A stretch of 64,000 nt of DNA from a virus, in the IMG/VR virus record IMGVR_UViG_3300035212_003113, positions 248,001-312,000 of that record; one strand, given 5' to 3'. The notes beneath the pieces were generated by a model, which saw only the letters and a list, made by a program, of their open reading frames with translations, made no database searches and had not been told where the DNA came from. This document shows positions 1-64,000 of the stretch, piece after piece. Both the position numbers and the translations under genes were made by a program. Position 1 is the first letter of the stretch, and the number at the start of each line of letters is the position of its first letter.

Positions 1-1470
1 CAGGCCGCGGTTGACGCAGAGGCTGCTCGTGCAGCTGCCGCAGAGGCAGCTCTGGCTGACGATATTGCCGCAGAACAGGCTGCTCGTATTGCTGGTGATG
101 CAGCACTCGCCGCAGATCTTGATACTGAAGAGGCTCGCGCCCTCGCCGCAGAGGCAGATCTTGCTGCAGATATTACTGCAGAAGAGAACGCTCGCCAGGC
201 CGCAGATCTTGCTGAAACCGCTGCCCGTATTGCTGGTGACGAGAGCCTTCAGGCGGCTCTGACGAGTGAGATAAATGATCGCCTTGCCGCAGACCTTGCT
301 GTTCAGGCCGACCTGACCTCCGAGGTTAGCCGTGCTCTTGCTGCAGAAGCCGCAATTCAGGCAGAAGTTGATGCAGAAGAGGTAGCCCGTGCTGCCGGTG
401 ACGCACAGCTGACGTCTGATCTCGCTGACGAGGTTTCCCGTGCAACCGCTGCAGAGACCGCTCTCCAGGGCGAGATCGACGCAGAGGAGCTTGCTCGCGC
501 TGCTGCTGATACCGCTCTTGAGGCAGATATCGCAGCAGAAGAGGTACGCGCTCTGGCTGCGGAGGCAGCTCTACAGAGCGACCTCTCGGACGAGACCGCT
601 GCCCGCATTGCTGGTGACGCAACACTGACTGCAGACCTGTCTGCAGAAGTCGTTCGTGCAACGGCTGCAGAGGCCGGCCTACAGAGCCAGATCAGCAGCA
701 TTATCTCGAACGTGGATCCTGCGGCACTCGACTCCCTTACGGAGATCGTTGACGCATTCCAGGGTGCAGATGGTTATATTCTAGATTCGCTCGCTGCGCT
801 TTCAAGCGGCACGAACTCTGCTCTCCAGGCAGAGATTGTTCGCGCAACTGCGGCAGAAGTTGCCCTGCAGGCAGCTATCGATGCAGAGGCTGCAGCTCGC
901 GCAGCAGATGTTGACGCAGAAGAGGCCCGTGCTCTTGCGGCAGAAGTTGCCCTCCAGGCAGCCATTGATGCCGAGGCAGTAGCCCGCGCCGCTGACGTTG
1001 ATGCAGAGGAAGTTCGTGCCCTTGCTGCAGAGGCAGCACTGGCAGCCGATATTGCCACGGAAACTGCTCGTGCCACAGCGGCCGAGGCGGTTCTGACGGC
1101 AGATCTCGCTACAGAGGTTGCTCGCGCCACGGCAGCCGAAGGCGTTCTGACGTCAAATCTTAACTCCGAGATTGCTCGCGCTCTTGCTGCAGAGGATGCA
1201 CTCGACGCGGCAATCGCTGCCGAGACTGCTCGTGCAACGGCAGCAGAAGGCACGCTGACCGCCAATCTAAATAGCGAAATTATACGCGCCACGGCCGCCG
1301 AGCTGGCTCTTGATAATGCAATAGATGCAGAGGCAGCCGAGCGCGCAGCGCAGGACGGTTATCTTGCTGCAGATATTGCCGCAGAGGAGGCTCGTGCTCT
1401 GGCTGCTGAGGCCGCAGAGGCAGCTGCCCGCGCCGCCGCTGACGACGCGCTCGATGCTCGCCTTGACGGC
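1..1470 (+). repeat. Degenerate 54-bp (18-codon) tandem repeats encoding the fibre shaft
   Basis: About 25 degenerate copies of an Ala/Glu-rich unit are read in one frame. The clearest consecutive exact 18-residue periods are at about 1066-1281. Spacing slips in places to shorter or longer units. The low-complexity GCAGAGGC-type sequence creates long spurious open frames on the reverse strand. Confidence 0.8.
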
Positions 1471-2439
1471 ATGGAGTCTGAGCGTAGCCAGATGGTACTG
1501 TTTGAGACGGCACCACAGGTTTATGCAGACGGTTCGCCTGGCTCGATTGATCCGATTGATGTCTCGCGTCTTCTGTTGTCGCCACCGCAGTCGCCTGTTC
1601 GCAATGGCTGGTATTTCCGCAACGCGGTAGCTAGCTCGAAGATCAACTGGTACCTGTTCGACGGTCTTGCGAATCCGGTAAAGGTCGGCAGCACGGCTGC
1701 GCCTGACCTTAATGGCTATATGGTCGTCACTGTTGACGGCAATGGTCTTTCGACCGGTCAAAACGTTCCAGTCTCTGGCCGTCCTTGGTTCTCGATGTAC
1801 GCAGGCACAAATATTGCTGCATTCCTGAATCGCGTAACCTTCCAGGTTCCATCGACAACCTCTCTCCCGGCCAAGACAAAGGTGATTCTTTACTTTGGTC
1901 AGGATCCGGGTGCCACGGTATATCCCGCCGATCAGACTCTGCAGCGCATTGCAATGACCTCTGTTTCTACCTCGGGTTCGCCTACGGCCGGAACGCAGGT
2001 GTTCTCTGTGGCAATAAACACGAATAGCGCCTCATCTGTTGATGCGGTCAAGATGGCTGTGGAGACGGCCGGCTTCTGGTCGTCCCCGGCTTCGCCGACG
2101 GCGACTAGCACCCGCTTCCACCGCCAGCTTTCGCTGCAGATTTCGGATCGCGTCACCCCGATCCAGTCTGTTTCGGTAAACAGCGACGTTCTCTGGCTGA
2201 CTGATGTTGTATTGGCGAATGCAACGTCCTCTACCCTGACCGTAACGCTGCCGCATGCAGCAATGCATAATGGTCGCCAGATCACGGTAAAGAAGACAGA
2301 CAGCAGTGCCAACAAGGTAATTGTAAAAGCTGTCTCTGGTACGATTGACGGAACTGCTGCCAGCACCGGCAAGCAGATTTTCCTGCAGTACGAGTCGCTC
2401 ACGGTCGTCTCAGACGGCTCGAACTGGCACGTACTCTGA
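1..2439 (+). CDS. Tail fibre protein, Ala-rich helical shaft (5' partial)
   Basis: The reading frame is open from the first base, so the gene begins outside the window; 812 residues are visible. GTG at 712 lies inside the frame (Asn-Val-Asp-Pro) and is not a credible start. Residues 1-490 are Ala/Glu/Asp-rich with a recurring block of the type ARATAAEGVLTSNLNSEI, often exactly 18 residues long, predicting a long trimeric helical rod. It is interrupted near residues 237-270 by a DPAALDSLTEIV segment of a kind seen in other phage fibres. Residues 490-812 are beta-rich and form the distal part, ending in FLQYESLTVVSDGSNWHVL. A matching end occurs in the next gene. The family (tail fibre) is clear from composition and context; receptor specificity cannot be read. 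A hairpin terminator follows. Confidence 0.85.
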   Translation, partial: QAAVDAEAARAAAAEAALADDIAAEQAARIAGDAALAADLDTEEARALAAEADLAADITAEENARQAADLAETAARIAGDESLQAALTSEINDRLAADLAVQADLTSEVSRALAAEAAIQAEVDAEEVARAAGDAQLTSDLADEVSRATAAETALQGEIDAEELARAAADTALEADIAAEEVRALAAEAALQSDLSDETAARIAGDATLTADLSAEVVRATAAEAGLQSQISSIISNVDPAALDSLTEIVDAFQGADGYILDSLAALSSGTNSALQAEIVRATAAEVALQAAIDAEAAARAADVDAEEARALAAEVALQAAIDAEAVARAADVDAEEVRALAAEAALAADIATETARATAAEAVLTADLATEVARATAAEGVLTSNLNSEIARALAAEDALDAAIAAETARATAAEGTLTANLNSEIIRATAAELALDNAIDAEAAERAAQDGYLAADIAAEEARALAAEAAEAAARAAADDALDARLDGMESERSQMVLFETAPQVYADGSPGSIDPIDVSRLLLSPPQSPVRNGWYFRNAVASSKINWYLFDGLANPVKVGSTAAPDLNGYMVVTVDGNGLSTGQNVPVSGRPWFSMYAGTNIAAFLNRVTFQVPSTTSLPAKTKVILYFGQDPGATVYPADQTLQRIAMTSVSTSGSPTAGTQVFSVAINTNSASSVDAVKMAVETAGFWSSPASPTATSTRFHRQLSLQISDRVTPIQSVSVNSDVLWLTDVVLANATSSTLTVTLPHAAMHNGRQITVKKTDSSANKVIVKAVSGTIDGTAASTGKQIFLQYESLTVVSDGSNWHVL

Positions 2440-2458
2440 TAATTAGCTAAATAGAATG

Positions 2459-2500
2459 TAAGCCCGGTTTCAGAGATGAAGCCGGGCTTATATCTTTCTA
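2459..2500 (+). terminator. Intrinsic terminator-like hairpin after the first fibre gene
   Basis: TAAGCCCGGTTTCA pairs with TGAAGCCGGGCTTA at 2477-2490, with one G-U pair and a four-base GAGA loop. The 3' side is followed by a T-rich but interrupted stretch (TATCTTTCTATC). The stem is strong and the T tract imperfect, so it may be a terminator or an RNA-processing/stability hairpin. It sits 19 bases after the stop codon and 31 bases before the next start. Confidence 0.7.
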
Positions 2501-2521
2501 TCAAAAAATCGGGGGTTCTGC

Positions 2522-3808
2522 ATGACATTCCGCCCACACTCAGACAAGCTAAAGGCCCAGGATAGTAATCAGGTCATTAGCATTCCCAGCCTGCCAGAAG
2601 GGCGCGTACTAGTAAGAGCTGGAAGGATAATTTCAACAATCCTTGTTGGTCCAGATCAGATAGCTTTAAGCGGATTTCCGCTGCCTACCAGTGATACCCA
2701 GCTGTCTACAAAGCAGTACGTAGACGACGCAATATCTGACGCAATCGAGGGCACTATACTCGATGATATTGCATTCCTAAAGCTGGACGGCACACGTCCA
2801 ATGATGGGCGATTTAAATCTTGATGGATACAGGTTAAAGAATCTTCAGAATCCTGTAGAGATGCAGGATGCGGCGACAAAGTACTACGTAGAGACATTTG
2901 CCACCAATCGCCACCTAAGCAATCTTTGTCCCGGCACTGCGGTGAATCAGTGGCTTATTCCGGATGCAAATCTGACTCAGTCACTTGGTGCTCAGCAGGG
3001 CACATATGGTTCTGAGACGCCTAAGAACTGGGCAGCAGTATTTTCGCATGAATTTATTTCAGCTGGCACTGATCAGCTATATCTGGCATCGTGCTCTCCG
3101 GACATGGAGCCGGACTCTGCCGGCAGAGACGTCGTAATTACTGCAGACGGAGCAGGACTACTGGCCGGCACGGATGGTGGCGACATCAGACTGGAGACGG
3201 CAGCCGTATCCGGAGGCGGTGTTCGCGGTTCAGTGTTGCTTAATGCGGCCCGGCTTGATCTTAACCTTGTTAAGATAACAAGTCTTGCAAATCCGACCGA
3301 TCCAAAGGACGCTGCCAATAAAGAGTACGTAGATGACAAGATAGATTCTATGATGGCTGCCTCTGTGTCAGAGGGAGTCCTCAGTATATATGCTCCAGAC
3401 GGTTACACCGGTTCGATTTCTATATTCGGAAGTCAGCTAAGCCTAAATGGCGCGCCAATAACAAATGTGGCCGCTCCTACTGCGCCAAGCGATGTCGCAA
3501 CAAAAGAGTACGTAGATAGCCTTGCGCGGCTAAATGTCGTTACCAAGGCAGAGGACTATTTGGCTATTACGTCGGATAGGATAATTCTAGTCGACACTGC
3601 CACGAGCGATGTTAATATTGATCTTCCGTCCGCAGTCGGGCAATCTGGACTAGCAATATACATTAAAAGAATATCAGATGGCTTGAACAAGGCATACATA
3701 AATGCTCAGTTGGGTCAGACAATAGATGGTGATGGCTTTATTACGGTGCACTTGCAATGGGAGTCGCATACTCTTGTTTCTAATGGCGCAAACTGGTACG
3801 TGATGTGA
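2522..3808 (+). CDS. Tail fibre-like protein
   Basis: 428 residues; a GGGGG-rich Shine-Dalgarno lies just upstream of the ATG. It contains three copies of a fibre motif, a variable segment followed by Asn/Asp-(Pro/Ala)-x-(D)AA-(T/N)K-x-YV: STKQYVDD (about residues 60-70), MQDAATKYYVE (about 117-127), PKDAANKEYVDD (about 262-272) and PSDVATKEYVDS (about 322-333). A typical LDGTRPMMGDLNLDGY element precedes the second. Such blocks are common in long tail fibres of T4-like and jumbo phages. The C-terminal end (LQWESHTLVSNGANWYVM) parallels the end of the preceding fibre gene, suggesting a shared trimerisation or tip fold. Probably an accessory fibre segment or a second receptor-binding protein. 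Confidence 0.8.
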   Translation: MTFRPHSDKLKAQDSNQVISIPSLPEGRVLVRAGRIISTILVGPDQIALSGFPLPTSDTQLSTKQYVDDAISDAIEGTILDDIAFLKLDGTRPMMGDLNLDGYRLKNLQNPVEMQDAATKYYVETFATNRHLSNLCPGTAVNQWLIPDANLTQSLGAQQGTYGSETPKNWAAVFSHEFISAGTDQLYLASCSPDMEPDSAGRDVVITADGAGLLAGTDGGDIRLETAAVSGGGVRGSVLLNAARLDLNLVKITSLANPTDPKDAANKEYVDDKIDSMMAASVSEGVLSIYAPDGYTGSISIFGSQLSLNGAPITNVAAPTAPSDVATKEYVDSLARLNVVTKAEDYLAITSDRIILVDTATSDVNIDLPSAVGQSGLAIYIKRISDGLNKAYINAQLGQTIDGDGFITVHLQWESHTLVSNGANWYVM

Positions 3809-3814
3809 GGAAAA

Positions 3815-6800
3815 ATGCTGCCGATTTATACGCCCCTGCCAGAAGATGGCTATTGCGACACTCCGTATGATGGTCCAGATTTAATTCCGGGGGATGGATA
3901 CGTCGCCGCTCCAGCGCAGGCATCGTACGTCGTTCTTGCGCCATATCCAGCTCTGCCTAACGAGAGGGTTCTGCAGGCAGGAGACGGCGTAACGATCATA
4001 GATACCGGTCCAGATGGCACCGTAACAATAAGCGCCGGGCCATATGTCGGCGACATCACTGCCTCGACCCCGCTTGCCGTCACCGGTACTGATACAAAAA
4101 ACATATCCCTGACCGGCATAGTGCCTGTCCATCATGGTGGGACTGGTCACTTCTCTTATCTAGTAGGGGATCTGCTTGTAGCAGATAGCACCAATTCTTT
4201 TCAGAAGCTGCCTGCAGGGGACGACGGCTACGTTCTGATTGCATCTGGACCAGAGTCTCTGCCGACGTGGGGAAAGCTGGATATAGGCGGCTACGCAGAA
4301 GGCATTTTACCTGTGTCAAAAGGCGGCACCGGCACTGACAGCCTCGCCGCTTCTGGTATTTTAACTGTTAATTCTGCGGGGGATACGCTTGTATCTGTTA
4401 TCGGAAATACAAGTGGCCAGCACTTGGTGTGGACAGGGTCTGCATGGGAGCCGGAGGCGGTTGTAACCGGCGTTTCGGAGGTGACTGCTGCTGCACCAAT
4501 CACCTCGTCTGGCGGCACTAGTCCCGAAATAGGTCTGCAGAACAGCGGGGCGATTGCCGGCTCTTATGGCGGCGCCGCCAGTATACCAGTTATATCTGTA
4601 ACAGCAAAAGGGCTTGTATCTTCCATCACTGAGCAGGAAGCAGAGATCGATCTGACTGCAAATGTCACTGGAGTTTTGCCAGTATCAAGCGGTGGTACAA
4701 ATGCCACCGCCCTTGTTCCGCGCGGGGTGCTGCTCTCAAATCTTGACGGCTCTGCGGTTGTTTCAGTTCAAGGAATTTCAGAAGATGATCAGCTTGTGTG
4801 GGACGGCTTTGAATGGAAGCCGCGAGCATTTACGGGTCTTCTCGGTATAACAGGCATTCACCCAATAAATGTATCTGACGGTTATGTCGCCGAGGTATCG
4901 CTTGAGGATAGCGGAGTCGAAGCAGGAACATACGGTGGTACGGCAAGTTCAGCAGTTATTAGCGTAGACGCAAAGGGTATCGTTACGTCTGTTTCAAACG
5001 TTCCGATTACTGCTAGCCCAGGCGGTGTTGCAGGTGGCTCTCTAACGGGCCTATATCCAAATCCCGAGTTGCGTGACGGCTCGGTGTCCGAAGGCAAGAT
5101 CCTTGATGGAGCAGTTACTCCTCAGAAGCTCGCATCTACCGGCGTGATAGCTGGCACATATGGCAGCACAGATCCTGACTTCATTTTTTTAAATTCATTT
5201 CAGGTTAACACAAAAGGCCAGCTGACATCTGCAGAGCAGGCACCGCTTATCGCAGATGGCCTGCCTATAAAAGGCCAGGTACAGGGCATTATTGGTGCCA
5301 CTATTGCAGCATTAGCTGGAGATTTAGCCGGAGATCTGAGAGACTCTTTTGTAGTTGGCCTGGCTGGGCAAGACCTCGATCAGACGCTTCCCGGTGGCGA
5401 GGATTGGATTCTGGCGTGGGAGACCTATGATCCTGCCCCAGAAGAGCCGGATGCGCCACCTTCTGCAGATTATGATATATCGGTAGACGTTGGCCGGAAC
5501 ATGGTTTTCTCTACTTTTGGAGCAGCACTCCCGAGCTTTTCTAGAATTAGATTTGGTCTCCGCCCTGTGGAGCCGCTTGAGCCGCCAAGTCAGTTGCCAT
5601 CGCCCGTTGTTGGCGGAGTAGATTATTGGACGGTCGCAGGGAGCAGCTCTGGAAATCTAGTGGCATCAAGCCTTCAAAATGCAAAAGACGGTCATTTTAT
5701 AACATTTGCGTCAGAAGGTCTAAATGCCTACATAGAGTATTATCCGAGGACAGAGAGATCCCCTGCGATGGGTCGCTGGACCCCGAAAGATATTGCGCTC
5801 AAGCCGCTGGTTCCGGCTCCGACCGGTACCTATGGGTCCGTTGGCTCAATTCCAGTGATTACTGTAGATGATCGCGGCCGCACGACATCAGTATCCGTAA
5901 CATCTGATATCAGCGCATCACAGCTACAAGGTCATGCTATTTCGAGTGCTGCTCCCACTAACGGCCTAGCTCTTATGTGGGATGGTTATACTGATCAGTG
6001 GACTCCGTCCCCCGTCTCTCCCGCCCCGCTTTCTCCAAATCCAGAGGGCACGTACGGAGCAGGCAGCAGCATACCTGTTATAACTGTCAATGATCGTGGG
6101 CAGATAACGGCTGTCGCGCCTACCACTGTTAGCGGCGGCGACCTGGATGGGTCGTCGGGCTCAGTAAAGGTTGTTGGCCTGCAAGGAAATCCGGTCTCGT
6201 CTCTTAGTCCTGGTGGCGGACAAGTGCTGCTCTGGGACTCGACAGAGTGGATTCCGGCCACAGTCGGATCTCTTACGCCGTTTGTGCCAAGCCCTGATGG
6301 TTATTATGGCTCAAGCACAAGTGTTTCACAGATTACCGTAGATGAGTACGGCAGAATATCCGCAGTCGAGTCAGTAGCAATAGACATAAGCGGCATGCCG
6401 GTCGGGGGTCACGCCTCTGGAACGGTTGGGAATATCTCTATTTCTGTTGGAGGCGAGGTAACAGGTGATGTAGCAGATATACAGATACCGGTTGGTGGCG
6501 ACGTTGCCGGCCCGATATCTGATGCAACAGTTAGCGGTATACAGGGAGTAGGTGTTTCCGCAACCGCTCCTACTCCGGGTCAAGTTCTATATTTCAATGG
6601 CTCAGAATGGGTTCCTACTTCGACAACAGGCGGAGCACCTGTAGACTCGCAGTTTATAGTGGTATCGGCAGACGGCATTCTCGTAAACGAGCGCGTCCTG
6701 TCAGGCGGCACAAATATAACAATAACGGATAACGGCGCAGGGGCCTCACTCGAACTAGGGCTGAGTGAACTGCTTACCAGTACGACGGAGATTCCACCGG

Positions 6801-8149
6801 GTGGTGAGGCGTACGATAGACCCGGCACATACGGAGATGCAAATCGAGTCCCGCGCATAACGGTAGATATAAATGGCAGAATCACAGGAATTACGCAAGG
6901 AGTGCTGGAGTTAGGTGGCGATCTAGATGGCATAAATCTTGTTTCACCAACACCGCTGTCGCCACCAACTCTTAATCATACAACCATTATTAAGATTCAA
7001 GGTCGTACCGTAAGTGTTCCAGGGATTCCGTCACTTGGGCCCGATCCTGTCTCTGCAGACAGCGTCTTTACATGGAATGGCAGTGCCTGGGTGGCCAGGC
7101 TGGTGGATACAATACAGGGGCGCTCTGTCTCTGCAGCTGCTCCTGCTCTAGGCGACGGTCTTATGTGGGACGGCACTCAATGGGCGCCATACCAGTTGGC
7201 TGGCGCCGGAGATGTGTCCGGCCCTGATGGTGCAACAAATAACAGGATTTCGCTTTTTGATGGAGCATCCGGCAAGCTAATTAAGCAGTCGCTCGTCGGC
7301 ATAGATAGCTCGGGCAATGTCACAGGCGTTCGCACCCTGGCGGCCAGTCTTGATATATCTACTTCTGCAGATATTCATGCAGGAGCAGGTCTTTACGGAG
7401 TAACGCTTAATGTGACAGGATTGTCAACGCTTGCTTCTGTGGGCGCCTCATCAGTAACCACTGCATCGCTGACAGTAAATACTAGCGCAAACATAACGAA
7501 TGCTACGATTACAGGGACTTTTACCGGCGGCGGCACTTTCTCTGGATCTATATCTAGCGCAACAATAGGCTCATCTACTGCTGCTTCTCATGGCTCACGA
7601 CATGCCCCTGGTGGCCTTGATGCACTGGCTACTGCAGCACCACTGCATGGAATTGGCGCAGGCAATACGGAAGGCACTGCCACAAGCTTTGCTCGCAGTG
7701 ATCACGACCATACAATTCGTTCTGGCCTGACTAATCTAACAATCGGTGATATCGGAGATGGCCAATTCCTTAAGCGAGTTGACACAGAAATTGTCGGTGC
7801 CGCATCAGGTGCAGTCAAGGTATTGACGGGTAATTTTGTAGGCGAGTTGACGTCGACGCTGGACGGCAGCTCTCGCTGGTATCCGCCGAGCTTTGTACGC
7901 ATTCTTCGCGTATGGGCTTCGCTAGGCGAGTCTGCCGCAGGAGTCACTGAGTTTGATGTATTGAAAGGCAGCACGGGCACGCCAATCACTATTCTTCCTG
8001 CTCACCTGCAGATCGTTGCTGGCGAGCACAGGTCTGCGGATCTGCTGCTGTCTACCCCTGTGGATTTGAATATTTCAGAGTACATAACGATCTCTCTTGT
8101 TGCCGCAAATGGCGGAAGCAACGCAGTTGTTTTCATAGAATACGAATAA
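3815..8149 (+). CDS. Giant modular tail fibre protein
   Basis: 1444 residues, six bases after the preceding stop, with a GAGG Shine-Dalgarno. It is a mosaic of repeated beta motifs. At least six or seven copies fit G-T/S-YG-x-(5)-(P/S)-x-I-(S/T)-V-x-x-x-G-x-(I/V)-(T/S)-x-(V/I), for example near residues 247, 368, 669 and 747. Three copies are of the LPVSKGGTGTDSL type (about 104, 162 and 290). Five or six are of the type QG-x-x-V-S-x-x-A-P-x-x-G-x-x-L-x-W-(D/N)-G-x-x-W-x-P. All are recurring building blocks of phage tail fibres. Residues about 1255-1300 (LHGIGAGNTEGTATSFARSD, then HDH) resemble a fibre collar or head element with possible metal-binding histidines. The last 120 residues form a beta-rich tip. 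Probably a long, thin, segmented fibre; receptor unknown. Confidence 0.85.
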   Translation: MLPIYTPLPEDGYCDTPYDGPDLIPGDGYVAAPAQASYVVLAPYPALPNERVLQAGDGVTIIDTGPDGTVTISAGPYVGDITASTPLAVTGTDTKNISLTGIVPVHHGGTGHFSYLVGDLLVADSTNSFQKLPAGDDGYVLIASGPESLPTWGKLDIGGYAEGILPVSKGGTGTDSLAASGILTVNSAGDTLVSVIGNTSGQHLVWTGSAWEPEAVVTGVSEVTAAAPITSSGGTSPEIGLQNSGAIAGSYGGAASIPVISVTAKGLVSSITEQEAEIDLTANVTGVLPVSSGGTNATALVPRGVLLSNLDGSAVVSVQGISEDDQLVWDGFEWKPRAFTGLLGITGIHPINVSDGYVAEVSLEDSGVEAGTYGGTASSAVISVDAKGIVTSVSNVPITASPGGVAGGSLTGLYPNPELRDGSVSEGKILDGAVTPQKLASTGVIAGTYGSTDPDFIFLNSFQVNTKGQLTSAEQAPLIADGLPIKGQVQGIIGATIAALAGDLAGDLRDSFVVGLAGQDLDQTLPGGEDWILAWETYDPAPEEPDAPPSADYDISVDVGRNMVFSTFGAALPSFSRIRFGLRPVEPLEPPSQLPSPVVGGVDYWTVAGSSSGNLVASSLQNAKDGHFITFASEGLNAYIEYYPRTERSPAMGRWTPKDIALKPLVPAPTGTYGSVGSIPVITVDDRGRTTSVSVTSDISASQLQGHAISSAAPTNGLALMWDGYTDQWTPSPVSPAPLSPNPEGTYGAGSSIPVITVNDRGQITAVAPTTVSGGDLDGSSGSVKVVGLQGNPVSSLSPGGGQVLLWDSTEWIPATVGSLTPFVPSPDGYYGSSTSVSQITVDEYGRISAVESVAIDISGMPVGGHASGTVGNISISVGGEVTGDVADIQIPVGGDVAGPISDATVSGIQGVGVSATAPTPGQVLYFNGSEWVPTSTTGGAPVDSQFIVVSADGILVNERVLSGGTNITITDNGAGASLELGLSELLTSTTEIPPGGEAYDRPGTYGDANRVPRITVDINGRITGITQGVLELGGDLDGINLVSPTPLSPPTLNHTTIIKIQGRTVSVPGIPSLGPDPVSADSVFTWNGSAWVARLVDTIQGRSVSAAAPALGDGLMWDGTQWAPYQLAGAGDVSGPDGATNNRISLFDGASGKLIKQSLVGIDSSGNVTGVRTLAASLDISTSADIHAGAGLYGVTLNVTGLSTLASVGASSVTTASLTVNTSANITNATITGTFTGGGTFSGSISSATIGSSTAASHGSRHAPGGLDALATAAPLHGIGAGNTEGTATSFARSDHDHTIRSGLTNLTIGDIGDGQFLKRVDTEIVGAASGAVKVLTGNFVGELTSTLDGSSRWYPPSFVRILRVWASLGESAAGVTEFDVLKGSTGTPITILPAHLQIVAGEHRSADLLLSTPVDLNISEYITISLVAANGGSNAVVFIEYE

Positions 8150-8214
8150 GCACGTAGTAAAATACGCGGCTATATGCAGCGATAACAAAATCCCCGCACT
8201 CGCCAGGAGGGGCC

Positions 8215-9015
8215 ATGAAGAGAGTAAATCTGGCATTCTCAGGCTCTGGGCAGCTTTATCCTGCTTTTGTCGGCGTCCTCATGTGTCTAAAGGACCGCGG
8301 GTATTCTATCGCAGAAATAAGCGCTACTTCTGGCGGAGCAATAATCGCAGCAGCATTCGCGTCTGGTTTTGAGCCTGGCATAGAGCTAATATCTCTTATC
8401 AAGTCTACACTGCCTATTAAGAACAGGCTCTTTGATTTTTCATTGCGCTCACTTCTGCGTAGATGGGGCCTGATTAAAGGTGATAGGATTGAGGAGAAAT
8501 TCCGGAAGCATTTCTGTGCACGTCTGTCAGATTGCAAGGTTCCTCTTCATATAACTGCATCAAATATTTCTGCTCGCCGAGCACGTGTGATTAGCTCTGC
8601 AGCAGATCCTGACTTCAGCACAGCCCGCGCCGTACGCGCCTCGATCTCGCTTCCCTTTATATTCGCCCCGGTCGTTATAGACGGGGACATCTATGTAGAT
8701 GGTGGTTGGTTGATGAACTTGCCATGCGAGGTATTTAAAAATGATTTGCCGGTGCTTGCATTCAGGTTCAAGAACAGAAACGCAGTCAGTAGCAGTATCA
8801 AGAGCGCAGCGAAGTACGTGGGAGCACTACTGGAGGCAGTGATTGATGGCGATCCAGAGAGATTGCCGCGCGAGCCTATAAGTGTCATAGATATAGCCAC
8901 TAGACACAGCACTTTGTCATTTAATGTAAGTGATCGCGATGTCGACGAGATGATCCGCGAGGGCTATATCTCTACAGCAGAGTGGTTGGATAAAAATGAA
9001 GGCAAAGTCCAATAA
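8215..9015 (+). CDS. Patatin-like phospholipase
   Basis: 266 residues with a strong Shine-Dalgarno (CCAGGAGGGG). The patatin catalytic dyad pattern is visible: an N-terminal glycine-rich oxyanion loop (FSGSGQLYP, residues 8-16), the nucleophile elbow ATSGG with Ser39, and the catalytic Asp162 in VDGGWLMNLP. The elbow has Ala where the family usually has Gly (GxSxG), and the oxyanion loop is a variant of GGGxRG. Families with this fold hydrolyse acyl esters of membrane phospholipids. In a phage it could act in lysis, entry or counter-defence; the sequence does not decide. No signal peptide is visible. The last 20 bases overlap the start of the HNH gene, so the two are translationally linked. 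Confidence 0.85.
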   Translation: MKRVNLAFSGSGQLYPAFVGVLMCLKDRGYSIAEISATSGGAIIAAAFASGFEPGIELISLIKSTLPIKNRLFDFSLRSLLRRWGLIKGDRIEEKFRKHFCARLSDCKVPLHITASNISARRARVISSAADPDFSTARAVRASISLPFIFAPVVIDGDIYVDGGWLMNLPCEVFKNDLPVLAFRFKNRNAVSSSIKSAAKYVGALLEAVIDGDPERLPREPISVIDIATRHSTLSFNVSDRDVDEMIREGYISTAEWLDKNEGKVQ

Positions 9016-9283
9016 ATGCGAGATATGCGACCTGGCCGAGGCACCTGTTCTCCATGTGCATCATATAATTCCGCGCCATGATCCGCGCTCGACAGAGCAC
9101 CTTAACAATCTTGTTACTGTATGTGCAAATTGCCATCATATGATTCATCGCACTCGCATAATTTGCGAGGGATGGTACAATACGAGCTCAGGGCGTCGTT
9201 TCTTTTGGAGGCGAGCAGGAGAGGAACCAAAGGTGGCCCAGGGAGTTGTACTATATATAGATGGTCGAGTAGAGATCGGCTAA
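8996..9283 (+). CDS. Small HNH endonuclease
   Basis: 95 residues. The HNH/zinc-finger layout is complete: Cys8-x2-Cys11, His22-His23 in VHHIIPR, Asn37/Asn38, Cys43-x2-Cys46 and a C-terminal His51 (CHHMIH). The two CxxC pairs would bind a structural zinc, and the paired His plus Asn and the last His form the beta-beta-alpha metal nuclease site. No DNA-recognition domain is visible beyond about 40 extra residues (RRFFWRRAGEEP and onward). It overlaps the end of the patatin gene by 20 bases. It may be a free-standing homing-type nuclease sitting in the structural block or a partner of the phospholipase gene; homing is the commoner explanation in phages. Confidence 0.88.
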   Translation: MKAKSNKCEICDLAEAPVLHVHHIIPRHDPRSTEHLNNLVTVCANCHHMIHRTRIICEGWYNTSSGRRFFWRRAGEEPKVAQGVVLYIDGRVEIG

Positions 9284-9326
9284 ATCAATTATTGCAATAG
9301 CAATAATAAAGATGTAATCGTAGACG

Positions 9327-9344
9327 AATCGGACAGTCCCGATT
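9327..9344 (+). other. Hairpin before the coiled-coil gene
   Basis: AATCGG (9327-9332) and CCGATT (9339-9344) pair around a six-base loop. The hairpin lies between an AT-rich stretch and the GGAGAGGA Shine-Dalgarno of the gene starting at 9363. It has no T tract, so it is more likely an mRNA leader structure than a terminator. Confidence 0.4.
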
Positions 9345-9362
9345 GGATAGGAGAGGAAGAAA

Positions 9363-9659
9363 ATGGAAGACAATAAGAAAAATCCTGTTGATCGTTTTCT
9401 CGAGCGCTCGGATCTTGGAGAGCTTGAGAGCAGCATCGCGGCTCGTCTTGTTAATGGTAAACAGCAGCTTGATGAAACCCAGGCCACTCTACAGCGCCTG
9501 CGTGACGAGCAACTTAAAATCGAGCAGCGCTTTGTTGGTCTGTCGCACCAAGTAAAGGCGATGGCTGACCTTGCTGCCGAGCTACAGACTCGTCACGAGA
9601 GCAAGTTTGCTCAGACAAACGAAGTAGTTGCTGCGCAGGCAACTGCTAATGCCGGCTGA
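9363..9659 (+). CDS. Small coiled-coil protein of unknown function
   Basis: 98 residues, not recognised. Residues 15-75 are charged and helical with a heptad-like pattern (LESSIAARLVNGKQQLDETQ and beyond), predicting a coiled coil. There is no membrane segment, cysteine or catalytic motif. The ATG follows a GGAGAGGAAGAAA ribosome binding site. It is the first gene after a 79-base gap, so it may head a small transcript with the cold-shock protein and the 9940 gene. A structural scaffold or chaperone role is possible but unsupported. Confidence 0.65.
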   Translation: MEDNKKNPVDRFLERSDLGELESSIAARLVNGKQQLDETQATLQRLRDEQLKIEQRFVGLSHQVKAMADLAAELQTRHESKFAQTNEVVAAQATANAG

Positions 9660-9674
9660 GGCAGGCGGGAACAG

Positions 9675-9953
9675 ATGAAGTACACCGGAGAAGTCGTTAA
9701 ATTTAAAGATCGCCAGGGCAGCTTTGGCTTTATTCGGACCGATGGTTCGAATCCAACAGATATTTTCTTTTATTACAAATATCTGTTGATGCCTGGATAC
9801 AAGACGGTTTCTCCGGGCACCCGCGTTGAATTCGAACTCGGAGAGAATCATCGCGGCAAGATGGCGATTAAAATTCGCATTATCAGCTTGCCCGATGGCT
9901 CCATTCCAGAGTACAGCTTGCAAGAGGATGTTGACAGCGATGGCCGAGAATAA
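9675..9953 (+). CDS. Cold-shock-domain-like nucleic-acid-binding protein
   Basis: 92 residues with a cold-shock domain pattern: an N-terminal strand YTGEVVKFKDRQGSFGFIR holding the RNP1-like G-x-F-G-F-I, and an RNP2-like strand TDIFFYYKYL (in place of the usual DIFVHxS). These are followed by the PGTRVEFELGENHRGKMAIKI strands of an OB fold. The first RNP motif keeps both Phe residues; the second has Phe-Phe-Tyr-Tyr, so aromatic stacking on single-stranded RNA or DNA is plausible. Host CspA-type proteins unwind mRNA. The final 14 bases overlap the next gene. A phage RNA chaperone acting on late transcripts is a reasonable inference. Confidence 0.78.
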   Translation: MKYTGEVVKFKDRQGSFGFIRTDGSNPTDIFFYYKYLLMPGYKTVSPGTRVEFELGENHRGKMAIKIRIISLPDGSIPEYSLQEDVDSDGRE

Positions 9954-10383
9954 GATCACCAAACCAGTCATTCTGTATAATCCAACTTCAAAGCCAGTTT
10001 TTGTGCGAGATCTCGATCTCAAGGTAAAGGCTGGCGAAACTCTTGATGTGTTTGGGTATAGCAAGAAGATAACTGACAATATGGTTATTGCCTCTGCCGA
10101 GCGGGGCTCGCTGCGCGATGCCCTTGTTTCTGGATCGGTTATATTCGTTGACTCGACAACTGCCCGTCCGGCAGCTACGCGATTCACGGAGTCAACGCGG
10201 CCGATCTCGCGCCGTCAGCTGTTGGCCCCCGTATCAAAAGGCGCTTCTTCTAACTTTATAGATCGCCTGCAGCAGGACTTCTCGTCGCGCGTATTGACCG
10301 CGCCAGAGCAGGAAGTTGCCAAGAATACAGAGCAGCTTATCAACTCTGTAGATTTCGAAGGCTTCGACGATCCACTGGAATAA
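9940..10383 (+). CDS. Unknown protein, possible virion component
   Basis: 147 residues when started at ATG 9940 (MAENKITKPV), which overlaps the cold-shock gene by 14 bases; an upstream ATG at 9826 would bury a third of the neighbouring gene and is rejected. The N-terminal 65 residues form a compact beta-rich domain (VILYNPTSKPVFVRDLDLKV, then an IFVD strand). The rest is Ser/Arg-rich and then acidic (VDFEGFDDPLE). I do not recognise a family. Its place next to two other likely structural genes suggests a minor virion or assembly protein. Confidence 0.6.
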   Translation: MAENKITKPVILYNPTSKPVFVRDLDLKVKAGETLDVFGYSKKITDNMVIASAERGSLRDALVSGSVIFVDSTTARPAATRFTESTRPISRRQLLAPVSKGASSNFIDRLQQDFSSRVLTAPEQEVAKNTEQLINSVDFEGFDDPLE

Positions 10384-10390
10384 TTCACTA

Positions 10391-10428
10391 TTATTTGGCA
10401 AGCAGAGAGTAGCTAGCATTCCAAATAA
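10391..10428 (+). promoter_or_regulatory. Inverted repeat before a TTG-start gene
   Basis: TTATTTGG (10391-10398) and CCAAATAA (10421-10428) are perfect complements around a 22-base interval. The 3' arm ends directly before the GGTGAC ribosome-binding sequence of the gene starting at 10440. It could be a leader hairpin that presents or masks the ribosome binding site, or an operator. No T tract follows, so termination is unlikely. Confidence 0.5.
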
Positions 10429-10439
10429 GCGGTGACAAA

Positions 10440-11327
10440 TTGACTCAAATCTTTTACAAAAGAGCTGCCATACCACCTGGCGGCACTATTCGCTTGGAAG
10501 TGCAATTCAGGGACTCTGCGGGCCTTGCCCGCGATACCGATCAATTTCCACAAATAGAAATCGCAAACAGCGCCGGCCTTGTTGTCCGCACTGCTTCCAA
10601 TTTTGGCGTTCGCCGACTCTCAGAGGGGCGTTATCGACTACAGTACGAGGTTCCGGATGGTTACGCCGATGGTGTCTGGAAAGATACGTGGTCTGCGACC
10701 CTTGACGGCTTTGCGAATATAGCCCGATTTGACTTCAACGTCATAAGCCAGGGCACAATTACTGCTACGGGTGACACGGTAACATCTCCTGAGATGAAGA
10801 TTGGCGATATCCCAAAGATCAACTTTACCCAGGAAGAGATTTTTGGCATAAATATGCTTATGCAGAAGCTCCGCTTCCGACTGAGAAATACGCAACGTAA
10901 GCCAGACGGAACGCGTTGCGATATTCTTTCCATAGAGGACATGGAGTCTTTTATATGGCTTGCGCTAAGCGAGTTCAATGCAACTCCTACGTTCACGGCA
11001 TATACGTTCGCAGATCCGTCGATTTATACGATTTTCTCTGACCTCATCGTAGAGGGCGCATACCTTAAGTCGCTGCCCAGCCTGATACCGGCCGAAGTGG
11101 GTCGCGAGTGGGTGGTTACGGACGACGGCATTTCAGTTACGCCTGCATCCGTTAGTGGCGCACTTAATAATATCTTATCAGCACTGTATTCTGAATATCG
11201 TGCGAAGCTAAAAGAGGCCAAGCGCAATCATCGTCCAGCTCCACTGGGCATGGGCGCCGGTCAGCTTGCAGTGGCGCATCCGACATTCCGCCGCCTGCGT
11301 AACATTAGATATACTGGTCAGTTCTAG
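10440..11327 (+). CDS. Probable virion structural protein (neck/tail-completion-like)
   Basis: 295 residues using a TTG start (TTGACTCAAATC) preceded by GGTGAC; no in-frame ATG fits better. The first 105 residues look like an immunoglobulin-like beta sandwich (IRLEVQFRDSAGL, then DGVWKDTWSATLDGF). The C-terminal two thirds is helical and basic and ends HPTFRRLRNIRYTGQF. No enzymatic motif is present. The composition, with a beta domain followed by a charged helical part, is typical of connector or neck proteins of large phages, but I cannot assign it to a named family. Confidence 0.6.
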   Translation: MTQIFYKRAAIPPGGTIRLEVQFRDSAGLARDTDQFPQIEIANSAGLVVRTASNFGVRRLSEGRYRLQYEVPDGYADGVWKDTWSATLDGFANIARFDFNVISQGTITATGDTVTSPEMKIGDIPKINFTQEEIFGINMLMQKLRFRLRNTQRKPDGTRCDILSIEDMESFIWLALSEFNATPTFTAYTFADPSIYTIFSDLIVEGAYLKSLPSLIPAEVGREWVVTDDGISVTPASVSGALNNILSALYSEYRAKLKEAKRNHRPAPLGMGAGQLAVAHPTFRRLRNIRYTGQF

Positions 11328-11336
11328 GAGTAAAAA

Positions 11337-11603
11337 ATGGCAATTGTTCAAACAGGAGATAGGAATCACCAGCACTTTTCGGCATCTGCCGGCGATACAG
11401 TGGTTTTTACCCGTCCAGTGGTCAATATCATTATCACGGCAGCAGCGGGCGGCTGTACACTAGACTTTGACGGCTCTGCCGCAGAGGATGGAGTACCTCC
11501 TATGGCGCTGGCATCCGGCACCCACCAGCTTATTAATATTTTGGTAAAGAAGATAGTGGTAGGCGGAAGTGGTAGCATCACCGGCGTTGGAGTTTGCACC
11601 TAA
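11337..11603 (+). CDS. Small beta-rich protein, possible virion decoration
   Basis: 88 residues, nine bases after the preceding stop, with an ideal AGGAGTAA ribosome binding site. The sequence is short beta strands with Gly/Ala/Thr turns (VVNIIITAAAGGCTLDFDGS) and no charged helices, fitting a small jelly-roll or Ig-like domain. Family not recognised. Its stop codon overlaps the next start (TAATG), so it is co-translated with the membrane/coiled-coil protein downstream. Confidence 0.55.
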   Translation: MAIVQTGDRNHQHFSASAGDTVVFTRPVVNIIITAAAGGCTLDFDGSAAEDGVPPMALASGTHQLINILVKKIVVGGSGSITGVGVCT

Positions 11604-12079
11604 TGAGCCTGGAACCCAGTTCTATAATAACAGAATTACTTTCAGTCGAGAATGGTATCTTGGCTGGGGGCTGGGTTCTTGCTGGCTACCTGTTGCTGCG
11701 CTTTTTCTCTAAAAAGGATGCGCAGACAGGCCTTGTCGAGTCAATGGGCCGCGAGCACGCCGTAGAGCTAAAGACTTTGCGCGAGTCTCATTCTGATGAG
11801 ATAAAGGCACTGCGTTCAGCCCATGCAGAGGAAATTAAGTCGCTGCGCGAAGCCCAGGATGATCGCATTAACGAGATTGAAGATGAACTGGGCAAGCGCC
11901 TGCATGAGGCGACTGCAAAGATAAATGATCTAAACGCCGCACATATCCAGATAATAACTGAAATGGCTGACAAACGGATCGGAGATCTGAAGTCAGTAAC
12001 AGAAGATTATAATGCCATGGCAGAATCCGTTAGAATAGCCCTAGAGAAGATCGCGGCCGGCTTTAGCCGAAAGCGATAG
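11603..12079 (+). CDS. Membrane-anchored coiled-coil protein (holin- or spanin-like candidate)
   Basis: 158 residues from ATG 11603, which overlaps the preceding stop (TAATG). The TTG nine bases upstream is rejected. One transmembrane helix is predicted at about residues 18-34 (GILAGGWVLAGYLLLRFF), followed by Lys-Lys and then a long charged coiled coil (residues 50-145) with an 8-10 residue repeat around HSDEIKALRSAHAEEIKSLR. The layout resembles BhlA/UviB-type holin-like proteins and, less well, inner-membrane spanins, but the coiled coil is longer than usual for the former. It could also be a membrane anchor for assembly. There is no signal cleavage site. Confidence 0.55.
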   Translation: MSLEPSSIITELLSVENGILAGGWVLAGYLLLRFFSKKDAQTGLVESMGREHAVELKTLRESHSDEIKALRSAHAEEIKSLREAQDDRINEIEDELGKRLHEATAKINDLNAAHIQIITEMADKRIGDLKSVTEDYNAMAESVRIALEKIAAGFSRKR

Positions 12080-12094
12080 GCGAGGATCAATTAT

Positions 12095-12304
12095 ATGGCG
12101 AACAAAGGCAGCCCTATGGCCAACCGCGACTCGCGTCGCGAAAAACTCAAAAAGATTCGTGAGCAGGTCGTCGCTATGGATGACTGCGAAGAGCTACAAG
12201 AGCCCGAACCAGATGGCTGCTGCCTTGCCGAAGAGCTAAGTAGGATCAGAGATCTCATACGAAAGAGGAACGATGAAGCTATTCTTGCGACATGCACAAA
12301 ATGA
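12095..12304 (+). CDS. Small charged protein of unknown function
   Basis: 69 residues with a GAGGATC ribosome binding site. Basic N-terminal half (RDSRREKLKKIREQ), acidic middle (DDCEELQEPEPDGCC) and a helical end. Three of its four cysteines lie in the middle (one plus an adjacent pair). Family not recognised. The last 32 bases overlap the metalloprotease-like gene, suggesting coupled translation. Confidence 0.5.
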   Translation: MANKGSPMANRDSRREKLKKIREQVVAMDDCEELQEPEPDGCCLAEELSRIRDLIRKRNDEAILATCTK

Positions 12305-12770
12305 TGCGATCAGTCGCATCCTCGCAAAAATAATAGACTTCCTAAAAGGATCGCAGGCGGTTCGCGGTATGTTTAGTCACTACCGGGTTCCGCTCGAGCG
12401 CATTCATGATGTAGATATTCGCTTCACAGAGCTGCCAGTGAGCGCGAAGACAAAAGATGAGATAATCTACATAAATAACAAGTTCCTAGAAGACTCTGAC
12501 TTCTCAGAAGAGATGCATTATATCGTCCACGAGATGTGTCACTGGCTGCAGCAGCGCTGTGATGATCCGTATGATCGCTTTCCGAAGGAGGGCACAGATT
12601 ATCTAGATATGCCTTCTGAATGGGAGGCGTTCATGTACCAGGCGCATTTTATGCGTGAATTTTATGGTGACGGCAGGGCAGAGGAGTATGTTGACGACCT
12701 GCTTGACTTCCATGAAATCGAGGGCGAGGAGCGCAAGAAAAAGCGCGAGGCTCTACTTCTCGATACCTAA
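12273..12770 (+). CDS. HExxH zinc metallopeptidase-like protein
   Basis: 165 residues. A zinc-protease motif is plain: HEMCH at residues 86-90 (YIVHEMCHWLQQ), with acidic candidates for the third ligand in MPSEWEAFMYQ (Glu116 or Glu118), the spacing of gluzincin or SprT-like folds. Residues 60-80 form the edge strand expected before the active-site helix (DEIIYINNKF). The C-terminus is a highly charged tail (EGEERKKKREALLLD). No secretion signal is visible, so it would act in the host cytoplasm or in the virion. A prohead or virion-maturation protease is possible, as is cleavage of a host factor. The start overlaps the preceding gene by 32 bases. Confidence 0.7.
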   Translation: MKLFLRHAQNDAISRILAKIIDFLKGSQAVRGMFSHYRVPLERIHDVDIRFTELPVSAKTKDEIIYINNKFLEDSDFSEEMHYIVHEMCHWLQQRCDDPYDRFPKEGTDYLDMPSEWEAFMYQAHFMREFYGDGRAEEYVDDLLDFHEIEGEERKKKREALLLDT

Positions 12771-12778
12771 TAATTTGT

Positions 12779-12810
12779 CAGATATAGGCTACAATAGCTA
12801 TATCTGAGGA
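12779..12810 (+). promoter_or_regulatory. Leader hairpin around the ribosome binding site of the 12814 gene
   Basis: CAGATATAG (12779-12787) and CTATATCTG (12798-12806) pair perfectly around a ten-base loop. TGTC upstream can also pair with GACA at 12809-12812, leaving GAG of the Shine-Dalgarno (GAGGA, 12806-12810) in a bulge. The stem therefore touches the ribosome binding site directly. There is no T tract. Confidence 0.55.
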
Positions 12811-12813
12811 CAA

Positions 12814-14814
12814 ATGACGATAACCGCACCAGCATGGATTGATCCGCGGCGCCCCGGGCTTAGATCCGCACGACAGAATGTTGCGGATGGTGACGTCATT
12901 CTCCAGGTAACAGAGGCTCTGCCGAGTTTGCTAGACCTACAGGTCTATTATCTTGTTTACTTTGGCGAGACCGCCCTACCTGCTCGACCGTCTCTGATTT
13001 CAGGCAGTGTGCCGATCACAGTTCCCGCAAACATGGCTGGAGGCGACTGGCTATTTGCAGTTTCTGCTGCAAACGGCGCCGGCCTAATGGACTTTCCCGG
13101 TCTTTCTGATGTCGGCGATAATCTTTATGCTTTTCCAGATCCAGTAAACCTCGCAGCTCCGCTCGGTCCATCGGATACTAGTATTTCATTTTCTACTTCT
13201 GCCGGCTATCCTGTGGACGGCTACATTGTCATAGGGACCGAAATATTGCGTTATTCGGGTCTTTCTGGCGACATAGCATCGGTATCAGGAAGAGCTTTAA
13301 ATGGAACGGTTATCGCCTCTCATGCTGCCGGTGCTCAGGTAGAATTGTGGACAGGCGTAGAAGCTGTGTCGGCAGACGTGCGTAGCATTCCATCATGTGG
13401 CCTTGATATACCCAAGTGGATAAACCCAAATAAAGTCGGCCTTGAGCAGGCGATAGACGTGGGCGATGGTTACACTGTTATTCTGAAATGGGATTACGCC
13501 ACTATCCCCGTAGGCTTTAGTCCGCTATATTATCAGATTTTCAAATCAAATGACCTAAAGGACTTGTACGATAAGCCGCTGTATCTGACGACCGACAACG
13601 AGGCAACTCTTGCCGGGGTGACGCCAAAAGAAGGTTATTATTACGGCGTCCGGGCATCCTATTTTCTGTCGGATTTTACTGTTGCCGGAATGACCAGTAC
13701 TGGGCCTCTGTATGAGTTTCCTGCTGCGACACAGCTAGAGGAGAATCTTCTTCAGGGGAACCTGGGATCTGTCCAGGTTGCGACAACAGCGGGCTATCCT
13801 GACTCGGGCCTGTTGAAGCTGGGTCACGAAATAGTTCGCTACAGTTCTAGGACGCCGGATTCATTCTTGATTTCTGCTCGCGATGTATTTGCACTAGGCT
13901 GGCCAGAGGATCTTCCGATTGGCACAGAGATTCAGATGTTTCGCGGCGTTGACGATGGTGCGTCTTACTTCTGGAAACTAAATACGTCATGGGATGCTTA
14001 TGGTCTCAGTGCTCTGCCACTTGAGCCAGGAGACGGATACTGGGGCTTTGGATATCTACAGGATCCCGACGGCTATCGAAATTTCCCAGAGGCAGCTCAG
14101 AACGAGGATCACTCTATCCAAGAGGAGGATGCTGCGAACGCGGATCCTTTTGATTATTGCGGATTTCGGTCAAATGATCAGTCGCAGCTGCTGAGCGGCG
14201 ACTTCTGCGCGCCACGTAGCCCGCATGGCAGCGGCACGTACCACGGCAACTCTGCACTAGGACAGGGTGGCGGCATAGATCTCTTTGAAGGCAACATGGA
14301 GCGCCAGGAGATACTGCTTGGCATAACTGGCGAACCGTTTGTCCTGTTGCGCAGGAAGTGGACCGGCAAGGTCTGTCCGCGCCTTTCGCACAGAACAGAG
14401 CATCCAGAGGCTCGTTGCTCGCTCTGTCTAGGAACCTCTTTTGAAGGGGGTTATGATCGTTATATTCATACTCGCCGCCTGCGACCAGCAGAAGAAAACC
14501 CAAATGGATTCCTAGGAATACGCGTCTCTCCTTATCAGGATGAGCTTGAGCTGGTTGACTCACGAGGCTTCTCTACTGAAAAGACTGACTTGAGCGCCTG
14601 GACACTTGCTCTGCCTACGATAAGAGACCGAGATATTCTTATTAGGTACTCATTTGACTACGAGACCGGGCGCGTTAAAGAGGAGTTCCGCTACGAAGTA
14701 CTAACCGTGCGTCGCAATAGAATAGCACTGGGTAAAGACGGCGCCCAGCACCTCACGCTTAAGAGACTCAATCCAACGGAAGAAGTTTATAAATTTGTAG
14801 TTAATATTTTCTGA
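12814..14814 (+). CDS. Virion structural protein with duplicated domain and zinc-ribbon-like cluster
   Basis: 666 residues. Two copies of a unit of about 190 residues are recognisable (about 5-190 and 199-385). Each begins W-I-x-P-x-x-x-G-L, passes through a fibronectin-like strand pattern and a Tyr-x-Phe-Pro element, then a TTAGYP/STSAGYP segment with G-x-E-I-(L/V)-R-Y-S. Near residues 521-545, Cys521, His526/His530, Cys535 and Cys538 with the context CSLCLGTSFEGGYDRY look like a zinc ribbon that I associate with structural proteins of large phages. The end is beta-rich (FDYETGRVKEEFRYEVLTV). It probably links the neck, baseplate or fibre collar; which one is not decided by sequence. Confidence 0.7.
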   Translation: MTITAPAWIDPRRPGLRSARQNVADGDVILQVTEALPSLLDLQVYYLVYFGETALPARPSLISGSVPITVPANMAGGDWLFAVSAANGAGLMDFPGLSDVGDNLYAFPDPVNLAAPLGPSDTSISFSTSAGYPVDGYIVIGTEILRYSGLSGDIASVSGRALNGTVIASHAAGAQVELWTGVEAVSADVRSIPSCGLDIPKWINPNKVGLEQAIDVGDGYTVILKWDYATIPVGFSPLYYQIFKSNDLKDLYDKPLYLTTDNEATLAGVTPKEGYYYGVRASYFLSDFTVAGMTSTGPLYEFPAATQLEENLLQGNLGSVQVATTAGYPDSGLLKLGHEIVRYSSRTPDSFLISARDVFALGWPEDLPIGTEIQMFRGVDDGASYFWKLNTSWDAYGLSALPLEPGDGYWGFGYLQDPDGYRNFPEAAQNEDHSIQEEDAANADPFDYCGFRSNDQSQLLSGDFCAPRSPHGSGTYHGNSALGQGGGIDLFEGNMERQEILLGITGEPFVLLRRKWTGKVCPRLSHRTEHPEARCSLCLGTSFEGGYDRYIHTRRLRPAEENPNGFLGIRVSPYQDELELVDSRGFSTEKTDLSAWTLALPTIRDRDILIRYSFDYETGRVKEEFRYEVLTVRRNRIALGKDGAQHLTLKRLNPTEEVYKFVVNIF

Positions 14815-14821
14815 GGACAAG

Positions 14822-17716
14822 ATGGCAACCAAATATCCTGATGGCATAGATAATACTACTTCTCTTCCGTATATAACAAACGGCACTTCTCCGATGGTGG
14901 CAGAAGATATCAATCGCCTGCGTGACGCGGTTGTTGCAGTAGAGACTGAGTTGGGTGCAGATCCTAGCGGTACGTTTACGTCGGTTGCTGCGCGTGTTGC
15001 CGCAAATGAGCAAGCAATATCAGAGTATGCGCGTTCAGAATTCCTCGTTCTTTCGCATGATGGGTATGTGTCACGCGAGCGTGTATTTATGCCATCCACG
15101 AACTTCGCCGCGACTGATGGCGGACCTGGCTTCAACTACGAGCTGGATCTCGCTGCAAACGTGGGTATAGGCACCGCTACTCCCGCCTCAGACTATAGCC
15201 TCACTCTTGATGGAAATGGAACAACGCGAATTGGCGGAGTAACGCTGCGTAACGCTGGAACGGATACGTTTTACGTAGGAAGCGCCACGGCATCGGATTC
15301 TGCAAATATAAGATTAATGAATCCAAATGCGGGCTATGTTGCCGTTGGAACCGACGGCACTGAGCGCCTTAGGATCACTAGCGCAGGAGACGTAGGTCTG
15401 GGCACAACCTCTCCTGCCGGCCGACTGCACGTATCTGGCGGGGATTTGCTGGTGGATACGGGAGATGTTGGAATAGGTACCGCGACACCTGCGGGCCGAC
15501 TGCACGTATCTGGCGGGGATTTGCTGGTGGATACGGGAGATGTTGGAATAGGTACCCTCGCGCCAAGCGAGCTGCTACATGTATCTGGCGGCAACCTGCT
15601 GCTCGAGAGCAGTGCCGGTGCAGGTGTACCGTACGCTATCATGAAAGGCACTCAGGGTGGGGTCCAGCTGTCCAGTAATAACAATATTGGCAAAATGGAT
15701 ATTTTGGATAGCACCGGTGCGGTAGTAATATCACTTCTGAATGACGGCGATAATCGCCTGGTTGGCGCGAATAATGCTAATTTTTCATTCTACACGAATA
15801 ATACCGAGAAGATGAGGCTTTCCGCTACAGGCGAACTGCTTATAAACACAGTGACAAATCCTGATTCGGCGCAGATGCATGTTTCTGGCGGAGGGATTAC
15901 GCACTCGTCGAGTCAGTTTAACGCCCGTCCTGGTTCTGGCGTTAACTACGAGTGGGTAAATCGAGATGGCGCGGGGCACACATGGTATGTCAATTCTGCT
16001 GCGACGCAGGCGATGACTATTGCCGGCACGGGGAATGTCGGCATAGGAACTGTCTCTCCTGCTGCACAGCTTTCGATAGGATCTTCTAGTCAATTCCGGG
16101 TTGACTCCAGTGGCGACATCGTTCGCATAAATGATGTGCCATATGCATTTCCAGCGGTCCAGGGCGTTGCTAGCAGTGCGCTGCGTAACGATGGCAGCGG
16201 AGACCTAAGCTGGTCTTTGGTGCAGGACACTGAGATCGTCGGAGGTCTGCAGACTGTTGCCGACATCACTGCCCGGGATGCAATCGCCGCCGCCCAGCGC
16301 AAAGAAGGTATGGTTGTCTATAGCCAGGCCGATGACCGTCATTTTGTCCTCGAGGGCGGCGTAACCAATAGCGACTGGAAGGAGCTGGGCGATGACAACC
16401 GGCTCGTAGGCGGCCTACAGACCGTTGCCAGTACTGCGGCCCGCGATGCTATTCCTGCGGCCCGGCGAAAAGAGGGCATGATCGTCTATAGTCAGGCAGA
16501 TGATCGTCACTTCGTACTGGAAGGCGGGCTGACAAATTCTAATTGGAAAGAGCTAGGTGACGACGGGCGCCTTGTAGGAGGCATGCGCGTTGTCTCAAGC
16601 CTCTCGACGATCCCTCTTGCTAACCAGAAAGTTGACATGCTGGTCATGCTGTCGACTACCAATACTGTTTATCGTCTAAATGCCACGTCTGCACCACCAA
16701 TCCCAGCAGCTAATTGGGTTAAATTGTTTACGGCTAATGGCGGCACAGACACTATCGCTGCACTTGCGCTAGATGAGCTCTCTGTCTCTGGCATTGTCCT
16801 GCGTCAGATAGAGGCGGTGCATGCCAGAGGGCTTAAGGGACGGCAGTCTTCTGTTGACTATGGGTCATCGCGGGTACACTGGGGTTTTGAGCTTATGCCT
16901 GCGATTGTCTCACTTCTTCCCGATTTTGCGCCGGCGGCAACACTTAAGCCTGGCTACGGCGTTTCTGCCGATGGCCTCAATGTAAATCTCTCGTTAGATG
17001 TCACAGCTGATATTACTGATCCGGCTAATTACCTACCCTCCTCATCGCCACCAGTTTCATATCCTGCAAGCATCTACGCATTTGTCGACTACGACCAACA
17101 GCTTCGCTTTTCCACAACACCGCCTGATCAGTTTGGCAGACCGGCGACTGCCGAAGCTGGTTATGCTATTGGTGAATATGTATACGTAGGTATGATGAGA
17201 CCAATAGCTGCGGTAGGAGGGGACTTTGATACAGTATGGGGGGCGTTCTCAGTGTCTCACCTTGGAAATGGCGTCCGAAAGCTCTACTTCGGCGACATTG
17301 GCGATCTGGCCGCTCCCAACGTGGTGCCAATGTTCGAGTCAGACACCAATACTATGGTGCCGACGTCAACGCAGACTACGAATCTCCTTGACGGTGTGAC
17401 GGCGACGGTATTTCCAACTTGCTCTGAGGTTGAGGCGGTGTTGTTTGGTCAGGCATCCCCTAGTATTACGACTGGCGAGTATCTAGGATATGTGCGCGGA
17501 CATGGAGTATGGCTATCCTGTTCGGCGTACCGGACTGCTTCTGTGAGAAGCATATGGGAGCAAACCATCGTCGTAACACTTGCTACCAGCGAATCTCAAC
17601 TAACACTTGATAATGCTGTGCCGGCAAATCCAGGCAACTACACATTCTTATTCCTCAGCTGGGTGCGGGCCGCCATTGAGAACGTGAACCAGCCGGTTCC
17701 TCTCAAGAACCCGTAA
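14822..17716 (+). CDS. Tail fibre protein, paralogous N-terminal domain (fibre A)
   Basis: 964 residues; the GAGGACAAG ribosome binding site overlaps the preceding stop. The N-terminus (KYPDGIDNTTSLP, then INRLRDAVVAVETELGADP, residues 3-48) is shared with the genes at 20176 and 24837 and is probably the attachment domain. Residues about 110-420 hold repeats of the form VGIGTATPAGRLHVSGGDLL that are common in phage fibres. Residues about 475-640 hold three tandem blocks of about 50 residues (RDAIPAARRKEGMIVYSQAD, then ending NWKELGDD). The final 300 residues are beta-rich with no enzyme motif. A perfect 63-bp duplication lies in the first repeat region. The role is host recognition or fibre shaft. 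Confidence 0.82.
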   Translation: MATKYPDGIDNTTSLPYITNGTSPMVAEDINRLRDAVVAVETELGADPSGTFTSVAARVAANEQAISEYARSEFLVLSHDGYVSRERVFMPSTNFAATDGGPGFNYELDLAANVGIGTATPASDYSLTLDGNGTTRIGGVTLRNAGTDTFYVGSATASDSANIRLMNPNAGYVAVGTDGTERLRITSAGDVGLGTTSPAGRLHVSGGDLLVDTGDVGIGTATPAGRLHVSGGDLLVDTGDVGIGTLAPSELLHVSGGNLLLESSAGAGVPYAIMKGTQGGVQLSSNNNIGKMDILDSTGAVVISLLNDGDNRLVGANNANFSFYTNNTEKMRLSATGELLINTVTNPDSAQMHVSGGGITHSSSQFNARPGSGVNYEWVNRDGAGHTWYVNSAATQAMTIAGTGNVGIGTVSPAAQLSIGSSSQFRVDSSGDIVRINDVPYAFPAVQGVASSALRNDGSGDLSWSLVQDTEIVGGLQTVADITARDAIAAAQRKEGMVVYSQADDRHFVLEGGVTNSDWKELGDDNRLVGGLQTVASTAARDAIPAARRKEGMIVYSQADDRHFVLEGGLTNSNWKELGDDGRLVGGMRVVSSLSTIPLANQKVDMLVMLSTTNTVYRLNATSAPPIPAANWVKLFTANGGTDTIAALALDELSVSGIVLRQIEAVHARGLKGRQSSVDYGSSRVHWGFELMPAIVSLLPDFAPAATLKPGYGVSADGLNVNLSLDVTADITDPANYLPSSSPPVSYPASIYAFVDYDQQLRFSTTPPDQFGRPATAEAGYAIGEYVYVGMMRPIAAVGGDFDTVWGAFSVSHLGNGVRKLYFGDIGDLAAPNVVPMFESDTNTMVPTSTQTTNLLDGVTATVFPTCSEVEAVLFGQASPSITTGEYLGYVRGHGVWLSCSAYRTASVRSIWEQTIVVTLATSESQLTLDNAVPANPGNYTFLFLSWVRAAIENVNQPVPLKNP
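15419..15556 (+). repeat. Perfect 63-bp direct repeat, period 75 bp
   Basis: The 63 bases at 15419-15481 recur identically at 15494-15556. The offset is 75 bases (25 codons), so the frame is kept. The unit encodes GRLHVSGGDLLVDTGDVGIG. Identity at the DNA level inside otherwise diverged repeats shows a recent duplication or gene conversion. Confidence 0.95.
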
Positions 17717-17858
17717 GGACCCAATAACCGCTTGCGATTTCTCCGGCGCCTTGATCTAGCTGATCTACCTGTCCTGAGCAGTGATGCCTCTGCGGTTAGT
17801 GGCAATATGTGGTAAAAATAGCGGCGCCCCAGCCTATGAATTTTAAGCGAAATTCTTT

Positions 17859-19142
17859 ATGCCGAAAAAAACAATCTTCCAAAGGCGCCCCAAGTCGATG
17901 GTCGCAATAAATAAAAAGCTCTGGGCCTCTTGTCAGGCATGGGCCAAGCGAACGTATGATGTGCATCCAAGCGCTTATTCTAATTCTGCCGCAGTAAAGA
18001 GGTATAATAAGATGGGCGGTAAGTGGCGCAAGCCGGCGGCTAAAATGAAGAAAAAAGCGGAAGAACTAAAGTTAAACATAAAAGAATCGGACATCGTGCC
18101 TCCTTTTAACAAAGAAGAGGCCCAGCTGCTTGTTGAGCGCATGGGTATCGATTTGGAGGAGATGGGCGTCACACTAGGCGAGTTTCTCAAAGGACTTAAC
18201 GTAGAGCTCGAGCACGAGTTTTTGACGCACCGCGATCCATCGGATACAGCACTCATCGCAATTGACCATCTTCATGAAGATCCCGAGTATTATACTAAGT
18301 TGCATAAAATGGAGAGCGGATCTGCAGACGCAAAAGACGGTCGTGCGCCCAGTATGACCATGAAAGACGAGCTGGAGTTGGCGAGTCGTCTTTTTGGCGT
18401 AGAGCGCCATGAAGTAGTTGACAGGCTGCACGAAATGCTTGAGGATGACTCTCATGTAAAGGTAGCAAAGCCATTGGGCGGTCTTGGGTACTGGCATAAA
18501 AAAGAGAAGTGGGTCGACATCTCTAGAAAAGACAAATCCGGCAAGCATCCGCCATGCGGGCGATCCGATGCCTCAAAAGGCGGCAAACCGCGCTGCAGGC
18601 CTGTCTCTGAGGCTGCTAAGCTATCTGCTGCGGAAAAGCGCTCGGAGTCCGATAAGAAGCGTCGCACAGAGCGTACACAAAAGCGCAAAGGTAAAAAGCC
18701 GCATATGGTTAAGTTTGACTACATGAAGAAAAAATCCGAGGAAAATATGAGCTTTAAGAAGATCGCAGCAGACCTAACGGCAATTGCCGAATCCGTAGAC
18801 TCCAAGGGCAACGAGGCCGCCGCTCGCGCCGTAGACGAGCTTGCGCTACGCCTTGTCTCGATTTCTTCTGAGCTTGCTGCAGTGCGACCAGAGCCGCGCA
18901 ACGACGCGCCCGTATCAGGTCTTGTCGTGAATGACGGCCATTCCATCTCAAAGTATGAGACCGCTGACGCGCTGGAGCGTGCCGTTGCTCGCAAGGAGAT
19001 GCGTCCAGCTCAGGTGGTCGCAGCTTTGTCGGATGCGCTTTATAATTCTGGCAATCTTTCGATGCAGGCAGAATTTGCCGCCGCCGGAAAGACCCTTCCT
19101 GCTGCGCTGAAGATCGCCAAGGTTGCTGGTCTAATTCGTTAA
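17859..19142 (+). CDS. Basic mosaic protein with DUF5661-like and DUF6321-like modules
   Basis: 427 residues, after a 142-base gap. Several modules usually found as separate small phage proteins are joined. Residues about 15-60 have YDVHPSAYSNSAAVKRYNKM-GGKW. Residues about 90-145 match the DUF5661 pattern (TLGEFLKGLNVELEHEF, then HLHEDPEYYTKL). Residues about 205-285 match the DUF6321 pattern (KKEKWVDISRKDKSGKHPPC, then GKPRCRPVSEAAKLSAAEK). The last 125 residues are an alanine-rich helical domain (MSFKKIAADLTAIAESVDSK) that could be a separate fold. Lys/Arg are abundant, suggesting nucleic-acid or capsid-interior association. Domain names are from memory of the families; function is unknown. 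No good Shine-Dalgarno precedes the ATG. Confidence 0.7.
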   Translation: MPKKTIFQRRPKSMVAINKKLWASCQAWAKRTYDVHPSAYSNSAAVKRYNKMGGKWRKPAAKMKKKAEELKLNIKESDIVPPFNKEEAQLLVERMGIDLEEMGVTLGEFLKGLNVELEHEFLTHRDPSDTALIAIDHLHEDPEYYTKLHKMESGSADAKDGRAPSMTMKDELELASRLFGVERHEVVDRLHEMLEDDSHVKVAKPLGGLGYWHKKEKWVDISRKDKSGKHPPCGRSDASKGGKPRCRPVSEAAKLSAAEKRSESDKKRRTERTQKRKGKKPHMVKFDYMKKKSEENMSFKKIAADLTAIAESVDSKGNEAAARAVDELALRLVSISSELAAVRPEPRNDAPVSGLVVNDGHSISKYETADALERAVARKEMRPAQVVAALSDALYNSGNLSMQAEFAAAGKTLPAALKIAKVAGLIR

Positions 19143-19169
19143 GATATACGGATTTTGCCATTATATGGC

Positions 19170-20168
19170 ATGAGAAAGTATATCCCGCATGCAGTTGCGG
19201 CTGTACTGGCAGCTGCACTACTATTCTTTGGTTTCACAATATTTCAGCTTCGGGGCGAGCTTGATGCTACCAGGCAAGCACTTGATGCTCAGCAAGGCCA
19301 GATAACTGGCCAGAAAAGCGAACTCCAGCGTGCAGACGTGAAGCTGGGTTTGGCAGAATCTGATCTTGTGTCTAGGGATGCTATAATATCAAGATATAAG
19401 AAAGATGTTCAAGACTTAAACATCCAGATTGGCAAGCTAAAGGGTGGTGGCCGTCCCAAGCCTACGTCTGCCGACAGCGGAACAGTAGTTGTTGGCGGAA
19501 CTACCGGCGGCACTGGCACGGTAACAGTTGTTCCACAGGAACCTGTCGCCCCAGGCGAGGCAGCTCCGCTGGTAACAGCTTATTCCTGGTCTGATAACTC
19601 TAGCCGCTTTCACCTTGTTGACCCAGATATAGGAAATCCAGGAGACGAGACTTTTACGTATAAGCTAAAGATTCGGGTAAACGGCTACATCCTCGAGGAC
19701 GAAACCGGCCGAATTCGAGGTCGCCAAGTGGTTGCAAGAGAGCTAATAGAAAAGCGAATGCCGGACGGCACTGTTCGTGTTGAAGAAGGACCACCGCTGC
19801 CAATTGAAGACAATATCTACCAGTACTCGCTGCCAAAGCCCGAGAAAAAGCTTTTTGACGTATTCCGTCTGCGTGGCTATGCGCTATTTGATACATCGCT
19901 TAATCCTGGGTTCGGTGTCGAGCTACTCAACGTCGGGCGATATTTTGATTACGTCAACATAGGACTGGGACCATTTGCTTCTATAGAGGTCTCCGATTTG
20001 CCTAATTCTTTGCAATCAAGCTTGCTGGGACTGGGCCTTCAGTATACCCTTGCTCCGCCGGCAATTTCGACCAATATTGGAATAGGATTGGGAATCGCCA
20101 CCCCAGCTGACGACCTATTTGGTAGGTTTCAGATAACCGGAAATGTAATATTCTATCTTACCAACTGA
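19170..20168 (+). CDS. Membrane-anchored coiled-coil protein with beta-rich C-terminus (spanin-like candidate)
   Basis: 332 residues from ATG 19170; a TTG 15 bases upstream is possible but has no better ribosome site. The N-terminus MRKYIPHAVAAVLAAALLFF is a signal-anchor helix. It is followed by a coiled coil (residues 28-95, LRGELDATRQALDAQQGQIT), a Gly/Thr/Pro linker (about 96-140) and a beta-rich domain. The last 100 residues alternate Gly and aromatic residues (GLGPFASIEV, LGLGLQYTLAPP, GIGLGIATP), like an outer-membrane beta-sheet or porin-style hairpin set. Architecture alone suggests an envelope-spanning protein. An inner-membrane spanin or a host-envelope modifier are alternatives. 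Confidence 0.6.
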   Translation: MRKYIPHAVAAVLAAALLFFGFTIFQLRGELDATRQALDAQQGQITGQKSELQRADVKLGLAESDLVSRDAIISRYKKDVQDLNIQIGKLKGGGRPKPTSADSGTVVVGGTTGGTGTVTVVPQEPVAPGEAAPLVTAYSWSDNSSRFHLVDPDIGNPGDETFTYKLKIRVNGYILEDETGRIRGRQVVARELIEKRMPDGTVRVEEGPPLPIEDNIYQYSLPKPEKKLFDVFRLRGYALFDTSLNPGFGVELLNVGRYFDYVNIGLGPFASIEVSDLPNSLQSSLLGLGLQYTLAPPAISTNIGIGLGIATPADDLFGRFQITGNVIFYLTN

Positions 20169-20175
20169 GTGAAAA

Positions 20176-23100
20176 ATGTCTAAGTTCCCGAACGAGATAG
20201 ATACCGATGCCGAACTGCCAAGTGTTATTGACGGCTCTACCGAGATTGCGGGAGAGGTAATAAATGCACACAAGGACGCTCTGCTTGCGATTGAGCGCAC
20301 GCTCGGCACCGATCCACAGGGCAGTGCTGCTAGTCTAGCTGACCGCCTTGATGTCAGTATAAATGCAGACGGCACTCTTAATTCGACAGCAATTGCCGCT
20401 GCATGGCTACTCTCGTCACCAATAACAAATGCGCATGTCAGCTCCGCCGCTGCGATTGATGAGTCCAAGATAAACTTGGATGTGCCGACCGCGCTACTAC
20501 AAGACCAGATAACAGACCTGACGATAGATGTGGAGGCGTTGCAGGGCTCAGTAGCGGCAGAGGTCGCTCAGCTAGCTGGTCATATCACTGGTACAGATGA
20601 TCGGCATATTGCGCAGCACATAATTGTTTCACCATCAGTTGCATCTGGTAGTAATGTGCAAACTGCACTGCAGAACGCTTATACTGCGCTTAACGATCAT
20701 ATATCTGATCCAGTAGGTGCTCACGATGCAGATGCAGTATCCTATTCTCCCTCTCCTGGCTCAAACCTAACTGCCTCAAGTGTTGGAGGCGCGCTAGATG
20801 AGATCGATTCTAATTTCATTAATCGCGTCAACAGACATCTGGATACGGCTCATTCAAACGGTGTGTCATCCGATGGATATGTTTACCTGGGTGGTCAGGG
20901 CGCAGTCAACGCAGCATCGCTTGCAACAGTGCCTTTTCAACCACTAGGTGGACAGCCCCGCATAAAAATAGGCGGAATAAATCACGCCACGTTGATTTCT
21001 CGCGGCGCAAATCCAGCCGGGCTTGGCTCTACGGCATCTGCCGTTGTAGTTGACTACTCTGATGGTTATTCGCTTTACACTGTCGATGTAACCGGCCTTA
21101 ACTCAGTGCCGTATCCAACTGGCAGCGAAAATCGCTTGCGCGGAGTTGTCTCTAAGTTTAACGAGGCCTTTAGGACTGCAGGCGCTCTTGTGACAGCTTT
21201 CCAATATCAGAATGAAGTTGTCCTTCAGCATAATACTCCAGACGGGTATATCGTTGTGCGCGCGCCGTCCATAGCATCTGCGGCAGATGTGCTCGGATTT
21301 TCTGCTGTAGTCGGGCAGGAGGTGCAGCCTATTTCGCACCTCATCTCGGTTACAGATGGAATTCCACTTGATGCATGGACGCCACTTGCATCAGGACCCA
21401 TCACTCTCTCGGGCTCATCTGTTTCACTTGTTTTGTCTGCTGCTGTTGCCGTCGGCTCGCTGCTGCACATAGTGTCTCATACCGCCCTTGGTGCAGGAAC
21501 GTATCAGGTGGTTGCAGCTGTTGGTACAAGCGTGACGCTTAACCGCCCGGTTCCTGCCGGAACATTCTCGTACTCTGTGTTTCCAGACTCACTAGGACTG
21601 GGAGCCATCTCGTCTGGTACCACGTACGAGGTATTTGTTAATTCTAGCGGCGTGCCGAGTGCCTATTCGCGTGCAAATATAACTATTTCGCAAATAAGTG
21701 GCGTTCGCATTTCCGAATGCCGCCTTCAGCCTGGCACCTATACGCTTTCGCTAACAGGCACCGGCTCAAATCGGTCTGCTTTCTTGAGCAGCGGAACCTC
21801 TACAGGCCGCGCAGCCACTCTTGCGCAAGGCTATCTTGGCCAGCTAGTGCTCGAAGCTCCACTTGGACTTGGGACGGCGACACTTGATGTTGTTTCACTG
21901 TCTCCATCTTCGCCTGCGACCGACACGTTTGTGGTCACCGAGTCCGCTGAAAATGATGATCTGCAACTTATTTGCAGTTACTGGTCCAATGGCTCTGTGG
22001 CAGAGTTTCCAACTGATGCGCGGAATCTCGGACTTGTTAATTCAGCTGCACTAGCAACAGACGTATTCACCCGTAGTCTGGCCGCATTTCCAAGTAATCG
22101 TATAAACGGTTTTGTCTCGGGCGGCGCTCCTGCCGGTGCAGGCAGTTCCTCTCTGCAAATGCCTGCATCGAAGGTCATGATTGGTGGCGTAATTAAGAGC
22201 CTTCCTGCCGCAACCATAGACTTTGCCGGTATCCCAGTTGCATACGGCACCTATAATCTTTATATAGATCTTGCAGGGTCTCTCCGACTCGGTCTCGAGT
22301 CTGGGACTGGTACATCTCTCAGCAGTATTCTTGTGCGCGGAGAGGTGCCGGTGGCCAGAGTGGTGCATACTGGTTTGCTAGACATAACAGATATTCGCCT
22401 GTTCTCGCTACCAGTGCCGCCAAGTGATCGTCTGTTGGTCGCCGGTAGTCCGGGAACTTATCACTGCTCTGGTATTGCAGGCGCCCTGCTTGTTGCCGAG
22501 GCCGGTGGATTTCGCAAGGTCGTCATGCAAGGTGACCAGAGCGTGACGTCTGACGTAGTCATTCCGCCTAATATAGGCGTAGAAGGACCTGCTGCCCTGA
22601 CATGTCGTACACTTTCTCTTGGCGCCAGCTCAGCGATTACTGTGTCAGATATCACCACTACGGTGACAACGCCAACTGTAGTTGGTGTATCTGCTCTAGA
22701 CACAGGAACAATAGATGCGAAGAACATAACTACTCGCTCTGTGTCGCTGTCAGAGTACTCGTCGCTTCGATTTCTCAGCTGCTCGCTAACGGGATCAAGC
22801 GGATCAGGCATAGTGACGCTTAGCATCTCTGGAGCAGGAGTTTCTATTGCTGGCGCAGCACCTGGCGCAACCTTGTCGTTTGCATCAGGCGGCACGGCAT
22901 CTGTTGCTGCTGTGTCCGATCTCCGGATCGCAGACCTTTCAGCTGTATTTGACTCTGCACAATTTGACTGGATGGCTATATCTGGAGTGTGTGACCGGAT
23001 CGTTTTTGACGGCTTATCGATGCAGCGATCTGGCTCAATATCTGCTGCGCAGATTGGAACGCACAGCGCTGTATCTAACACAGGGACGATTTCAAACATA

Positions 23101-24840
23101 GTGATGCGCGACTGCTCATTTGCAGAGTGCGGAAAAATTCTCAGCAACGCAGGCACAATCGAGTTCGTTTCTATGTCCGGTTGCTCTGGTAGTAACTTTG
23201 GCGGTTTGCTGAGGTCCGCATCATCGGCCGCTGTTTCAGGCGCGGCCCTGTCTGAGTTCTATGGGTATCGTCTATACGGCAACGTATTGGAAATGTCTGG
23301 CACGGCAAACGTGACTCTGAGCGACTCTGTATTCTATGGCACTTTTGGTGCGTCACAGACCCGTGCACGTGCATTTTATTCTACAGATGCCACGGCTACA
23401 CCATCCTCTGTCAGTGCCACGATAAGCAAGTGCACTTTTTCCGGCATAGCTTTCGAGGATTACTTCATCGCGGCCACAGGCCTTCTTCTGGCCTCATCTG
23501 TGCGACTAGATATTTCGGACTGTGCTTTCTCTGGTATCAGCTCAAGCATTTCTCAGTCAAACCGAGCATCGGCAGCCGGAAATCTTATCTATTGGAATTC
23601 CGACGCACGTCTGCGCATATCTGGATGCAGCATGCTATCATGTGCCTTTAAGATTGCCATGGGCTATAATTTCGAGCTATCTGGTAATGCTATAGAGATA
23701 AGTGCTTCGGCGACAGAGCGTCAGTTATTTAATATTAGCAAGTCTATTCCCGCTACTGATCCGGCATATTTGCGCCCGCTTGCAAAACTAGATGAAAATA
23801 GTATTGCTGTTGATGGCCTGAGCCTTGTGCAGCTAAGCTCCGTCTCACTAAACGGCAATAGTATCGCTGCGGATCGATTTATATTTGATTATGGCGTATC
23901 AGACTCGCCGCTGCCACTGGCTGCCGGATACGCTGTCTCAGGCAACTCTTTTGAGAGTACAGATGCAACAGCAGGGACCGCATTTGTGATTTATCCCGGC
24001 TATATCGCTGATTCCAATAAGTTTTATGGCCAGAGCACAGGCAATCTTCTGACTCTTGGCACTCTTTCTTCTGGTACAGGCTTTCTGAAATTCACGAATA
24101 ATGCATGCAGCTACCTTCCGCCCTCTCCCGCCCAAGCGATCCTGTCAATTGACGATGGGCCTCTGTCAGGCGTAAAATACTTGCTTAGTAGCAACATTAT
24201 ACAACTGGCAGATCCAGCTGGCAGCGCAGTAGACAATGCAATACAGATTGCTCCGAATAACGTTGTTTGCTCGCAGAACTATATAGTTGGCGACAGCATT
24301 ACCGGTGTAATATTCCGCGCCGTTGGTTCTGGCCAAAGTGGCTGCAGAATGACTGAGAACGTCATTTCTGGCGGCACTGCTGACGGCACAGATTTGCCAT
24401 CCGATACAAATACATTTGAAAATAATCGCGGAATAGCAAACACGTATTCGTTAAGTCCGTTTGGCACACTGCTATCCGACCCAGCAGATTGGACCTCATC
24501 TGGTACCGAAATAAGCTCTTCTGCGAACGGCGCCGTGGCATGGATCCGTATAGATACCCCTGCAGGCGAACTTTTGGAAGTGGCCGGCGGCTTTGACTTT
24601 AGCGCAGTCTCGGGATCAGTGACTCTTCAGCTGTACACCGTTTCTTCGACATCTACTGCATCGACTCTTGTTGGCAGCGCTACCCTGACGCCAACATCAA
24701 TAGGTTATGCATCGGCAAGTATAATACCTAGCACGGCTCCTTTTATAGGACCGCTAAAAACTGCAGCTCTCAAGATAACGAGAAATGCCGGCAGTGCCAC
24801 TGTAAAACTAGGAAATATCAGGGCGGTAGTTAAACTATGA
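20176..24840 (+). CDS. Tailspike-like giant fibre with beta-helix region (fibre B)
   Basis: 1554 residues. The N-terminal 60 residues (KFPNEIDTDAELPSVIDGST, then EIAGEVINAHKDALLAIERT) are paralogous to the genes at 14822 and 24837. Residues about 100-240 are partly helical with an RHLDTAHSNGV element also present in the 24837 gene. Residues about 780-1420 consist of short strands punctuated by Ser/Gly/Asn and recurring Cys (CSLTGSSGSG, ISDCAFSGIS, LRISGCSMLSC, ELSGNAIEIS), the pattern of a right-handed parallel beta-helix as in polysaccharide-binding or -cleaving tailspikes. No catalytic residues can be assigned by eye. A beta-sandwich-like end (GNIRAVVKL) closes the protein. The stop overlaps the next start (ATGA). 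Confidence 0.8.
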   Translation: MSKFPNEIDTDAELPSVIDGSTEIAGEVINAHKDALLAIERTLGTDPQGSAASLADRLDVSINADGTLNSTAIAAAWLLSSPITNAHVSSAAAIDESKINLDVPTALLQDQITDLTIDVEALQGSVAAEVAQLAGHITGTDDRHIAQHIIVSPSVASGSNVQTALQNAYTALNDHISDPVGAHDADAVSYSPSPGSNLTASSVGGALDEIDSNFINRVNRHLDTAHSNGVSSDGYVYLGGQGAVNAASLATVPFQPLGGQPRIKIGGINHATLISRGANPAGLGSTASAVVVDYSDGYSLYTVDVTGLNSVPYPTGSENRLRGVVSKFNEAFRTAGALVTAFQYQNEVVLQHNTPDGYIVVRAPSIASAADVLGFSAVVGQEVQPISHLISVTDGIPLDAWTPLASGPITLSGSSVSLVLSAAVAVGSLLHIVSHTALGAGTYQVVAAVGTSVTLNRPVPAGTFSYSVFPDSLGLGAISSGTTYEVFVNSSGVPSAYSRANITISQISGVRISECRLQPGTYTLSLTGTGSNRSAFLSSGTSTGRAATLAQGYLGQLVLEAPLGLGTATLDVVSLSPSSPATDTFVVTESAENDDLQLICSYWSNGSVAEFPTDARNLGLVNSAALATDVFTRSLAAFPSNRINGFVSGGAPAGAGSSSLQMPASKVMIGGVIKSLPAATIDFAGIPVAYGTYNLYIDLAGSLRLGLESGTGTSLSSILVRGEVPVARVVHTGLLDITDIRLFSLPVPPSDRLLVAGSPGTYHCSGIAGALLVAEAGGFRKVVMQGDQSVTSDVVIPPNIGVEGPAALTCRTLSLGASSAITVSDITTTVTTPTVVGVSALDTGTIDAKNITTRSVSLSEYSSLRFLSCSLTGSSGSGIVTLSISGAGVSIAGAAPGATLSFASGGTASVAAVSDLRIADLSAVFDSAQFDWMAISGVCDRIVFDGLSMQRSGSISAAQIGTHSAVSNTGTISNIVMRDCSFAECGKILSNAGTIEFVSMSGCSGSNFGGLLRSASSAAVSGAALSEFYGYRLYGNVLEMSGTANVTLSDSVFYGTFGASQTRARAFYSTDATATPSSVSATISKCTFSGIAFEDYFIAATGLLLASSVRLDISDCAFSGISSSISQSNRASAAGNLIYWNSDARLRISGCSMLSCAFKIAMGYNFELSGNAIEISASATERQLFNISKSIPATDPAYLRPLAKLDENSIAVDGLSLVQLSSVSLNGNSIAADRFIFDYGVSDSPLPLAAGYAVSGNSFESTDATAGTAFVIYPGYIADSNKFYGQSTGNLLTLGTLSSGTGFLKFTNNACSYLPPSPAQAILSIDDGPLSGVKYLLSSNIIQLADPAGSAVDNAIQIAPNNVVCSQNYIVGDSITGVIFRAVGSGQSGCRMTENVISGGTADGTDLPSDTNTFENNRGIANTYSLSPFGTLLSDPADWTSSGTEISSSANGAVAWIRIDTPAGELLEVAGGFDFSAVSGSVTLQLYTVSSTSTASTLVGSATLTPTSIGYASASIIPSTAPFIGPLKTAALKITRNAGSATVKLGNIRAVVKL

Positions 24841-27800
24841 GCAAATACCCAGCAAATCTAGATGACGATTCTTCGCTACCATCTGTTATAGATGGCTCGA
24901 CAGAGATAAGCGGCGAAGTAATCAATGCTCTAAAAGATGCCGTACTGGCAGTCCAGCGTGCTATTGGTGCGGACCCTCAGGGTGTCCTTGCTGACCTAGT
25001 CACAAGGCTTGCCGTGTCCATCAATGACGACGGCACCCTTAAGTCTAGCGCACTGGTTGTTGCCGCTATAGTGAATGGCCAGATTGCAGCAGCAGCAGGT
25101 ATCGAGGAGTCTAAACTTGCCCTCGATTTCTCCACGCAATTCCTGCGCGATCAGATAACATCAAATGACATAGATATCCAGGCTCTCCAGGCAGGCCTGG
25201 CGCAACTTATTGCTGACTTCTCCAGTCATCATCTAAGCGGTGCTTTTCCGCATGACTCTGAGCAGATTCTGCTCGATTCTGACTTCCCAGCATCTACACC
25301 GCCGTGGCTGACCGGTATAGTCGGCACGACCGTCGCTGACGCTATACGCGAGCTGGCCGATGCACTTGCTTCACACACCTCTCCATCAGCAGTGGCCGCT
25401 CATCAAGCGTCCAGTATATCTGTCTCTGCGACGTTTAGCCACATCACTGCCAACAATGTCCAGGATGCACTTGAGCAACTAGAGTCTCAGCGCAGCACTG
25501 AGCTGGAGCGCCACCTAGATGATGCGCACTCAAATGGCATCTCTGCATGGGAAAATGATCCCATGGGCTGGAATCGCAATTTGCAGCTGTATCCTGTCTC
25601 CGGCACCACTGCTGCGACAGTGATATCTCGCTACGTCATCGATTTTGGCTCGGATGCACTCGCTTCTTTCAGGGTTGCTCGTGGAGAGGTACTCGTATTT
25701 AATGACGAGGCCTACGTAATCTCTGATGTTGGTCCGCGTACAGGTACAGGCTCAAAGCCCACTCTCGACGGCACCCAGCTAGAGCTCTTTAGGCCACTGC
25801 CGGTGTCCTCCGGAGTTATACAGGCAGCGATCTTTGGCAGATCAAGTGTATCAAATCTAAAGGTAGCTCTGGCCGCTACTGCATTTCCTGGTACAGCGAC
25901 TGCTGATACCGTTCTCCTGGCACGGCCGAATGCTGCAAAGGCAGTTAGCCTCGGGCTGAAGCCGCTTTTCATCGACTCGCTGTGCGAGTTGCATCTTGAG
26001 GTTTCTACCGGCACTGCGACAAGTAAAGCAGTAGTGATTGACAATCTGCACCTTGATAGAACAGGGACCTTGGCAGTGACAAAGGTTAGCGCTGCCAGTG
26101 TTGCAGATAGAATTAATTATGTTTTGTGTAGTGCTGCAGAGGGCAACTTTATACCTGCTGCTGCGTATGTCATAGGCAGCGAGATTGCAATAGTACATAA
26201 TTGGTCTGACTCTGCAGATTACTGGCTCAAGATAACAGGCACGACCGCGGCTGCGGCTCGTGGCGCCGAGCTATGTGGCTTTGGCAGTAATGGTGCTGGC
26301 CTAGTTGGGTTCCGCAGCTATCCGAGCATAACTGGTAGATTCTCGGTAAATGGCATAACGCATCAGGATTTCGCCTCGTACTATGCTGGCGCTGCATCTA
26401 TATCCGGTAACACTATCGACATAGGTACTCCCACTGCTCCGCTTGGCATTCTTCCTGGTCATGTTGTACACGTTATAACTGCTAGTACGCACCCAGAGAT
26501 CGGTTCATACCAAATAACTGCAGTTGGCCCAAATACCGTTCAAATCGGCGTAGCCTTGACAGCAACTGCGACAGGAGTAGTCAGAATAGATGCCTCTTCA
26601 GTTTCGCTCGCCGATCTAGATGGCTCACCGAATGCGATAATAAGCGAGATTTTCGTTGATCGCGATGGCTTTACTGGTGCATTTACTCGAGCTTCTGCGC
26701 AGGAAGGTATTTCCGGCGCTGAGCTGATTGACATCTCAGACTCTCGCCTGGCTGGCACCGAGACGTTGCTGGGCACCTCTCCATCTGCAGGACAGGTTGC
26801 ACTGCAATTCAGTGGCGCTGCCGACTCTAATAAGCGCACACTACGGACCAGTCTCGCCGGTCGCACTCGCATCTATGATCGGACCGGCATGTCATGGGCT
26901 GACTTCGCACTAACCGGTGCCCTTGGCACTGGCAGTACGCAACTGCAATTCTTTGATCATACGGATGAAGAGGAGTTGTTGGAAATTGCCGCCGTTCGCT
27001 TCTTTGATCGCAGGGTGCGCTCAGTAAGCGACAAGCGTCTTTTTGGTAGCCTTGGTCTAGACGAGCTGCGAGAGGACGTCACACAGGCATACGTGGAGAC
27101 GCCACTTGCCGAGTTGCGCAGCAGCGGTGTTGTTCGTGGATTTAGTATCCTGGCTGACAACATTGATGGACCTAGTGTATCGCCCAACTATCCCGCAGGC
27201 ACCCTCATGGTGCTTCTGGATGGCGGCGTCGCCTATGTAGATGGTGTCCGTGTCGAGCAGACGTCTCAGTACGCTGCAATTCCGCCTGTTGATGGTACTT
27301 ATTTTGTATGCATCAACGTAGGCGGAATGTTTCAGGTAATAAGCGACACGGACTTTTCGCTTGCCGAGATAATTGAAGGCCTTGCAGGCTCACTTGTGCC
27401 GTTGCTTTCAGTTGAACGAACCGCGACTCCACAAATCGAGAGCACTGTCGTCGCGTACAATATCGCTAATATTGACGAGCGCATAGATGCAGTACTTGAC
27501 CTGACAAATAACTTTGTCGGCAACTTCTCAACAATAGCGGCAGCAATAGCATACCTAAATGCATATCCTTTTGAAGAGCGCTCACGACTTCGAATCGTTA
27601 GTCGTCGCGCGTCGGACAATATTTCGATTGCCGGCCTCACTGCGCCTGTGTCAATCAGTGTAGATGGCTACCTAGGACAGATCTCCGTATCATCTGACTG
27701 CGCGGTTAGCTCTGATACGTTTGCTGGGCGCGCGGAGCCGCATGTCACTACACTCGTGGTCAATACAGAGAGATTTGTCGCTAATAATCTGATACTCAGC

Positions 27801-30800
27801 TCGGTCAATATCGATCTCGCTGGAATTAGTGGCGGCTCATATGTATTTGAAAATTGCGAATTCCTAGAGGGTGCCTCGATATCTGTGGCCGGATCATTTG
27901 GACTCGGCTCACTCGTATTCAAGAATTGCAGCAGCCGAGGCGGCACATTTGCGCTACAGTGCAGTACTACTGACGGTTCTATAAAGATCTCTGGCTGCAG
28001 CTTTTCTGCGACACCGGCCACGTCTTCGTCGGCTCACGGCGGCTCAATCAGTATCACTGCAGCTTCATGTAGTGTCGAGGACACCAGCCTGGTGGGCGTT
28101 GGCTTCACATGGGGCGGCAGCGGCACAGAGTTCGGTCTCGCGGTATCTAATCTAGAAATAACCGATGTCTCGGTAACATCTGCAAGAAGCGGCTTCACAT
28201 GCGCATCTGGTCATGCGATGATAAACGATCTTCGCGTGCGTCGGTCGTATCGCCAATCTGGCTCAATAGTCGATCTAGGGCAGACAGTTACTTCGCGGAT
28301 TGCGGGTCTGCTTATAGATACCTGCGAAGTGCAGTTTACTGTAGGCGTCGCCTCGCTACTGCGCGGTGGTGGCGAGTCAGTGCTGGATGGAGCGGTTGTA
28401 TCAGAGCTAAGCATGCCTGCTCCTGCATCAACCGATCCACATATTGCGATACCGAATGTATTTGGTTTCCTGTATGATGGCCCCGAGATCATATCCATTG
28501 TCGCAGACAATATTTCGGAATCGGTCGGAGTCGGATCGTCGAGCACGAGTGGTGCAGACGGCATAACAGGCTCATCTGCTGAGTCGTCACTTCAGCCTGG
28601 CATCTCTGGCCTAAGTATAAGCGCGAGCGATCTTCCCCTTGGATCTGGTTATGTACTAAGCGGCAACACCATTTCTGGATATCTTGCTGGCCAGAGCGTC
28701 CTGGTTCCTTCGGTATCTGGACTGGCTGATAGAGGACTGCTGCAGTCACATGTTAACCAGTCAGGCATTCTTGCTGTGTCGTATCGAGTTCAGAAGCGCC
28801 CCGATGTTTCTGATCCGGTTGACGTAGGCTTTATAAAAATTGTAGATGTTTCTGACGATCATCCTCTAACGCCGTCTACAGGTTCATTCTCTACTGGCTA
28901 TCAGTTGACCTATTCGGGTGGCGAGTTATCATGGGCGCTTGGCGAGCCGGTCACACCAGTGCTGAGTACTACGCATCGACTTTATACGTCTGACTACAGT
29001 GGTTGGATTGATGTGTACATTTCTTCGGCGCCTACTGGCAGTGGCACCGACCTGTACCGCGTATTGCCTTCTGTGAGAGATGCAGGCAAGCTGCTTCTTG
29101 GTCACTACTGGTGGGATGGGGCTGCCGTACTAGGCACGCCTGTGGACAAGAGGTACTTTGGGAATGTCGCAGGTAATAGCCTTGCTGATAGCGCTCGGGC
29201 CCCGGAGCTCCTATCGACCGCTGATACTCGTGGCGCTAGCATATTTTCCGGAGGCCTGACGGTTACTGATTCTGGCATAGGCCTCAATGCAGTTAGAATG
29301 TATGGGCCAATGACTGCATATGTCGATGGTCGTCGTTTTGCCGTGCCACTGAGGGTCGGAACAGACAGCGTCAACAGTGGTCGTGGTGGTTACGGCGGCA
29401 TAACAATGCCGGGTGCAGACAACTATATCTATGTAGATTCTTCTGGCGTGCTACTCATTGATGCCTTAGCATGGCCTACTGCGGTGCATGCCAAGGTCGC
29501 GAGAGTGCAGGTCTCGGGCGGCGCAGTTACAAGTATAGATGACTTTAGGGAGTCTTCTGTTTTCTTAACGTCCGGATTATCAGAAGAGTGGCGCATAAGT
29601 GCAACTCCTTCTGCGCTTGGAATAAACTCCAATGCCATTGGAATCCAGAAGACGCTTAACATAGCCAATCTCGGCTTAACCACTCTTAATCTTGGCTCAG
29701 GTACAGGGGCATCGACTGTTGCCATCAATAGTGCCGTGGCCACCGTATCGCCTAGGCTTGATACTAATGGAGGGATTGGGATATCTAGTGGCAATACGCT
29801 TAATATAGGAAATGTTTCCAATATAACATCTGCCGGTGGAATAAATATTGGTACACTGAATGCAACAGGCTACATAACTCTCGGAAGAGATGACTATCTT
29901 ACTCCTGCTATATCGCTGTATTCTGCTGGGAATGCTATCGTATCAAAAGGAGGCCCGGTTTTGATTGGGTCTTTCGCAGAGGGACTGGACAGTTCTCTCA
30001 TATATCAGTACACGTATAGCGATGATGGTGGCACTGAGGTCATAATGCAGTCGCCCGCTCCTGGCTCTGCGGATGATACAAAGATCTCGAATGCGATATC
30101 CAGAGGTTCGACATCCGCCAGTATAGCGATGACCATACCAAACGGTGGTTCTGCAAGCAGCCTAGCCATGGAGGCCAACTACATCTCACTTGAAGGCTCT
30201 ACAGGTGGCGTAAGCATAGTAGGAGACATGAGTATATCAGGAGATATACTTGGTAATCTTGATGTACAGCAGGACCTTTTCGTTGGAGATGACTTAATAG
30301 TAAGTGACAATGCTAGAATTGTCGGAGACCTTAAGCTGGAACCAGATCCGACGAACGGCGTCATCTGGAGGTACGTAAGTGTGCCGACTGTGCCTGCTCA
30401 CTATATAGCTCAAGTGGATTTCCCTGGGGCAGAAACTGATCTACCTTCGAGCCCTTTTGATTTTAAAGATGAGTTTGGTAGCTTTAATAGTGCTGCTGCA
30501 GGATATATCGGCATAGTGGATATAACCAGATTTTTGGGAGAATTTCCTCATATCAGGCAGATAGAAGTAAGTGTCGAGAAACTAAATGTGACTGGAGGTG
30601 AGAACTTCAGAATGGCACTTATAAATGAATTCGGACAGAAGCTTGGGATTGCCACAGGTGGTACCGTTACTGTCTCAATTACAGGGGCTTCTGCTGCTGG
30701 CTGGTTCTCAAATGGCACTTATCAAACGTACATAGGGTATGAAGATCCTATGACAGTGGGTACTTCATATGAGGCAACAATTACGTACAATGTCACTGAT

Positions 30801-31007
30801 TTTACAGAAGGAACAGGGCTAGGGAATTTGATCCTCACAAGAGATTTTGTCACATCGGCTCTGTATGGTTCTAATCCGTCCAAAAAAGTTTATCTTGCAT
30901 GGAGGGCTAAAGACGGGGCAGCTAACAATCAATGGCTGATAAATTACATTAGATTAAAGGTAGGAAACTATAATCTAAATTCTGCACTTAGTATAACGTC
31001 TTTCTAG
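24837..31007 (+). CDS. Tailspike-like giant fibre with beta-helix region (fibre C)
   Basis: 2056 residues, the longest gene in the window, starting on the ATGA overlap. The N-terminal 60 residues (KYPANLDDDSSLPSVIDGST, then EISGEVINALKDAVLAVQRA) are closely similar to fibre B and more distantly to fibre A. RHLDDAHSNGIS at about residue 220 marks a second shared element. Residues about 960-1320 hold a beta-helix-like series (YVFENCEFLEGASISV, LVFKNCSSRGGTFAL, IKISGCSF). Residues about 1620-1830 carry fibre-type strand repeats (LNIGNVSNITSAGGINIG). The last 190 residues form a separate beta-sandwich with no obvious relation to the ends of A or B. Large size and paralogy suggest a main or alternative receptor-binding fibre. 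Confidence 0.8.
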   Translation: MSKYPANLDDDSSLPSVIDGSTEISGEVINALKDAVLAVQRAIGADPQGVLADLVTRLAVSINDDGTLKSSALVVAAIVNGQIAAAAGIEESKLALDFSTQFLRDQITSNDIDIQALQAGLAQLIADFSSHHLSGAFPHDSEQILLDSDFPASTPPWLTGIVGTTVADAIRELADALASHTSPSAVAAHQASSISVSATFSHITANNVQDALEQLESQRSTELERHLDDAHSNGISAWENDPMGWNRNLQLYPVSGTTAATVISRYVIDFGSDALASFRVARGEVLVFNDEAYVISDVGPRTGTGSKPTLDGTQLELFRPLPVSSGVIQAAIFGRSSVSNLKVALAATAFPGTATADTVLLARPNAAKAVSLGLKPLFIDSLCELHLEVSTGTATSKAVVIDNLHLDRTGTLAVTKVSAASVADRINYVLCSAAEGNFIPAAAYVIGSEIAIVHNWSDSADYWLKITGTTAAAARGAELCGFGSNGAGLVGFRSYPSITGRFSVNGITHQDFASYYAGAASISGNTIDIGTPTAPLGILPGHVVHVITASTHPEIGSYQITAVGPNTVQIGVALTATATGVVRIDASSVSLADLDGSPNAIISEIFVDRDGFTGAFTRASAQEGISGAELIDISDSRLAGTETLLGTSPSAGQVALQFSGAADSNKRTLRTSLAGRTRIYDRTGMSWADFALTGALGTGSTQLQFFDHTDEEELLEIAAVRFFDRRVRSVSDKRLFGSLGLDELREDVTQAYVETPLAELRSSGVVRGFSILADNIDGPSVSPNYPAGTLMVLLDGGVAYVDGVRVEQTSQYAAIPPVDGTYFVCINVGGMFQVISDTDFSLAEIIEGLAGSLVPLLSVERTATPQIESTVVAYNIANIDERIDAVLDLTNNFVGNFSTIAAAIAYLNAYPFEERSRLRIVSRRASDNISIAGLTAPVSISVDGYLGQISVSSDCAVSSDTFAGRAEPHVTTLVVNTERFVANNLILSSVNIDLAGISGGSYVFENCEFLEGASISVAGSFGLGSLVFKNCSSRGGTFALQCSTTDGSIKISGCSFSATPATSSSAHGGSISITAASCSVEDTSLVGVGFTWGGSGTEFGLAVSNLEITDVSVTSARSGFTCASGHAMINDLRVRRSYRQSGSIVDLGQTVTSRIAGLLIDTCEVQFTVGVASLLRGGGESVLDGAVVSELSMPAPASTDPHIAIPNVFGFLYDGPEIISIVADNISESVGVGSSSTSGADGITGSSAESSLQPGISGLSISASDLPLGSGYVLSGNTISGYLAGQSVLVPSVSGLADRGLLQSHVNQSGILAVSYRVQKRPDVSDPVDVGFIKIVDVSDDHPLTPSTGSFSTGYQLTYSGGELSWALGEPVTPVLSTTHRLYTSDYSGWIDVYISSAPTGSGTDLYRVLPSVRDAGKLLLGHYWWDGAAVLGTPVDKRYFGNVAGNSLADSARAPELLSTADTRGASIFSGGLTVTDSGIGLNAVRMYGPMTAYVDGRRFAVPLRVGTDSVNSGRGGYGGITMPGADNYIYVDSSGVLLIDALAWPTAVHAKVARVQVSGGAVTSIDDFRESSVFLTSGLSEEWRISATPSALGINSNAIGIQKTLNIANLGLTTLNLGSGTGASTVAINSAVATVSPRLDTNGGIGISSGNTLNIGNVSNITSAGGINIGTLNATGYITLGRDDYLTPAISLYSAGNAIVSKGGPVLIGSFAEGLDSSLIYQYTYSDDGGTEVIMQSPAPGSADDTKISNAISRGSTSASIAMTIPNGGSASSLAMEANYISLEGSTGGVSIVGDMSISGDILGNLDVQQDLFVGDDLIVSDNARIVGDLKLEPDPTNGVIWRYVSVPTVPAHYIAQVDFPGAETDLPSSPFDFKDEFGSFNSAAAGYIGIVDITRFLGEFPHIRQIEVSVEKLNVTGGENFRMALINEFGQKLGIATGGTVTVSITGASAAGWFSNGTYQTYIGYEDPMTVGTSYEATITYNVTDFTEGTGLGNLILTRDFVTSALYGSNPSKKVYLAWRAKDGAANNQWLINYIRLKVGNYNLNSALSITSF

Positions 31008-31016
31008 GAGTAAGCA

Positions 31017-31694
31017 ATGTCCGAGTCAAGTAAAACTGCCATAGATATAGTTTATGATATTCCAGATGATCTCTCTCTGATTCAGGCTAAAATGGCAGCA
31101 ATCGAATCAAAGATAGTGTTCCTAGATCAGAAATTAAACATGATTCTAAGTGCAGTATCTAGAGCAGCAGCTGAAAAAGCTGACCCAGAGCAGGTGCTTG
31201 GAAAAGATGCATCTGCCGCAGGCACAAGTTCTGAAGATTCTGAAGTAATGGAAATCCGCCCGCAGCAGCAGCAGCAGCAACAGCCACAGTCACAGCCTTT
31301 TAGCTTTGACCGAAAGCCAGAAAAGCTCCCAGAAGGCCCCGCACTAACTCTTCCCGCAAAAGTGCCCGAAGGGATCCGTATCCCGGCCAAGGACATCGAT
31401 CCTATGCCGCAAAACGCAATCCATTCTGAGCCCGTGCCGGAGAAGCAGACATCCACTCTTATTCGTGGCCGCCTAAAGGAGCGCGAAGGCTCTTCTATCG
31501 CAGCGGTTGACGTCAAGATTTTTGATGAAAAGAGCGTAATGGTCAAGAAGACCAAGACTGCCGCAACTGGCGAGTGGATTGCCATGTTGCCGCCCGGCGA
31601 ATATACAGCGGAATTTACAAAACCCGGCCAAAAACCACTATTTAAACCAATAAGTGTGGTATCAGGAAAGAAGGAACTCGAAATACTAATCTAA
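31017..31694 (+). CDS. Coiled-coil / poly-Gln linker / carboxypeptidase-regulatory-like domain protein
   Basis: 225 residues, AGGAGTAA ribosome binding site. Residues 17-55 are a coiled coil (LIQAKMAAIESKIVFLDQKL). A run of seven Gln (CAG repeats at 31263-31283) and a Pro-rich stretch form a flexible linker (about 80-140). Residues 145-225 look like a CarboxypepD_reg-type beta sandwich (STLIRGRLKEREGSSIAAVD, then TKTAATGEWIAMLPPGEYTA). Such domains decorate virions and can bind cell-surface carbohydrate. Position between the fibres and the tail-completion/sheath genes suggests a fibre or tail appendage. Its stop overlaps the next ATG (TAATG). Confidence 0.7.
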   Translation: MSESSKTAIDIVYDIPDDLSLIQAKMAAIESKIVFLDQKLNMILSAVSRAAAEKADPEQVLGKDASAAGTSSEDSEVMEIRPQQQQQQQPQSQPFSFDRKPEKLPEGPALTLPAKVPEGIRIPAKDIDPMPQNAIHSEPVPEKQTSTLIRGRLKEREGSSIAAVDVKIFDEKSVMVKKTKTAATGEWIAMLPPGEYTAEFTKPGQKPLFKPISVVSGKKELEILI

Positions 31695-32749
31695 TGCGCG
31701 GAACAACTGGCTTTATAGCGAACTCTGATATCTATGTTCTGGACAAGATTGTCCAGAATACTGCTATGGAGGCAGGCAGAAATCTGCTTATAGATCAGTT
31801 GCGTGAAGGTTTTGCCCGTGATCGCATGTATCGCTGGGTTCCGGATGACTGGGGTTTTGGAAAGACTCCTCCTGCAGCTGGTCTAGGCCCTGATGCAGGC
31901 ATGAATGATGACACCACCACGCGCCTTTATATAGGCGCGCAGTACAAGAATGCCGGATCATTCCTACCTGCTATAATAGTCAAGCAGAATTCAATACAGT
32001 ACAAGCCTGTCTCAATAAATCAAAACAAATGGGACTTTGAGTACGGGCATGTGCCGGTAATGGACGAGTCTGGCCAGGTAGAGTATATTCGCTCGCCCGT
32101 GGCCTACAGCTTTGTGGGTCTGTGGGAGAGCAGTTACGAGATAAAGATATTGTCACGAAGCCTAGTGGATACAACGCGGCTTCATGATATCATTATGATA
32201 ATGCTCACGTCAACTTTCCGCTACACTCTTCAGCAAAGCGGGCTCTTTATAAAAGAGATTCGCGGTGGCGGCGAGCAGGCAGAGACATATGGCTCAAATG
32301 ACCCGTATTACTTCTCTACGATAACACTTGATACGATCTCAGAGTTCCGCCGCAGGATCCCGATATCTAGCGCCATTGAGCGCATCCAGGTCTGTCTGGA
32401 TATGGACATAATTGAGACCGATCTCCCGCCTGCGTCTACTGCGCGTATCGCAGTAGAGCCAGCCGGCGACTTCAGAGTGTATTTTGGAGCAGAGAGCTTC
32501 TCACTGCTTAACGCTACCAATATAGAATCCTTGCCATTTTATCTACAAGCGACGCCAGCCGGGCAATACAGCTTTACTGTTGATCCCGGCCAGTTTGCTT
32601 TCTTTGCTGCACCTGCCCGTGACTCAGTAGTCTTCTCCGTGGGCTACTTTACTGAGATAGGCAGTGTTATCAGCGAAGGTATCCTTTATAGTGTCTACAG
32701 ATCCAACGTTCCCGGCCTCGGGACGATATCTTTCGAGGTGAGTTTATAA
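31694..32749 (+). CDS. Tail-completion / neck protein candidate
   Basis: 351 residues. Starts on the TAATG overlap. Mixed alpha/beta composition: an N-terminal helical segment (TAMEAGRNLLIDQLREGF), a middle with W-x-F-x-Y-G-H and SFVGLWESSYEIKILSRSL strands, and a C-terminal beta domain (residues 250-351). It directly precedes the sheath gene, a position often held in contractile phages by tail terminator or head-tail joining proteins. The conserved-looking SYEIKI-S-S-L-x-D-T-x-x-L-x-D-I strand-helix is compatible with a tail-terminator fold, but this is inference from position. Confidence 0.55.
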   Translation: MRGTTGFIANSDIYVLDKIVQNTAMEAGRNLLIDQLREGFARDRMYRWVPDDWGFGKTPPAAGLGPDAGMNDDTTTRLYIGAQYKNAGSFLPAIIVKQNSIQYKPVSINQNKWDFEYGHVPVMDESGQVEYIRSPVAYSFVGLWESSYEIKILSRSLVDTTRLHDIIMIMLTSTFRYTLQQSGLFIKEIRGGGEQAETYGSNDPYYFSTITLDTISEFRRRIPISSAIERIQVCLDMDIIETDLPPASTARIAVEPAGDFRVYFGAESFSLLNATNIESLPFYLQATPAGQYSFTVDPGQFAFFAAPARDSVVFSVGYFTEIGSVISEGILYSVYRSNVPGLGTISFEVSL

Positions 32750-32753
32750 CATC

Positions 32754-32812
32754 TTGCAATAAATAAAAATCTACTCGAGATAATCGGTGTACCGATCAAT
32801 TAATGTTTTTTT
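32754..32812 (+). promoter_or_regulatory. Candidate promoter region before the sheath gene
   Basis: The 100-base gap upstream of the sheath gene contains TTGCAA (32754-32759) and GATAAT (32779-32784) with a 19-base spacer, a weak sigma70-like pair. Within the spacer is AATAAATAAAAA, reminiscent of AT-rich phage late promoters. Next comes a small hairpin ATCGG-TGTA-CCGAT (32783-32796) and a T7 run (32806-32812), too far from the stem for a standard terminator. Sheath and tube are needed in high copy, so a separate promoter here is plausible. Confidence 0.4.
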
Positions 32813-32849
32813 AACAGGCTAGAGCTGAACCAGCACTTTGGGGTCTTTA

Positions 32850-35411
32850 ATGGCAAATATTCCAGGAATCAATACTCGCGTCCGCCCCGGCGTTTTCGTC
32901 AGACAGAGAGTTCGCACCAATACCGTCAGCATTGCTGGCGGTCTGCGCACTACCCTCATCATGGGCGAGGGCCGCGCAGAGGAGACTCTTGCGTTCCAGG
33001 CCCGCGGTGGCGGCCTCGACGGCGTAAATCCCGACTTCAGCGGCAATACAAATGCTCCGGATGGCCGTCACTTCCAGATCTCCCAGATTGATCTAGTTCC
33101 GAATCGTACCGATATTCGCAAGAATGGCGTTGCTCTGCGCGTACTGGAGCAATCAATCACTGCAGGCGCATTTGACTCGCGCTATGACGTTCGTGTTGAC
33201 CCGCTAACTGGCCGCGTTCAGCTCCAGGGCGCTAGCCTCCAGGACTTCGGAACAGAGAGCGGCCTACCAGTCTATTACAAGCGTTTTGCCTCGAACTCGG
33301 GTAACGGAACCCTTGATGTCTCGACTACCTCGCTTCTCAGCACGAATGCACAGCCAGAGACCTGGACCGTGCGCTGCACTGCTGTTTCAAAGGACGGCAC
33401 CGGCACGATAATCCCTGGTCGTGCTCTTTTCTCGGTAACCGGTTCGGTAACCGGCGCTGTTCGTGATACGGCTGGCGACCAGATTCGCTGGAAGTCAGAC
33501 GGCAATTCGTACAGCAACGGCGTTCTGCAGTTCTCGATCACCGAGGGCAGCCAGCCATTCAACGTTGGTGATAAGTTCGTCGTCACTGTTAATAGCGGCG
33601 TACTTGTAACCGGCGACAGCCTTGACGCTGTTTATATCGCAAATTCTTTTGTAAACGATCCTCAGGAATTCTTCTCTCCTACCGATCTGTACGCGAAGCA
33701 CGGCCAGCCCAGCGAAGACAACACTCTTGCTCTCGGCGCTGCCATGGCATTTGAGAACGGCGCAGCTTCTGTAGTTGCGCTACAGTGCAAGCCACCGGTT
33801 CCGCGTCAGACCTCAGAGCTGCTTATGGCAGCTGACAATCCCCTTAGCATAGAGGTCGAGGGCGCAACTGGTAACGAGGACATGGAGGATTGCATTTTCG
33901 CAATCAATGGCGGCGGCACCCCCGACACCGACTCCAAGATCAATGTTTTTGTAGTCAACCCGGACGGCAGCGAAGAGCAGATCCGTACGCTTGACAAGGC
34001 AGAGTTCTATGACCCAGCCAATGGCGACTCGATGCTCGCGGTCTACACGAACTTCTCCGCAGTAGCTACAAACTCCTACACGGCAGTCATGCTGCTTGAG
34101 ATGCTCCAGGAGGGCACCGACGGCTATGTCTATGACCTAGGCGGCGACACGTTCTTCCAGACAACCACGGGCGTATTCTCGGCCAGCGATGTTGGCAACT
34201 TCATCGATATCTTCGATGCTGGCGCAACCAACACCTTTGGTCGCTACGAGATCCTAGATGTTGGCGACGGCTACGGCGCGACCGGAATTGTCAAGGTGCT
34301 GCTGAATACGTCTGTTACCGGCTCAGTTGCCCAGAGTGGCAGCGATCTGCGCTGGTTCCTGCTCAACAGTGACACCGAGAGCAGCTCGGCATACTTCTGC
34401 CTGAGCGATGACATTGTTGACCTGCACCTCACGGCTGGCAAGGGCCTCCGCATTCAGTACGTAGACGTTGACGATGCAGATTATTTTGACACGAATTGGC
34501 TGCAGGGTTACCAGGCTGCCGAGCAGGTAGACGTACAGTTTGTTGTCCCTCTCCCCCGTCAGGCTATTAGCAATATCTTTGCCGCTGGCAAAGCACACGT
34601 TCTTTCTCAGAGCACGATTCTGAATGCTCAGGAGCGCATCCTGATCTGCGGTGCAATCAATGGTCTGGTACCAGAGAATCTGACTGGCGCCGAAGATGCA
34701 GCAGTTGAAAATATCGGCATCTTCGAGGGCATCCAGGGCGATGATCCGCAGGAAGTGCTAGACGGCGACATCGAAGATCTTGCCAACTACTCGGTACTTG
34801 ATGCATTCGGCGACACGCAGCGCGTCATCTATGTCGGCCCCGACCAGATTGTTCGTAATCTCGGTGCCGCAGGCAATACCGTTCTCTCGGGCTACTTCAT
34901 GGCTCCGGCTCTTTCCGGCTACCTGAGCGCCAAGTCGTTTGTTGCAGAGCCTGCCACAAATAAGACTCTTGCTGGCTTCTCTATCCCGCGTTCACGTTCG
35001 TATCGCCCAAGCGTCGTAAACAGCCTTATTGCTGCAGGCGTATGCTTGCTAGAGCCGGTTGCTGGTGGTGGCCGCATTGTTCATGGTATTACGACTGCTT
35101 CCTCGGGCGCAGCTGAAGACGAAGAAATCTCGATTGTAGAAGTTCGCGACTACGTCGTACGCGTTCTGCGAAATGGCCTGCGCAGCTTTGTCGGCCGTAT
35201 CAATTCACCAACAATTCTACAGGAGCTTTCTGCTGCTGTTGACAAGATCATGCGCGCAATGGAGACACAGGGACTTATAACGGGCTATGCCGACATTGTC
35301 GTCTCAATTAATCCCACAGATGCGCGTCAGGTAGATATCGGCGTTCGCGCATTCCCAGCGGGTCCGCTAAACTACGTGTTTGCCGATATAGAATTCACGC
35401 TAGGCGGCTGA
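32850..35411 (+). CDS. Contractile tail sheath protein
   Basis: 853 residues from ATG 32850 (MANIPGINTRVRPGVF); the in-frame TTG at 32838 is less likely. The N-terminus (PGVFVRQRVRTNTVSIAGG) and C-terminal domain (NKTLAGFSIPRSRSYRPSVV, then EVRDYVVRVLRNGLRSFVGR and a final VFADIEFTLGG strand) match the tail-sheath family, whose subunits wrap the tube and contract on infection. It is longer than T4 gp18 (659 residues). The extra length lies in the middle (about residues 120-560), where surface insertion domains are usual. It is followed by the tube gene, the canonical order. Confidence 0.93.
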   Translation: MANIPGINTRVRPGVFVRQRVRTNTVSIAGGLRTTLIMGEGRAEETLAFQARGGGLDGVNPDFSGNTNAPDGRHFQISQIDLVPNRTDIRKNGVALRVLEQSITAGAFDSRYDVRVDPLTGRVQLQGASLQDFGTESGLPVYYKRFASNSGNGTLDVSTTSLLSTNAQPETWTVRCTAVSKDGTGTIIPGRALFSVTGSVTGAVRDTAGDQIRWKSDGNSYSNGVLQFSITEGSQPFNVGDKFVVTVNSGVLVTGDSLDAVYIANSFVNDPQEFFSPTDLYAKHGQPSEDNTLALGAAMAFENGAASVVALQCKPPVPRQTSELLMAADNPLSIEVEGATGNEDMEDCIFAINGGGTPDTDSKINVFVVNPDGSEEQIRTLDKAEFYDPANGDSMLAVYTNFSAVATNSYTAVMLLEMLQEGTDGYVYDLGGDTFFQTTTGVFSASDVGNFIDIFDAGATNTFGRYEILDVGDGYGATGIVKVLLNTSVTGSVAQSGSDLRWFLLNSDTESSSAYFCLSDDIVDLHLTAGKGLRIQYVDVDDADYFDTNWLQGYQAAEQVDVQFVVPLPRQAISNIFAAGKAHVLSQSTILNAQERILICGAINGLVPENLTGAEDAAVENIGIFEGIQGDDPQEVLDGDIEDLANYSVLDAFGDTQRVIYVGPDQIVRNLGAAGNTVLSGYFMAPALSGYLSAKSFVAEPATNKTLAGFSIPRSRSYRPSVVNSLIAAGVCLLEPVAGGGRIVHGITTASSGAAEDEEISIVEVRDYVVRVLRNGLRSFVGRINSPTILQELSAAVDKIMRAMETQGLITGYADIVVSINPTDARQVDIGVRAFPAGPLNYVFADIEFTLGG

Positions 35412-35432
35412 TAGAGTTTTTAGGAGTTAATA

Positions 35433-36107
35433 ATGGGCTACCCCTATACTGGATCATCTACAACATCGGCTACCAGCACCGGCCTATCTACACAGATAAT
35501 TGTGAAGGTAGACGGCGTCGCTGTCGGCGGTATTCAGACAATGAATATCGACCAACGCCGTGACGTACAGAGAATAACGGAAGTTGGCACAGACGGCACA
35601 ATCGAGCTTGTTCCGCGCAGCGCGACGACCTTTGAGCTAACGATTGATCGCATTTACTTTGATCGCAAGACGATCACAGAGGCTCTAAACCGCCAGTTTA
35701 TCAACATTCAGTCACAGCGTTACCCGTTCGATATCTACGTCTACGACATGCATAATGTGACCGCTGCGAGCGTATCGTCAGCTGCCGGTGGCGAAGCAGA
35801 TACCGGTGCATTTGACGTGGCTCCTAATGCAACCGCAGGTATCATGGTAACTGTGTACGAGAATTGCTGGATTACGAGCAAGCGTGAGTCGTACACGACC
35901 AGCGACTACGTTATTACCCAGAACGTAGCTGTTGCTGCCGAGTTCTGTCACACGTTCATGGACAACGCTAATACAAGCGTTGCAGACGCCCGCGGTCCAG
36001 CTCTTGATGATAGCGAAGAGGGCAAGCTGCGCAAGCTCGAGCGCCTCGTTGACCGCGCTCGTCCGGGCAGCCTTGACGCCCGTGGCGTTGGCGGCGTAGT
36101 ATTCTGA
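35433..36107 (+). CDS. Tail tube protein
   Basis: 224 residues with an AGGAGTTAATA ribosome binding site. The tube-family layout is visible: an N-terminal strand set (IIVKVDGVAVGGIQTMNIDQ), R-D-V-Q-R-I-T-E-V-G-T-D-G-T-I, a central strand-helix (TTFELTIDRIYFDRKTITEA), and a VYENCWITSKRESYTTSDYV strand with INQNVAVAAE-like closure. These are hallmarks of gp19/Hcp-like tubes. A charged C-terminal extension of about 40 residues (SEEGKLRKLERLVDRARPGS) is unusual and may line the lumen or bind the sheath. It lies between sheath and chaperone genes and is followed by a strong terminator. Confidence 0.9.
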   Translation: MGYPYTGSSTTSATSTGLSTQIIVKVDGVAVGGIQTMNIDQRRDVQRITEVGTDGTIELVPRSATTFELTIDRIYFDRKTITEALNRQFINIQSQRYPFDIYVYDMHNVTAASVSSAAGGEADTGAFDVAPNATAGIMVTVYENCWITSKRESYTTSDYVITQNVAVAAEFCHTFMDNANTSVADARGPALDDSEEGKLRKLERLVDRARPGSLDARGVGGVVF

Positions 36108-36128
36108 ATCTGACAGTTAAATACTGAG

Positions 36129-36161
36129 GAAAAGGCCCGCTTATAGCGGGCTCTTTTCGTT
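36129..36161 (+). terminator. Intrinsic terminator after the tube gene
   Basis: GCCCGC (36135-36140) and GCGGGC (36146-36151) pair around a TTATA loop. AAAAG upstream can pair with the CTTTT downstream through a one-base bulge, and the 3' arm runs into TCTTTTCGTT. This is a classical rho-independent terminator, 27 bases after the tube stop. It probably separates abundant sheath/tube mRNA from the lower-copy chaperone and tape-measure message. Confidence 0.88.
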
Positions 36162-36200
36162 GTAACTGTACTAGGCCAATAAGGCAAAAAGAGGAGTAAA

Positions 36201-36857
36201 GTGGAAAAGAATAAACCAGGCAAAACGCCATTCATTCATCCGAGCTTAGCGTCGGCAAATACCCCAAATCCAACACCGGCTCAGCGCGGCAAGTCGCGCA
36301 TCGCCCCAGGTGCAGCGCGCGGCGTAGTCATCGAGCACGAGGCTCCACCAGAAACCGCTTCTTCGCGTTCGTCTATTCCGCCAGAGCTACTAGTGTCTCC
36401 GCCACAGCAGGAACCAGATGCTCCTACGGGGGAAGCTGCAAAGATTGAGCAGCGCAAGCATGATGTGATCAACAGGCTATTGCTATTTACCCAACCTATG
36501 TACAAGACCGTGGAGCTAGGCGGCATGCAGTTCCGTTTCAAGGTTATGACTCCTTCGGACACAGCACACGTCATCAAGATCTTTAATGCCATGCCAGAGG
36601 ACGAGCAGACGCTTATGCGCAACCGCATCCTGAATCTGGCTGCCGCTCTCATCGATGTAGACGGCGTATCACTTGAGTCGATTTACAAGGGCACGCTTTC
36701 ACGAGACGTTGTACTGATGCGCTACTCAGAGCTGATGAAGTGGAGTAATCCTGTGCTTAACGGCGTGCTCGCTGCGCATGATAAGCTGCTAGAGGATATG
36801 AAGCAGGAGTATCTGCCGGATTTTCTCAAGCAGCCGAAAAAGGAGAGCACCGGCTGA
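36201..36857 (+). CDS. Tail assembly chaperone (upstream frame)
   Basis: 218 residues with a GTG start behind GAGGAGTAAA. The first 80 residues are Pro/Ser-rich and disordered. Residues 85-218 form a helical domain (FRFKVMTPSDTAHVIKIFNA, then RNRILNLAAALIDVDGVSLE) like tail assembly chaperones that hold the tape measure. The gene lies between tube and tape measure, the standard place for a chaperone pair. The next gene lies in the -1 frame, and that frame is open across the end of this one. A -1 frameshift at the A5 run (36837-36841) would fuse the two, as in lambda G/GT. Confidence 0.75.
   Translation: MEKNKPGKTPFIHPSLASANTPNPTPAQRGKSRIAPGAARGVVIEHEAPPETASSRSSIPPELLVSPPQQEPDAPTGEAAKIEQRKHDVINRLLLFTQPMYKTVELGGMQFRFKVMTPSDTAHVIKIFNAMPEDEQTLMRNRILNLAAALIDVDGVSLESIYKGTLSRDVVLMRYSELMKWSNPVLNGVLAAHDKLLEDMKQEYLPDFLKQPKKESTG
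36785..36857 (+). promoter_or_regulatory. Candidate -1 programmed frameshift window
   Basis: The zero frame reads CAG CCG AAA AAG GAG and stops at TGA 36855-36857. The -1 frame is open from 36785 (after TAA at 36782-36784) through the whole downstream gene. The slippage site is probably G-AAA-AAG (36836-36842), 12 bases before the stop. It is not a perfect X-XXY-YYZ heptamer, because the P-site shift leaves a first-position mismatch, so efficiency may be modest. Confidence 0.6.
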
Positions 36858-36865
36858 TTTGGCAG

Positions 36866-37162
36866 ATGAGTAAAGCTCTCCACAAGCACCCATGGGAGTT
36901 GGGGATTGAAACAATGTCCCCGCTCCTTCTTGCTTGGTACAGGTCCAATATAGACAGAGATGCCAAAGAACAGGCAGATGATTATATAGCAATAGCGGAG
37001 TATTTAGCTAGCTTCTCGAACCCAAAGGCCGTAGAGCAGGTACAAAGCGCTCGTCGGCGCCCCAAAGAAGAAACAAGCGAAGGTATGCTGCGGACTCTGC
37101 GTGCAATCTCCGGCAAGCATCTGACCGACGAGCAAATCAAAAAGAACATTACTCAGAAGTAG
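36866..37162 (+). CDS. Tail assembly chaperone, downstream (-1 frame) part
   Basis: 98 residues if started at ATG 36866, but no good Shine-Dalgarno precedes that ATG (CTGATTTGGCAG), and the frame is open 81 bases upstream, across the end of the previous gene. It is therefore likely made mostly or only as the C-terminal part of a frameshift fusion. The helical sequence (KHPWELGIETMSPLLLAWYR) and the ending after a charged linker fit the T-part of G/GT chaperones, which contacts the tube. It is followed closely by the tape-measure gene. Confidence 0.7.
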   Translation: MSKALHKHPWELGIETMSPLLLAWYRSNIDRDAKEQADDYIAIAEYLASFSNPKAVEQVQSARRRPKEETSEGMLRTLRAISGKHLTDEQIKKNITQK

Positions 37163-37169
37163 GCGATAA

Positions 37170-39314
37170 GTGGACGACATTAGCCTTGAAAATATTCAAA
37201 AGCTGCTTTCTCAGTCTGGTAATTCCGATACCAAGGTTGACGATGGCACTTTGAACAAGCTAAAAGATTGGGCCAACAAGGCGTCTAAGCTACTAACGGG
37301 CATGGGCTTTGATTCGTCAGAGATGAAGAATAAGATTACGGATGCCCTTGTCTCAGCGGGCAAAAAAGGCATCAGCGGCATCAATGAGCTTCTGAAGAGT
37401 ACGATTGGTCAGGGCTTTACCGTAGACACTGTTTATAATATGCTCGGCCTTGATACTTTCAAGGCTGATGCAGAAAATACTCTTGGTGCCTTAAAGGGCG
37501 TGCTACAGGATACTGGTATAATTCCAATAGAACTTTCACTTGACTCTGCCGAGGTTCAAGTAGAAAAACTGAAGGAAATGATAGGGAAAGGCGGTCTCAG
37601 CAAGCTGGCCATATCTTTTGGCGCAACCAAGCTCGCTGACCAGTTGCGCACGGTAAGGACACAATACACCGAGCCACTAACCAAGGATCTGGATGATTTA
37701 AGAATTACAGCAGGCGCTATTTTTGCAGTGAGGTCAAATCCATTCGGGGCGATTCGTGAAGATGTGACCGCGAGCACAGAATCTCTTAAGGTTTTTCAGC
37801 AAAAGTTTGCCAGAGAGGCCATTGCCTTGCAGTTCAGTCTAGGTATCGATGCTACTGACGCCAAGCGAGAGCTGCAGAGTGTCTACGCTGGGCTTGATGA
37901 TTCTCTTAGGCAGTTGTCTGGATTCTCTATAAAGAGTGGTGATCAAAACATTGAGGGTGCTGAGGCGGTAGTTGTCGCTGCGAAGGCAATTGGAGTCGAG
38001 GTACAAGAAATCACAGGCGATATAAATGAGATGACTTCTCGCTTTGGGCTTTCTGGAGAGCAGGCCGCCGAGAGAATAATGACTATAGGTAAGGCATCTG
38101 CCGCCTCTGGTCTTAGCATGAGGGCCTTCAAAGATCTTGTTATGGACAGCGCCGGTCAGTTTGGCAGCTTTGGAGATGCCACAGAGGAGTCTGCCGCACT
38201 GCTTGAGCGCTTTACAAAGAACGCCAGCCGTGAGCGCATGAAGGCCGTAACTGATGCATTCAAGGGCGTTGCTAGCGGAATAGCAGGTATGACGGATGAG
38301 ATGAAAGCATTCGTCTCTATGGGTACCGAACTTTCTGGTGGCGGCGGTGCAATTGAGTCCATAGTGCGCTTAGAAGAGGCCATGCAGTCTGGTGACAAAG
38401 ATGCTCTTCAGGGCATTTTTGATGAGACGATGGCCAGGATCGAGGAGCTCACGGGCTCGCCGCTCATGACCATGCAGGAGGCCGTTTCGTCCGGCCAAGA
38501 AAGTACATTTTATCAGCAGGCTGCTCTTGCAAAGCAATTCGGCTTCGCAGGAAACCGGGCGCAAGCGAGCGACGTATTCTCTGCATACCGAACAGGCACA
38601 GTTGACATAGGTGATATCAAAGACCGCCAGATGCCAGCTGATCTTGGTACGCAGGCTAGAGAGAAGATGGCCGGTCAGATGGGTGCCGGCGAGATGGCTG
38701 AGAACTTGCTGCGCGGAGTAGCTGCTCAGCAAAAATTCAATGCTCTCTGGGCAGATACGACAACCTCTTTCATGGCCCAGACACAGGATCTTGGTAAAAA
38801 GTTAGTGGACATAACTGGTCAATTTACTAAAGCTGAGGACATAATCTCTGCATACGTTAGTGATCCTAAGTTAAAGCAGGCTGCGGCTGGCAAAGATGTA
38901 CCCAAGGGCACTACTCGAGAGACTGCAGCCTCTGCCATGGAGGCTCAGGGGACGGCAGGGGTAGGTAGGACTGGAACGATGACAGAGGCGCAGGCCTATG
39001 CAGGTGTCGTAATAGATGCTTCGCGTTTTGAGGCCGGGCTCGTGGCAGGCATTACTCCTGCTGTCAGCGCATCTATAGCTGCTGCAACCGCTGCTATTAC
39101 AGAAACAGTGATAAAGAACGCCTCAAATGCTGCTGCGGGCGGGGCTGCAGGTGTCATCCCCGCTGCTGCCGTAGTTGGTGCTAATCAGCCACCCGTCAAT
39201 ATCCAGGTAGAGGTAACCGTCAAAGGAAGCGATCTAAAAGACATGATCGAAGTCAAGGCTAAGCCAATCGCTGCCCAAGCGGCGCGCTGGTCTGCCGGCA
39301 TGCCCAATCCGTAA
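37170..39314 (+). CDS. Tail tape measure protein
   Basis: 714 residues, GTG start seven bases after the preceding stop. Long helical sequence with Ala/Lys/Glu periodicity (residues 60-620), a central segment rich in Gly/Ala (SGEQAAERIMTIGKASAASG, ERMKAVTDAFKGVASGIAGM) and a hydrophobic Ala-rich stretch near residues 615-665 (AGITPAVSASIAAATAAITE, NAAAGGAAGVIPAAAVVG) resembling the membrane-active part of tape measures. Location after the chaperone pair and before hub genes is canonical. At about 1.5 angstrom per residue it predicts a tube near 105 nm. It is modest in size for a jumbo phage. Confidence 0.82.
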   Translation: MDDISLENIQKLLSQSGNSDTKVDDGTLNKLKDWANKASKLLTGMGFDSSEMKNKITDALVSAGKKGISGINELLKSTIGQGFTVDTVYNMLGLDTFKADAENTLGALKGVLQDTGIIPIELSLDSAEVQVEKLKEMIGKGGLSKLAISFGATKLADQLRTVRTQYTEPLTKDLDDLRITAGAIFAVRSNPFGAIREDVTASTESLKVFQQKFAREAIALQFSLGIDATDAKRELQSVYAGLDDSLRQLSGFSIKSGDQNIEGAEAVVVAAKAIGVEVQEITGDINEMTSRFGLSGEQAAERIMTIGKASAASGLSMRAFKDLVMDSAGQFGSFGDATEESAALLERFTKNASRERMKAVTDAFKGVASGIAGMTDEMKAFVSMGTELSGGGGAIESIVRLEEAMQSGDKDALQGIFDETMARIEELTGSPLMTMQEAVSSGQESTFYQQAALAKQFGFAGNRAQASDVFSAYRTGTVDIGDIKDRQMPADLGTQAREKMAGQMGAGEMAENLLRGVAAQQKFNALWADTTTSFMAQTQDLGKKLVDITGQFTKAEDIISAYVSDPKLKQAAAGKDVPKGTTRETAASAMEAQGTAGVGRTGTMTEAQAYAGVVIDASRFEAGLVAGITPAVSASIAAATAAITETVIKNASNAAAGGAAGVIPAAAVVGANQPPVNIQVEVTVKGSDLKDMIEVKAKPIAAQAARWSAGMPNP

Positions 39315-39324
39315 AAACTAACAC

Positions 39325-40191
39325 ATGGTAGACAATAAAAGATTCCTAATAAACAAGACCGGTCTCACTGCAGCCTATCGCACGCAGCGTGACGTAATCA
39401 TATGGCGTACGCCTGGTCTTGGTTTTATAGAGATGTACATAAATCCGCAACAGGTACGCATCTCGCAGCGCAAGGTCTCCACGTCTACTCGCACTAAAGC
39501 AGGTTTTGTCTACCAGTATGCTGGTGAAGATTTGACAACTATCGCTATAGATGGCACAACCGGCAGCGCTGGTATAGAAGGCATAAATCTTCTTGAGAAA
39601 GTGTATCGTGCCGAGCAGATAAGATTTGAGCAGATTGCTTCTACTACAGAGACACAGCAAGCCCTTGGTAATGCAGGTTCTTCAATAGGCTCCGCCTTTA
39701 CGAGTGCATTTGGCTCACCTAATTCAAATTCGCCAGTAGATATTTTTGGCTCTGTCTTAGAGTTCGGTAGCAATCTTATTGGAGCCGATCCTTTTGAGCA
39801 GCCGTATCCAACTCTAGCAACTCTTGCATCAGCAGTAGAGATGAACTACCAGGGCGTTACATATCGTGGTTATTTTACTGAGTTTTCTTATACGGAAAGC
39901 GCTCAGAGTCCGGGTCTATTTGACTACAACATATCTTTCACATCTTACGCAAAGAGTGGCGAGCGTCTTAACTTTATGCCATGGCACAGGCGCCCTGATG
40001 GTCAATCCAACAGCGACAGACTGGATAATTTCAGTATCTCTGATGTGACTGATCCAAATGCCCCTCCAGAAACAGATGCTAATTCTGGTGCTCCTCCTGT
40101 CGATACTTCTGGAATCCAGAAGGCTCTTGCTGGCAGAAAGTTAATCGGCATTGGCGCGTTTACCGGAGAGGACTTGACCGATAATGAATAG
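39325..40191 (+). CDS. Baseplate hub / tube-initiator-like protein
   Basis: 288 residues. The first 100 residues contain WRTPGLGFIEMYINPQQVRI and TRTKAGFVYQYAGEDLTTIA followed by IDGTTGSAG, a pattern of beta strands seen in proteins that cap the tube at the baseplate (gp48/gp54- or Afp7/XkdP-like). Residues 110-160 are flexible and Ser/Gly-rich. Residues 165-225 form another strand set (VEMNYQGVTYRGYFTEFSYT, FDYNISFTSYA). Lies between tape measure and the large hub gene. The exact family is uncertain; a role in starting tube polymerisation is inferred from position and strand pattern. Confidence 0.6.
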   Translation: MVDNKRFLINKTGLTAAYRTQRDVIIWRTPGLGFIEMYINPQQVRISQRKVSTSTRTKAGFVYQYAGEDLTTIAIDGTTGSAGIEGINLLEKVYRAEQIRFEQIASTTETQQALGNAGSSIGSAFTSAFGSPNSNSPVDIFGSVLEFGSNLIGADPFEQPYPTLATLASAVEMNYQGVTYRGYFTEFSYTESAQSPGLFDYNISFTSYAKSGERLNFMPWHRRPDGQSNSDRLDNFSISDVTDPNAPPETDANSGAPPVDTSGIQKALAGRKLIGIGAFTGEDLTDNE

Positions 40192-40221
40192 ACTGCTGTA
40201 GCGCGGCGGTAAGGAACAGGC

Positions 40222-43200
40222 ATGGCCATTTTAACAGGTACTGCAAGAAATAGATTCGCTGGGTTTTCAGAATCAAATGCTATGGGTGCATCTGATGGCA
40301 CGAAGGGCATTACCGATGGCGTTCTCGGCTTTTTTGAGTCACTCGCACAGCATGCCGATCAGTTTCAGCCATCCTTTACAGAAGACGGCTTCTATGAAAG
40401 CCCAGCTATAGTCGCGCCCGGTGTGCGCCCAACATCAGAGAAAATCCCTTCTCAGCGCCGCCATATTACTCAGAGGCCCAAGGCCACTGTTTTTATCAAG
40501 AAGAAGCAATTTGGTTCTCTTGCTAGTAATAATGAACTGCGCATGCTTGATGAGGATGAGAAGCTATACTTGCGCTGCGTAAAAGCACTATTCCGTCGCA
40601 AGTGCGAAGAGATGGCGTTTCACGAGAGCCTTGTCAACATCTCTTCGATATATGAAACCAGCGGATTTCTTCTTACGGATGATCTGCTCGATAGCTCGCT
40701 TGATTATGTGATCAATGTTGTTGGCTCGCTATCCGGAGCGAGTGATATAATCTCTTCTATTGGCTCAAGCTCTTTTCTTGGCTCCCAGATGGGATTTGAA
40801 GATCGCTTTCTTTCATTCATGCAAGGCCTTTATAGAGCAAAGCAGCGCAGTCAGCGCAGTCGTGCGTCCGCATTTACGCGCTGGGTAGATGACCCAGCAG
40901 AGCCGGATTATGCAGGACTGGGGCCTGGCACCGGCACGATTGAGCTAAACATGGTAAGCTCACTCAGCTCTTCGTGCGGCCTTAATGACGGCAGCTCATC
41001 CCTAGAGATAGAGGATCCGTATCAACTAATGCTTATTACGGCCGCAGATATCGAGAATGCACTGTATATTGCAACTTCGCGTTCATATCAGATATCCAGA
41101 TTCTATGATGCGACTGCCTCTTTCCGACTCGCGATTGCACAGAATGCAGACCGCCGTCTCAATTTCCTGCGCCAGAAGCGCGGCGAGAAAGAGATATCCT
41201 TTGAGTTTGTTGAGAATGACACCGGAGAGATGCAGCCAACTGCGACTCTTGGATATGTAGATGCGGCCAAACTAAAGTATTACCAGTGGGTCGGCGGCAT
41301 CTTGAGTGCTGATGACAAGGAGGAAGCAACAGGGGTCGGTCTTAACGCTGAAGATATAGTTCTTGTCAATCAGATTGTCTCTAATCTCCGGCAGTATCGT
41401 GATGCGACCACGATCCCTCCTGCTCAGCCAGGCCTAAATGCATCTGAATCCGATCTTCGCAGGCTTTCTAAACTACGCGATAAGATGCGCAGAGACTTCC
41501 TGGGTCAGCACGTTATACAGCCAATGGATCAGATAACGCTATTCGCGAATAGTAATACATACGACGTCACGCCGGTGGGGGGCATAGTAGATGTATTGAG
41601 TGGTGCCTCTGCACGCTTAACCGATACGCTTGATCCGCAACTCATTGAGCAGGAGCGGGCCGACATTCTTGGCTCCAATAGCGGCACTGATCCGCTCAGT
41701 TTTGCCAATGATCTTGGTCTCGCCGCGCTCTATAATTCTATCCGCAAAAAGAATATATTTAGAGACGACGGCGCCTGCATATTCTCTGGCTTAGCAGAGC
41801 AGATCTCTGATAGGTATGACTCATCTGGCGGTACGTTCAAGGTTAGCGTATCTTGTCAATCGAACCTGCAATACCTACAGGTAAGCCGATACACATTCAA
41901 GCCTGACCTCAATAATACACTAGGAGCTGTTAATGATCCGCTTACGCCTTTTAATTTAGACGCGGCGGTCGACCCTGCCAGCGGTCTGATTATAGCAGAT
42001 AAGTTTGAGCTAAGTGACAAAAACAAAGAACGCCTTGATTTCCTGCGCATTGCCTCTGGGCCTCTTGTCTCTAAGAAGCTAAGAGGCATAGACGATATAC
42101 TCTCTGATAAGCGCAATGGCTTGGCCATAATCTCTCACACGCCTGGACTTGCATACAAGTGGAAAGAAGGCATTATTTCTGTTGCTCTTGATGCTCCAGG
42201 CGGTGGCGGTAATCCTGGTGGTATCTCGTCTCTTAGGCAGCCGTTTGCAAAGCTTGATGCGGCAAACATTGCCAGTATACTCATTACTGGGCAGCCATAT
42301 GATTACGCTACCTTTCTAGAGGGCGTCTCAAAGGTCAGTGGTACATCATCGAACCCCACCAATCTTGCTAGAGATTTTTTCAATTATCTGTTCGAGTATA
42401 CCGACAGGGTGAAGAAATACTATGGCAATTTTATACCAGCCAAGGACCGCACTCTAGACAAAGACTCTGTGATGGCATATTACCAAGCCAAGAATGCTCT
42501 AACAGCTCTAAACACAAGAGCAAACCGACTTATAACAAAGTTAAATGAGCTGAGCCGGCAACAGAAGGTCGGACAGGGTACTTCTACTGATCAGCAGAAA
42601 CTTCAGGACGAGATAATCCGCATCTCATCAGAGATATCTGAGCTTCAGACCAAGGCTCTGCCTAGCGGCGTACAGCTTTCTTTAGAGGGAAATAATGCTT
42701 TCCTGTCTGTAGATGCTATCGACAGGGTTCAGGCAGATCGGGAGATACTGTACAAGACCAAGCGCAAACCCGAAGACGTACGATTCAACAAGGACAAGAA
42801 TTACTTTATTGTGTCCTCTGACTACGACACCGAGTTTATCATACAGGCATTTGCTGCGAGCCTCGGCAATTTCTCTATGTACGATGCAGAATACAGCTCT
42901 CCGCTTGAAACGATTCGGGCAGCAGTCAGCGCTCTGCAGCTCGAGTTCTTTGCTGATCCAGATGGAAACCTTGTATTGCGCCCGCCGCGCTATAATCGTA
43001 CACCACTTAGTCTGATGCTGGACATGATCCGGAGAATGCCTCCTGGTCAGGGCTCCATGTTGCCAGCATTCGTTAGAAATGTCCTGGCATCGCGGACCAA
43101 TAGCCTAAAAGATGCGATCTTCAAGAACGAGCTTAACATTGCCAAAGATCTTTATTCAATTGGTCTTTCAGAAAGCGAAGTCTCTGGCAATGAGGGCAGC

Positions 43201-44961
43201 GTTTTTCCGTTTATAACTCGCTCTTCTGGCAATGCTTCTGGCGCAGTAAGCTCGCCATTTCAGCTGAATGAGACTGCAGTAATTTCCGAGATGGAGCGTG
43301 TCTTCTCTCCTGGTACAGGCGGCAGCATTACATCTAGCTTTGTATTCGGTCCTGCATCAAGAGTGAAGACGATAGACCGAGTGGTTGCAAATAAGGAGAA
43401 TGAGAATGCAGACGTGCAGCAGCGCCTCACAGACGTCATTATCGCAATTCGCAGCTTAGCCGGAGAGTCGGTGAGCGATGTGCTTGTTAGCAAGGCAGAA
43501 ACAGAGGCAAAGGCAGCTCTCGCAAAGTTAAAGCTAGATAATATCCGCGGTCTTGTGGCTGCTAAACTTACCTCGATATCCGGCCATTTAAATGACCGGA
43601 GAACGCTACTCCGGTCTCTTTATGACACCATAAAGAGAGAGAGTGCTGGCGCTGTATCACCGCTTGAACAAGTAGGTGCCTCTGCGCTCGCAGCCATGGG
43701 AACTGACTTCCAGTCTGCTATTGGTATCTTCGGAAGCATGTCCGGCGCATCTTTGCCGCCAGTATTAGAGAATCTAGTTGAAAATGATTTAACAAATACA
43801 GATGGACCAGGAAGTGCAAAACGCTTTATCATAAATGATGCAGTGGTTATATCTGGTAGCTTTTCACATCGGCCTCCTGAGTACAATCAAGTATCAGTAA
43901 CAGGCGCCTTGGACTTTATATCTCCTGAAGCCAGCGGTACAATCGGTGAGCTACCTGCGCTCACTGCAGTTGCTACAGATTTCGACTCGTGGCGACAGTA
44001 CGGCTTTAGAGACAACTCTCCAATCCGTCGTCCAGATATGACTTCTGCGGAGACTCAGTGCGCGCCTTATGCTTCTCTAATGCTTGCAACTCAGCGCAAG
44101 AAGATTCACTCTGGCCGCATCACAGTCATTGGTAACGAGTATTATCGTCCAGGCGATAACGTATATCTTTCGTATCGCAATATGATTTATTATGTTACGA
44201 ACGTCAGCCACAATTTAAGCCTAAATGATGGTAGCTTTACTACTGAGCTTGATCTGGCTTATGGCAGACCTCCTGGCGAAATCATTCCGACGCCTCTTGA
44301 TATAATCGGTGCTGCGCCGAGCGGTGCTTCTTTCTTAACCAAAAAGTATCGTATGGCAAATTCTCAGGACCGCGCATCTACTCAGACTGCAAAAGGTCCG
44401 ACAATACTTAATCTAGGAACTTTTCACATTTCTCCGGCACTTAGACAAAGAGTTGGCACAACACGTCCTACAGAGCTGATGAGCACAATAGTTAAAGCCA
44501 ATGGATCAGAGCTAGATAATGTAGTGCTAAAGGCTCGAGCCCGCGTACTAGCATCTCCTACTCAGGCAGGAAAAAGTGCAAAGATAGAAGTAAGGGGATA
44601 TTATATCTCGGCAGAAGGTGATGTTCAAAAATCTGCCGTTGATACATGTTCCGGAATGATCTCCAGACTTATTGCCGAAAGGTTATCAGGTGGCGGAGCA
44701 CCTCCTGTTTCAAAAACAACAGACGATGGTTCACGATCCACGGGTCAAGCTCAGGCAACCAGTAGCCCCGGCGCGAACAGCCCGATTGCAGTCAGTCATA
44801 GGGTTATAGATATATCTGCTGATTTTAGCGATGAAGAGCGGTTGCAGATGCCATTCCCATCCGAAGATGCATGGCTTTCTGCTTCGCCAGTAAAGGTATC
44901 AGAGACCAAGACGATAGATTTGCCTGTAAATGCATTTGACATAGTCTTTGTTATAACCTAA
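40222..44961 (+). CDS. Large baseplate hub protein
   Basis: 1579 residues, far longer than typical hub subunits (300-400). Residues about 1284-1355 carry the hub signature seen in gp27/gpD-like proteins: IHSGRITVIGNEYYRPGDNV, then YVTNVSHNLSLNDGSFTTEL and a Y-G-R-P-P-G-E turn. The N-terminal 1200 residues include helical parts (LSRQQKVGQGTSTDQQKLQD) and strand regions, and probably hold fused wedge-binding or tube-binding domains. The C-terminal 200 residues are Ser/Gly-rich with an end strand. Its stop is followed one base later by the spike gene, so hub and spike are made together, as expected for partners. Confidence 0.78.
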   Translation: MAILTGTARNRFAGFSESNAMGASDGTKGITDGVLGFFESLAQHADQFQPSFTEDGFYESPAIVAPGVRPTSEKIPSQRRHITQRPKATVFIKKKQFGSLASNNELRMLDEDEKLYLRCVKALFRRKCEEMAFHESLVNISSIYETSGFLLTDDLLDSSLDYVINVVGSLSGASDIISSIGSSSFLGSQMGFEDRFLSFMQGLYRAKQRSQRSRASAFTRWVDDPAEPDYAGLGPGTGTIELNMVSSLSSSCGLNDGSSSLEIEDPYQLMLITAADIENALYIATSRSYQISRFYDATASFRLAIAQNADRRLNFLRQKRGEKEISFEFVENDTGEMQPTATLGYVDAAKLKYYQWVGGILSADDKEEATGVGLNAEDIVLVNQIVSNLRQYRDATTIPPAQPGLNASESDLRRLSKLRDKMRRDFLGQHVIQPMDQITLFANSNTYDVTPVGGIVDVLSGASARLTDTLDPQLIEQERADILGSNSGTDPLSFANDLGLAALYNSIRKKNIFRDDGACIFSGLAEQISDRYDSSGGTFKVSVSCQSNLQYLQVSRYTFKPDLNNTLGAVNDPLTPFNLDAAVDPASGLIIADKFELSDKNKERLDFLRIASGPLVSKKLRGIDDILSDKRNGLAIISHTPGLAYKWKEGIISVALDAPGGGGNPGGISSLRQPFAKLDAANIASILITGQPYDYATFLEGVSKVSGTSSNPTNLARDFFNYLFEYTDRVKKYYGNFIPAKDRTLDKDSVMAYYQAKNALTALNTRANRLITKLNELSRQQKVGQGTSTDQQKLQDEIIRISSEISELQTKALPSGVQLSLEGNNAFLSVDAIDRVQADREILYKTKRKPEDVRFNKDKNYFIVSSDYDTEFIIQAFAASLGNFSMYDAEYSSPLETIRAAVSALQLEFFADPDGNLVLRPPRYNRTPLSLMLDMIRRMPPGQGSMLPAFVRNVLASRTNSLKDAIFKNELNIAKDLYSIGLSESEVSGNEGSVFPFITRSSGNASGAVSSPFQLNETAVISEMERVFSPGTGGSITSSFVFGPASRVKTIDRVVANKENENADVQQRLTDVIIAIRSLAGESVSDVLVSKAETEAKAALAKLKLDNIRGLVAAKLTSISGHLNDRRTLLRSLYDTIKRESAGAVSPLEQVGASALAAMGTDFQSAIGIFGSMSGASLPPVLENLVENDLTNTDGPGSAKRFIINDAVVISGSFSHRPPEYNQVSVTGALDFISPEASGTIGELPALTAVATDFDSWRQYGFRDNSPIRRPDMTSAETQCAPYASLMLATQRKKIHSGRITVIGNEYYRPGDNVYLSYRNMIYYVTNVSHNLSLNDGSFTTELDLAYGRPPGEIIPTPLDIIGAAPSGASFLTKKYRMANSQDRASTQTAKGPTILNLGTFHISPALRQRVGTTRPTELMSTIVKANGSELDNVVLKARARVLASPTQAGKSAKIEVRGYYISAEGDVQKSAVDTCSGMISRLIAERLSGGGAPPVSKTTDDGSRSTGQAQATSSPGANSPIAVSHRVIDISADFSDEERLQMPFPSEDAWLSASPVKVSETKTIDLPVNAFDIVFVIT

Positions 44962-44962
44962 T

Positions 44963-47092
44963 ATGCCAAATCATCTCGACATTATTCCGAATATACTGCG
45001 CATAGCCACGATAGAAGAGGTGGCTGTTTCGCCTGGTGCGGCATTACCCTCCGTATGTACGATTAAATTTGATGATGCAGAAAGAACGGCAGAGGCATTC
45101 TTGCCTCATCCGGCAGGAGTTGGAGACCAGGGTCTTTTTATAGTGCCGAAAAAAGGCACCAGAGTTCTGGTTGGTCGTGGCGACAGCAACCGATTTTTCA
45201 TAGTATCATATTACACCGGTCCTTTTCTGAATTCTATTTCAGGTCAGTCACGCCTTGGATCGCTGTCTGTCAAGTCGTCGCCACCACCGCTATCTTCAAC
45301 TCCCGGCGAAGTGATAATAAACGGCAGTCGCGGGGCTTACTCGAAGTACGGAGTAGACGGAGAGATACTAAGCAAATTTGGTGATACTGGCTCGATATCA
45401 CTGAGCCCGAGTGCCACCATAGGGAAATATGCCAAGGGGGCGTACACAAGTCTTTCATCCGGATATCATGTATCCGGAGAAGTGCGGCGCGAGAGCGAGC
45501 CAACCGAATTCTGGAAGACCAAGGAGCGACTAGCTGGCACCGACTTTGATGGCGCGTTGCGCCCTATTGGTCGCGACCCTACGCTTCCTATTTCTTCTTA
45601 TACAAGCGGTCCAAATATTCACCGCAATCCTCCATTTGTAGAGCAGCGAAGTGTTGTGTACGAGTATGCCCGTGATTACTTAGTCAATGACGCAGCGATA
45701 GAAAAAAATCTTTATAAAGAGGCAAATCCAAGCCTTGGCATTAGTGACCTAAAGTTAGAGCGCCAAGGTAGCAGGACCGATGCATTTGGGATCGGGCCTT
45801 TACAATACAATGTCCTATCTGAAACCCTGTTGGGTACAGCGGTTGACGTTTACAAAAATATACTCGACCTAAATCGCAATCCAATTGCCCCTGAGCCAGG
45901 CGCATCTACTCCTGATCAACAGATATCTGCACAGTATGATGCTCTACGCCGCAGCATAAAATTTCATTTCGAGCTGAACTCGAGAAAAGCTACGGACAGC
46001 ATCACACTGGACTCAGACAATCCTGTATTTAGCGGTGGGCCGACTGGCTACCTTGCTGATCACTCTCGATGGAGTATCGATGTTGATGCCGAAGGTCAGA
46101 CGAAGATAAACATTCCGGCGTCTTCGTCAACTGGCAACATACCGGTTCACTCTAGATATGTGTCATCGTCTTTTTTGGCAACTGTTTCAGAGTCTGACTC
46201 TGACTTATCTAAGACTCATTACATGGTACGCAATCCTGGTAGCAGGGATTCCCTAAGCAGTAATAACTCTGAAGAGCTACGCAAAGATATTGTCCATTAT
46301 AACTATTCGAGCACATCTACGGAGAGCGGCGTCGAGATAGACGACAAGAATAGTCCAAAGTCGCAGAATACTCGCGCATTCCGATGGACAATGCCGCATC
46401 ATGACCCGGCCCTCTGGGATATTCTTAATCTAAAAACGCGTATTAGTGCTCTACCACACTGGTATCCAGATGGATCAGGCGTAAGCTCTGAGCAAAGCTA
46501 TCTTGGGCTGCTGGGCCGGCCAGTAATCCCAACCGGAGCTCTTACCAACTCTGCATCTGGCTATGTGTCATCCAATGGCATATATGTAAGCCCTAATGCA
46601 GGTGGCCGCAGTGTTAGCCTTAATCTCGACGGCAGTCTGGAAATGGCACTTGGTGCTGATCAGGCTAGCGGCAAATCTGCTATTATTGATGCGGCGGGAT
46701 CGCTAATCGCGCGCGTCGGCAAGGATTCTTCTTCGAATTCAATCGTATTGGCTGCAGATGGCGACACTACGCTTGTAGTTGGTGCAAGCAGCAAGAGCGG
46801 AGATGCCATAAGGATTCCAGGCGGGAACCTAAAGATATTTGTTCAGAATGCTGAAGGTGGTACCGCTGCCATAGAGATAATTGACGGAAACGTGCACATC
46901 AAGAGTGCTCCTAATAAGAATATCGTATTCGAGAGCTCTAGCAATATAATCTTAAGTGCAGGCCATAATGTGCTTATCAATGGCGAGCGCATCGGCTTCT
47001 ACGGCAAATATGAGAGCGATGGCAGCAAGGTCTATGGCGGCAAGGCAGGCGTAGGCGAGCGCCAGATGGTTCGTAATGGTCAGGTGATATAA
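44963..47092 (+). CDS. Baseplate central spike protein
   Basis: 709 residues. The N-terminal 110 residues look like the OB fold of gpV/gp5 spikes (VCTIKFDDAERTAEAFLPHP, then GLFIVPKKGTRVLVGRGDSN and RFFIVSYYTGPF). A long middle is unassigned. Residues 525-700 are regular short strands (VSLNLDGSLEMALGADQASG, IDAAGSLIARVGKDSSSNS, IVLAADGDTTLVVGASSKSG, NVHIKSAPNKNIVFESSSN), the pattern of a triple-stranded beta-helix that pierces the outer membrane. No lysozyme-type insertion or PAAR His cluster is apparent. The stop shares a base with the next ATG (TAATG). Confidence 0.8.
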   Translation: MPNHLDIIPNILRIATIEEVAVSPGAALPSVCTIKFDDAERTAEAFLPHPAGVGDQGLFIVPKKGTRVLVGRGDSNRFFIVSYYTGPFLNSISGQSRLGSLSVKSSPPPLSSTPGEVIINGSRGAYSKYGVDGEILSKFGDTGSISLSPSATIGKYAKGAYTSLSSGYHVSGEVRRESEPTEFWKTKERLAGTDFDGALRPIGRDPTLPISSYTSGPNIHRNPPFVEQRSVVYEYARDYLVNDAAIEKNLYKEANPSLGISDLKLERQGSRTDAFGIGPLQYNVLSETLLGTAVDVYKNILDLNRNPIAPEPGASTPDQQISAQYDALRRSIKFHFELNSRKATDSITLDSDNPVFSGGPTGYLADHSRWSIDVDAEGQTKINIPASSSTGNIPVHSRYVSSSFLATVSESDSDLSKTHYMVRNPGSRDSLSSNNSEELRKDIVHYNYSSTSTESGVEIDDKNSPKSQNTRAFRWTMPHHDPALWDILNLKTRISALPHWYPDGSGVSSEQSYLGLLGRPVIPTGALTNSASGYVSSNGIYVSPNAGGRSVSLNLDGSLEMALGADQASGKSAIIDAAGSLIARVGKDSSSNSIVLAADGDTTLVVGASSKSGDAIRIPGGNLKIFVQNAEGGTAAIEIIDGNVHIKSAPNKNIVFESSSNIILSAGHNVLINGERIGFYGKYESDGSKVYGGKAGVGERQMVRNGQVI

Positions 47093-49218
47093 TGGCTGTT
47101 AATCCACTAGATGTAGCGCAGTGCCTGACGTCCGATGACCCGGTCAATCCAAGCGAGACCATGGCTCTGCTCATAAGCACACTGGGGCCTCTTCTGCCAG
47201 GTGCTGGTATACCGTATAATCCTGACATCCCTCAGATCGATGGCGTTATAGGCTCTAGTGCAAATTACGTCCTAAAGCTTCCTGGCGGAATAACGACTCC
47301 AAACATATCTGTTCCTGGAGCGACCAATATACTTGAGTTCTTGCAACCGCTACTAAATGTCATAAGCACTGCCCTTATTGTTCTTGGTCCAATAAAGGTT
47401 TTGATCGATATAATTGTTGCGATAATAAATGTCTTCTGTGCTTTCCCAAATCCAGCTAAGATGGCTGCGGCTATTATTCAGCTCATCACTGCGATGGCAT
47501 CTCTTGCCACGCTATTTCCAATAGCCGCTGCACTTGTACTACTCATAGAGCTGCTTAAGACCATCATAATGATACTTTCAGCAATACTGCTGATAATTGT
47601 ACCAAAGATTGAGCTTATAATACGAAATGCGGAAACGATACAGACGGCTTTCAGTGGCGATGAGACAGCCGTCAAAGGAGCTTCAGACAAGATCTGCGGT
47701 CTTGTGCAGGATGCATTAAATGACCTAGGCATCCTTTCACCTATAAATTCTTTGCTTTCGCTCATAGCTGCATTTGCTGGACTAGCTTCTCCTGCGCTTT
47801 GTTCGTCCGCATGCTGTGATGATTGTCCAAAAATAGTCAGAAATCCCCCAGAAGGGCGCCTCAAGTACCTTGATACTCAGGATGATGGTGCGACATTCCG
47901 CGTGGAGTTAATAGATGCGACTTATTCTGAGAACCTAAACAGTAACGCGCAGCCATTTGCAGAAGTCGGAACATCAATTCCTTTCTTCAGGGCTATTGAG
48001 CAGGCAGTTCCAATCCTTGCGCTAAACTATGCAGATACTTCGCCAAGTGAGCCGGCAGGCTCTTTTGTGGAGGATATTGGTCGCAAGCAGTATATCGATG
48101 CCTTTAGGGTCATGATTAATAAACGACTTGGTCAAGCAAACGTGTCTACTGTTACAGGAAGCTATGGCGCAGTAATTGCGTACAGCAGTCCACACGGATT
48201 TATGGCTGGCCAAGAGGTATACTTTCTTGGGTCATCATTTTCAGGCTTCGGTGTGGTAGAGTCTTTGATAAGCCCAACTACGATTATCGCAAAAATGCAA
48301 AATCTGGCCACTACTACGGTTACTGTACCAGTGGGAAACCTTGTTACTCATGGGATATATAGCGTAGCTTCGATGATTCGTGGTGGAATAGAGAATAATT
48401 TTAATCCAATTATGGCACTGAAACTTATTCCTGGCTCAAGTCGGCTGTCATCTGCAGAGACGAATTATATAATGGTTGTTGACGAAAATTCTGTAACCGA
48501 TCTCACCTCCGGCTGTAGAATTGACGTAGAAAGCGCCGTTAATGATTATAATTCTACAATAGGAAATGTACCTGGTAACGATGGAGTTCCTGCCTCGCCG
48601 TACACCGGTTCTTTGAGCGAGCTCCTTGGCGTTGATGTTGCTTCACTTACTCTGGATAACGTTGATGCGCTAAAGGCTGCAATTCAGGCTCGCCTGATTA
48701 CTCCTCTGCTTCCCCCTGGTGACATTATATCTCTTGTCAGAGCAGACTTAGATAAAATGGGCAAGCTGCTCGAAAGAGCGATGTGCGTTTCTGTTAGCGC
48801 AACTAACAGTATCTTCACCTCTTCTGCACAGGCTCTTGATATTTCATCTGAGCAGAAGATCCTGCTAACATTTCAGCCTCGCAGCATTGGAGTAAATGGT
48901 GGCAAGCCGATTATGGCCGGTATGCCGTCTACGATAGATGTGCGCGGCATCTTTACCGCTACGCATGGTACGCTTTCGGACGTACAGTTTGATTCCGAAA
49001 CAGGCACCTATACTGCAGAGTTAGTATCCACGTCTGCAGGTACCGCAGAAGTTCGCGCGTACTTTCTTACGGCAGATGTCTGCTCAAGTCCTGCTCAGGA
49101 CGCACCGCGTCTTGGCTTTCCTCCCAAGGTCTTGGAAGTAAGATTCATCGAGGGCAATCTGCGCCCACGGCGCCAGGGCAGACAGTACCTACCATCTGCT
49201 GGCGGCAGGAGACGGTGA
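47092..49218 (+). CDS. Baseplate protein with a strongly hydrophobic N-terminal region
   Basis: 708 residues. Residues about 80-185 are four or so long hydrophobic stretches (ILEFLQPLLNVISTALIVLG, VLIDIIVAIINVFCAF, ALVLLIELLKTIIMILSAIL, LLIIVPKIELII), unusual for a virion protein made in the cytoplasm. A Cys cluster follows (SSACCDDCPK, about 240-250). A C-terminal Ig-like domain (residues 595-665; PSTIDVRGIFTATHGTLSDV) and a basic tail RPRRQGRQYLPSAGGRRR end it. It is placed between spike and wedge genes. It could be a membrane-inserting tip component or a packed hydrophobic core protein. Family not recognised. Confidence 0.65.
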   Translation: MAVNPLDVAQCLTSDDPVNPSETMALLISTLGPLLPGAGIPYNPDIPQIDGVIGSSANYVLKLPGGITTPNISVPGATNILEFLQPLLNVISTALIVLGPIKVLIDIIVAIINVFCAFPNPAKMAAAIIQLITAMASLATLFPIAAALVLLIELLKTIIMILSAILLIIVPKIELIIRNAETIQTAFSGDETAVKGASDKICGLVQDALNDLGILSPINSLLSLIAAFAGLASPALCSSACCDDCPKIVRNPPEGRLKYLDTQDDGATFRVELIDATYSENLNSNAQPFAEVGTSIPFFRAIEQAVPILALNYADTSPSEPAGSFVEDIGRKQYIDAFRVMINKRLGQANVSTVTGSYGAVIAYSSPHGFMAGQEVYFLGSSFSGFGVVESLISPTTIIAKMQNLATTTVTVPVGNLVTHGIYSVASMIRGGIENNFNPIMALKLIPGSSRLSSAETNYIMVVDENSVTDLTSGCRIDVESAVNDYNSTIGNVPGNDGVPASPYTGSLSELLGVDVASLTLDNVDALKAAIQARLITPLLPPGDIISLVRADLDKMGKLLERAMCVSVSATNSIFTSSAQALDISSEQKILLTFQPRSIGVNGGKPIMAGMPSTIDVRGIFTATHGTLSDVQFDSETGTYTAELVSTSAGTAEVRAYFLTADVCSSPAQDAPRLGFPPKVLEVRFIEGNLRPRRQGRQYLPSAGGRRR

Positions 49219-50765
49219 TGACAAATAAGACCGATACTGCGTCGAACTCTGCGTTCCTAAGTGCCGAAGTTGACGCTTCGAAGATATTTGAATCTCTTGT
49301 GCAGATATCAAATGGACTGCGCTCTTCTGATCCTGTAACAAAAGGCAGGATTCCTCGTGCAGATGAAAAGCTGGACTCAAAAGATGGCGAGTCGCTTTTT
49401 AACGCTTTCCTGCGCGCAATTGGCATGCCAGCTGTTCGCGATGACGAGTCGCTAGGCAAGGATATAAATAATGAGCAGAAGAGCCAGGATGGCACGCTCA
49501 ATTACTTTCAGTATGCAGATATAGGACTGAATGCAGATGATGTAGCAAAGGTTATTCAACGCGAGCAGGCGCTGGCTGCGAACAGGCCCATCGATTACCA
49601 GGCCACTCCTGATAAGGCTAATGTCTTAAGCGGACTTCAATTTATGCTATCCCCCCCTGCTCCTGATGCCGGAGTCAAAGGAGAAGGAGGTCGTCGATCT
49701 ATTTTTCCGCTTGTTGCATGTGGTGACGTCACGGTATATCCTCTTTCGAACAGAACAAAGCCAATGTTTGGTAATTCTGGCGACCCTAATGGTTATGTGC
49801 AACAGCGCTGTTTCCTTGAATTCATATTGATCACAAAGTTCGCTGCAAAGCAAACTGAAATTAGCTCTGAGTTGCGAGAAGCAATAAAAGTAAAACTACT
49901 TAGTATCGGCGTAGCCGAAGGCTCAAATGCTCCTGATCCTCGTGCCAATGAAAAACAGGCCATAATTGGAAATCTGGGCAATGAAGAGGTATTTTCTCTT
50001 CGAGTTATTCAAAAGCTATTTCAGGCACTGGAGGCCTCTGCAATTGATTATGCAGAGTCTAAAAAACTTGTTCGTAGCTATATGCAAGATGTGACCTATG
50101 TGCCAGTGTTCAATGGTCGTTCGCCATTTGTGCGCCAGGGTAATTTTGAAATATCATATGAAGAAATAATCAAATTTCTTGATGAAAATGACCCAAATAA
50201 GAAAATTGAGCTAGGTCTGGACAAGAAACCACGTCTTGATGCCGCGATAGATAGTTTAGATCTTGAAAAAACGCAGTCAGAGCAGTTTTTTGACATCTTT
50301 ATTCCGGCGGCCAACAAACCAGAGGATGATATAGATTTTCTTCTCGGCGCCGGCAGCGGTGAGGCGTTTGGAACTGGAACTTTCGAAGACATAGTGGTCT
50401 CAATCTGCACGCTGGACAGAAATAGGGTGGACGAAGAGATCAAATCCAAAAAGTCCGAGATGACTCGTATTCGAGCTGAGCTAGAGTTGCTGCGCAGCAA
50501 GCTGGATATATATTCAGGATATACCTACGGTCTCTCAATATTTGATTTTTTAGCAATAATACTCTCTTTGTATATATTGCCGCAATCAACTATAAGCGAG
50601 TTGGTGAATGCTGAAGGCAGGAATAGGTTTTTCGAAACAAGGGGCAGCTTTCCTTCAACAGGACTTTCTGCATCAGCTGAGCGCAAAAAATTCGAAGAAA
50701 CCGTAACCCAAGTCCTCAATATAGCTAGGGCAGCATTCGATAAGGCTGAGAAGGGTTCCAAGTAA
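49218..50765 (+). CDS. Baseplate-associated protein of unknown function
   Basis: 515 residues from ATG 49218 (TGATG overlap with the previous stop), chosen over GTG 49215 because the AGGAG ribosome site has normal spacing to the ATG. Mostly helical and charged, with two helices near residues 210-280 (SSELREAIKVKLLSIGVAEG). Near residues 430-450 a hydrophobic stretch follows a coiled coil (MTRIRAELELLRSKLDIYSG, then FDFLAIILSLYIL). Unrecognised; position before the gp25-like wedge gene suggests a baseplate role. Confidence 0.65.
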   Translation: MTNKTDTASNSAFLSAEVDASKIFESLVQISNGLRSSDPVTKGRIPRADEKLDSKDGESLFNAFLRAIGMPAVRDDESLGKDINNEQKSQDGTLNYFQYADIGLNADDVAKVIQREQALAANRPIDYQATPDKANVLSGLQFMLSPPAPDAGVKGEGGRRSIFPLVACGDVTVYPLSNRTKPMFGNSGDPNGYVQQRCFLEFILITKFAAKQTEISSELREAIKVKLLSIGVAEGSNAPDPRANEKQAIIGNLGNEEVFSLRVIQKLFQALEASAIDYAESKKLVRSYMQDVTYVPVFNGRSPFVRQGNFEISYEEIIKFLDENDPNKKIELGLDKKPRLDAAIDSLDLEKTQSEQFFDIFIPAANKPEDDIDFLLGAGSGEAFGTGTFEDIVVSICTLDRNRVDEEIKSKKSEMTRIRAELELLRSKLDIYSGYTYGLSIFDFLAIILSLYILPQSTISELVNAEGRNRFFETRGSFPSTGLSASAERKKFEETVTQVLNIARAAFDKAEKGSK

Positions 50766-50767
50766 AA

Positions 50768-51196
50768 ATGAGCTTTGACTTCAAACTTGCAAATGGTACT
50801 TTTTCGCTAGGCCCCGATGGAGACATCCAGCGCGCATATGGCCAGGAAAAGCTATCGCAGGACGTGGTCAAGATAATTGCCACTGCCGTAGGGACAAATC
50901 TGTTACATAAGTGGTATGGCTCATCAATACCGGATAATCTTGTAGGATCTGGCCTAAATCGGCAGTTCCTGGAGGCCGAGATCATCCGTAGTATCGGCTA
51001 TAGCCTGCAGAATCTCAAGGCCCTGCAGGAGCAGCAGGAGCGGGCTGGCCAAATATTGCTTCCAAGTGAGGCGATCAGGTCTGTCGAGGATATAAGTATC
51101 CTGCCAACTAATGATCCCCGAGCAATAGGAATTGTAATAGCAATTCGTACGCGATCAGGCAAAATTGCCCAAGAGACGCTCGCACTCCGGATTTAA
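50768..51196 (+). CDS. Baseplate wedge protein, gp25/GPW-like
   Basis: 142 residues. The gp25 family pattern is plain: FDFKLANGTFSLGPDGDI at the start, then Q-D-V-V-K-I-I-A-T-A-V-G-T-N-L with KWYGSSIPDNLVGS, a helix (FLEAEIIRSIGYSLQNLKAL) and a closing strand pair (GIVIAIRTRSGKIAQETLAL). gp25 joins the wedges to the hub and starts sheath assembly. Starts three bases after the previous stop and is followed by the gp6-like gene, the usual pair. Confidence 0.88.
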   Translation: MSFDFKLANGTFSLGPDGDIQRAYGQEKLSQDVVKIIATAVGTNLLHKWYGSSIPDNLVGSGLNRQFLEAEIIRSIGYSLQNLKALQEQQERAGQILLPSEAIRSVEDISILPTNDPRAIGIVIAIRTRSGKIAQETLALRI

Positions 51197-51205
51197 AGGT
51201 GAATC

Positions 51206-54200
51206 GTGGCCAGAATTAAGTCACTAGAAGAGATTGTGCTGTCAATGCTTGACTTCATCCGACTGGCACAGCCGGATGCAAACCTGAATCCCGGCAGCGT
51301 AATTCGCGATACCATGGTTGATATGCCTGCGACTGCCATTTCCCAGCTCTATGATGAGTTGCGAGCAGCATCAGGCTTTCAGGCCATACTTGCAGCGACC
51401 GGTTCTGAGCTCGACAAGATTGCAAGAAACTACAGCATCTCCCGCAACACTGGCAGCCCAGCCCGTGGCGTTGCTGTCCTTACTACAAACAATTTAGAAG
51501 CCAATATTTCGATACCAAATGGCACTTTTTTTATCTCGAGAAATGGCCAGAAGTTCCGCACCCTAAGTGACACCCTTATGGATGCCGCTAGGCCGAATAT
51601 CTATCGCTCTAATGCGGTCCGGCTGGCCAATGACCTGCAAATGATTGGCATTCTCGACCAGTTCGCCGTAGAGGTGAGCGTACAGGCCATTTCGCCAGGG
51701 GTTGCTGGTAGAATAAGCAAGTACCAGCTACTAAGCCATGGTATCCCCGGCATATCGAATATAACAAACATCTCTTCTTTCACCGGCGGCAGCAGTATAG
51801 AATCAGATGATCAGTTCCGAAACAGAATCTTGTCTATATTCCGCGGAGCAAATACCGGTACCGAGACCGCTTACCTTGGCGCCGTAAATGCCGACAATCG
51901 GGTTATCTCTAGCGCAGTAATAGGCCCAGGAAATCCACTCATGACTCGTGACGGGACCGTTACTGTCGAAGACGAGTACGGCAATATTACGATAATCAGC
52001 AGCGGTACCGGTGGCAAGGCAGATATACTTGTCCAGGGATCTGAGATCCTGCGTAATACAGAATCATTTATCTTCAATGACCGCTCTGGTACAGAGAACC
52101 CATCTGATCCGATAAACGATCAGGTCCTAGGTCTGCGTGGAGAGGACTCTGATTTAGACATGGCTCAGCGCCGTCGCAATGCCGTAGAATCTGGATCATT
52201 TCCGTATCAGCCAGTTGATTCAGTAGTAACGCTATCTGGCAGCCTTTCTGGAGCCAACTTTGTTCAGGCGTACATAGACGAGGCAGGAGTCGAGCGCGGC
52301 AACTTTAAACTAATCAAGGACGATGGCGCATTTCGTGGCAGTCCATTCGGCTTTGACAGGCTTCACTTTATATCTAACGAGATCGATCTTCAGAGTGAGC
52401 AGGTATCAAAGCCGCAGCTCGGCAGCAAAGATCCTCTTAACTTCACCGACGTAACTCACATCGACTCCATCTTCCAAAATATTTCAGTAGTACGAGAAGT
52501 TGCCACTACCGACCCAGTAAATCGTCAGTTTGTGACTGTGCGCCATACGCCTGTGCTTGCTGTTGACCGAGTAACTAACGCAACCACTGGTGAGCGCTAC
52601 CGCATAATCTCTCAGAACCCTGATGGCACTGGTACTCTCAATACAACCGGACGCATACAGATCGCCGGAGCAACCTTGCCACGCAGCACTGATATTATCG
52701 AAGTCAGTTATACTTGGCAGGCGCAGTTTGATAAATATGTCGATTACGATAATCTCATGGATGCTAATCGATCACGAACGGCAATAGATAGCGTTGACTG
52801 GGGTTATTCGGCACGCGTAGAGCTAGAGGAGACCGCCACTGTTTATTCTATAGCAGACGGTTATCATGTGCTGACCACGTATCCGATTAATCGTGTGACG
52901 AATGTCTACACCTATACTCGCGAGACAGTAAACCGCTCTGGCGGCAAGCTAATCCTTGCTGAGTCTATACTGGACATTCTATCTGTCCTGGATGCAGACG
53001 GCAGGGAAGTGTTCTTTACTGCTGCTGGGAATGGCAGTTTCTCCGGTTCTTCTATAACTCTCCCCACTGACTCGCTCCTACTAGAGGGAGAGCCGGCCAC
53101 GGTTACCTATAATACGACTGATGTCTTCAGCCCAGACAACGAGGATCTTGGTAGCTTTACCGGAAACAAGATACTGCTGTCAAGCGATATCGGCATCTCT
53201 ACTCCTGTTCTAGTAGACTATGTTGCTGCTCACCAGGAGTTGCTCCCGAATACTGCCCTATCCAGCCTGCCGGCATTTGGAGTAGAAAACGAATGGTCGG
53301 CTAACGGAATTATCTCTGGCGAACAGCCAACGCTATTTTCCTGGTCGGCCGGTCAGCGCACCGCTGTACAGGTGTTGGCTCCTACGCATCTGCGCATGCT
53401 AGTTAGCAATACCTCTTCTTCTGGCCGTCTGCTCATTCGCGGTCTTGCTTGGAAACGCATAGAGTCCACTTTTGTGAGCACCAACGAGGGACTGACACTA
53501 GATCTGTCCCAGGTTATCAGGCAGCAGCTCGGCACTCTGCCCACGGGTGCCTTCCTGGCCTCGGTCGACTCTCTTGAAAGCGTTGTTGTAGAGAATGGCG
53601 CAGCAACATCGGTAAATTTTCAGTATGATCTACAGAACTACGAGCTGCAGACCGCCATCTGGGATCGAGGTGCGATAGAGAATACATCTCTGCTGCCTAC
53701 CGCATTCTCCCTGCCAAGTACTTCTGCAAATGCAGCTGTCGAGCCCATAAGCGGCACTGGCCTGCGAGTATCTTTCTCTATAATTTACCCGATCATAGAG
53801 AGACTGACTGTTTCTGCCGCTGGCGAGCAGATAACCGAGAACAAGTTCGTGTTTGTCGAGGAGATCCGGATAGACTCTGGCTTTAGAAATCTCTCAAATG
53901 TTGTTGCTGGCAATATTACTATATCGGCACTTAATCAGCCATCAACAAATTCACAGTATTTTGTTAACTACTCGTACAAAGCTCCTAAAGAGGGCGAGCG
54001 CATAACCGTTGTCTACAACTATGATTCGCTAATGGCCGAGCTCACTGCAGCTGTCGAGACGGTACGTCCAATTGGCGGAGACATACTGGTTCGCAAGAAG
54101 GATTCGGTTGATCTTTATACGGAAGTAGAGGTCACTCCGCTACCAACATTCACTGGATCGACCTCAACCCTGCAGAGCACCGTCTCGCAGCGCATTACTG

Positions 54201-54403
54201 ACTTTATAAATGGACAGACAGCTGGCTCGACAATAGATGCTAGCGATATAATTAACGCAGTCTACGTAATAGCAGGTGTAGATCGCGTAATCATAAATAA
54301 ATTTAATACTGAGGATGTTGTTGCTATAAAGAAGAGCATAGTTGGCCGCGATGATAAATTCTTTGTCGCTCGCTCTGTTGTAGTAAATATCGTGAATAGG
54401 TGA
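51206..54403 (+). CDS. Baseplate wedge protein, gp6 / baseplate J-like
   Basis: 1065 residues, GTG start preceded by AAAGGTGAA. The N-terminus (SLEEIVLSMLDFIRLAQPDA, then NLNPGSVIRDTMVDMPATAI and TGSELDKIARNYSISRNTGS) matches the baseplate-J/gp6 start, followed by VLTTNNLEANISIPNGTFFI. The C-terminus (TEVEVTPLPTFTGSTSTLQS and INAVYVIAGVDRVIINKFN) matches the end of the same family. Between them about 600 residues of strand-rich sequence are inserted, including the segment with TYTRETVNRSGGKLILAESI. gp6 forms the inner ring that triggers sheath contraction. Follows the gp25-like gene closely. Confidence 0.85.
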   Translation: MARIKSLEEIVLSMLDFIRLAQPDANLNPGSVIRDTMVDMPATAISQLYDELRAASGFQAILAATGSELDKIARNYSISRNTGSPARGVAVLTTNNLEANISIPNGTFFISRNGQKFRTLSDTLMDAARPNIYRSNAVRLANDLQMIGILDQFAVEVSVQAISPGVAGRISKYQLLSHGIPGISNITNISSFTGGSSIESDDQFRNRILSIFRGANTGTETAYLGAVNADNRVISSAVIGPGNPLMTRDGTVTVEDEYGNITIISSGTGGKADILVQGSEILRNTESFIFNDRSGTENPSDPINDQVLGLRGEDSDLDMAQRRRNAVESGSFPYQPVDSVVTLSGSLSGANFVQAYIDEAGVERGNFKLIKDDGAFRGSPFGFDRLHFISNEIDLQSEQVSKPQLGSKDPLNFTDVTHIDSIFQNISVVREVATTDPVNRQFVTVRHTPVLAVDRVTNATTGERYRIISQNPDGTGTLNTTGRIQIAGATLPRSTDIIEVSYTWQAQFDKYVDYDNLMDANRSRTAIDSVDWGYSARVELEETATVYSIADGYHVLTTYPINRVTNVYTYTRETVNRSGGKLILAESILDILSVLDADGREVFFTAAGNGSFSGSSITLPTDSLLLEGEPATVTYNTTDVFSPDNEDLGSFTGNKILLSSDIGISTPVLVDYVAAHQELLPNTALSSLPAFGVENEWSANGIISGEQPTLFSWSAGQRTAVQVLAPTHLRMLVSNTSSSGRLLIRGLAWKRIESTFVSTNEGLTLDLSQVIRQQLGTLPTGAFLASVDSLESVVVENGAATSVNFQYDLQNYELQTAIWDRGAIENTSLLPTAFSLPSTSANAAVEPISGTGLRVSFSIIYPIIERLTVSAAGEQITENKFVFVEEIRIDSGFRNLSNVVAGNITISALNQPSTNSQYFVNYSYKAPKEGERITVVYNYDSLMAELTAAVETVRPIGGDILVRKKDSVDLYTEVEVTPLPTFTGSTSTLQSTVSQRITDFINGQTAGSTIDASDIINAVYVIAGVDRVIINKFNTEDVVAIKKSIVGRDDKFFVARSVVVNIVNR

Positions 54404-54407
54404 ACCG

Positions 54408-57400
54408 ATGTTTAGAGCAACGGAAATTTCTGTACGCGGCTATGATTCTATCCAGATCGCATTTAGCGACTTCCCGTCCGATGATATAACTCCGGATAAT
54501 TTTTCAATAGTCAGCAACTTCGCGAGTGAGGCGCCGCTACAGGTCCACTCTCTGCAGATTACCAAGAAGGTAATCACGCTGTATCATTCGCTCTCCTCTC
54601 CGCTGGTCAGCTACACCCTGATAATGCAGGACACTGCTTTTCGTTCGTTCGTTTCGCAGTCAGGAGAGCCGCTGCAGATCGACGGCAGCGCTAACAAATT
54701 TATTTTCATTGGGCCAGAGTCGCCAAACGGCATACGCGACAACATGCTCGATTATCTGACAAGCGTATACGATGGCTTCGAGAACAATCTGCTGCACAAG
54801 CATGTGTCTGGTCTGGCCGAGCAGCTGCTTTCGGCACGCACTGCAATAAGACAAAAATCCAACTCCGTTTACTTGGAAGAGGTGGTCCAGGATCAGCTCA
54901 TTTCACGCGGATCTCATAATTCTGATCGTCTGCCGGACGAAGGTGCATTCCAGGTAGATCGGGTCTCTGCAAGGGTCACAGGAGATGCGCTAACCTCGTC
55001 GAGCTTTTTATTTTCAAAAGCAACCGTGGATTCTTTCTCTGCATTTCCAGAGTACAACAACCCAACGCTGTCCTCTTTTCCCAGCATACCCTACTCTCTG
55101 CAGCAGGTGGTTGCGACAGAGATAGTTTCTAATTCTGAGAGAATAAGCAACAGCTTTTCTGGGCTAACGCTGAGCCTTTCAAAAGAGAATATTACGCAAG
55201 TCATCTCTGTTGTTCTACGTAGCGGTGGGACGAGCTATCCATACGACATCACTACGTATCCGATTGGATTACTTAGCAACCGGTATGATACTGCTTTCTC
55301 GTACAGCAACCTATCTCTGCAGAGCAATCAATTTCGCCTGGATCCGGCTGCTGTCCAGTCTGGTCACATTCCAGAGCCCGTGCCGAGCGACGAATGGTAC
55401 GTAACATACGCATATAAAGACCTTGGCAGATTGCCTGATTTTGCTTCAGTGGAAGTGTACGAAGTGAAGACGCAGGTTCGCGAACGAACGCCTGCTGTAT
55501 CCAATGTCTTTTCTCTTCAGAAGTTTCCAATTGTTTGGCCTGACGGTTCGCCAGCAGCCGCAGGAGCAGTAGAATTCTTGAATCCGCTAGCATCTGGTAG
55601 CGCACCAGCATTCGGCTCGACACATCCCGCATTCTTGGATGAAATCCCGTTTGACAGACTTTTGCCTCCAGCAAATCCAGGTGAATTCGCAGTAGATTAT
55701 ACAACTGGCCAGGTTCTTGTCTACGGTGAGGCCCTCGGTGGGCTAGGTACAGGTTCTTTTCCTCCTGTTGCAAGCTACTCATACCGCAGAACGTACTCTG
55801 GCGGTACTGATTATATCGTCGACCCGGAGTCAAGTGACATTGTTGCTGCCGTTGGCCGGGGTCTTGATGGTCGCCAGGTCTATCTTGACGTCAAGCATGA
55901 ACAGGTCTATGTACCAGGCGTAGATTATGTTGCCGAGACCCATAATGAAGCTCTGAATGAGTACATAGACAATCGACTTTTTGGAAATTCACGGATACAA
56001 ACGCTGTACGCCCCTATCACTGATGTGTTTCGCGTTTTTAACGAGACTACTGGTGAAACCTATAATGTAGACTACTACAGTCGCCATGAGATCAGCATAT
56101 CCGGCTCTCAGTTACCTCGTCGCCAGAATATCTATACAGAAGGTGCCCGCTTTAAGCAAGTGCTGCGCGAAGAGCTCTATATATCGTCAATTGCACGAGA
56201 TCTTGGTGCCGAGTGCGTATTTTCAGTGAGCCTCCAGAACTTTCCTGTGATGGCAGCCAGCCTTCCACAGATAGGCTCAGCGACAAATACTTCATTTGCC
56301 CCCGACTCTGCTCTGCTACTTGCAGAATACTATTTTGATGGTGATCTTCAGTCGCTTTCAGACAACCTTGATAAACTCCAATCTGTTGGTGATTACGTCG
56401 TAGACTACAGCGCTGGAATACTATACTTCCGAGCGCCAACTGACTCGGACTTTTTCGTAGGCACTGTTAACTATTTGTGCGGGGCAATTCAACCATCTAA
56501 TTCTCAGATAACCTCTGTAGACGTAATGCGCTATTCGGCCACCCCTACCAGTGAACCACTTCGCACAGTTGATCACAGTAGCTTCACTGCCACAGAAATA
56601 ATGCCTGCAGAGCTGCTGGCCTCATCTGAGCGCTTCCTCGGAGGCAATACCGGCAATCCGGTGTTATTCGGTACTCGTCAATGGGGGCGCCTTGCAAGTT
56701 GGCAGGTAGGCAGTGACATACTACATGTCGCAGATGCGCTTTTCACTGCAGATGTAGCAGATGGCAATCATTTTGTTCAGTTTGAAGATGAATCCCAGCG
56801 TCAGATTCTACAGTATATTGCACCGACCATTGTACGGGTAGATCTTCCGTTTACCGATAACGATGCAGACGTCGCATGGGTACTTCTGGACACGGATCTT
56901 GCTGACGGATACACTGTAGCAACAACCTATGAAGCACGAGATGTTCGGGGCGTATATCTACTTAGTGAGATAAACGACCCTCTGTCGCCGGTGCCAGTTT
57001 CAGTTGCAACAAATTACTGGGACAGATCTGTTGATCGAATCTCTGGAAATCAGCTCATATTTAATAATTCGCTTGCTAAGGCGCTGCCAGTCGGATCTGC
57101 GCTTGTTATCGATTACGACTTTGGCAACCTCTTTGTTGATTATGAATTTGTTATAGATAAACTACGTGTTGATTACGAGTGGGGAGATAATCAGATCCGC
57201 TGGCTGACCGCACTACCTGTTGGCACTGACTACTACTGCACCTATCGCTATGGTGCAATGCGCCGTGAACTGCTTGAAAATTTCGCAGTAATGCTTGGCC
57301 TGCCAGAGCTGCTAAATGCAGACCTAGATATGAACCGCGAGACTATTCGCGACTTGACTAGGGCTGCGATGACAGTCTTTGCCGGCGGACCAACGCTGCG

Positions 57401-58997
57401 ATCTATGCAGCAGATGGGACAGATTCCCACGCTTATAAAGCCTACCATAAACGAGCTCACCTTTGGTGAGTGGACGCTTGGGCGAGATAATTTGTTTCCT
57501 GCGCCACCTGCTGTTGTTGGCACCACTGCATTCGGTCCTGGTCGATGGGGCTCTGGTCTTGATACTAGCTCTTGCCACATAGAGATGCCTGCTGAAAAGA
57601 TAATCAGTCATCGCAACGGTTCCTTTTTCTGCAAAATTCGACCACTGTGGGCCGGTATAAATAACAACTCCCCGTTTACCATGGATGTGGACGTTCCAGC
57701 GGACGAGATTTGGATTGGCGCTGCTGGTTTTCATCCTGATGCGGTTCCTTTTAATCTTGATCTTGATCAGGTCCAGAATGTATCGGGTCGTCCATACCAG
57801 CTGGGCTCTCGTCGCGGTTTATTTGTTTGGTTTGATCCTGATGAGAAGCGCTGGCAGGTCACATTCTGTGGCACAAGCGGAGAGACCGCAGTTGGGATAA
57901 TAGAGTCGGCCGGCAAAGCAGTATACGTTCAGGATGGATATGTAAACGCATATCTTGACACTGAGATTACTGACACCAGGACTTCCTCCGGGTCTATCAT
58001 TGAATTCTCGTTTTTGATCGATTCTGAGGATACTGGCGGCACAGAGCTTGCTAGCGAATACACTGATGAGACAGGTGCTGTTGTAGTGGACCCTATCTAT
58101 ACAGATTCACTTGTATTTGTCTCATCTGCTCCTAACTACATATTTGATACAGGTACCGAAAGACGCTCCAGGATCTCACTTTATCGGGATGAATGGGGCT
58201 ACCTTACTCTCTGTGCGATTGACGCCAGCGGACGTCGCCACTGGCGAGTTAGCGCCGATATACGGTCATGGGAGCCTGGCGACGTACACAGTGTGGGCGC
58301 GTCGTGGATGATGAACAGTCCCGAGGGCAGGGATGAGATGCACCTATTTATAGATGGACAAGAAGTACCAAATATCTATAGATTTAACAGCCCATTTGTA
58401 CCTGGCAGTCTTTTCAGGTCTGTTGCCGTGGAGCAAATGGCCGCAGCAACCCGGCCGGTAATTGCGATAGCCGATGGTATAACGGTCGATGGCTCTGATA
58501 CGGTATCTTCTGCTGGCACCGACTTCTCAGTACTCGGTATTTTACCAGGCGATACGCTAACTATTCTGGAAGATACAAATGATGGGCTAGGGAGTCCTTA
58601 TACCATTCTGGCTGTTTCTGGTGGCGAGCTAGTGCTCGACTCACCTATGACGCTGAGTCTGTCTTCGGTAAAATTTTCATTAAATTCGCAATCTTACGTG
58701 GTTACTGCTAGTAATGAATCGGGGTTTTCTGTTGCTGTTGGCGGTACGGAGTTAGTTGGGCCGACTGGGGACGAACCGCAGTACTCCATTACCCGCTCCG
58801 GCGGTAACTATATATTGACGGTTTACGATGGGCTGCAGATAGGCGATTTCATTGAAGTTCGTACTCTTGGACTATCCGTGTCCCGGGCACTTTCGATTGC
58901 CATGGTTCCTGGCGAGGGCGGAGTGCCTGCTTCCTATATACTGACAGAAGATGGCGATATACTGATCACAGAGTCGGGTGATCTAATCACATTGTAG
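54408..58997 (+). CDS. Giant baseplate wedge / fibre-network protein with lectin-like domain
   Basis: 1529 residues, four bases after the gp6-like gene; probably the gp7 / tail-protein-I position. N-terminal 100 residues are a beta domain (LRGYDS-like start RATEISVRGYDSIQ). Residues 100-900 contain many strand pairs of the form DYTTGQVLVYGEALG, with paired helices near 960-1010 (LLENFAVMLGLPELLNADLD, then MNRETIRDLTRAAMTVFAGG) like wedge proteins. Residues about 1055-1340 look like a concanavalin/laminin-G beta sandwich (HIEMPAEKIISHRNGSFFCK, VGASWMMNSPEGRDEMHLFI, D-G-Q-E). The C-terminal 180 residues are further small beta domains, ending ILTEDGDILITESGDLITL. Probably joins wedges to fibres. 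Confidence 0.72.
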   Translation: MFRATEISVRGYDSIQIAFSDFPSDDITPDNFSIVSNFASEAPLQVHSLQITKKVITLYHSLSSPLVSYTLIMQDTAFRSFVSQSGEPLQIDGSANKFIFIGPESPNGIRDNMLDYLTSVYDGFENNLLHKHVSGLAEQLLSARTAIRQKSNSVYLEEVVQDQLISRGSHNSDRLPDEGAFQVDRVSARVTGDALTSSSFLFSKATVDSFSAFPEYNNPTLSSFPSIPYSLQQVVATEIVSNSERISNSFSGLTLSLSKENITQVISVVLRSGGTSYPYDITTYPIGLLSNRYDTAFSYSNLSLQSNQFRLDPAAVQSGHIPEPVPSDEWYVTYAYKDLGRLPDFASVEVYEVKTQVRERTPAVSNVFSLQKFPIVWPDGSPAAAGAVEFLNPLASGSAPAFGSTHPAFLDEIPFDRLLPPANPGEFAVDYTTGQVLVYGEALGGLGTGSFPPVASYSYRRTYSGGTDYIVDPESSDIVAAVGRGLDGRQVYLDVKHEQVYVPGVDYVAETHNEALNEYIDNRLFGNSRIQTLYAPITDVFRVFNETTGETYNVDYYSRHEISISGSQLPRRQNIYTEGARFKQVLREELYISSIARDLGAECVFSVSLQNFPVMAASLPQIGSATNTSFAPDSALLLAEYYFDGDLQSLSDNLDKLQSVGDYVVDYSAGILYFRAPTDSDFFVGTVNYLCGAIQPSNSQITSVDVMRYSATPTSEPLRTVDHSSFTATEIMPAELLASSERFLGGNTGNPVLFGTRQWGRLASWQVGSDILHVADALFTADVADGNHFVQFEDESQRQILQYIAPTIVRVDLPFTDNDADVAWVLLDTDLADGYTVATTYEARDVRGVYLLSEINDPLSPVPVSVATNYWDRSVDRISGNQLIFNNSLAKALPVGSALVIDYDFGNLFVDYEFVIDKLRVDYEWGDNQIRWLTALPVGTDYYCTYRYGAMRRELLENFAVMLGLPELLNADLDMNRETIRDLTRAAMTVFAGGPTLRSMQQMGQIPTLIKPTINELTFGEWTLGRDNLFPAPPAVVGTTAFGPGRWGSGLDTSSCHIEMPAEKIISHRNGSFFCKIRPLWAGINNNSPFTMDVDVPADEIWIGAAGFHPDAVPFNLDLDQVQNVSGRPYQLGSRRGLFVWFDPDEKRWQVTFCGTSGETAVGIIESAGKAVYVQDGYVNAYLDTEITDTRTSSGSIIEFSFLIDSEDTGGTELASEYTDETGAVVVDPIYTDSLVFVSSAPNYIFDTGTERRSRISLYRDEWGYLTLCAIDASGRRHWRVSADIRSWEPGDVHSVGASWMMNSPEGRDEMHLFIDGQEVPNIYRFNSPFVPGSLFRSVAVEQMAAATRPVIAIADGITVDGSDTVSSAGTDFSVLGILPGDTLTILEDTNDGLGSPYTILAVSGGELVLDSPMTLSLSSVKFSLNSQSYVVTASNESGFSVAVGGTELVGPTGDEPQYSITRSGGNYILTVYDGLQIGDFIEVRTLGLSVSRALSIAMVPGEGGVPASYILTEDGDILITESGDLITL

Positions 58998-59026
58998 TTG
59001 CATTATCAATACTTGTTTGAGGGTTT

Positions 59027-59671
59027 ATGGCAAATAAGCGCATTAGTGAGCTAGATCTATCGGGTGGGCTTGCATCTGACGACTTGCTTGTAGTGGTTGA
59101 TACCGGTACTGGCGAGACTCAAAAGGCGAGCCTTTCGCAAGCTCTGGACTATATTGCAGATAATCTTTCTACGGGCGATGTTACTGGTACGGGTAATGCG
59201 GGCAATGTGGCATTATGGACTGGTGCGTCCACTTTGTCATACGATGCTAATTTATACTGGGATGGCGCGAATGATCGACTAGGCATGGGTACGGCGATGC
59301 CTGCTACAGCACTTGACGTCGTTGGTACAATCACGGCATCGGCTGGAGTTGTATCTCCAATTCAGACTAATGCACAGTCAGCTTCTTACGTACTGGCTCT
59401 ATCCGATGCATCTAAAATTGTTGAAGTTGCTGTGTCCTCGCCATCTACTGCTACGATAACAGTTCCTCTAGACAGCAGCGTTGCCTTTCCAATCGGTACA
59501 CAAATAATTGTATCACAAACTGGTACAGGTGCTGTTGACATTGCTGGTGAAGTAGGCGTTACAATTGATTATCGCAGTGGACTGGGGCTAGATCTTAATG
59601 GTCAGTGGGCTGCCGCTACACTGATTAAGCGCGCAGCTGACACCTGGATGCTGTTTGGTGATCTAGTATGA
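59027..59671 (+). CDS. Short tail fibre-like protein
   Basis: 214 residues, weak GAGGG ribosome site. The N-terminus NKRISELDLSGGLASDDLLV is a typical phage-fibre start. LGMGTAMPATALDVVGTI resembles fibre A. Residues 115-214 are a tip-like domain (KIVEVAVSSPSTATITVPLD, GTGAVDIAGEVGVTIDYRSG) found at fibre ends. Likely a trimeric fibre tip or short fibre. Ends with an ATGA overlap into the repeat protein. Confidence 0.75.
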   Translation: MANKRISELDLSGGLASDDLLVVVDTGTGETQKASLSQALDYIADNLSTGDVTGTGNAGNVALWTGASTLSYDANLYWDGANDRLGMGTAMPATALDVVGTITASAGVVSPIQTNAQSASYVLALSDASKIVEVAVSSPSTATITVPLDSSVAFPIGTQIIVSQTGTGAVDIAGEVGVTIDYRSGLGLDLNGQWAAATLIKRAADTWMLFGDLV

Positions 59672-60078
59672 TCACGCCTGCTGTTTTAGGAACCATTGCA
59701 GTAAGGCGCGCAATCTTCTCAGGTACTCCATTGGAGTCATTTGAGTACGCTGGCGTCTGGCCGGGAACTCTCAGTGACCCTGCATATCCCGATACCTTTA
59801 CTGGCTTCTTGTCGCCTTCCAACGCGACGCCACTGGAGTCGTTTGAGTACGCGGGCAACTGGCCTGGGACAATCTCCGACCCTGCATATCCCTCAACGTT
59901 CACCGGCTTCGCCACGCCGTCAGACACGACGCCGTTAGAATCATTTGAGTATGTGGGCGGCTGGCCGGGAGCTCTCAACGACCCTGCGTATCCCGATACC
60001 TTTACTGGTTTCTTGTCGCCGTCAGATGCGACACCGCTGGAGTCTTTTGAGGCCGCAGGGAGCTGGCCGGGGACCTGA
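59668..60078 (+). CDS. 34-residue tandem-repeat protein
   Basis: 136 residues starting on the ATGA overlap. After a 19-residue leader, T-P-L-E-S-F-E-Y-A-G-x-W-P-G-T opens each of 3.4 copies of a 34-residue unit (from residues 20, 54, 88 and 122). Each unit runs through SDPAYPDTFTGFLSPS and the protein stops exactly at WPGT of the fourth. No family is certain; units with E-S/D-F-E and a Trp are seen in structural proteins of some phages. Likely a small virion spacer or adaptor between fibre parts. Confidence 0.7.
   Translation: MITPAVLGTIAVRRAIFSGTPLESFEYAGVWPGTLSDPAYPDTFTGFLSPSNATPLESFEYAGNWPGTISDPAYPSTFTGFATPSDTTPLESFEYVGGWPGALNDPAYPDTFTGFLSPSDATPLESFEAAGSWPGT
59725..60075 (+). repeat. 102-bp tandem repeat, 3.4 copies
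   Basis: The unit encodes the 34-residue repeat. Copies differ at many third positions and a few residues (GVW, GNW, GGW, GSW), so it is an old or selected repeat and not a recent slippage product. Confidence 0.9.
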
Positions 60079-60122
60079 TATCAACTGATGTACGGAATAC
60101 GCAGACGTACTAGGAGGCTACG

Positions 60123-60800
60123 ATGTCTTTTGCAGATTGGACTTTTGTAACAAACGGGCTTGCCAGTAACGCGGAGCCTTATGCTCCGAGCGGTGTGATA
60201 CCTGCGCCTAGCATCGCGTCAGGTTCGTATGCCCGAATCATAAACGGAGATGGAAGCTCGTCGTCTTACGCTGGTTTCGTGCCATCGAACGCATCATTTA
60301 CCGGCGTTCCGGCGACGAAGGCGATTCGTATTCAAGCGTTCATCCGCTTGAACGGGAGCGTCGGGCAGTTTCTTATGGCTGCAAAATACACCCCGGCTGG
60401 TTTCAATAGTATTAGCGGCTACGCGCTAGGCACAAACAGATCATCTGCCCCTTCTTTGTTTTTTAGAACCCCTGGCAGCCAGACAACATTGATAAACAGC
60501 ATTTCTATCGATGTTTGGTACAGCTTCCGCATGACGGTGTATCCCATTTCTCCGACGGTAGACCGCATAATCTGCGAGCAAGAGTCTTCTCCGGGGAGCG
60601 GTGTATGGTCATCAACATTCGCAGACGGCAATGGAGATATCACCATTGACCAAAGCATTACTCCTTCGCAGTACGTCGCATGGGGAGGATCGACGAACAA
60701 TGGTGTATTTGGCGCAGGCGGCTACCTCGGTAGCCCCGGAAACACCATCATTGATATGATGCAAGTGTCGTTGGCAACAGTGCCTGTGCCAATTCCGTGA
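60123..60800 (+). CDS. Lectin-fold-like small virion protein
   Basis: 225 residues with a strong AGGAGGCTACG ribosome site. Beta-rich throughout: the strand series IRIQAFIRLNGSVGQFLMAA, ISIDVWYSFRMTVYP and DRIICEQESSPGSGVW fits a concanavalin-A-like jelly roll. Gly/Ser/Ala-rich loops and a Pro-Val-Pro end. It has no fibre-style N-terminus. Its sequence style differs from neighbours, so it may be a recent addition. Likely a carbohydrate-binding cap or fibre accessory, but that is inference. Confidence 0.6.
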   Translation: MSFADWTFVTNGLASNAEPYAPSGVIPAPSIASGSYARIINGDGSSSSYAGFVPSNASFTGVPATKAIRIQAFIRLNGSVGQFLMAAKYTPAGFNSISGYALGTNRSSAPSLFFRTPGSQTTLINSISIDVWYSFRMTVYPISPTVDRIICEQESSPGSGVWSSTFADGNGDITIDQSITPSQYVAWGGSTNNGVFGAGGYLGSPGNTIIDMMQVSLATVPVPIP

Positions 60801-61041
60801 TACTCTGATGAGTATGTTGTCCGGCCCTGGCTACAGCCTGCTTGCTATCTAGCCAAGGGAGCTGTTATTGAGTATGGGTCACTTGTTCGCCCAAAGTGCG
60901 CTTACTCTCCCAGATCGACATCGGCATATAGCTCGGTACCGAGTGCAGCTCCAAATAGTGATTTTTATTTCTAGTGGGCTGCCTACCTGAGATCTTTACC
61001 AGTTTTTGACTAAACTTTATTACTAGGCCAATGGCCTTGTA

Positions 61042-61058
61042 ATGGCCTAATAGGCCAT
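61042..61058 (+). promoter_or_regulatory. Perfect 7-bp stem hairpin in the intergenic region
   Basis: ATGGCCT and AGGCCAT pair around a three-base AAT loop. A second AGGCC-AAT-GGCCT hairpin lies just upstream (61025-61037), and the two can form alternative pairings with each other. There is no T run, so the role is unknown. Confidence 0.5.
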
Positions 61059-61123
61059 GCAAATGTAATAATAAACAGACAACTCATGAGAGCATGCTGC
61101 CACTAGTCATGCAAGCAAATACT

Positions 61124-61150
61124 TGGTTATTACTCGAATCGGAATAACCA
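61124..61150 (+). promoter_or_regulatory. Leader hairpin before the 61160 gene
   Basis: TGGTTATT pairs perfectly with AATAACCA around an 11-base loop. The 3' arm ends one base before GAGG of the ribosome site, so it may affect start-site access. Confidence 0.5.
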
Positions 61151-61159
61151 GAGGTAGAC

Positions 61160-63121
61160 GTGATAGGACCTAATCAATTAGCTATTCGAGCCGCGCCGCC
61201 TATTGACCTGCAGTCAATAGACTGTTATCGCGTTATTCTTGAGAAGAAAGCAGTATTCTCAGGCACTTCATTTGATTTTGGAACAGGCTCCTTTTCAGGC
61301 TCCGGGCCAATTTTTGGAACATTCGCGGCACTGCCTCAGCCATCAAACAGCATAAATGGCAAAAAACTAGTAATTACTCTGGATGGCACAAATCTGGGTA
61401 TCGGCAGTCATACGGTTACTATAACCGGAACCTCATATAGCTCGGCAACCACAGAGACGATCACCTTTGCCTCATCCGGTGTACAGCAGACTGTCGAATT
61501 CTGGAAAACAATTGATTCAATAGATATTTCGGTAGAAGTAGACGATCCAGTGTATCCAGCTGCCGCCATTCAGATTGTCGAGGCAGTACCGCTCACCCAG
61601 TCTGAAAATGATGGGATTAATGCCGAAGTCTATTCCTATGATAACGGCGTCATTACGTTCCGCATTGCAGGTACAGATAACGACTTTATACTTTCCTCTG
61701 GATATTATCTTCTTGACTATCCATCGCCTATTTCTATTCAGATGGCTGACAAAGGCCGTCTTATTATAGGCGCAGATGTCTCCGGCGTATATCGCGGTGA
61801 GGCAATTATCGAGGCACCATCTTTTTATTCTTCGACTCTAGAAGATGTGCGCATAGGCGAGAGCAGTGATATCCTTAATCAAACCCTGCTTCATAATTCT
61901 CCATTCCCTCCGGCTAAGATGCCAGAGGCGACCCTGCTCCTCGATTTTGATGAGCACGTAAAGGATATAACAGGAATCTATCCAGCATTCCTCAGTCAAT
62001 TCAAAACCGCATCCAGATCCCTGAACTCTGCCTTTGAAGATGCACTTTATGTTGATCGCAGGATCGTACTGGATAATGCTAGAGAGCTAGTAGGTCCGCG
62101 GCGTGGTACAATAGAATTTTTTCTATCGCCGCTTTTAGATACATACTATGATGAGAACGAATACAGATTCATCATGGATATTACGTCTCTTAAAAGCATT
62201 GATACCGTTAGCACAACCTCTAATACCATTATACTGCCATTTAAAGCCAGAAGCGTAAACCGCGTATACCTAAAAGGCGATGACACGCGAGAAAATCTTC
62301 TTGGACCGCGTAGTCTGCTTTCCGATGGACGTACCATTCGTCTGCCAAGCAGGCTGCCTGCTCAAAGAACAGCTGTTACCGTAGAATACACGCCAATAGA
62401 CTTCGAGGGTGATCGCATATCGCTTTATCTCGACGGCTACAACAATGTTAATTTTGCTATAACGGCCAACAATATTACTCGGGTGATCTCTAGAGAGATC
62501 GACTGGAAGCGAGACAGCTGGCATCGTATAATGGCCACTTGGGATGTTTCAAACATAGACAACTTCGACCAGATGCGGCTATTCCTTGATGGCACAGAAA
62601 ATAACATAGTTACGTGGGGCAGTCCCGGCTTTATCTGGGGGGGCGGACATGTATGGGGAACATCTGCCACAGGTGTAACCGGCAGCCAGGCCTTAATTGA
62701 CGATATAAACCTAGTTGACGAGTTCAGTGTAATAAATATTGGCTCTGATTTTTCTGGCTCGCAGCAATATTTGATGAAAATGGATAACTTAAGATTTAGC
62801 TCTATTGCTCGCCAGCCTGTGCGCATTGGTGCGCTTGATTATGACTTAGTATGGAATGACAACCTAGGTGCAGTATCTCCTGTTATACCCGATGCTTTTA
62901 CAAAAGGTTTATTTGACTTCAATCGATCTGACTCTGAGAGCGACCGCTTGGCAAATCTTATCAGCACAGAGGGCTCGCTGTATTCAATCGGCGTAGAGAT
63001 TGATGACGGATTTAACAAAATACTTTCGTCTGAGCGCAGTCGAGAGGCCCTGCTAAGCATCTATCAAAAAATAAAGCCGGCACATATGCGCCTGTTCTCA
63101 AAGTTTAAGCAAGAGATCTGA
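61160..63121 (+). CDS. Baseplate / fibre attachment protein with laminin-G-like domain
   Basis: 653 residues, GTG start preceded by GAGG. N-terminal 200 residues are beta-rich (IDISVEVDDPVYPAAAIQI). Residues about 312-548 look like a LamG/concanavalin domain (RRGTIEFFLSPLLDTYYDEN, DSWHRIMATWDVSNIDNFDQ, M-R-L-F-L-D-G-T). The end (REALLSIYQKIKPAHMRLFS) resembles the end of tail-protein-I/gp7-type baseplate proteins. Related in plan to the giant 54408 gene, which also pairs wedge-like and lectin-like parts. Probably anchors a fibre to the baseplate. Confidence 0.7.
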   Translation: MIGPNQLAIRAAPPIDLQSIDCYRVILEKKAVFSGTSFDFGTGSFSGSGPIFGTFAALPQPSNSINGKKLVITLDGTNLGIGSHTVTITGTSYSSATTETITFASSGVQQTVEFWKTIDSIDISVEVDDPVYPAAAIQIVEAVPLTQSENDGINAEVYSYDNGVITFRIAGTDNDFILSSGYYLLDYPSPISIQMADKGRLIIGADVSGVYRGEAIIEAPSFYSSTLEDVRIGESSDILNQTLLHNSPFPPAKMPEATLLLDFDEHVKDITGIYPAFLSQFKTASRSLNSAFEDALYVDRRIVLDNARELVGPRRGTIEFFLSPLLDTYYDENEYRFIMDITSLKSIDTVSTTSNTIILPFKARSVNRVYLKGDDTRENLLGPRSLLSDGRTIRLPSRLPAQRTAVTVEYTPIDFEGDRISLYLDGYNNVNFAITANNITRVISREIDWKRDSWHRIMATWDVSNIDNFDQMRLFLDGTENNIVTWGSPGFIWGGGHVWGTSATGVTGSQALIDDINLVDEFSVINIGSDFSGSQQYLMKMDNLRFSSIARQPVRIGALDYDLVWNDNLGAVSPVIPDAFTKGLFDFNRSDSESDRLANLISTEGSLYSIGVEIDDGFNKILSSERSREALLSIYQKIKPAHMRLFSKFKQEI

Positions 63122-63130
63122 GGAAATAAA

Positions 63131-64000
63131 ATGACTCAAAAACGCCCGCATTGGTTTGATTTTCAGAAGGTCACTACAAATGATCTTAAGGCAGAGCAGG
63201 ATGCTTGGCTTAGCGCCGTAGGCGGTGCCACTACCGGTGCATCAGGGACTGGCGTTCAGCTTGATAGTCCGCTAGAATCAGTTGTACTCGACACAGGAAG
63301 CCTAAATACTACCCAATCGGCGTGGGTAGCTACAGATTCTTTTGACGGTCGTGGCGTTCTGCTGGAAGAGTACGCCTGCAAGGATATCGTAAATGGCAAT
63401 CAAATTTCGGTAACGCTTACGGACACAGCCGTTAGCGAGCGCGTTCCGCTGATACTAACTGTTATTGGAACGGATTTTGATGATAATCCATATTACGAAC
63501 ATGTGCGTTGCCCGGTAAATGGACGCTATCATACGTATGGCCACTTTAAGATTGTCAAGAATATAATGTTTCAAAACATGTTTGGCAATACCGATGCGCG
63601 GATTGACGGTCGCGGTTGCCTAGCACTTGGTGCTAATGGTGGTCGCGCAGTTGTGTCAGAGGCCAGCTCAATGCTGCCAGCTGCAGATACAATTGTTGAA
63701 TCACAGTCCAAAACGCCTGACATTGTTTTTGCTGACTACAAGCTATACGATAGCGGCAAGACGCTTGATCAGGTGCTTGCTGAATCACTTGGATCAGAAT
63801 ACAGCGTAGATCAGCTTAACGTCAATACATCTATTTCTGAAACAAAACTTTTTAGTGCCGGCGCCTCTTCCGAGGTTACATATGGTCAGAAATTCAGGAT
63901 GCGTGGTAACAATATCCAGAAGATCCAGCTGCTGCTTGCACTGGACTCTGGATCTTCTTGGTCTGGAGAGATTGCGGTAGGGCTTAAAAAGCTACTTAAC
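63131..64000 (+). CDS. Tail/baseplate-associated virion protein (3' partial)
   Basis: The ATG follows GAGGAAATAAA nine bases after the preceding stop; 290 codons are visible and the frame is open at the edge. The N-terminus (RPHWFDFQKVTTNDLKAEQD) resembles a start seen in fibre- or baseplate-attached proteins of large phages. The remainder is beta-rich (LILTVIGTDFDDNPYYEHV, VRCPVNGRYHTYGHFKIVKN) with no catalytic motif. The domain beginning at about residue 235 (SISETKLFSAGASSEVTYGQ) reads as a separate beta sandwich. Function cannot be read further. Confidence 0.65.
   Translation, partial: MTQKRPHWFDFQKVTTNDLKAEQDAWLSAVGGATTGASGTGVQLDSPLESVVLDTGSLNTTQSAWVATDSFDGRGVLLEEYACKDIVNGNQISVTLTDTAVSERVPLILTVIGTDFDDNPYYEHVRCPVNGRYHTYGHFKIVKNIMFQNMFGNTDARIDGRGCLALGANGGRAVVSEASSMLPAADTIVESQSKTPDIVFADYKLYDSGKTLDQVLAESLGSEYSVDQLNVNTSISETKLFSAGASSEVTYGQKFRMRGNNIQKIQLLLALDSGSSWSGEIAVGLKKLLN

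Follow-up and report, generated by a model that had tools for sequence, protein, structure and literature searches.

A probable tail assembly chaperone frameshift with a divergent candidate slip site in a giant-phage lineage

Tail chaperone frameshifting in described phages

The slip site of phage lambda is G GGA AAG, unlike the one discussed here. A -1 frameshift of the gpG/gpGT type occurs in many tailed phages, as Xu et al. (cited in PMC5009743) reportedly described in 2004. An excerpt of PMC5009743 states that lambda G binds the tape measure and T the tube, that the G/GT ratio is ~30:1, and that some tailed-phage shifts apparently work without stimulators. Excerpts of the PRFect paper (PMC10885494) report that XXXYYY is absent from most annotated shift overlaps and propose other motifs, including one named 'five', and excerpts on GeneTack (PMC3711429) list G_AAA_AAA and A_AAA_AAG among A-rich consensus heptamers and give 6-7% for two phage chaperone genes. 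The sole named relative carrying the gene pair studied here is Bacillus phage G (NC_023719), whose gp181 and joined gp182 are both annotated as tail assembly chaperone.

The gene pair and its family

The window, i.e. the whole stretch of 64,000 nucleotides that was analysed, covers positions 248001-312000 of the 371,675-bp record of a giant phage. In it, two overlapping genes lie between a tail tube-like gene and a gene at the tape-measure position (Table 1). The first-pass annotation had placed the pair between tube and tape measure; the tube-like gene upstream stands by its match to phrog_985, whereas the tape-measure label is given by position only. The downstream frame had been described as -1 and open through the end of the upstream gene, and it is indeed open over all of 36785-37162; a T-like domain would be read from ~36842 once the frame had shifted. 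The zero frame ends in CAG CCG AAA AAG GAG AGC ACC GGC TGA. Before ATG 36866, the -1 frame contains no ATG, GTG or TTG, and its sole near-start is CTG 36854.

Table 1. Features at and around the junction (positions in the window)
Feature	Position	Strand	Basis or remark
Tail sheath gene	32838..35411	+	phrog_23, E 2.8e-5; Bacillus phage G sheath, E 1e-12
Tail tube-like gene	35433..36107	+	phrog_985, E 6e-6
Zero-frame gene, 218 aa, G-like tail assembly chaperone part	GTG 36201..TGA 36855-36857	+	ORF; chaperone match via relatives
-1 open frame, T-like domain	36785..37162	+	Stop just before 36785; homologues in 19 other distinct junctions
58-nt block identical in window and L003	36813..36870	+	Pairwise alignment
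Alternative weak slip heptamer T TTT CTC	36821..36827	+	T TTT TTA at the same place in L011/L030/L033
Best candidate slip heptamer G AAA AAG, non-canonical	36836..36842	+	Re-pairing score
AAGGAG, Shine-Dalgarno-like (rival reading)	36840..36845	+	Ends 8 bases 5' of CTG 36854
7-bp stem, 5' arm GGAGAGC	36842..36848	+	Abuts slip site, covers GGAG
-1 codons H-R-L-I-W; R and W invariant in family	36848..36862	+	T-domain alignments
CTG overlapping TGA stop (rival start)	36854..36856	+	Sequence
ATG, independent start per ORF calling	36866..36868	+	ORF list
7-bp stem, 3' arm GCTCTCC	36875..36881	+	Fold
714-aa gene at tape-measure position	37170..39314	+	Position only; no family match below E 0.04

Relatives came from scans of viral contigs, with tube and T-domain sequences as queries. 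We tabulated 23 junctions including that of the window, and removal of the duplicates L026, L032 and L034 left 20 distinct ones (the window and 19 others). Several entries were the same contig (L007, L009 and L027 are L003, L028 is L011, and L004 is the window itself); L001, L010 (63% identical to the window in the tube gene), L013, L021 and L031, which end before the junction, were left out, as was L035, which has a deletion across it. A further candidate, L002, was rejected as a short match of 42 residues inside an unrelated ORF. Phage-collection searches with the G, T and tube proteins of the window gave no match, one scan of genome contigs gave no relative, and no such gene pair appears in the annotation of the stretch of Tunturiibacter phage Tunturi_5 that was examined. 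As for L035, the contig nearly matches L034 but lacks a net ~116 nt around 7331-7441; the slip region is gone and the G and T parts are joined in one frame, through either an assembly error or a real deletion.

The surroundings of the pair vary among relatives. L008 has an extra 318-aa ORF between the sheath and tube genes (894-1850), by eye possibly a homing endonuclease, and L008, L013, L017, L020 and L022 carry a tandem pair of tube-like genes 5' of the chaperone, against a single one in the window. The proteins at the tape-measure position of the window (37170-39314) and of L003 (5386-7602) are just 51% identical, with neighbours at 81-92%. PHROG and Pfam matches of the sheath protein are weak, and a phage-collection search with it retrieved phage G, among others, at low identity. 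The longest identical run between the window and L003 within aligned pieces (93 nt, window 32807-32899) covers the first codons of the sheath gene and the gap ahead of it, and is possibly a leader or promoter; for the sheath gene, ATG 32850 may be a likelier start than the listed TTG 32838.

Each of the 20 distinct junctions has its T-like domain in frame -1 with respect to the G-like gene, and the outcome proposed beforehand as speaking against a frameshift, a -1 frame that is closed in relatives past the slip, was seen in none of the 23. Sequence homology to annotated chaperones comes through relatives only. The window's own proteins gave no chaperone match against PHROGs and Pfam, which counts against the frameshift reading; of the 17 G-like proteins in the alignment, three are matched by phrog_2792 and two by phrog_2992 (both families named tail assembly chaperone, E up to 0.01), and the T domain of L020 matches gp182 of Bacillus phage G at E 5e-5. 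Foldseek searches of the G and T models against the PDB returned no similar solved structure and nothing below E 1, an uninformative outcome (mean pLDDT of the G-part model: 72.6).

Conservation also runs across the junction. An R-x-x-W motif directly follows the shift in 20/20 distinct junctions, and neither of its fixed residues (R4 and W7) varies in the two T-domain alignments (17 rows each), with L030 and L033 having them as well; the H before the R is kept in 18/20. In the window, R (36851-36853) and W (36860-36862) are both 5' of ATG 36866, and H and R (36848-36853) precede CTG 36854, so that a start at either codon would leave conserved residues untranslated. In the T-domain model from AlphaFold2 (mean pLDDT 78.9), residues 2-13 form the first helix, and since Met9 corresponds to ATG 36866, a start there would cut the predicted helix. 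Independent translation from ATG 36866 into a 98-aa protein, the start listed by ORF calling, is for these reasons highly improbable: most of the first helix and the family-invariant R and W would be lost, the codon has no ribosome site upstream, and relatives have no common start here. Indeed, no start codon is common to the 19 other distinct junctions, and ahead of the conserved R the -1 frame lacks ATG, GTG, TTG and CTG in 16/18 relatives outside the lineage of the window and L003, the exceptions being L017 (ATG) and L024 (TTG).

The layout of a chaperone frameshift, which the first-pass annotation had proposed, is supported by the -1 T domain in all relatives, the PHROG chaperone matches, the homology with phage G and the conserved residues 5' of ATG 36866. 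We conclude that the locus very probably encodes a tail assembly chaperone of the lambda G/GT type whose longer form arises by -1 frameshifting. It also shows that ORF calling by simple means splits the probable fusion in these genomes.

Candidate slip sites and downstream stems

Canonical heptamers lie at or adjoining the stop in all 18 relatives outside the lineage of the window and L003: A AAA AAA in eight, A AAA AAC in seven, and T TTT TTA and/or T TTA AAR in three (L011, L030 and L033). Neither the window nor L003, its close relative, has one. The best candidate in the window is G AAA AAG, rightly called non-canonical from the start, and its departure from the X XXY YYZ form counts against the frameshift reading. 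Its A5 occupies 36837-36841 and the heptamer ends 12 bases 5' of the zero-frame stop, as had been noted. Re-pairing with GAA at the P-site involves a first-position G.U, and the heptamer has the joint top simple re-pairing score in the overlap, or the sole top score if AAG-to-AAA counts as a pair; one lysine tRNA decodes AAA and AAG alike. In-frame dicodons of AAA followed by AAA, AAG or AAC number 22 in 19,079 codons (28 listed ORFs), so chance would put about 0.03 into the 24-codon overlap. As an argument against chance this rarity is suggestive only, and the strong support for a frameshift comes from the relatives. Literature searches for the exact heptamer (GAAAAAG or G AAA AAG) together with frameshift gave no match. 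G AAA AAG is likely the actual slip site.

At this site, we infer a ratio and an efficiency such that most ribosomes would terminate at TGA 36857, giving the 218-aa G-like protein, and a minority would slip back one base with two lysine tRNAs on AAA AAG (36837-36842). The slipped tRNAs would re-pair with GAA AAA and the -1 frame would be read on to 37162, yielding a 320-residue G-T fusion (...DFLKQPKK, followed after the shift by GEHRLIWQMSKALHK...). If lambda is a guide, the G part may bind the tape measure and the T part may recruit the tube protein. An A homopolymer at the junction would also suit slippage of RNA polymerase instead of the ribosome; A5 is, however, shorter than known transcript-slippage runs, and A6C is found in 7/18 relatives, which leaves polymerase slippage with hardly any credence.

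Conservation between the window and L003 bears on where a ribosomal shift would take place. The 58-nt identical block at the junction is the second-longest identical run within the aligned pieces of L003, and in a permutation keeping codon-phase rates, over 685 aligned bases at 80% identity, runs of such length occurred in 2/20,000. Zero-frame third positions differ at 0/15 sites in 36813-36857 vs 51/112 in 36477-36812. Dual coding after G AAA AAG covers 36842-36857 only, so it does not explain why 0/9 third positions differ in 36813-36841 (probability ~0.004 at the upstream rate), and this counts against a shift at that heptamer. The identity 5' of G AAA AAG suggests an RNA element or a slip farther upstream, on the limited evidence of two genomes. 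As an example of the latter, the frameshift could be real and occur at T TTT CTC (36821-36827) instead of the A5. This heptamer is positionally homologous to the DFL codons of the close relatives L011, L030 and L033 (T TTT TTA), its P-site re-pairing is perfect, and a slip there would make 36828-36857 dual-coding and account for more of the 58-nt identity; yet A-site re-pairing from CTC to TCT is poor and A5 is better by simple pairing. We consider this variant of the frameshift reading unlikely, and retain G AAA AAG as the preferred site.

The relatives have a candidate stimulator that the window lacks. Among 16 of them (the count excludes the window, L003, L030 and L033), a 6-bp stem with an 8-nt loop located 7 nt 3' of the heptamer pairs in 86/96 cells; with one arm slid by 1-3 nt, only 24-50 of 96 cells pair. 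The stem overlies codons of a conserved peptide (often E-P-W-H-R-L-R), so that constraints on peptide and RNA are confounded, but several of its pairs vary on both sides, e.g. G-C to T-A, and such changes in the sequences favour a constraint on the RNA. Single folds of relatives are mostly 1-2 standard deviations below shuffles, with exceptions that include L012, L015 and L016 (short folds). The +7 stem is absent in the window and L003, and folding of the window from 5 nt past the heptamer shows no advantage over shuffles (z +0.6 over 30 nt, +1.5 over 60 nt). The lack of a stimulatory hairpin ~5-9 nt downstream in the window counts against the frameshift reading. Another hairpin, CAGCCG/CGGCTG (36831-36836/36851-36856), was set aside because its 5' arm lies ahead of or on the heptamer, where a ribosome would melt it. 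The window and L003 can form a GGAGAGC/GCTCTCC stem instead, which is not significant (13/200 shuffles fold equally well).

This last stem is part of a different proposal, in which termination-reinitiation replaces the shift: translation would be coupled, with a restart at CTG 36854 via AAGGAG 36840-36845, otherwise hidden by the stem, and T would be a separate protein. The downstream gene had been said to have no good ribosome site, which holds for ATG 36866 but not for CTG 36854, given the AAGGAG 8 bases ahead of it. A missing ribosome site is in any case a weak point when taken alone, since several other tightly packed genes here also have no clear one. The spacing of AAGGAG and CTG, the overlap of CTG with the stop, the stem covering GGAG, and the absence from the window of the relatives' canonical slip site and +7 hairpin all speak for reinitiation. 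Against it, CTG starts are rare, and the -1 codons for H and R lie 5' of CTG and would stay untranslated, despite their conservation across the distinct junctions. We regard reinitiation in place of a shift, including the unmasking of AAGGAG, as improbable, and frameshifting remains the preferred reading.

If so, the site itself may have changed in this lineage. Comparison of L011 with the window suggests, from few sequences, that the old site has disappeared together with its stop, the zero frame now being a few codons longer. A fuller history, which we put forward tentatively as slightly less likely than not, is that the lineage lost a canonical ancestral site (T TTT TTA, or A AAA AAA/C by the stop, with the +7 hairpin), that the stop shifted downstream, and that G AAA AAG took the place of the lost site, the 58 nt having stayed unchanged; with the hidden AAGGAG and the CTG, T might then be both a fusion and a reinitiation product.

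Comparison with known systems

Frameshifting of tail chaperones has long been known, and the system as such is therefore no novelty; what is unusual in this lineage is confined to the divergent site and its surroundings. The family offers a natural series within giant phages, with 18 canonical junctions and one lineage in which site, stop and hairpin have changed and the product has apparently been kept. This series makes testable how one programmed slip site can give way to another, and whether shifting at G AAA AAG is efficient enough without a usual stimulator.

Among collections of slip sites, the non-canonical backward motifs of PRFect resemble the case of the window, although its training set consists of SEA-PHAGES genomes and G AAA AAG is not among the motifs named in the excerpts of that paper (PMC10885494). 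Likewise, the GeneTack heptamers, as listed in excerpts of PMC3711429, are A-rich like the site of the window but do not include G AAA AAG. With lambda gpG/gpGT, the window shares the layout, the direction of the shift and the presumed roles of the two parts. In phage G, the gp181/gp182 pair follows sheath and virion structural genes and precedes an annotated tape measure, a position like that of the pair in the window, the shift is to the -1 frame, and the T domain is homologous to that of the family, with an R-I-R-W motif. It differs from the window in having a canonical A AAA AAC directly before TAG, and in sequence, at ~19-20% identity.

Follow-up and report, generated by a model that had tools for sequence, protein, structure and literature searches.

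The described proteins closest to the one treated here are tape measures with transmembrane segments, T6SS effectors and a wedge protein of phage T4. The tape measures P2 gpT, T4 gp29 and TP901-1 TMP are tail proteins whose hydrophobic helices have been proposed to make, or to open, a passage across the inner membrane. The T4 tape measure likely helps form an inner-membrane conduit (PMC9022992), and work with TP901-1 mutants indicated that membrane insertion is a less likely function of the hydrophobic regions of its tape measure (PMC5099701). The report of a Mu structure in 2025 states that evidence for penetration of the inner membrane by the distal myophage tail is lacking, the T4 tape measure being the one case in which it is postulated (PMC11915804). 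The passage of DNA from contractile-tailed phages through the inner membrane is therefore unsettled, and the protein domain described below is a concrete, single-copy candidate for a part in it.

The T6SS prePAAR/PAAR effectors with transmembrane domains are encoded beside a spike, and their helical hydrophobic domain is proposed to act at the inner membrane of the target. The sequences of these transmembrane domains are poorly conserved (PMC7773334). In phage T4, gp7 is a large baseplate gene whose product has a predicted membrane-like stretch, annotated in the T4 record, with an apparent-insertion-energy score (dG) of −0.2.

The window, meaning the whole stretch of DNA analyzed here, is 64,000 nucleotides long and covers bases 248,001–312,000 of a virus record of 371,675 bases (372 kb). 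Gene X denotes the ORF at 47092–49218, the partner is the 516-aa gene downstream of it, and residue numbers refer to the gene X protein. Like the tape measures, X is a putative tail protein with hydrophobic helices. In contrast to them, it has a gene of its own that follows the spike, and is not a long, mainly helical protein that sets tail length and is encoded after tail assembly chaperones; the tape-measure position is held by 37170–39314, and the proteins at this position in the window and 20 relatives are without a transmembrane-type segment. Like the T6SS effectors, X has a predicted transmembrane domain encoded next to a putative spike gene. Unlike them, it has no PAAR or toxin family match, its domain is highly conserved and it lies in a phage tail operon. 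The resemblance to T4 gp7 lies in a large baseplate gene with a membrane-like stretch, but gp7 has one weak segment and adjoins gp6, whereas X sits between the spike and gp25 and carries a whole hydrophobic domain. A membrane-active tail protein is a known idea, but its placement in this gene appears to be new in the open-access literature covered.

The Tail Gene Cluster

The genes surrounding X in the window are as follows.

32838–35411, + strand: tail sheath (PHROG tail sheath, 2.8e-5)
35433–36107, + strand: tube-like protein (PHROG virion structural, 6e-6)
37170–39314, + strand: tape-measure-position protein, 714 aa (position after a chaperone-like gene, and size; no segment with dG <1)
39325–40191, + strand: tail tube initiator (Pfam PF23980, 4.7e-7)
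40222–44961, + strand: hub-position protein, 1579 aa (weak PHROG baseplate hub match, 0.039; position; orthologs in relatives)
44963–47092, + strand: putative spike, gp5/VgrG-like, no HxH apex (position, beta-repeat C terminus; ortholog upstream in all family loci)
47092–49218, + strand: gene X, with a hydrophobic helical domain, a Cys cluster and a C-terminal Ig-like domain (ATG ORF, 708 aa; 77 distinct homologs; AlphaFold2 model)
49215–50765, + strand: partner gene, 516 aa (borderline hydrophobic segment at 436–455; no family match)
50768–51196, + strand: gp25-like sheath initiator (PHROG, 2.2e-7; Pfam, 2.3e-6, slightly short of the cut-off)
51206–54403, + strand: gp6-like baseplate wedge, Baseplate_J, here gp6J (Pfam, 2e-15; PHROG, 8.6e-43)

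A chaperone-like gene lies between the tube-like protein and the tape-measure-position gene. The spike, hub and tape measure of the window gave no significant family match, and their names are provisional ones taken from gene order and, for the tape measure, also from size. A sequence-only reading of this DNA had placed gene X between spike and wedge genes. The gp25- and gp6-type genes downstream bear out the wedge side, and the spike is a putative assignment from position and a beta-repeat C terminus.

The frame of gene X is intact. Its start shares one base with the stop of the spike gene (TAATG), and the start of the partner gene falls within its end (GTGATGA), so X is probably cotranslated with both neighbors. 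Across the loci of the X family, gene order is constant wherever it can be read. A spike-type gene lies ~2–5 kb upstream of X in every non-truncated locus, and gp25 and gp6J lie ~3.3–4.6 kb and ~2.3–5.9 kb downstream where the contig reaches, with few exceptions. In the 73 loci examined, the next gene starts within 250 bases of X and encodes ~430–640 aa, with a single exception (L011), which has a longer frame; in 32 of the 73 the partner has a borderline hydrophobic segment near its C terminus. From this conserved order, X is a candidate tail-tip-proximal baseplate protein.

The tail modules of 20 relatives were read in 18-kb stretches upstream of X, covering sheath, tube, tape-measure position, initiator, hub and spike. 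Across these stretches, including the tape-measure position, no ORF of at least 200 aa has a segment with dG <1, and X is thus the sole strong membrane-type protein found from the sheath to the spike.

The Hydrophobic Domain of the Window's Protein

Within the X protein, four features were delimited.

47329–47787, + strand: hydrophobic helical domain, residues 80–232 (AlphaFold2 pLDDT ~78–90 at 101–230; hydropathy; homolog domain model)
47533–47601, + strand: most membrane-like segment, residues 148–170, at the start of a 43-residue helix (dG −1.52)
47800–47826, + strand: Cys cluster C237-x3-C241-C242-x2-C245-P246 (conserved 100/99/88/100% in 74 homologs)
48793–49149, + strand: C-terminal Ig-like domain, residues 568–686 (Foldseek to InvE 5n40, E=4.9e-5; profile match to 4e9l, E=5e-4)

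The ORF, its hydrophobic domain and the adjoining Cys cluster, all remarked on in the sequence-only reading, are real. Kyte–Doolittle hydropathy (19-residue window, threshold 1.6) gives peaks at residues 94–112 (2.62), 131–149 (2.11), 152–170 (2.61) and 214–232 (1.82). The four helix-length stretches claimed earlier are therefore present, but the range given for them, residues 80–185, is slightly short because the fourth segment is at 214–232. Among 32 ORFs examined in the window, X is the only multi-segment hydrophobic protein.

The X protein is hydrophobic overall and rich in Ala, Ile and Leu. Single 19-residue peaks as high as its own arise in composition shuffles (379 of 5000), and its best dG of −1.52 (−0.83 at length 21, within the range of 200 shuffles) was matched by 38 of 200 shuffles, so neither single-segment measure was kept as proof. 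The hydrophobicity of the domain as a whole is another matter: the best 100-residue hydropathy mean, 1.83 at residues 78–177, was reached by none of 20,000 shuffles. The main helix of the window's protein carries the charged residues E153 and K156. This protein is among the less membrane-like members of its family, and its clade is weaker than the rest (−1.5, within shuffles).

In the Cys cluster, C237 and C245 are invariant across 74 homologs, as are C116 and C475 elsewhere in the protein. Disulfides had been suggested by co-occurring Cys pairs (110/134, 202/565 and 117/123), but on the tree each pair traces to 1–3 independent events, too few to count, and this interpretation was set aside.

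Homologs and Their Conservation

Neither Pfam nor PHROGs holds a family over the hydrophobic domain of X. As a query on its own, X gave no matches in viral contigs, and three different family members, X of the window among them, gave none in 50,697 phage records. A search with the gp6J gene led to an X ortholog with 71% identity and an unchanged gene order, and gp6J and gp25 alignments led to nine further orthologs. The resulting 11-member X alignment then matched many IMG/VR contigs, and the profile search yielded 77 distinct homologs on contigs of up to 480,838 bases (481 kb). One further homolog comes from a 383-kb contig that was binned in a Chitinophagales MAG. The family forms 30 clusters at 50% identity, its lowest pairwise identity is 16%, and X is single-copy in 20 of 20 records tested. 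It appears to be undescribed in the resources searched, which had limited open-access literature coverage. The cultured phages with a similar gp6J, phage G and Phrappuccino, have no hydrophobic protein between spike and gp25.

No part of X is as well conserved as the hydrophobic core, contrary to what would be expected of a mere anchor. Median pairwise identity is 0.56–0.58 over residues 93–166 versus 0.23–0.38 elsewhere in the protein. Columns 144–162 are nearly without charge in the 74 homologs, except for position 156, which is charged in 22%. Helix 1 has conserved polar positions at 99, 106 and 113, and helix 2, which carries R130, is amphipathic; this suggests at most one or two classical membrane spans.

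Insertion energies were scored with parameters of a published scale; absolute dG values are approximate, and controls were run with the same code. The best dG of the homologs has a median of −4.81 kcal/mol, with negative values for 71 of 74, and X is thereby predicted to have transmembrane-type helices of the kind that characterizes the tape measures. Among the controls, the P2 holin scored −0.84, the P2 tape measure −1.52, T4 gp7 −0.2 and T4 gp29 0.05, and no segment with dG <1.0 was present in the remaining tail proteins tested from T4, Mu and P2. The best dG of the family members L010, L110 and L101 was reached by none of 200 shuffles, whereas L012 and L089, like the window's protein, were not beyond 200 shuffles. 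The main clade thus presents a strong case, and the clade of the window a moderate one.

A four-helix topology was also considered, with segments picked after the sequence was seen. The side of the 167–209 hairpin is the more positive, as the positive-inside pattern predicts, in 93% of members, which is modest support given how the segments were chosen; the window's own protein shows no charge asymmetry (difference 0).

Predicted Structure

The AlphaFold2 model of whole X (74 sequences) is of moderate quality, with pLDDT 64.5 and pTM 0.56. The helices at 80–116, 121–141, 144–186, 191–213 and 216–232 are well predicted. When the domain of L010 was modeled alone, it gave helices of 41, 20, 46 and 41 residues, the long hairpin reaching a pLDDT of 97. 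The helical domain is confidently predicted to be a bundle of long helices, and the model is compatible with an inserted and a buried state alike. A Foldseek search of the domain against the PDB gave no counterpart (best E 1.5).

Foldseek matches of the full X model stem from the Ig-like domain and were rejected as relatives of the helical domain. Residues 568–686 share an Ig-like fold with Invasin D3/Big_1, with E <0.001 to invasin and InvD as well. Pfam Invasin_D3 scores 1.7e-3 on the window's protein (19.3 bits, below the gathering cut-off of 33) and E 1.1e-5 on the best family member. Such domains are a common decoration or adhesion module and are uninformative on the helical domain.

Membrane Insertion and Alternative Roles

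The sequence-only reading had suggested that the helices might insert in the host inner membrane during DNA entry. Of the readings considered it is the best supported, and the family strengthens it, through the near charge-free helix in most members, the conservation of the core, the lack of any other such segment in the tail modules of 20 relatives and the positive-inside pattern in most members; the support is nonetheless partial. We see an even chance that X is a tail-tip-proximal protein whose domain enters the cytoplasmic membrane of the host as DNA is delivered.

In such a mechanism, X would be carried near the spike in the particle of a contractile-tailed jumbo phage, and sheath contraction would drive the tube through the outer layers. 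The hydrophobic helices at 93–166, together with 214–232, would then enter the cytoplasmic membrane, where they may anchor or open the DNA path, a task usually ascribed to the tape-measure protein. With four spans, the N- and C-terminal parts of X would lie on one side of the membrane and the 167–209 hairpin on the other. The amphipathic hairpin (~167–209) would face the cytoplasm, and the Cys cluster and Ig-like domain would remain outside with the tail. The place of X in the virion, the trigger, the insertion with its topology and a part in the entry of DNA are all putative elements of this scheme.

The main rival to insertion is that X forms a buried structural core, oligomerizing around the spike or hub with its helices packed on each other or on neighbors, away from any bilayer. 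The AlphaFold2 bundle is predicted with high confidence in a model without a membrane, helix 1 has a conserved polar stripe and helix 2 is amphipathic, and the high sequence conservation would suit tight packing. A wedge protein, T4 gp7, likewise has a hydrophobic stretch, scoring −0.2. In most members, however, dG comes near −5 over a segment of more than 20 residues, stronger than in every structural control and reached by none of 200 shuffles, and we consider a purely structural role somewhat unlikely. It is improbable, in our estimate, that X instead caps the spike tip in place of a PAAR/HxH apex, the Cys cluster binding metal and the helices coating the tip on its way through membranes. 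By analogy, transmembrane domains of T6SS effectors have been proposed to act as grease on the VgrG tip (PMC7773334). The X gene directly follows the putative spike, its four-Cys cluster adjoins the helices, and none of 21 spikes examined has an apical HxH near its end. The PAAR family has no match in X or anywhere in 13 records, as searched with a 70-position model that a divergent PAAR could escape. Against a cap stand the lack of a PAAR-like fold or prePAAR-type family match in X and the conservation of its domain, the best-conserved part of the protein, in contrast to the poorly conserved T6SS domains.

The partner gene immediately follows X in nearly all loci, and chaperone recruitment was suggested for the hydrophobic regions of the TP901-1 tape measure (PMC5099701). 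A chaperone, perhaps the partner, might bind the X domain, or the domain might tether baseplate assembly to the membrane of the infected cell. Unlike small chaperones, the partner is large and itself contains a borderline hydrophobic segment, and it is without a family match; of the alternatives, we rate an assembly role as the least probable.

Returning to insertion, a broader claim would be that a widespread lineage of uncultivated, contractile-tailed jumbo phages opens the inner membrane for the entry of DNA through a dedicated spike-adjacent protein, with a conserved helical membrane domain not described before, rather than the tape measure, which we regard as possible, if doubtful. The hydrophobic domain is unnamed in Pfam, PHROGs and the phage records searched, and it is kept in more than 70 uncultivated giant phages. 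Because it is kept, and because the tail gene clusters examined yielded no other membrane-like part with several helices, X is a good candidate for engaging the host inner membrane.

The putative baseplate gene, its neighbours and the tail module

Among homologs of the 708-amino-acid protein encoded at 47092–49218, which carries a hydrophobic helical domain and a Cys cluster, cysteines are gained or lost pairwise at positions 110/134, 202/565, and 117/123. Disulfides at these three pairs, hinted at by the paired cysteines, were considered and set aside, as the tree gives just one to three independent events for each. The downstream partner gene (49215–50765, 516 amino acids) keeps its adjacency to this gene in nearly all relatives, many of which have a borderline hydrophobic segment 60–80 residues before the C terminus of the partner protein.

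The apical HxH motif near the C terminus is absent from the spikes of the window (44963–47092) and of the loci from 20 relatives (L178–L197), and the PAAR family had no match in the 13 records checked. Two of these loci, L187 and L197, have two tube-like genes in tandem between the sheath and the tape-measure position.

A 383-kb contig with the same type of tail module (JAIXLO010000160.1) was binned in a Chitinophagales metagenome-assembled genome, which is a weak hint at the host or else a binning error.

The fibre gene cluster and a repeat-built frame

The neighbouring fibre-like genes at 20176–24840 (1,554 amino acids) and 24837–31007 (2,056 amino acids) have similar N termini, which suggests that they may have arisen by tandem duplication. 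Within the same cluster, 19155–20168 encodes a 337-amino-acid protein that weakly matches an Rz-spanin PHROG (0.0047) and whose one membrane segment (dG −1.44) lies at the N terminus. Elsewhere, a 136-amino-acid frame (59668–60078) consists of about four imperfect repeats of ~34 residues each (TPLESFEYAG-WPG...).
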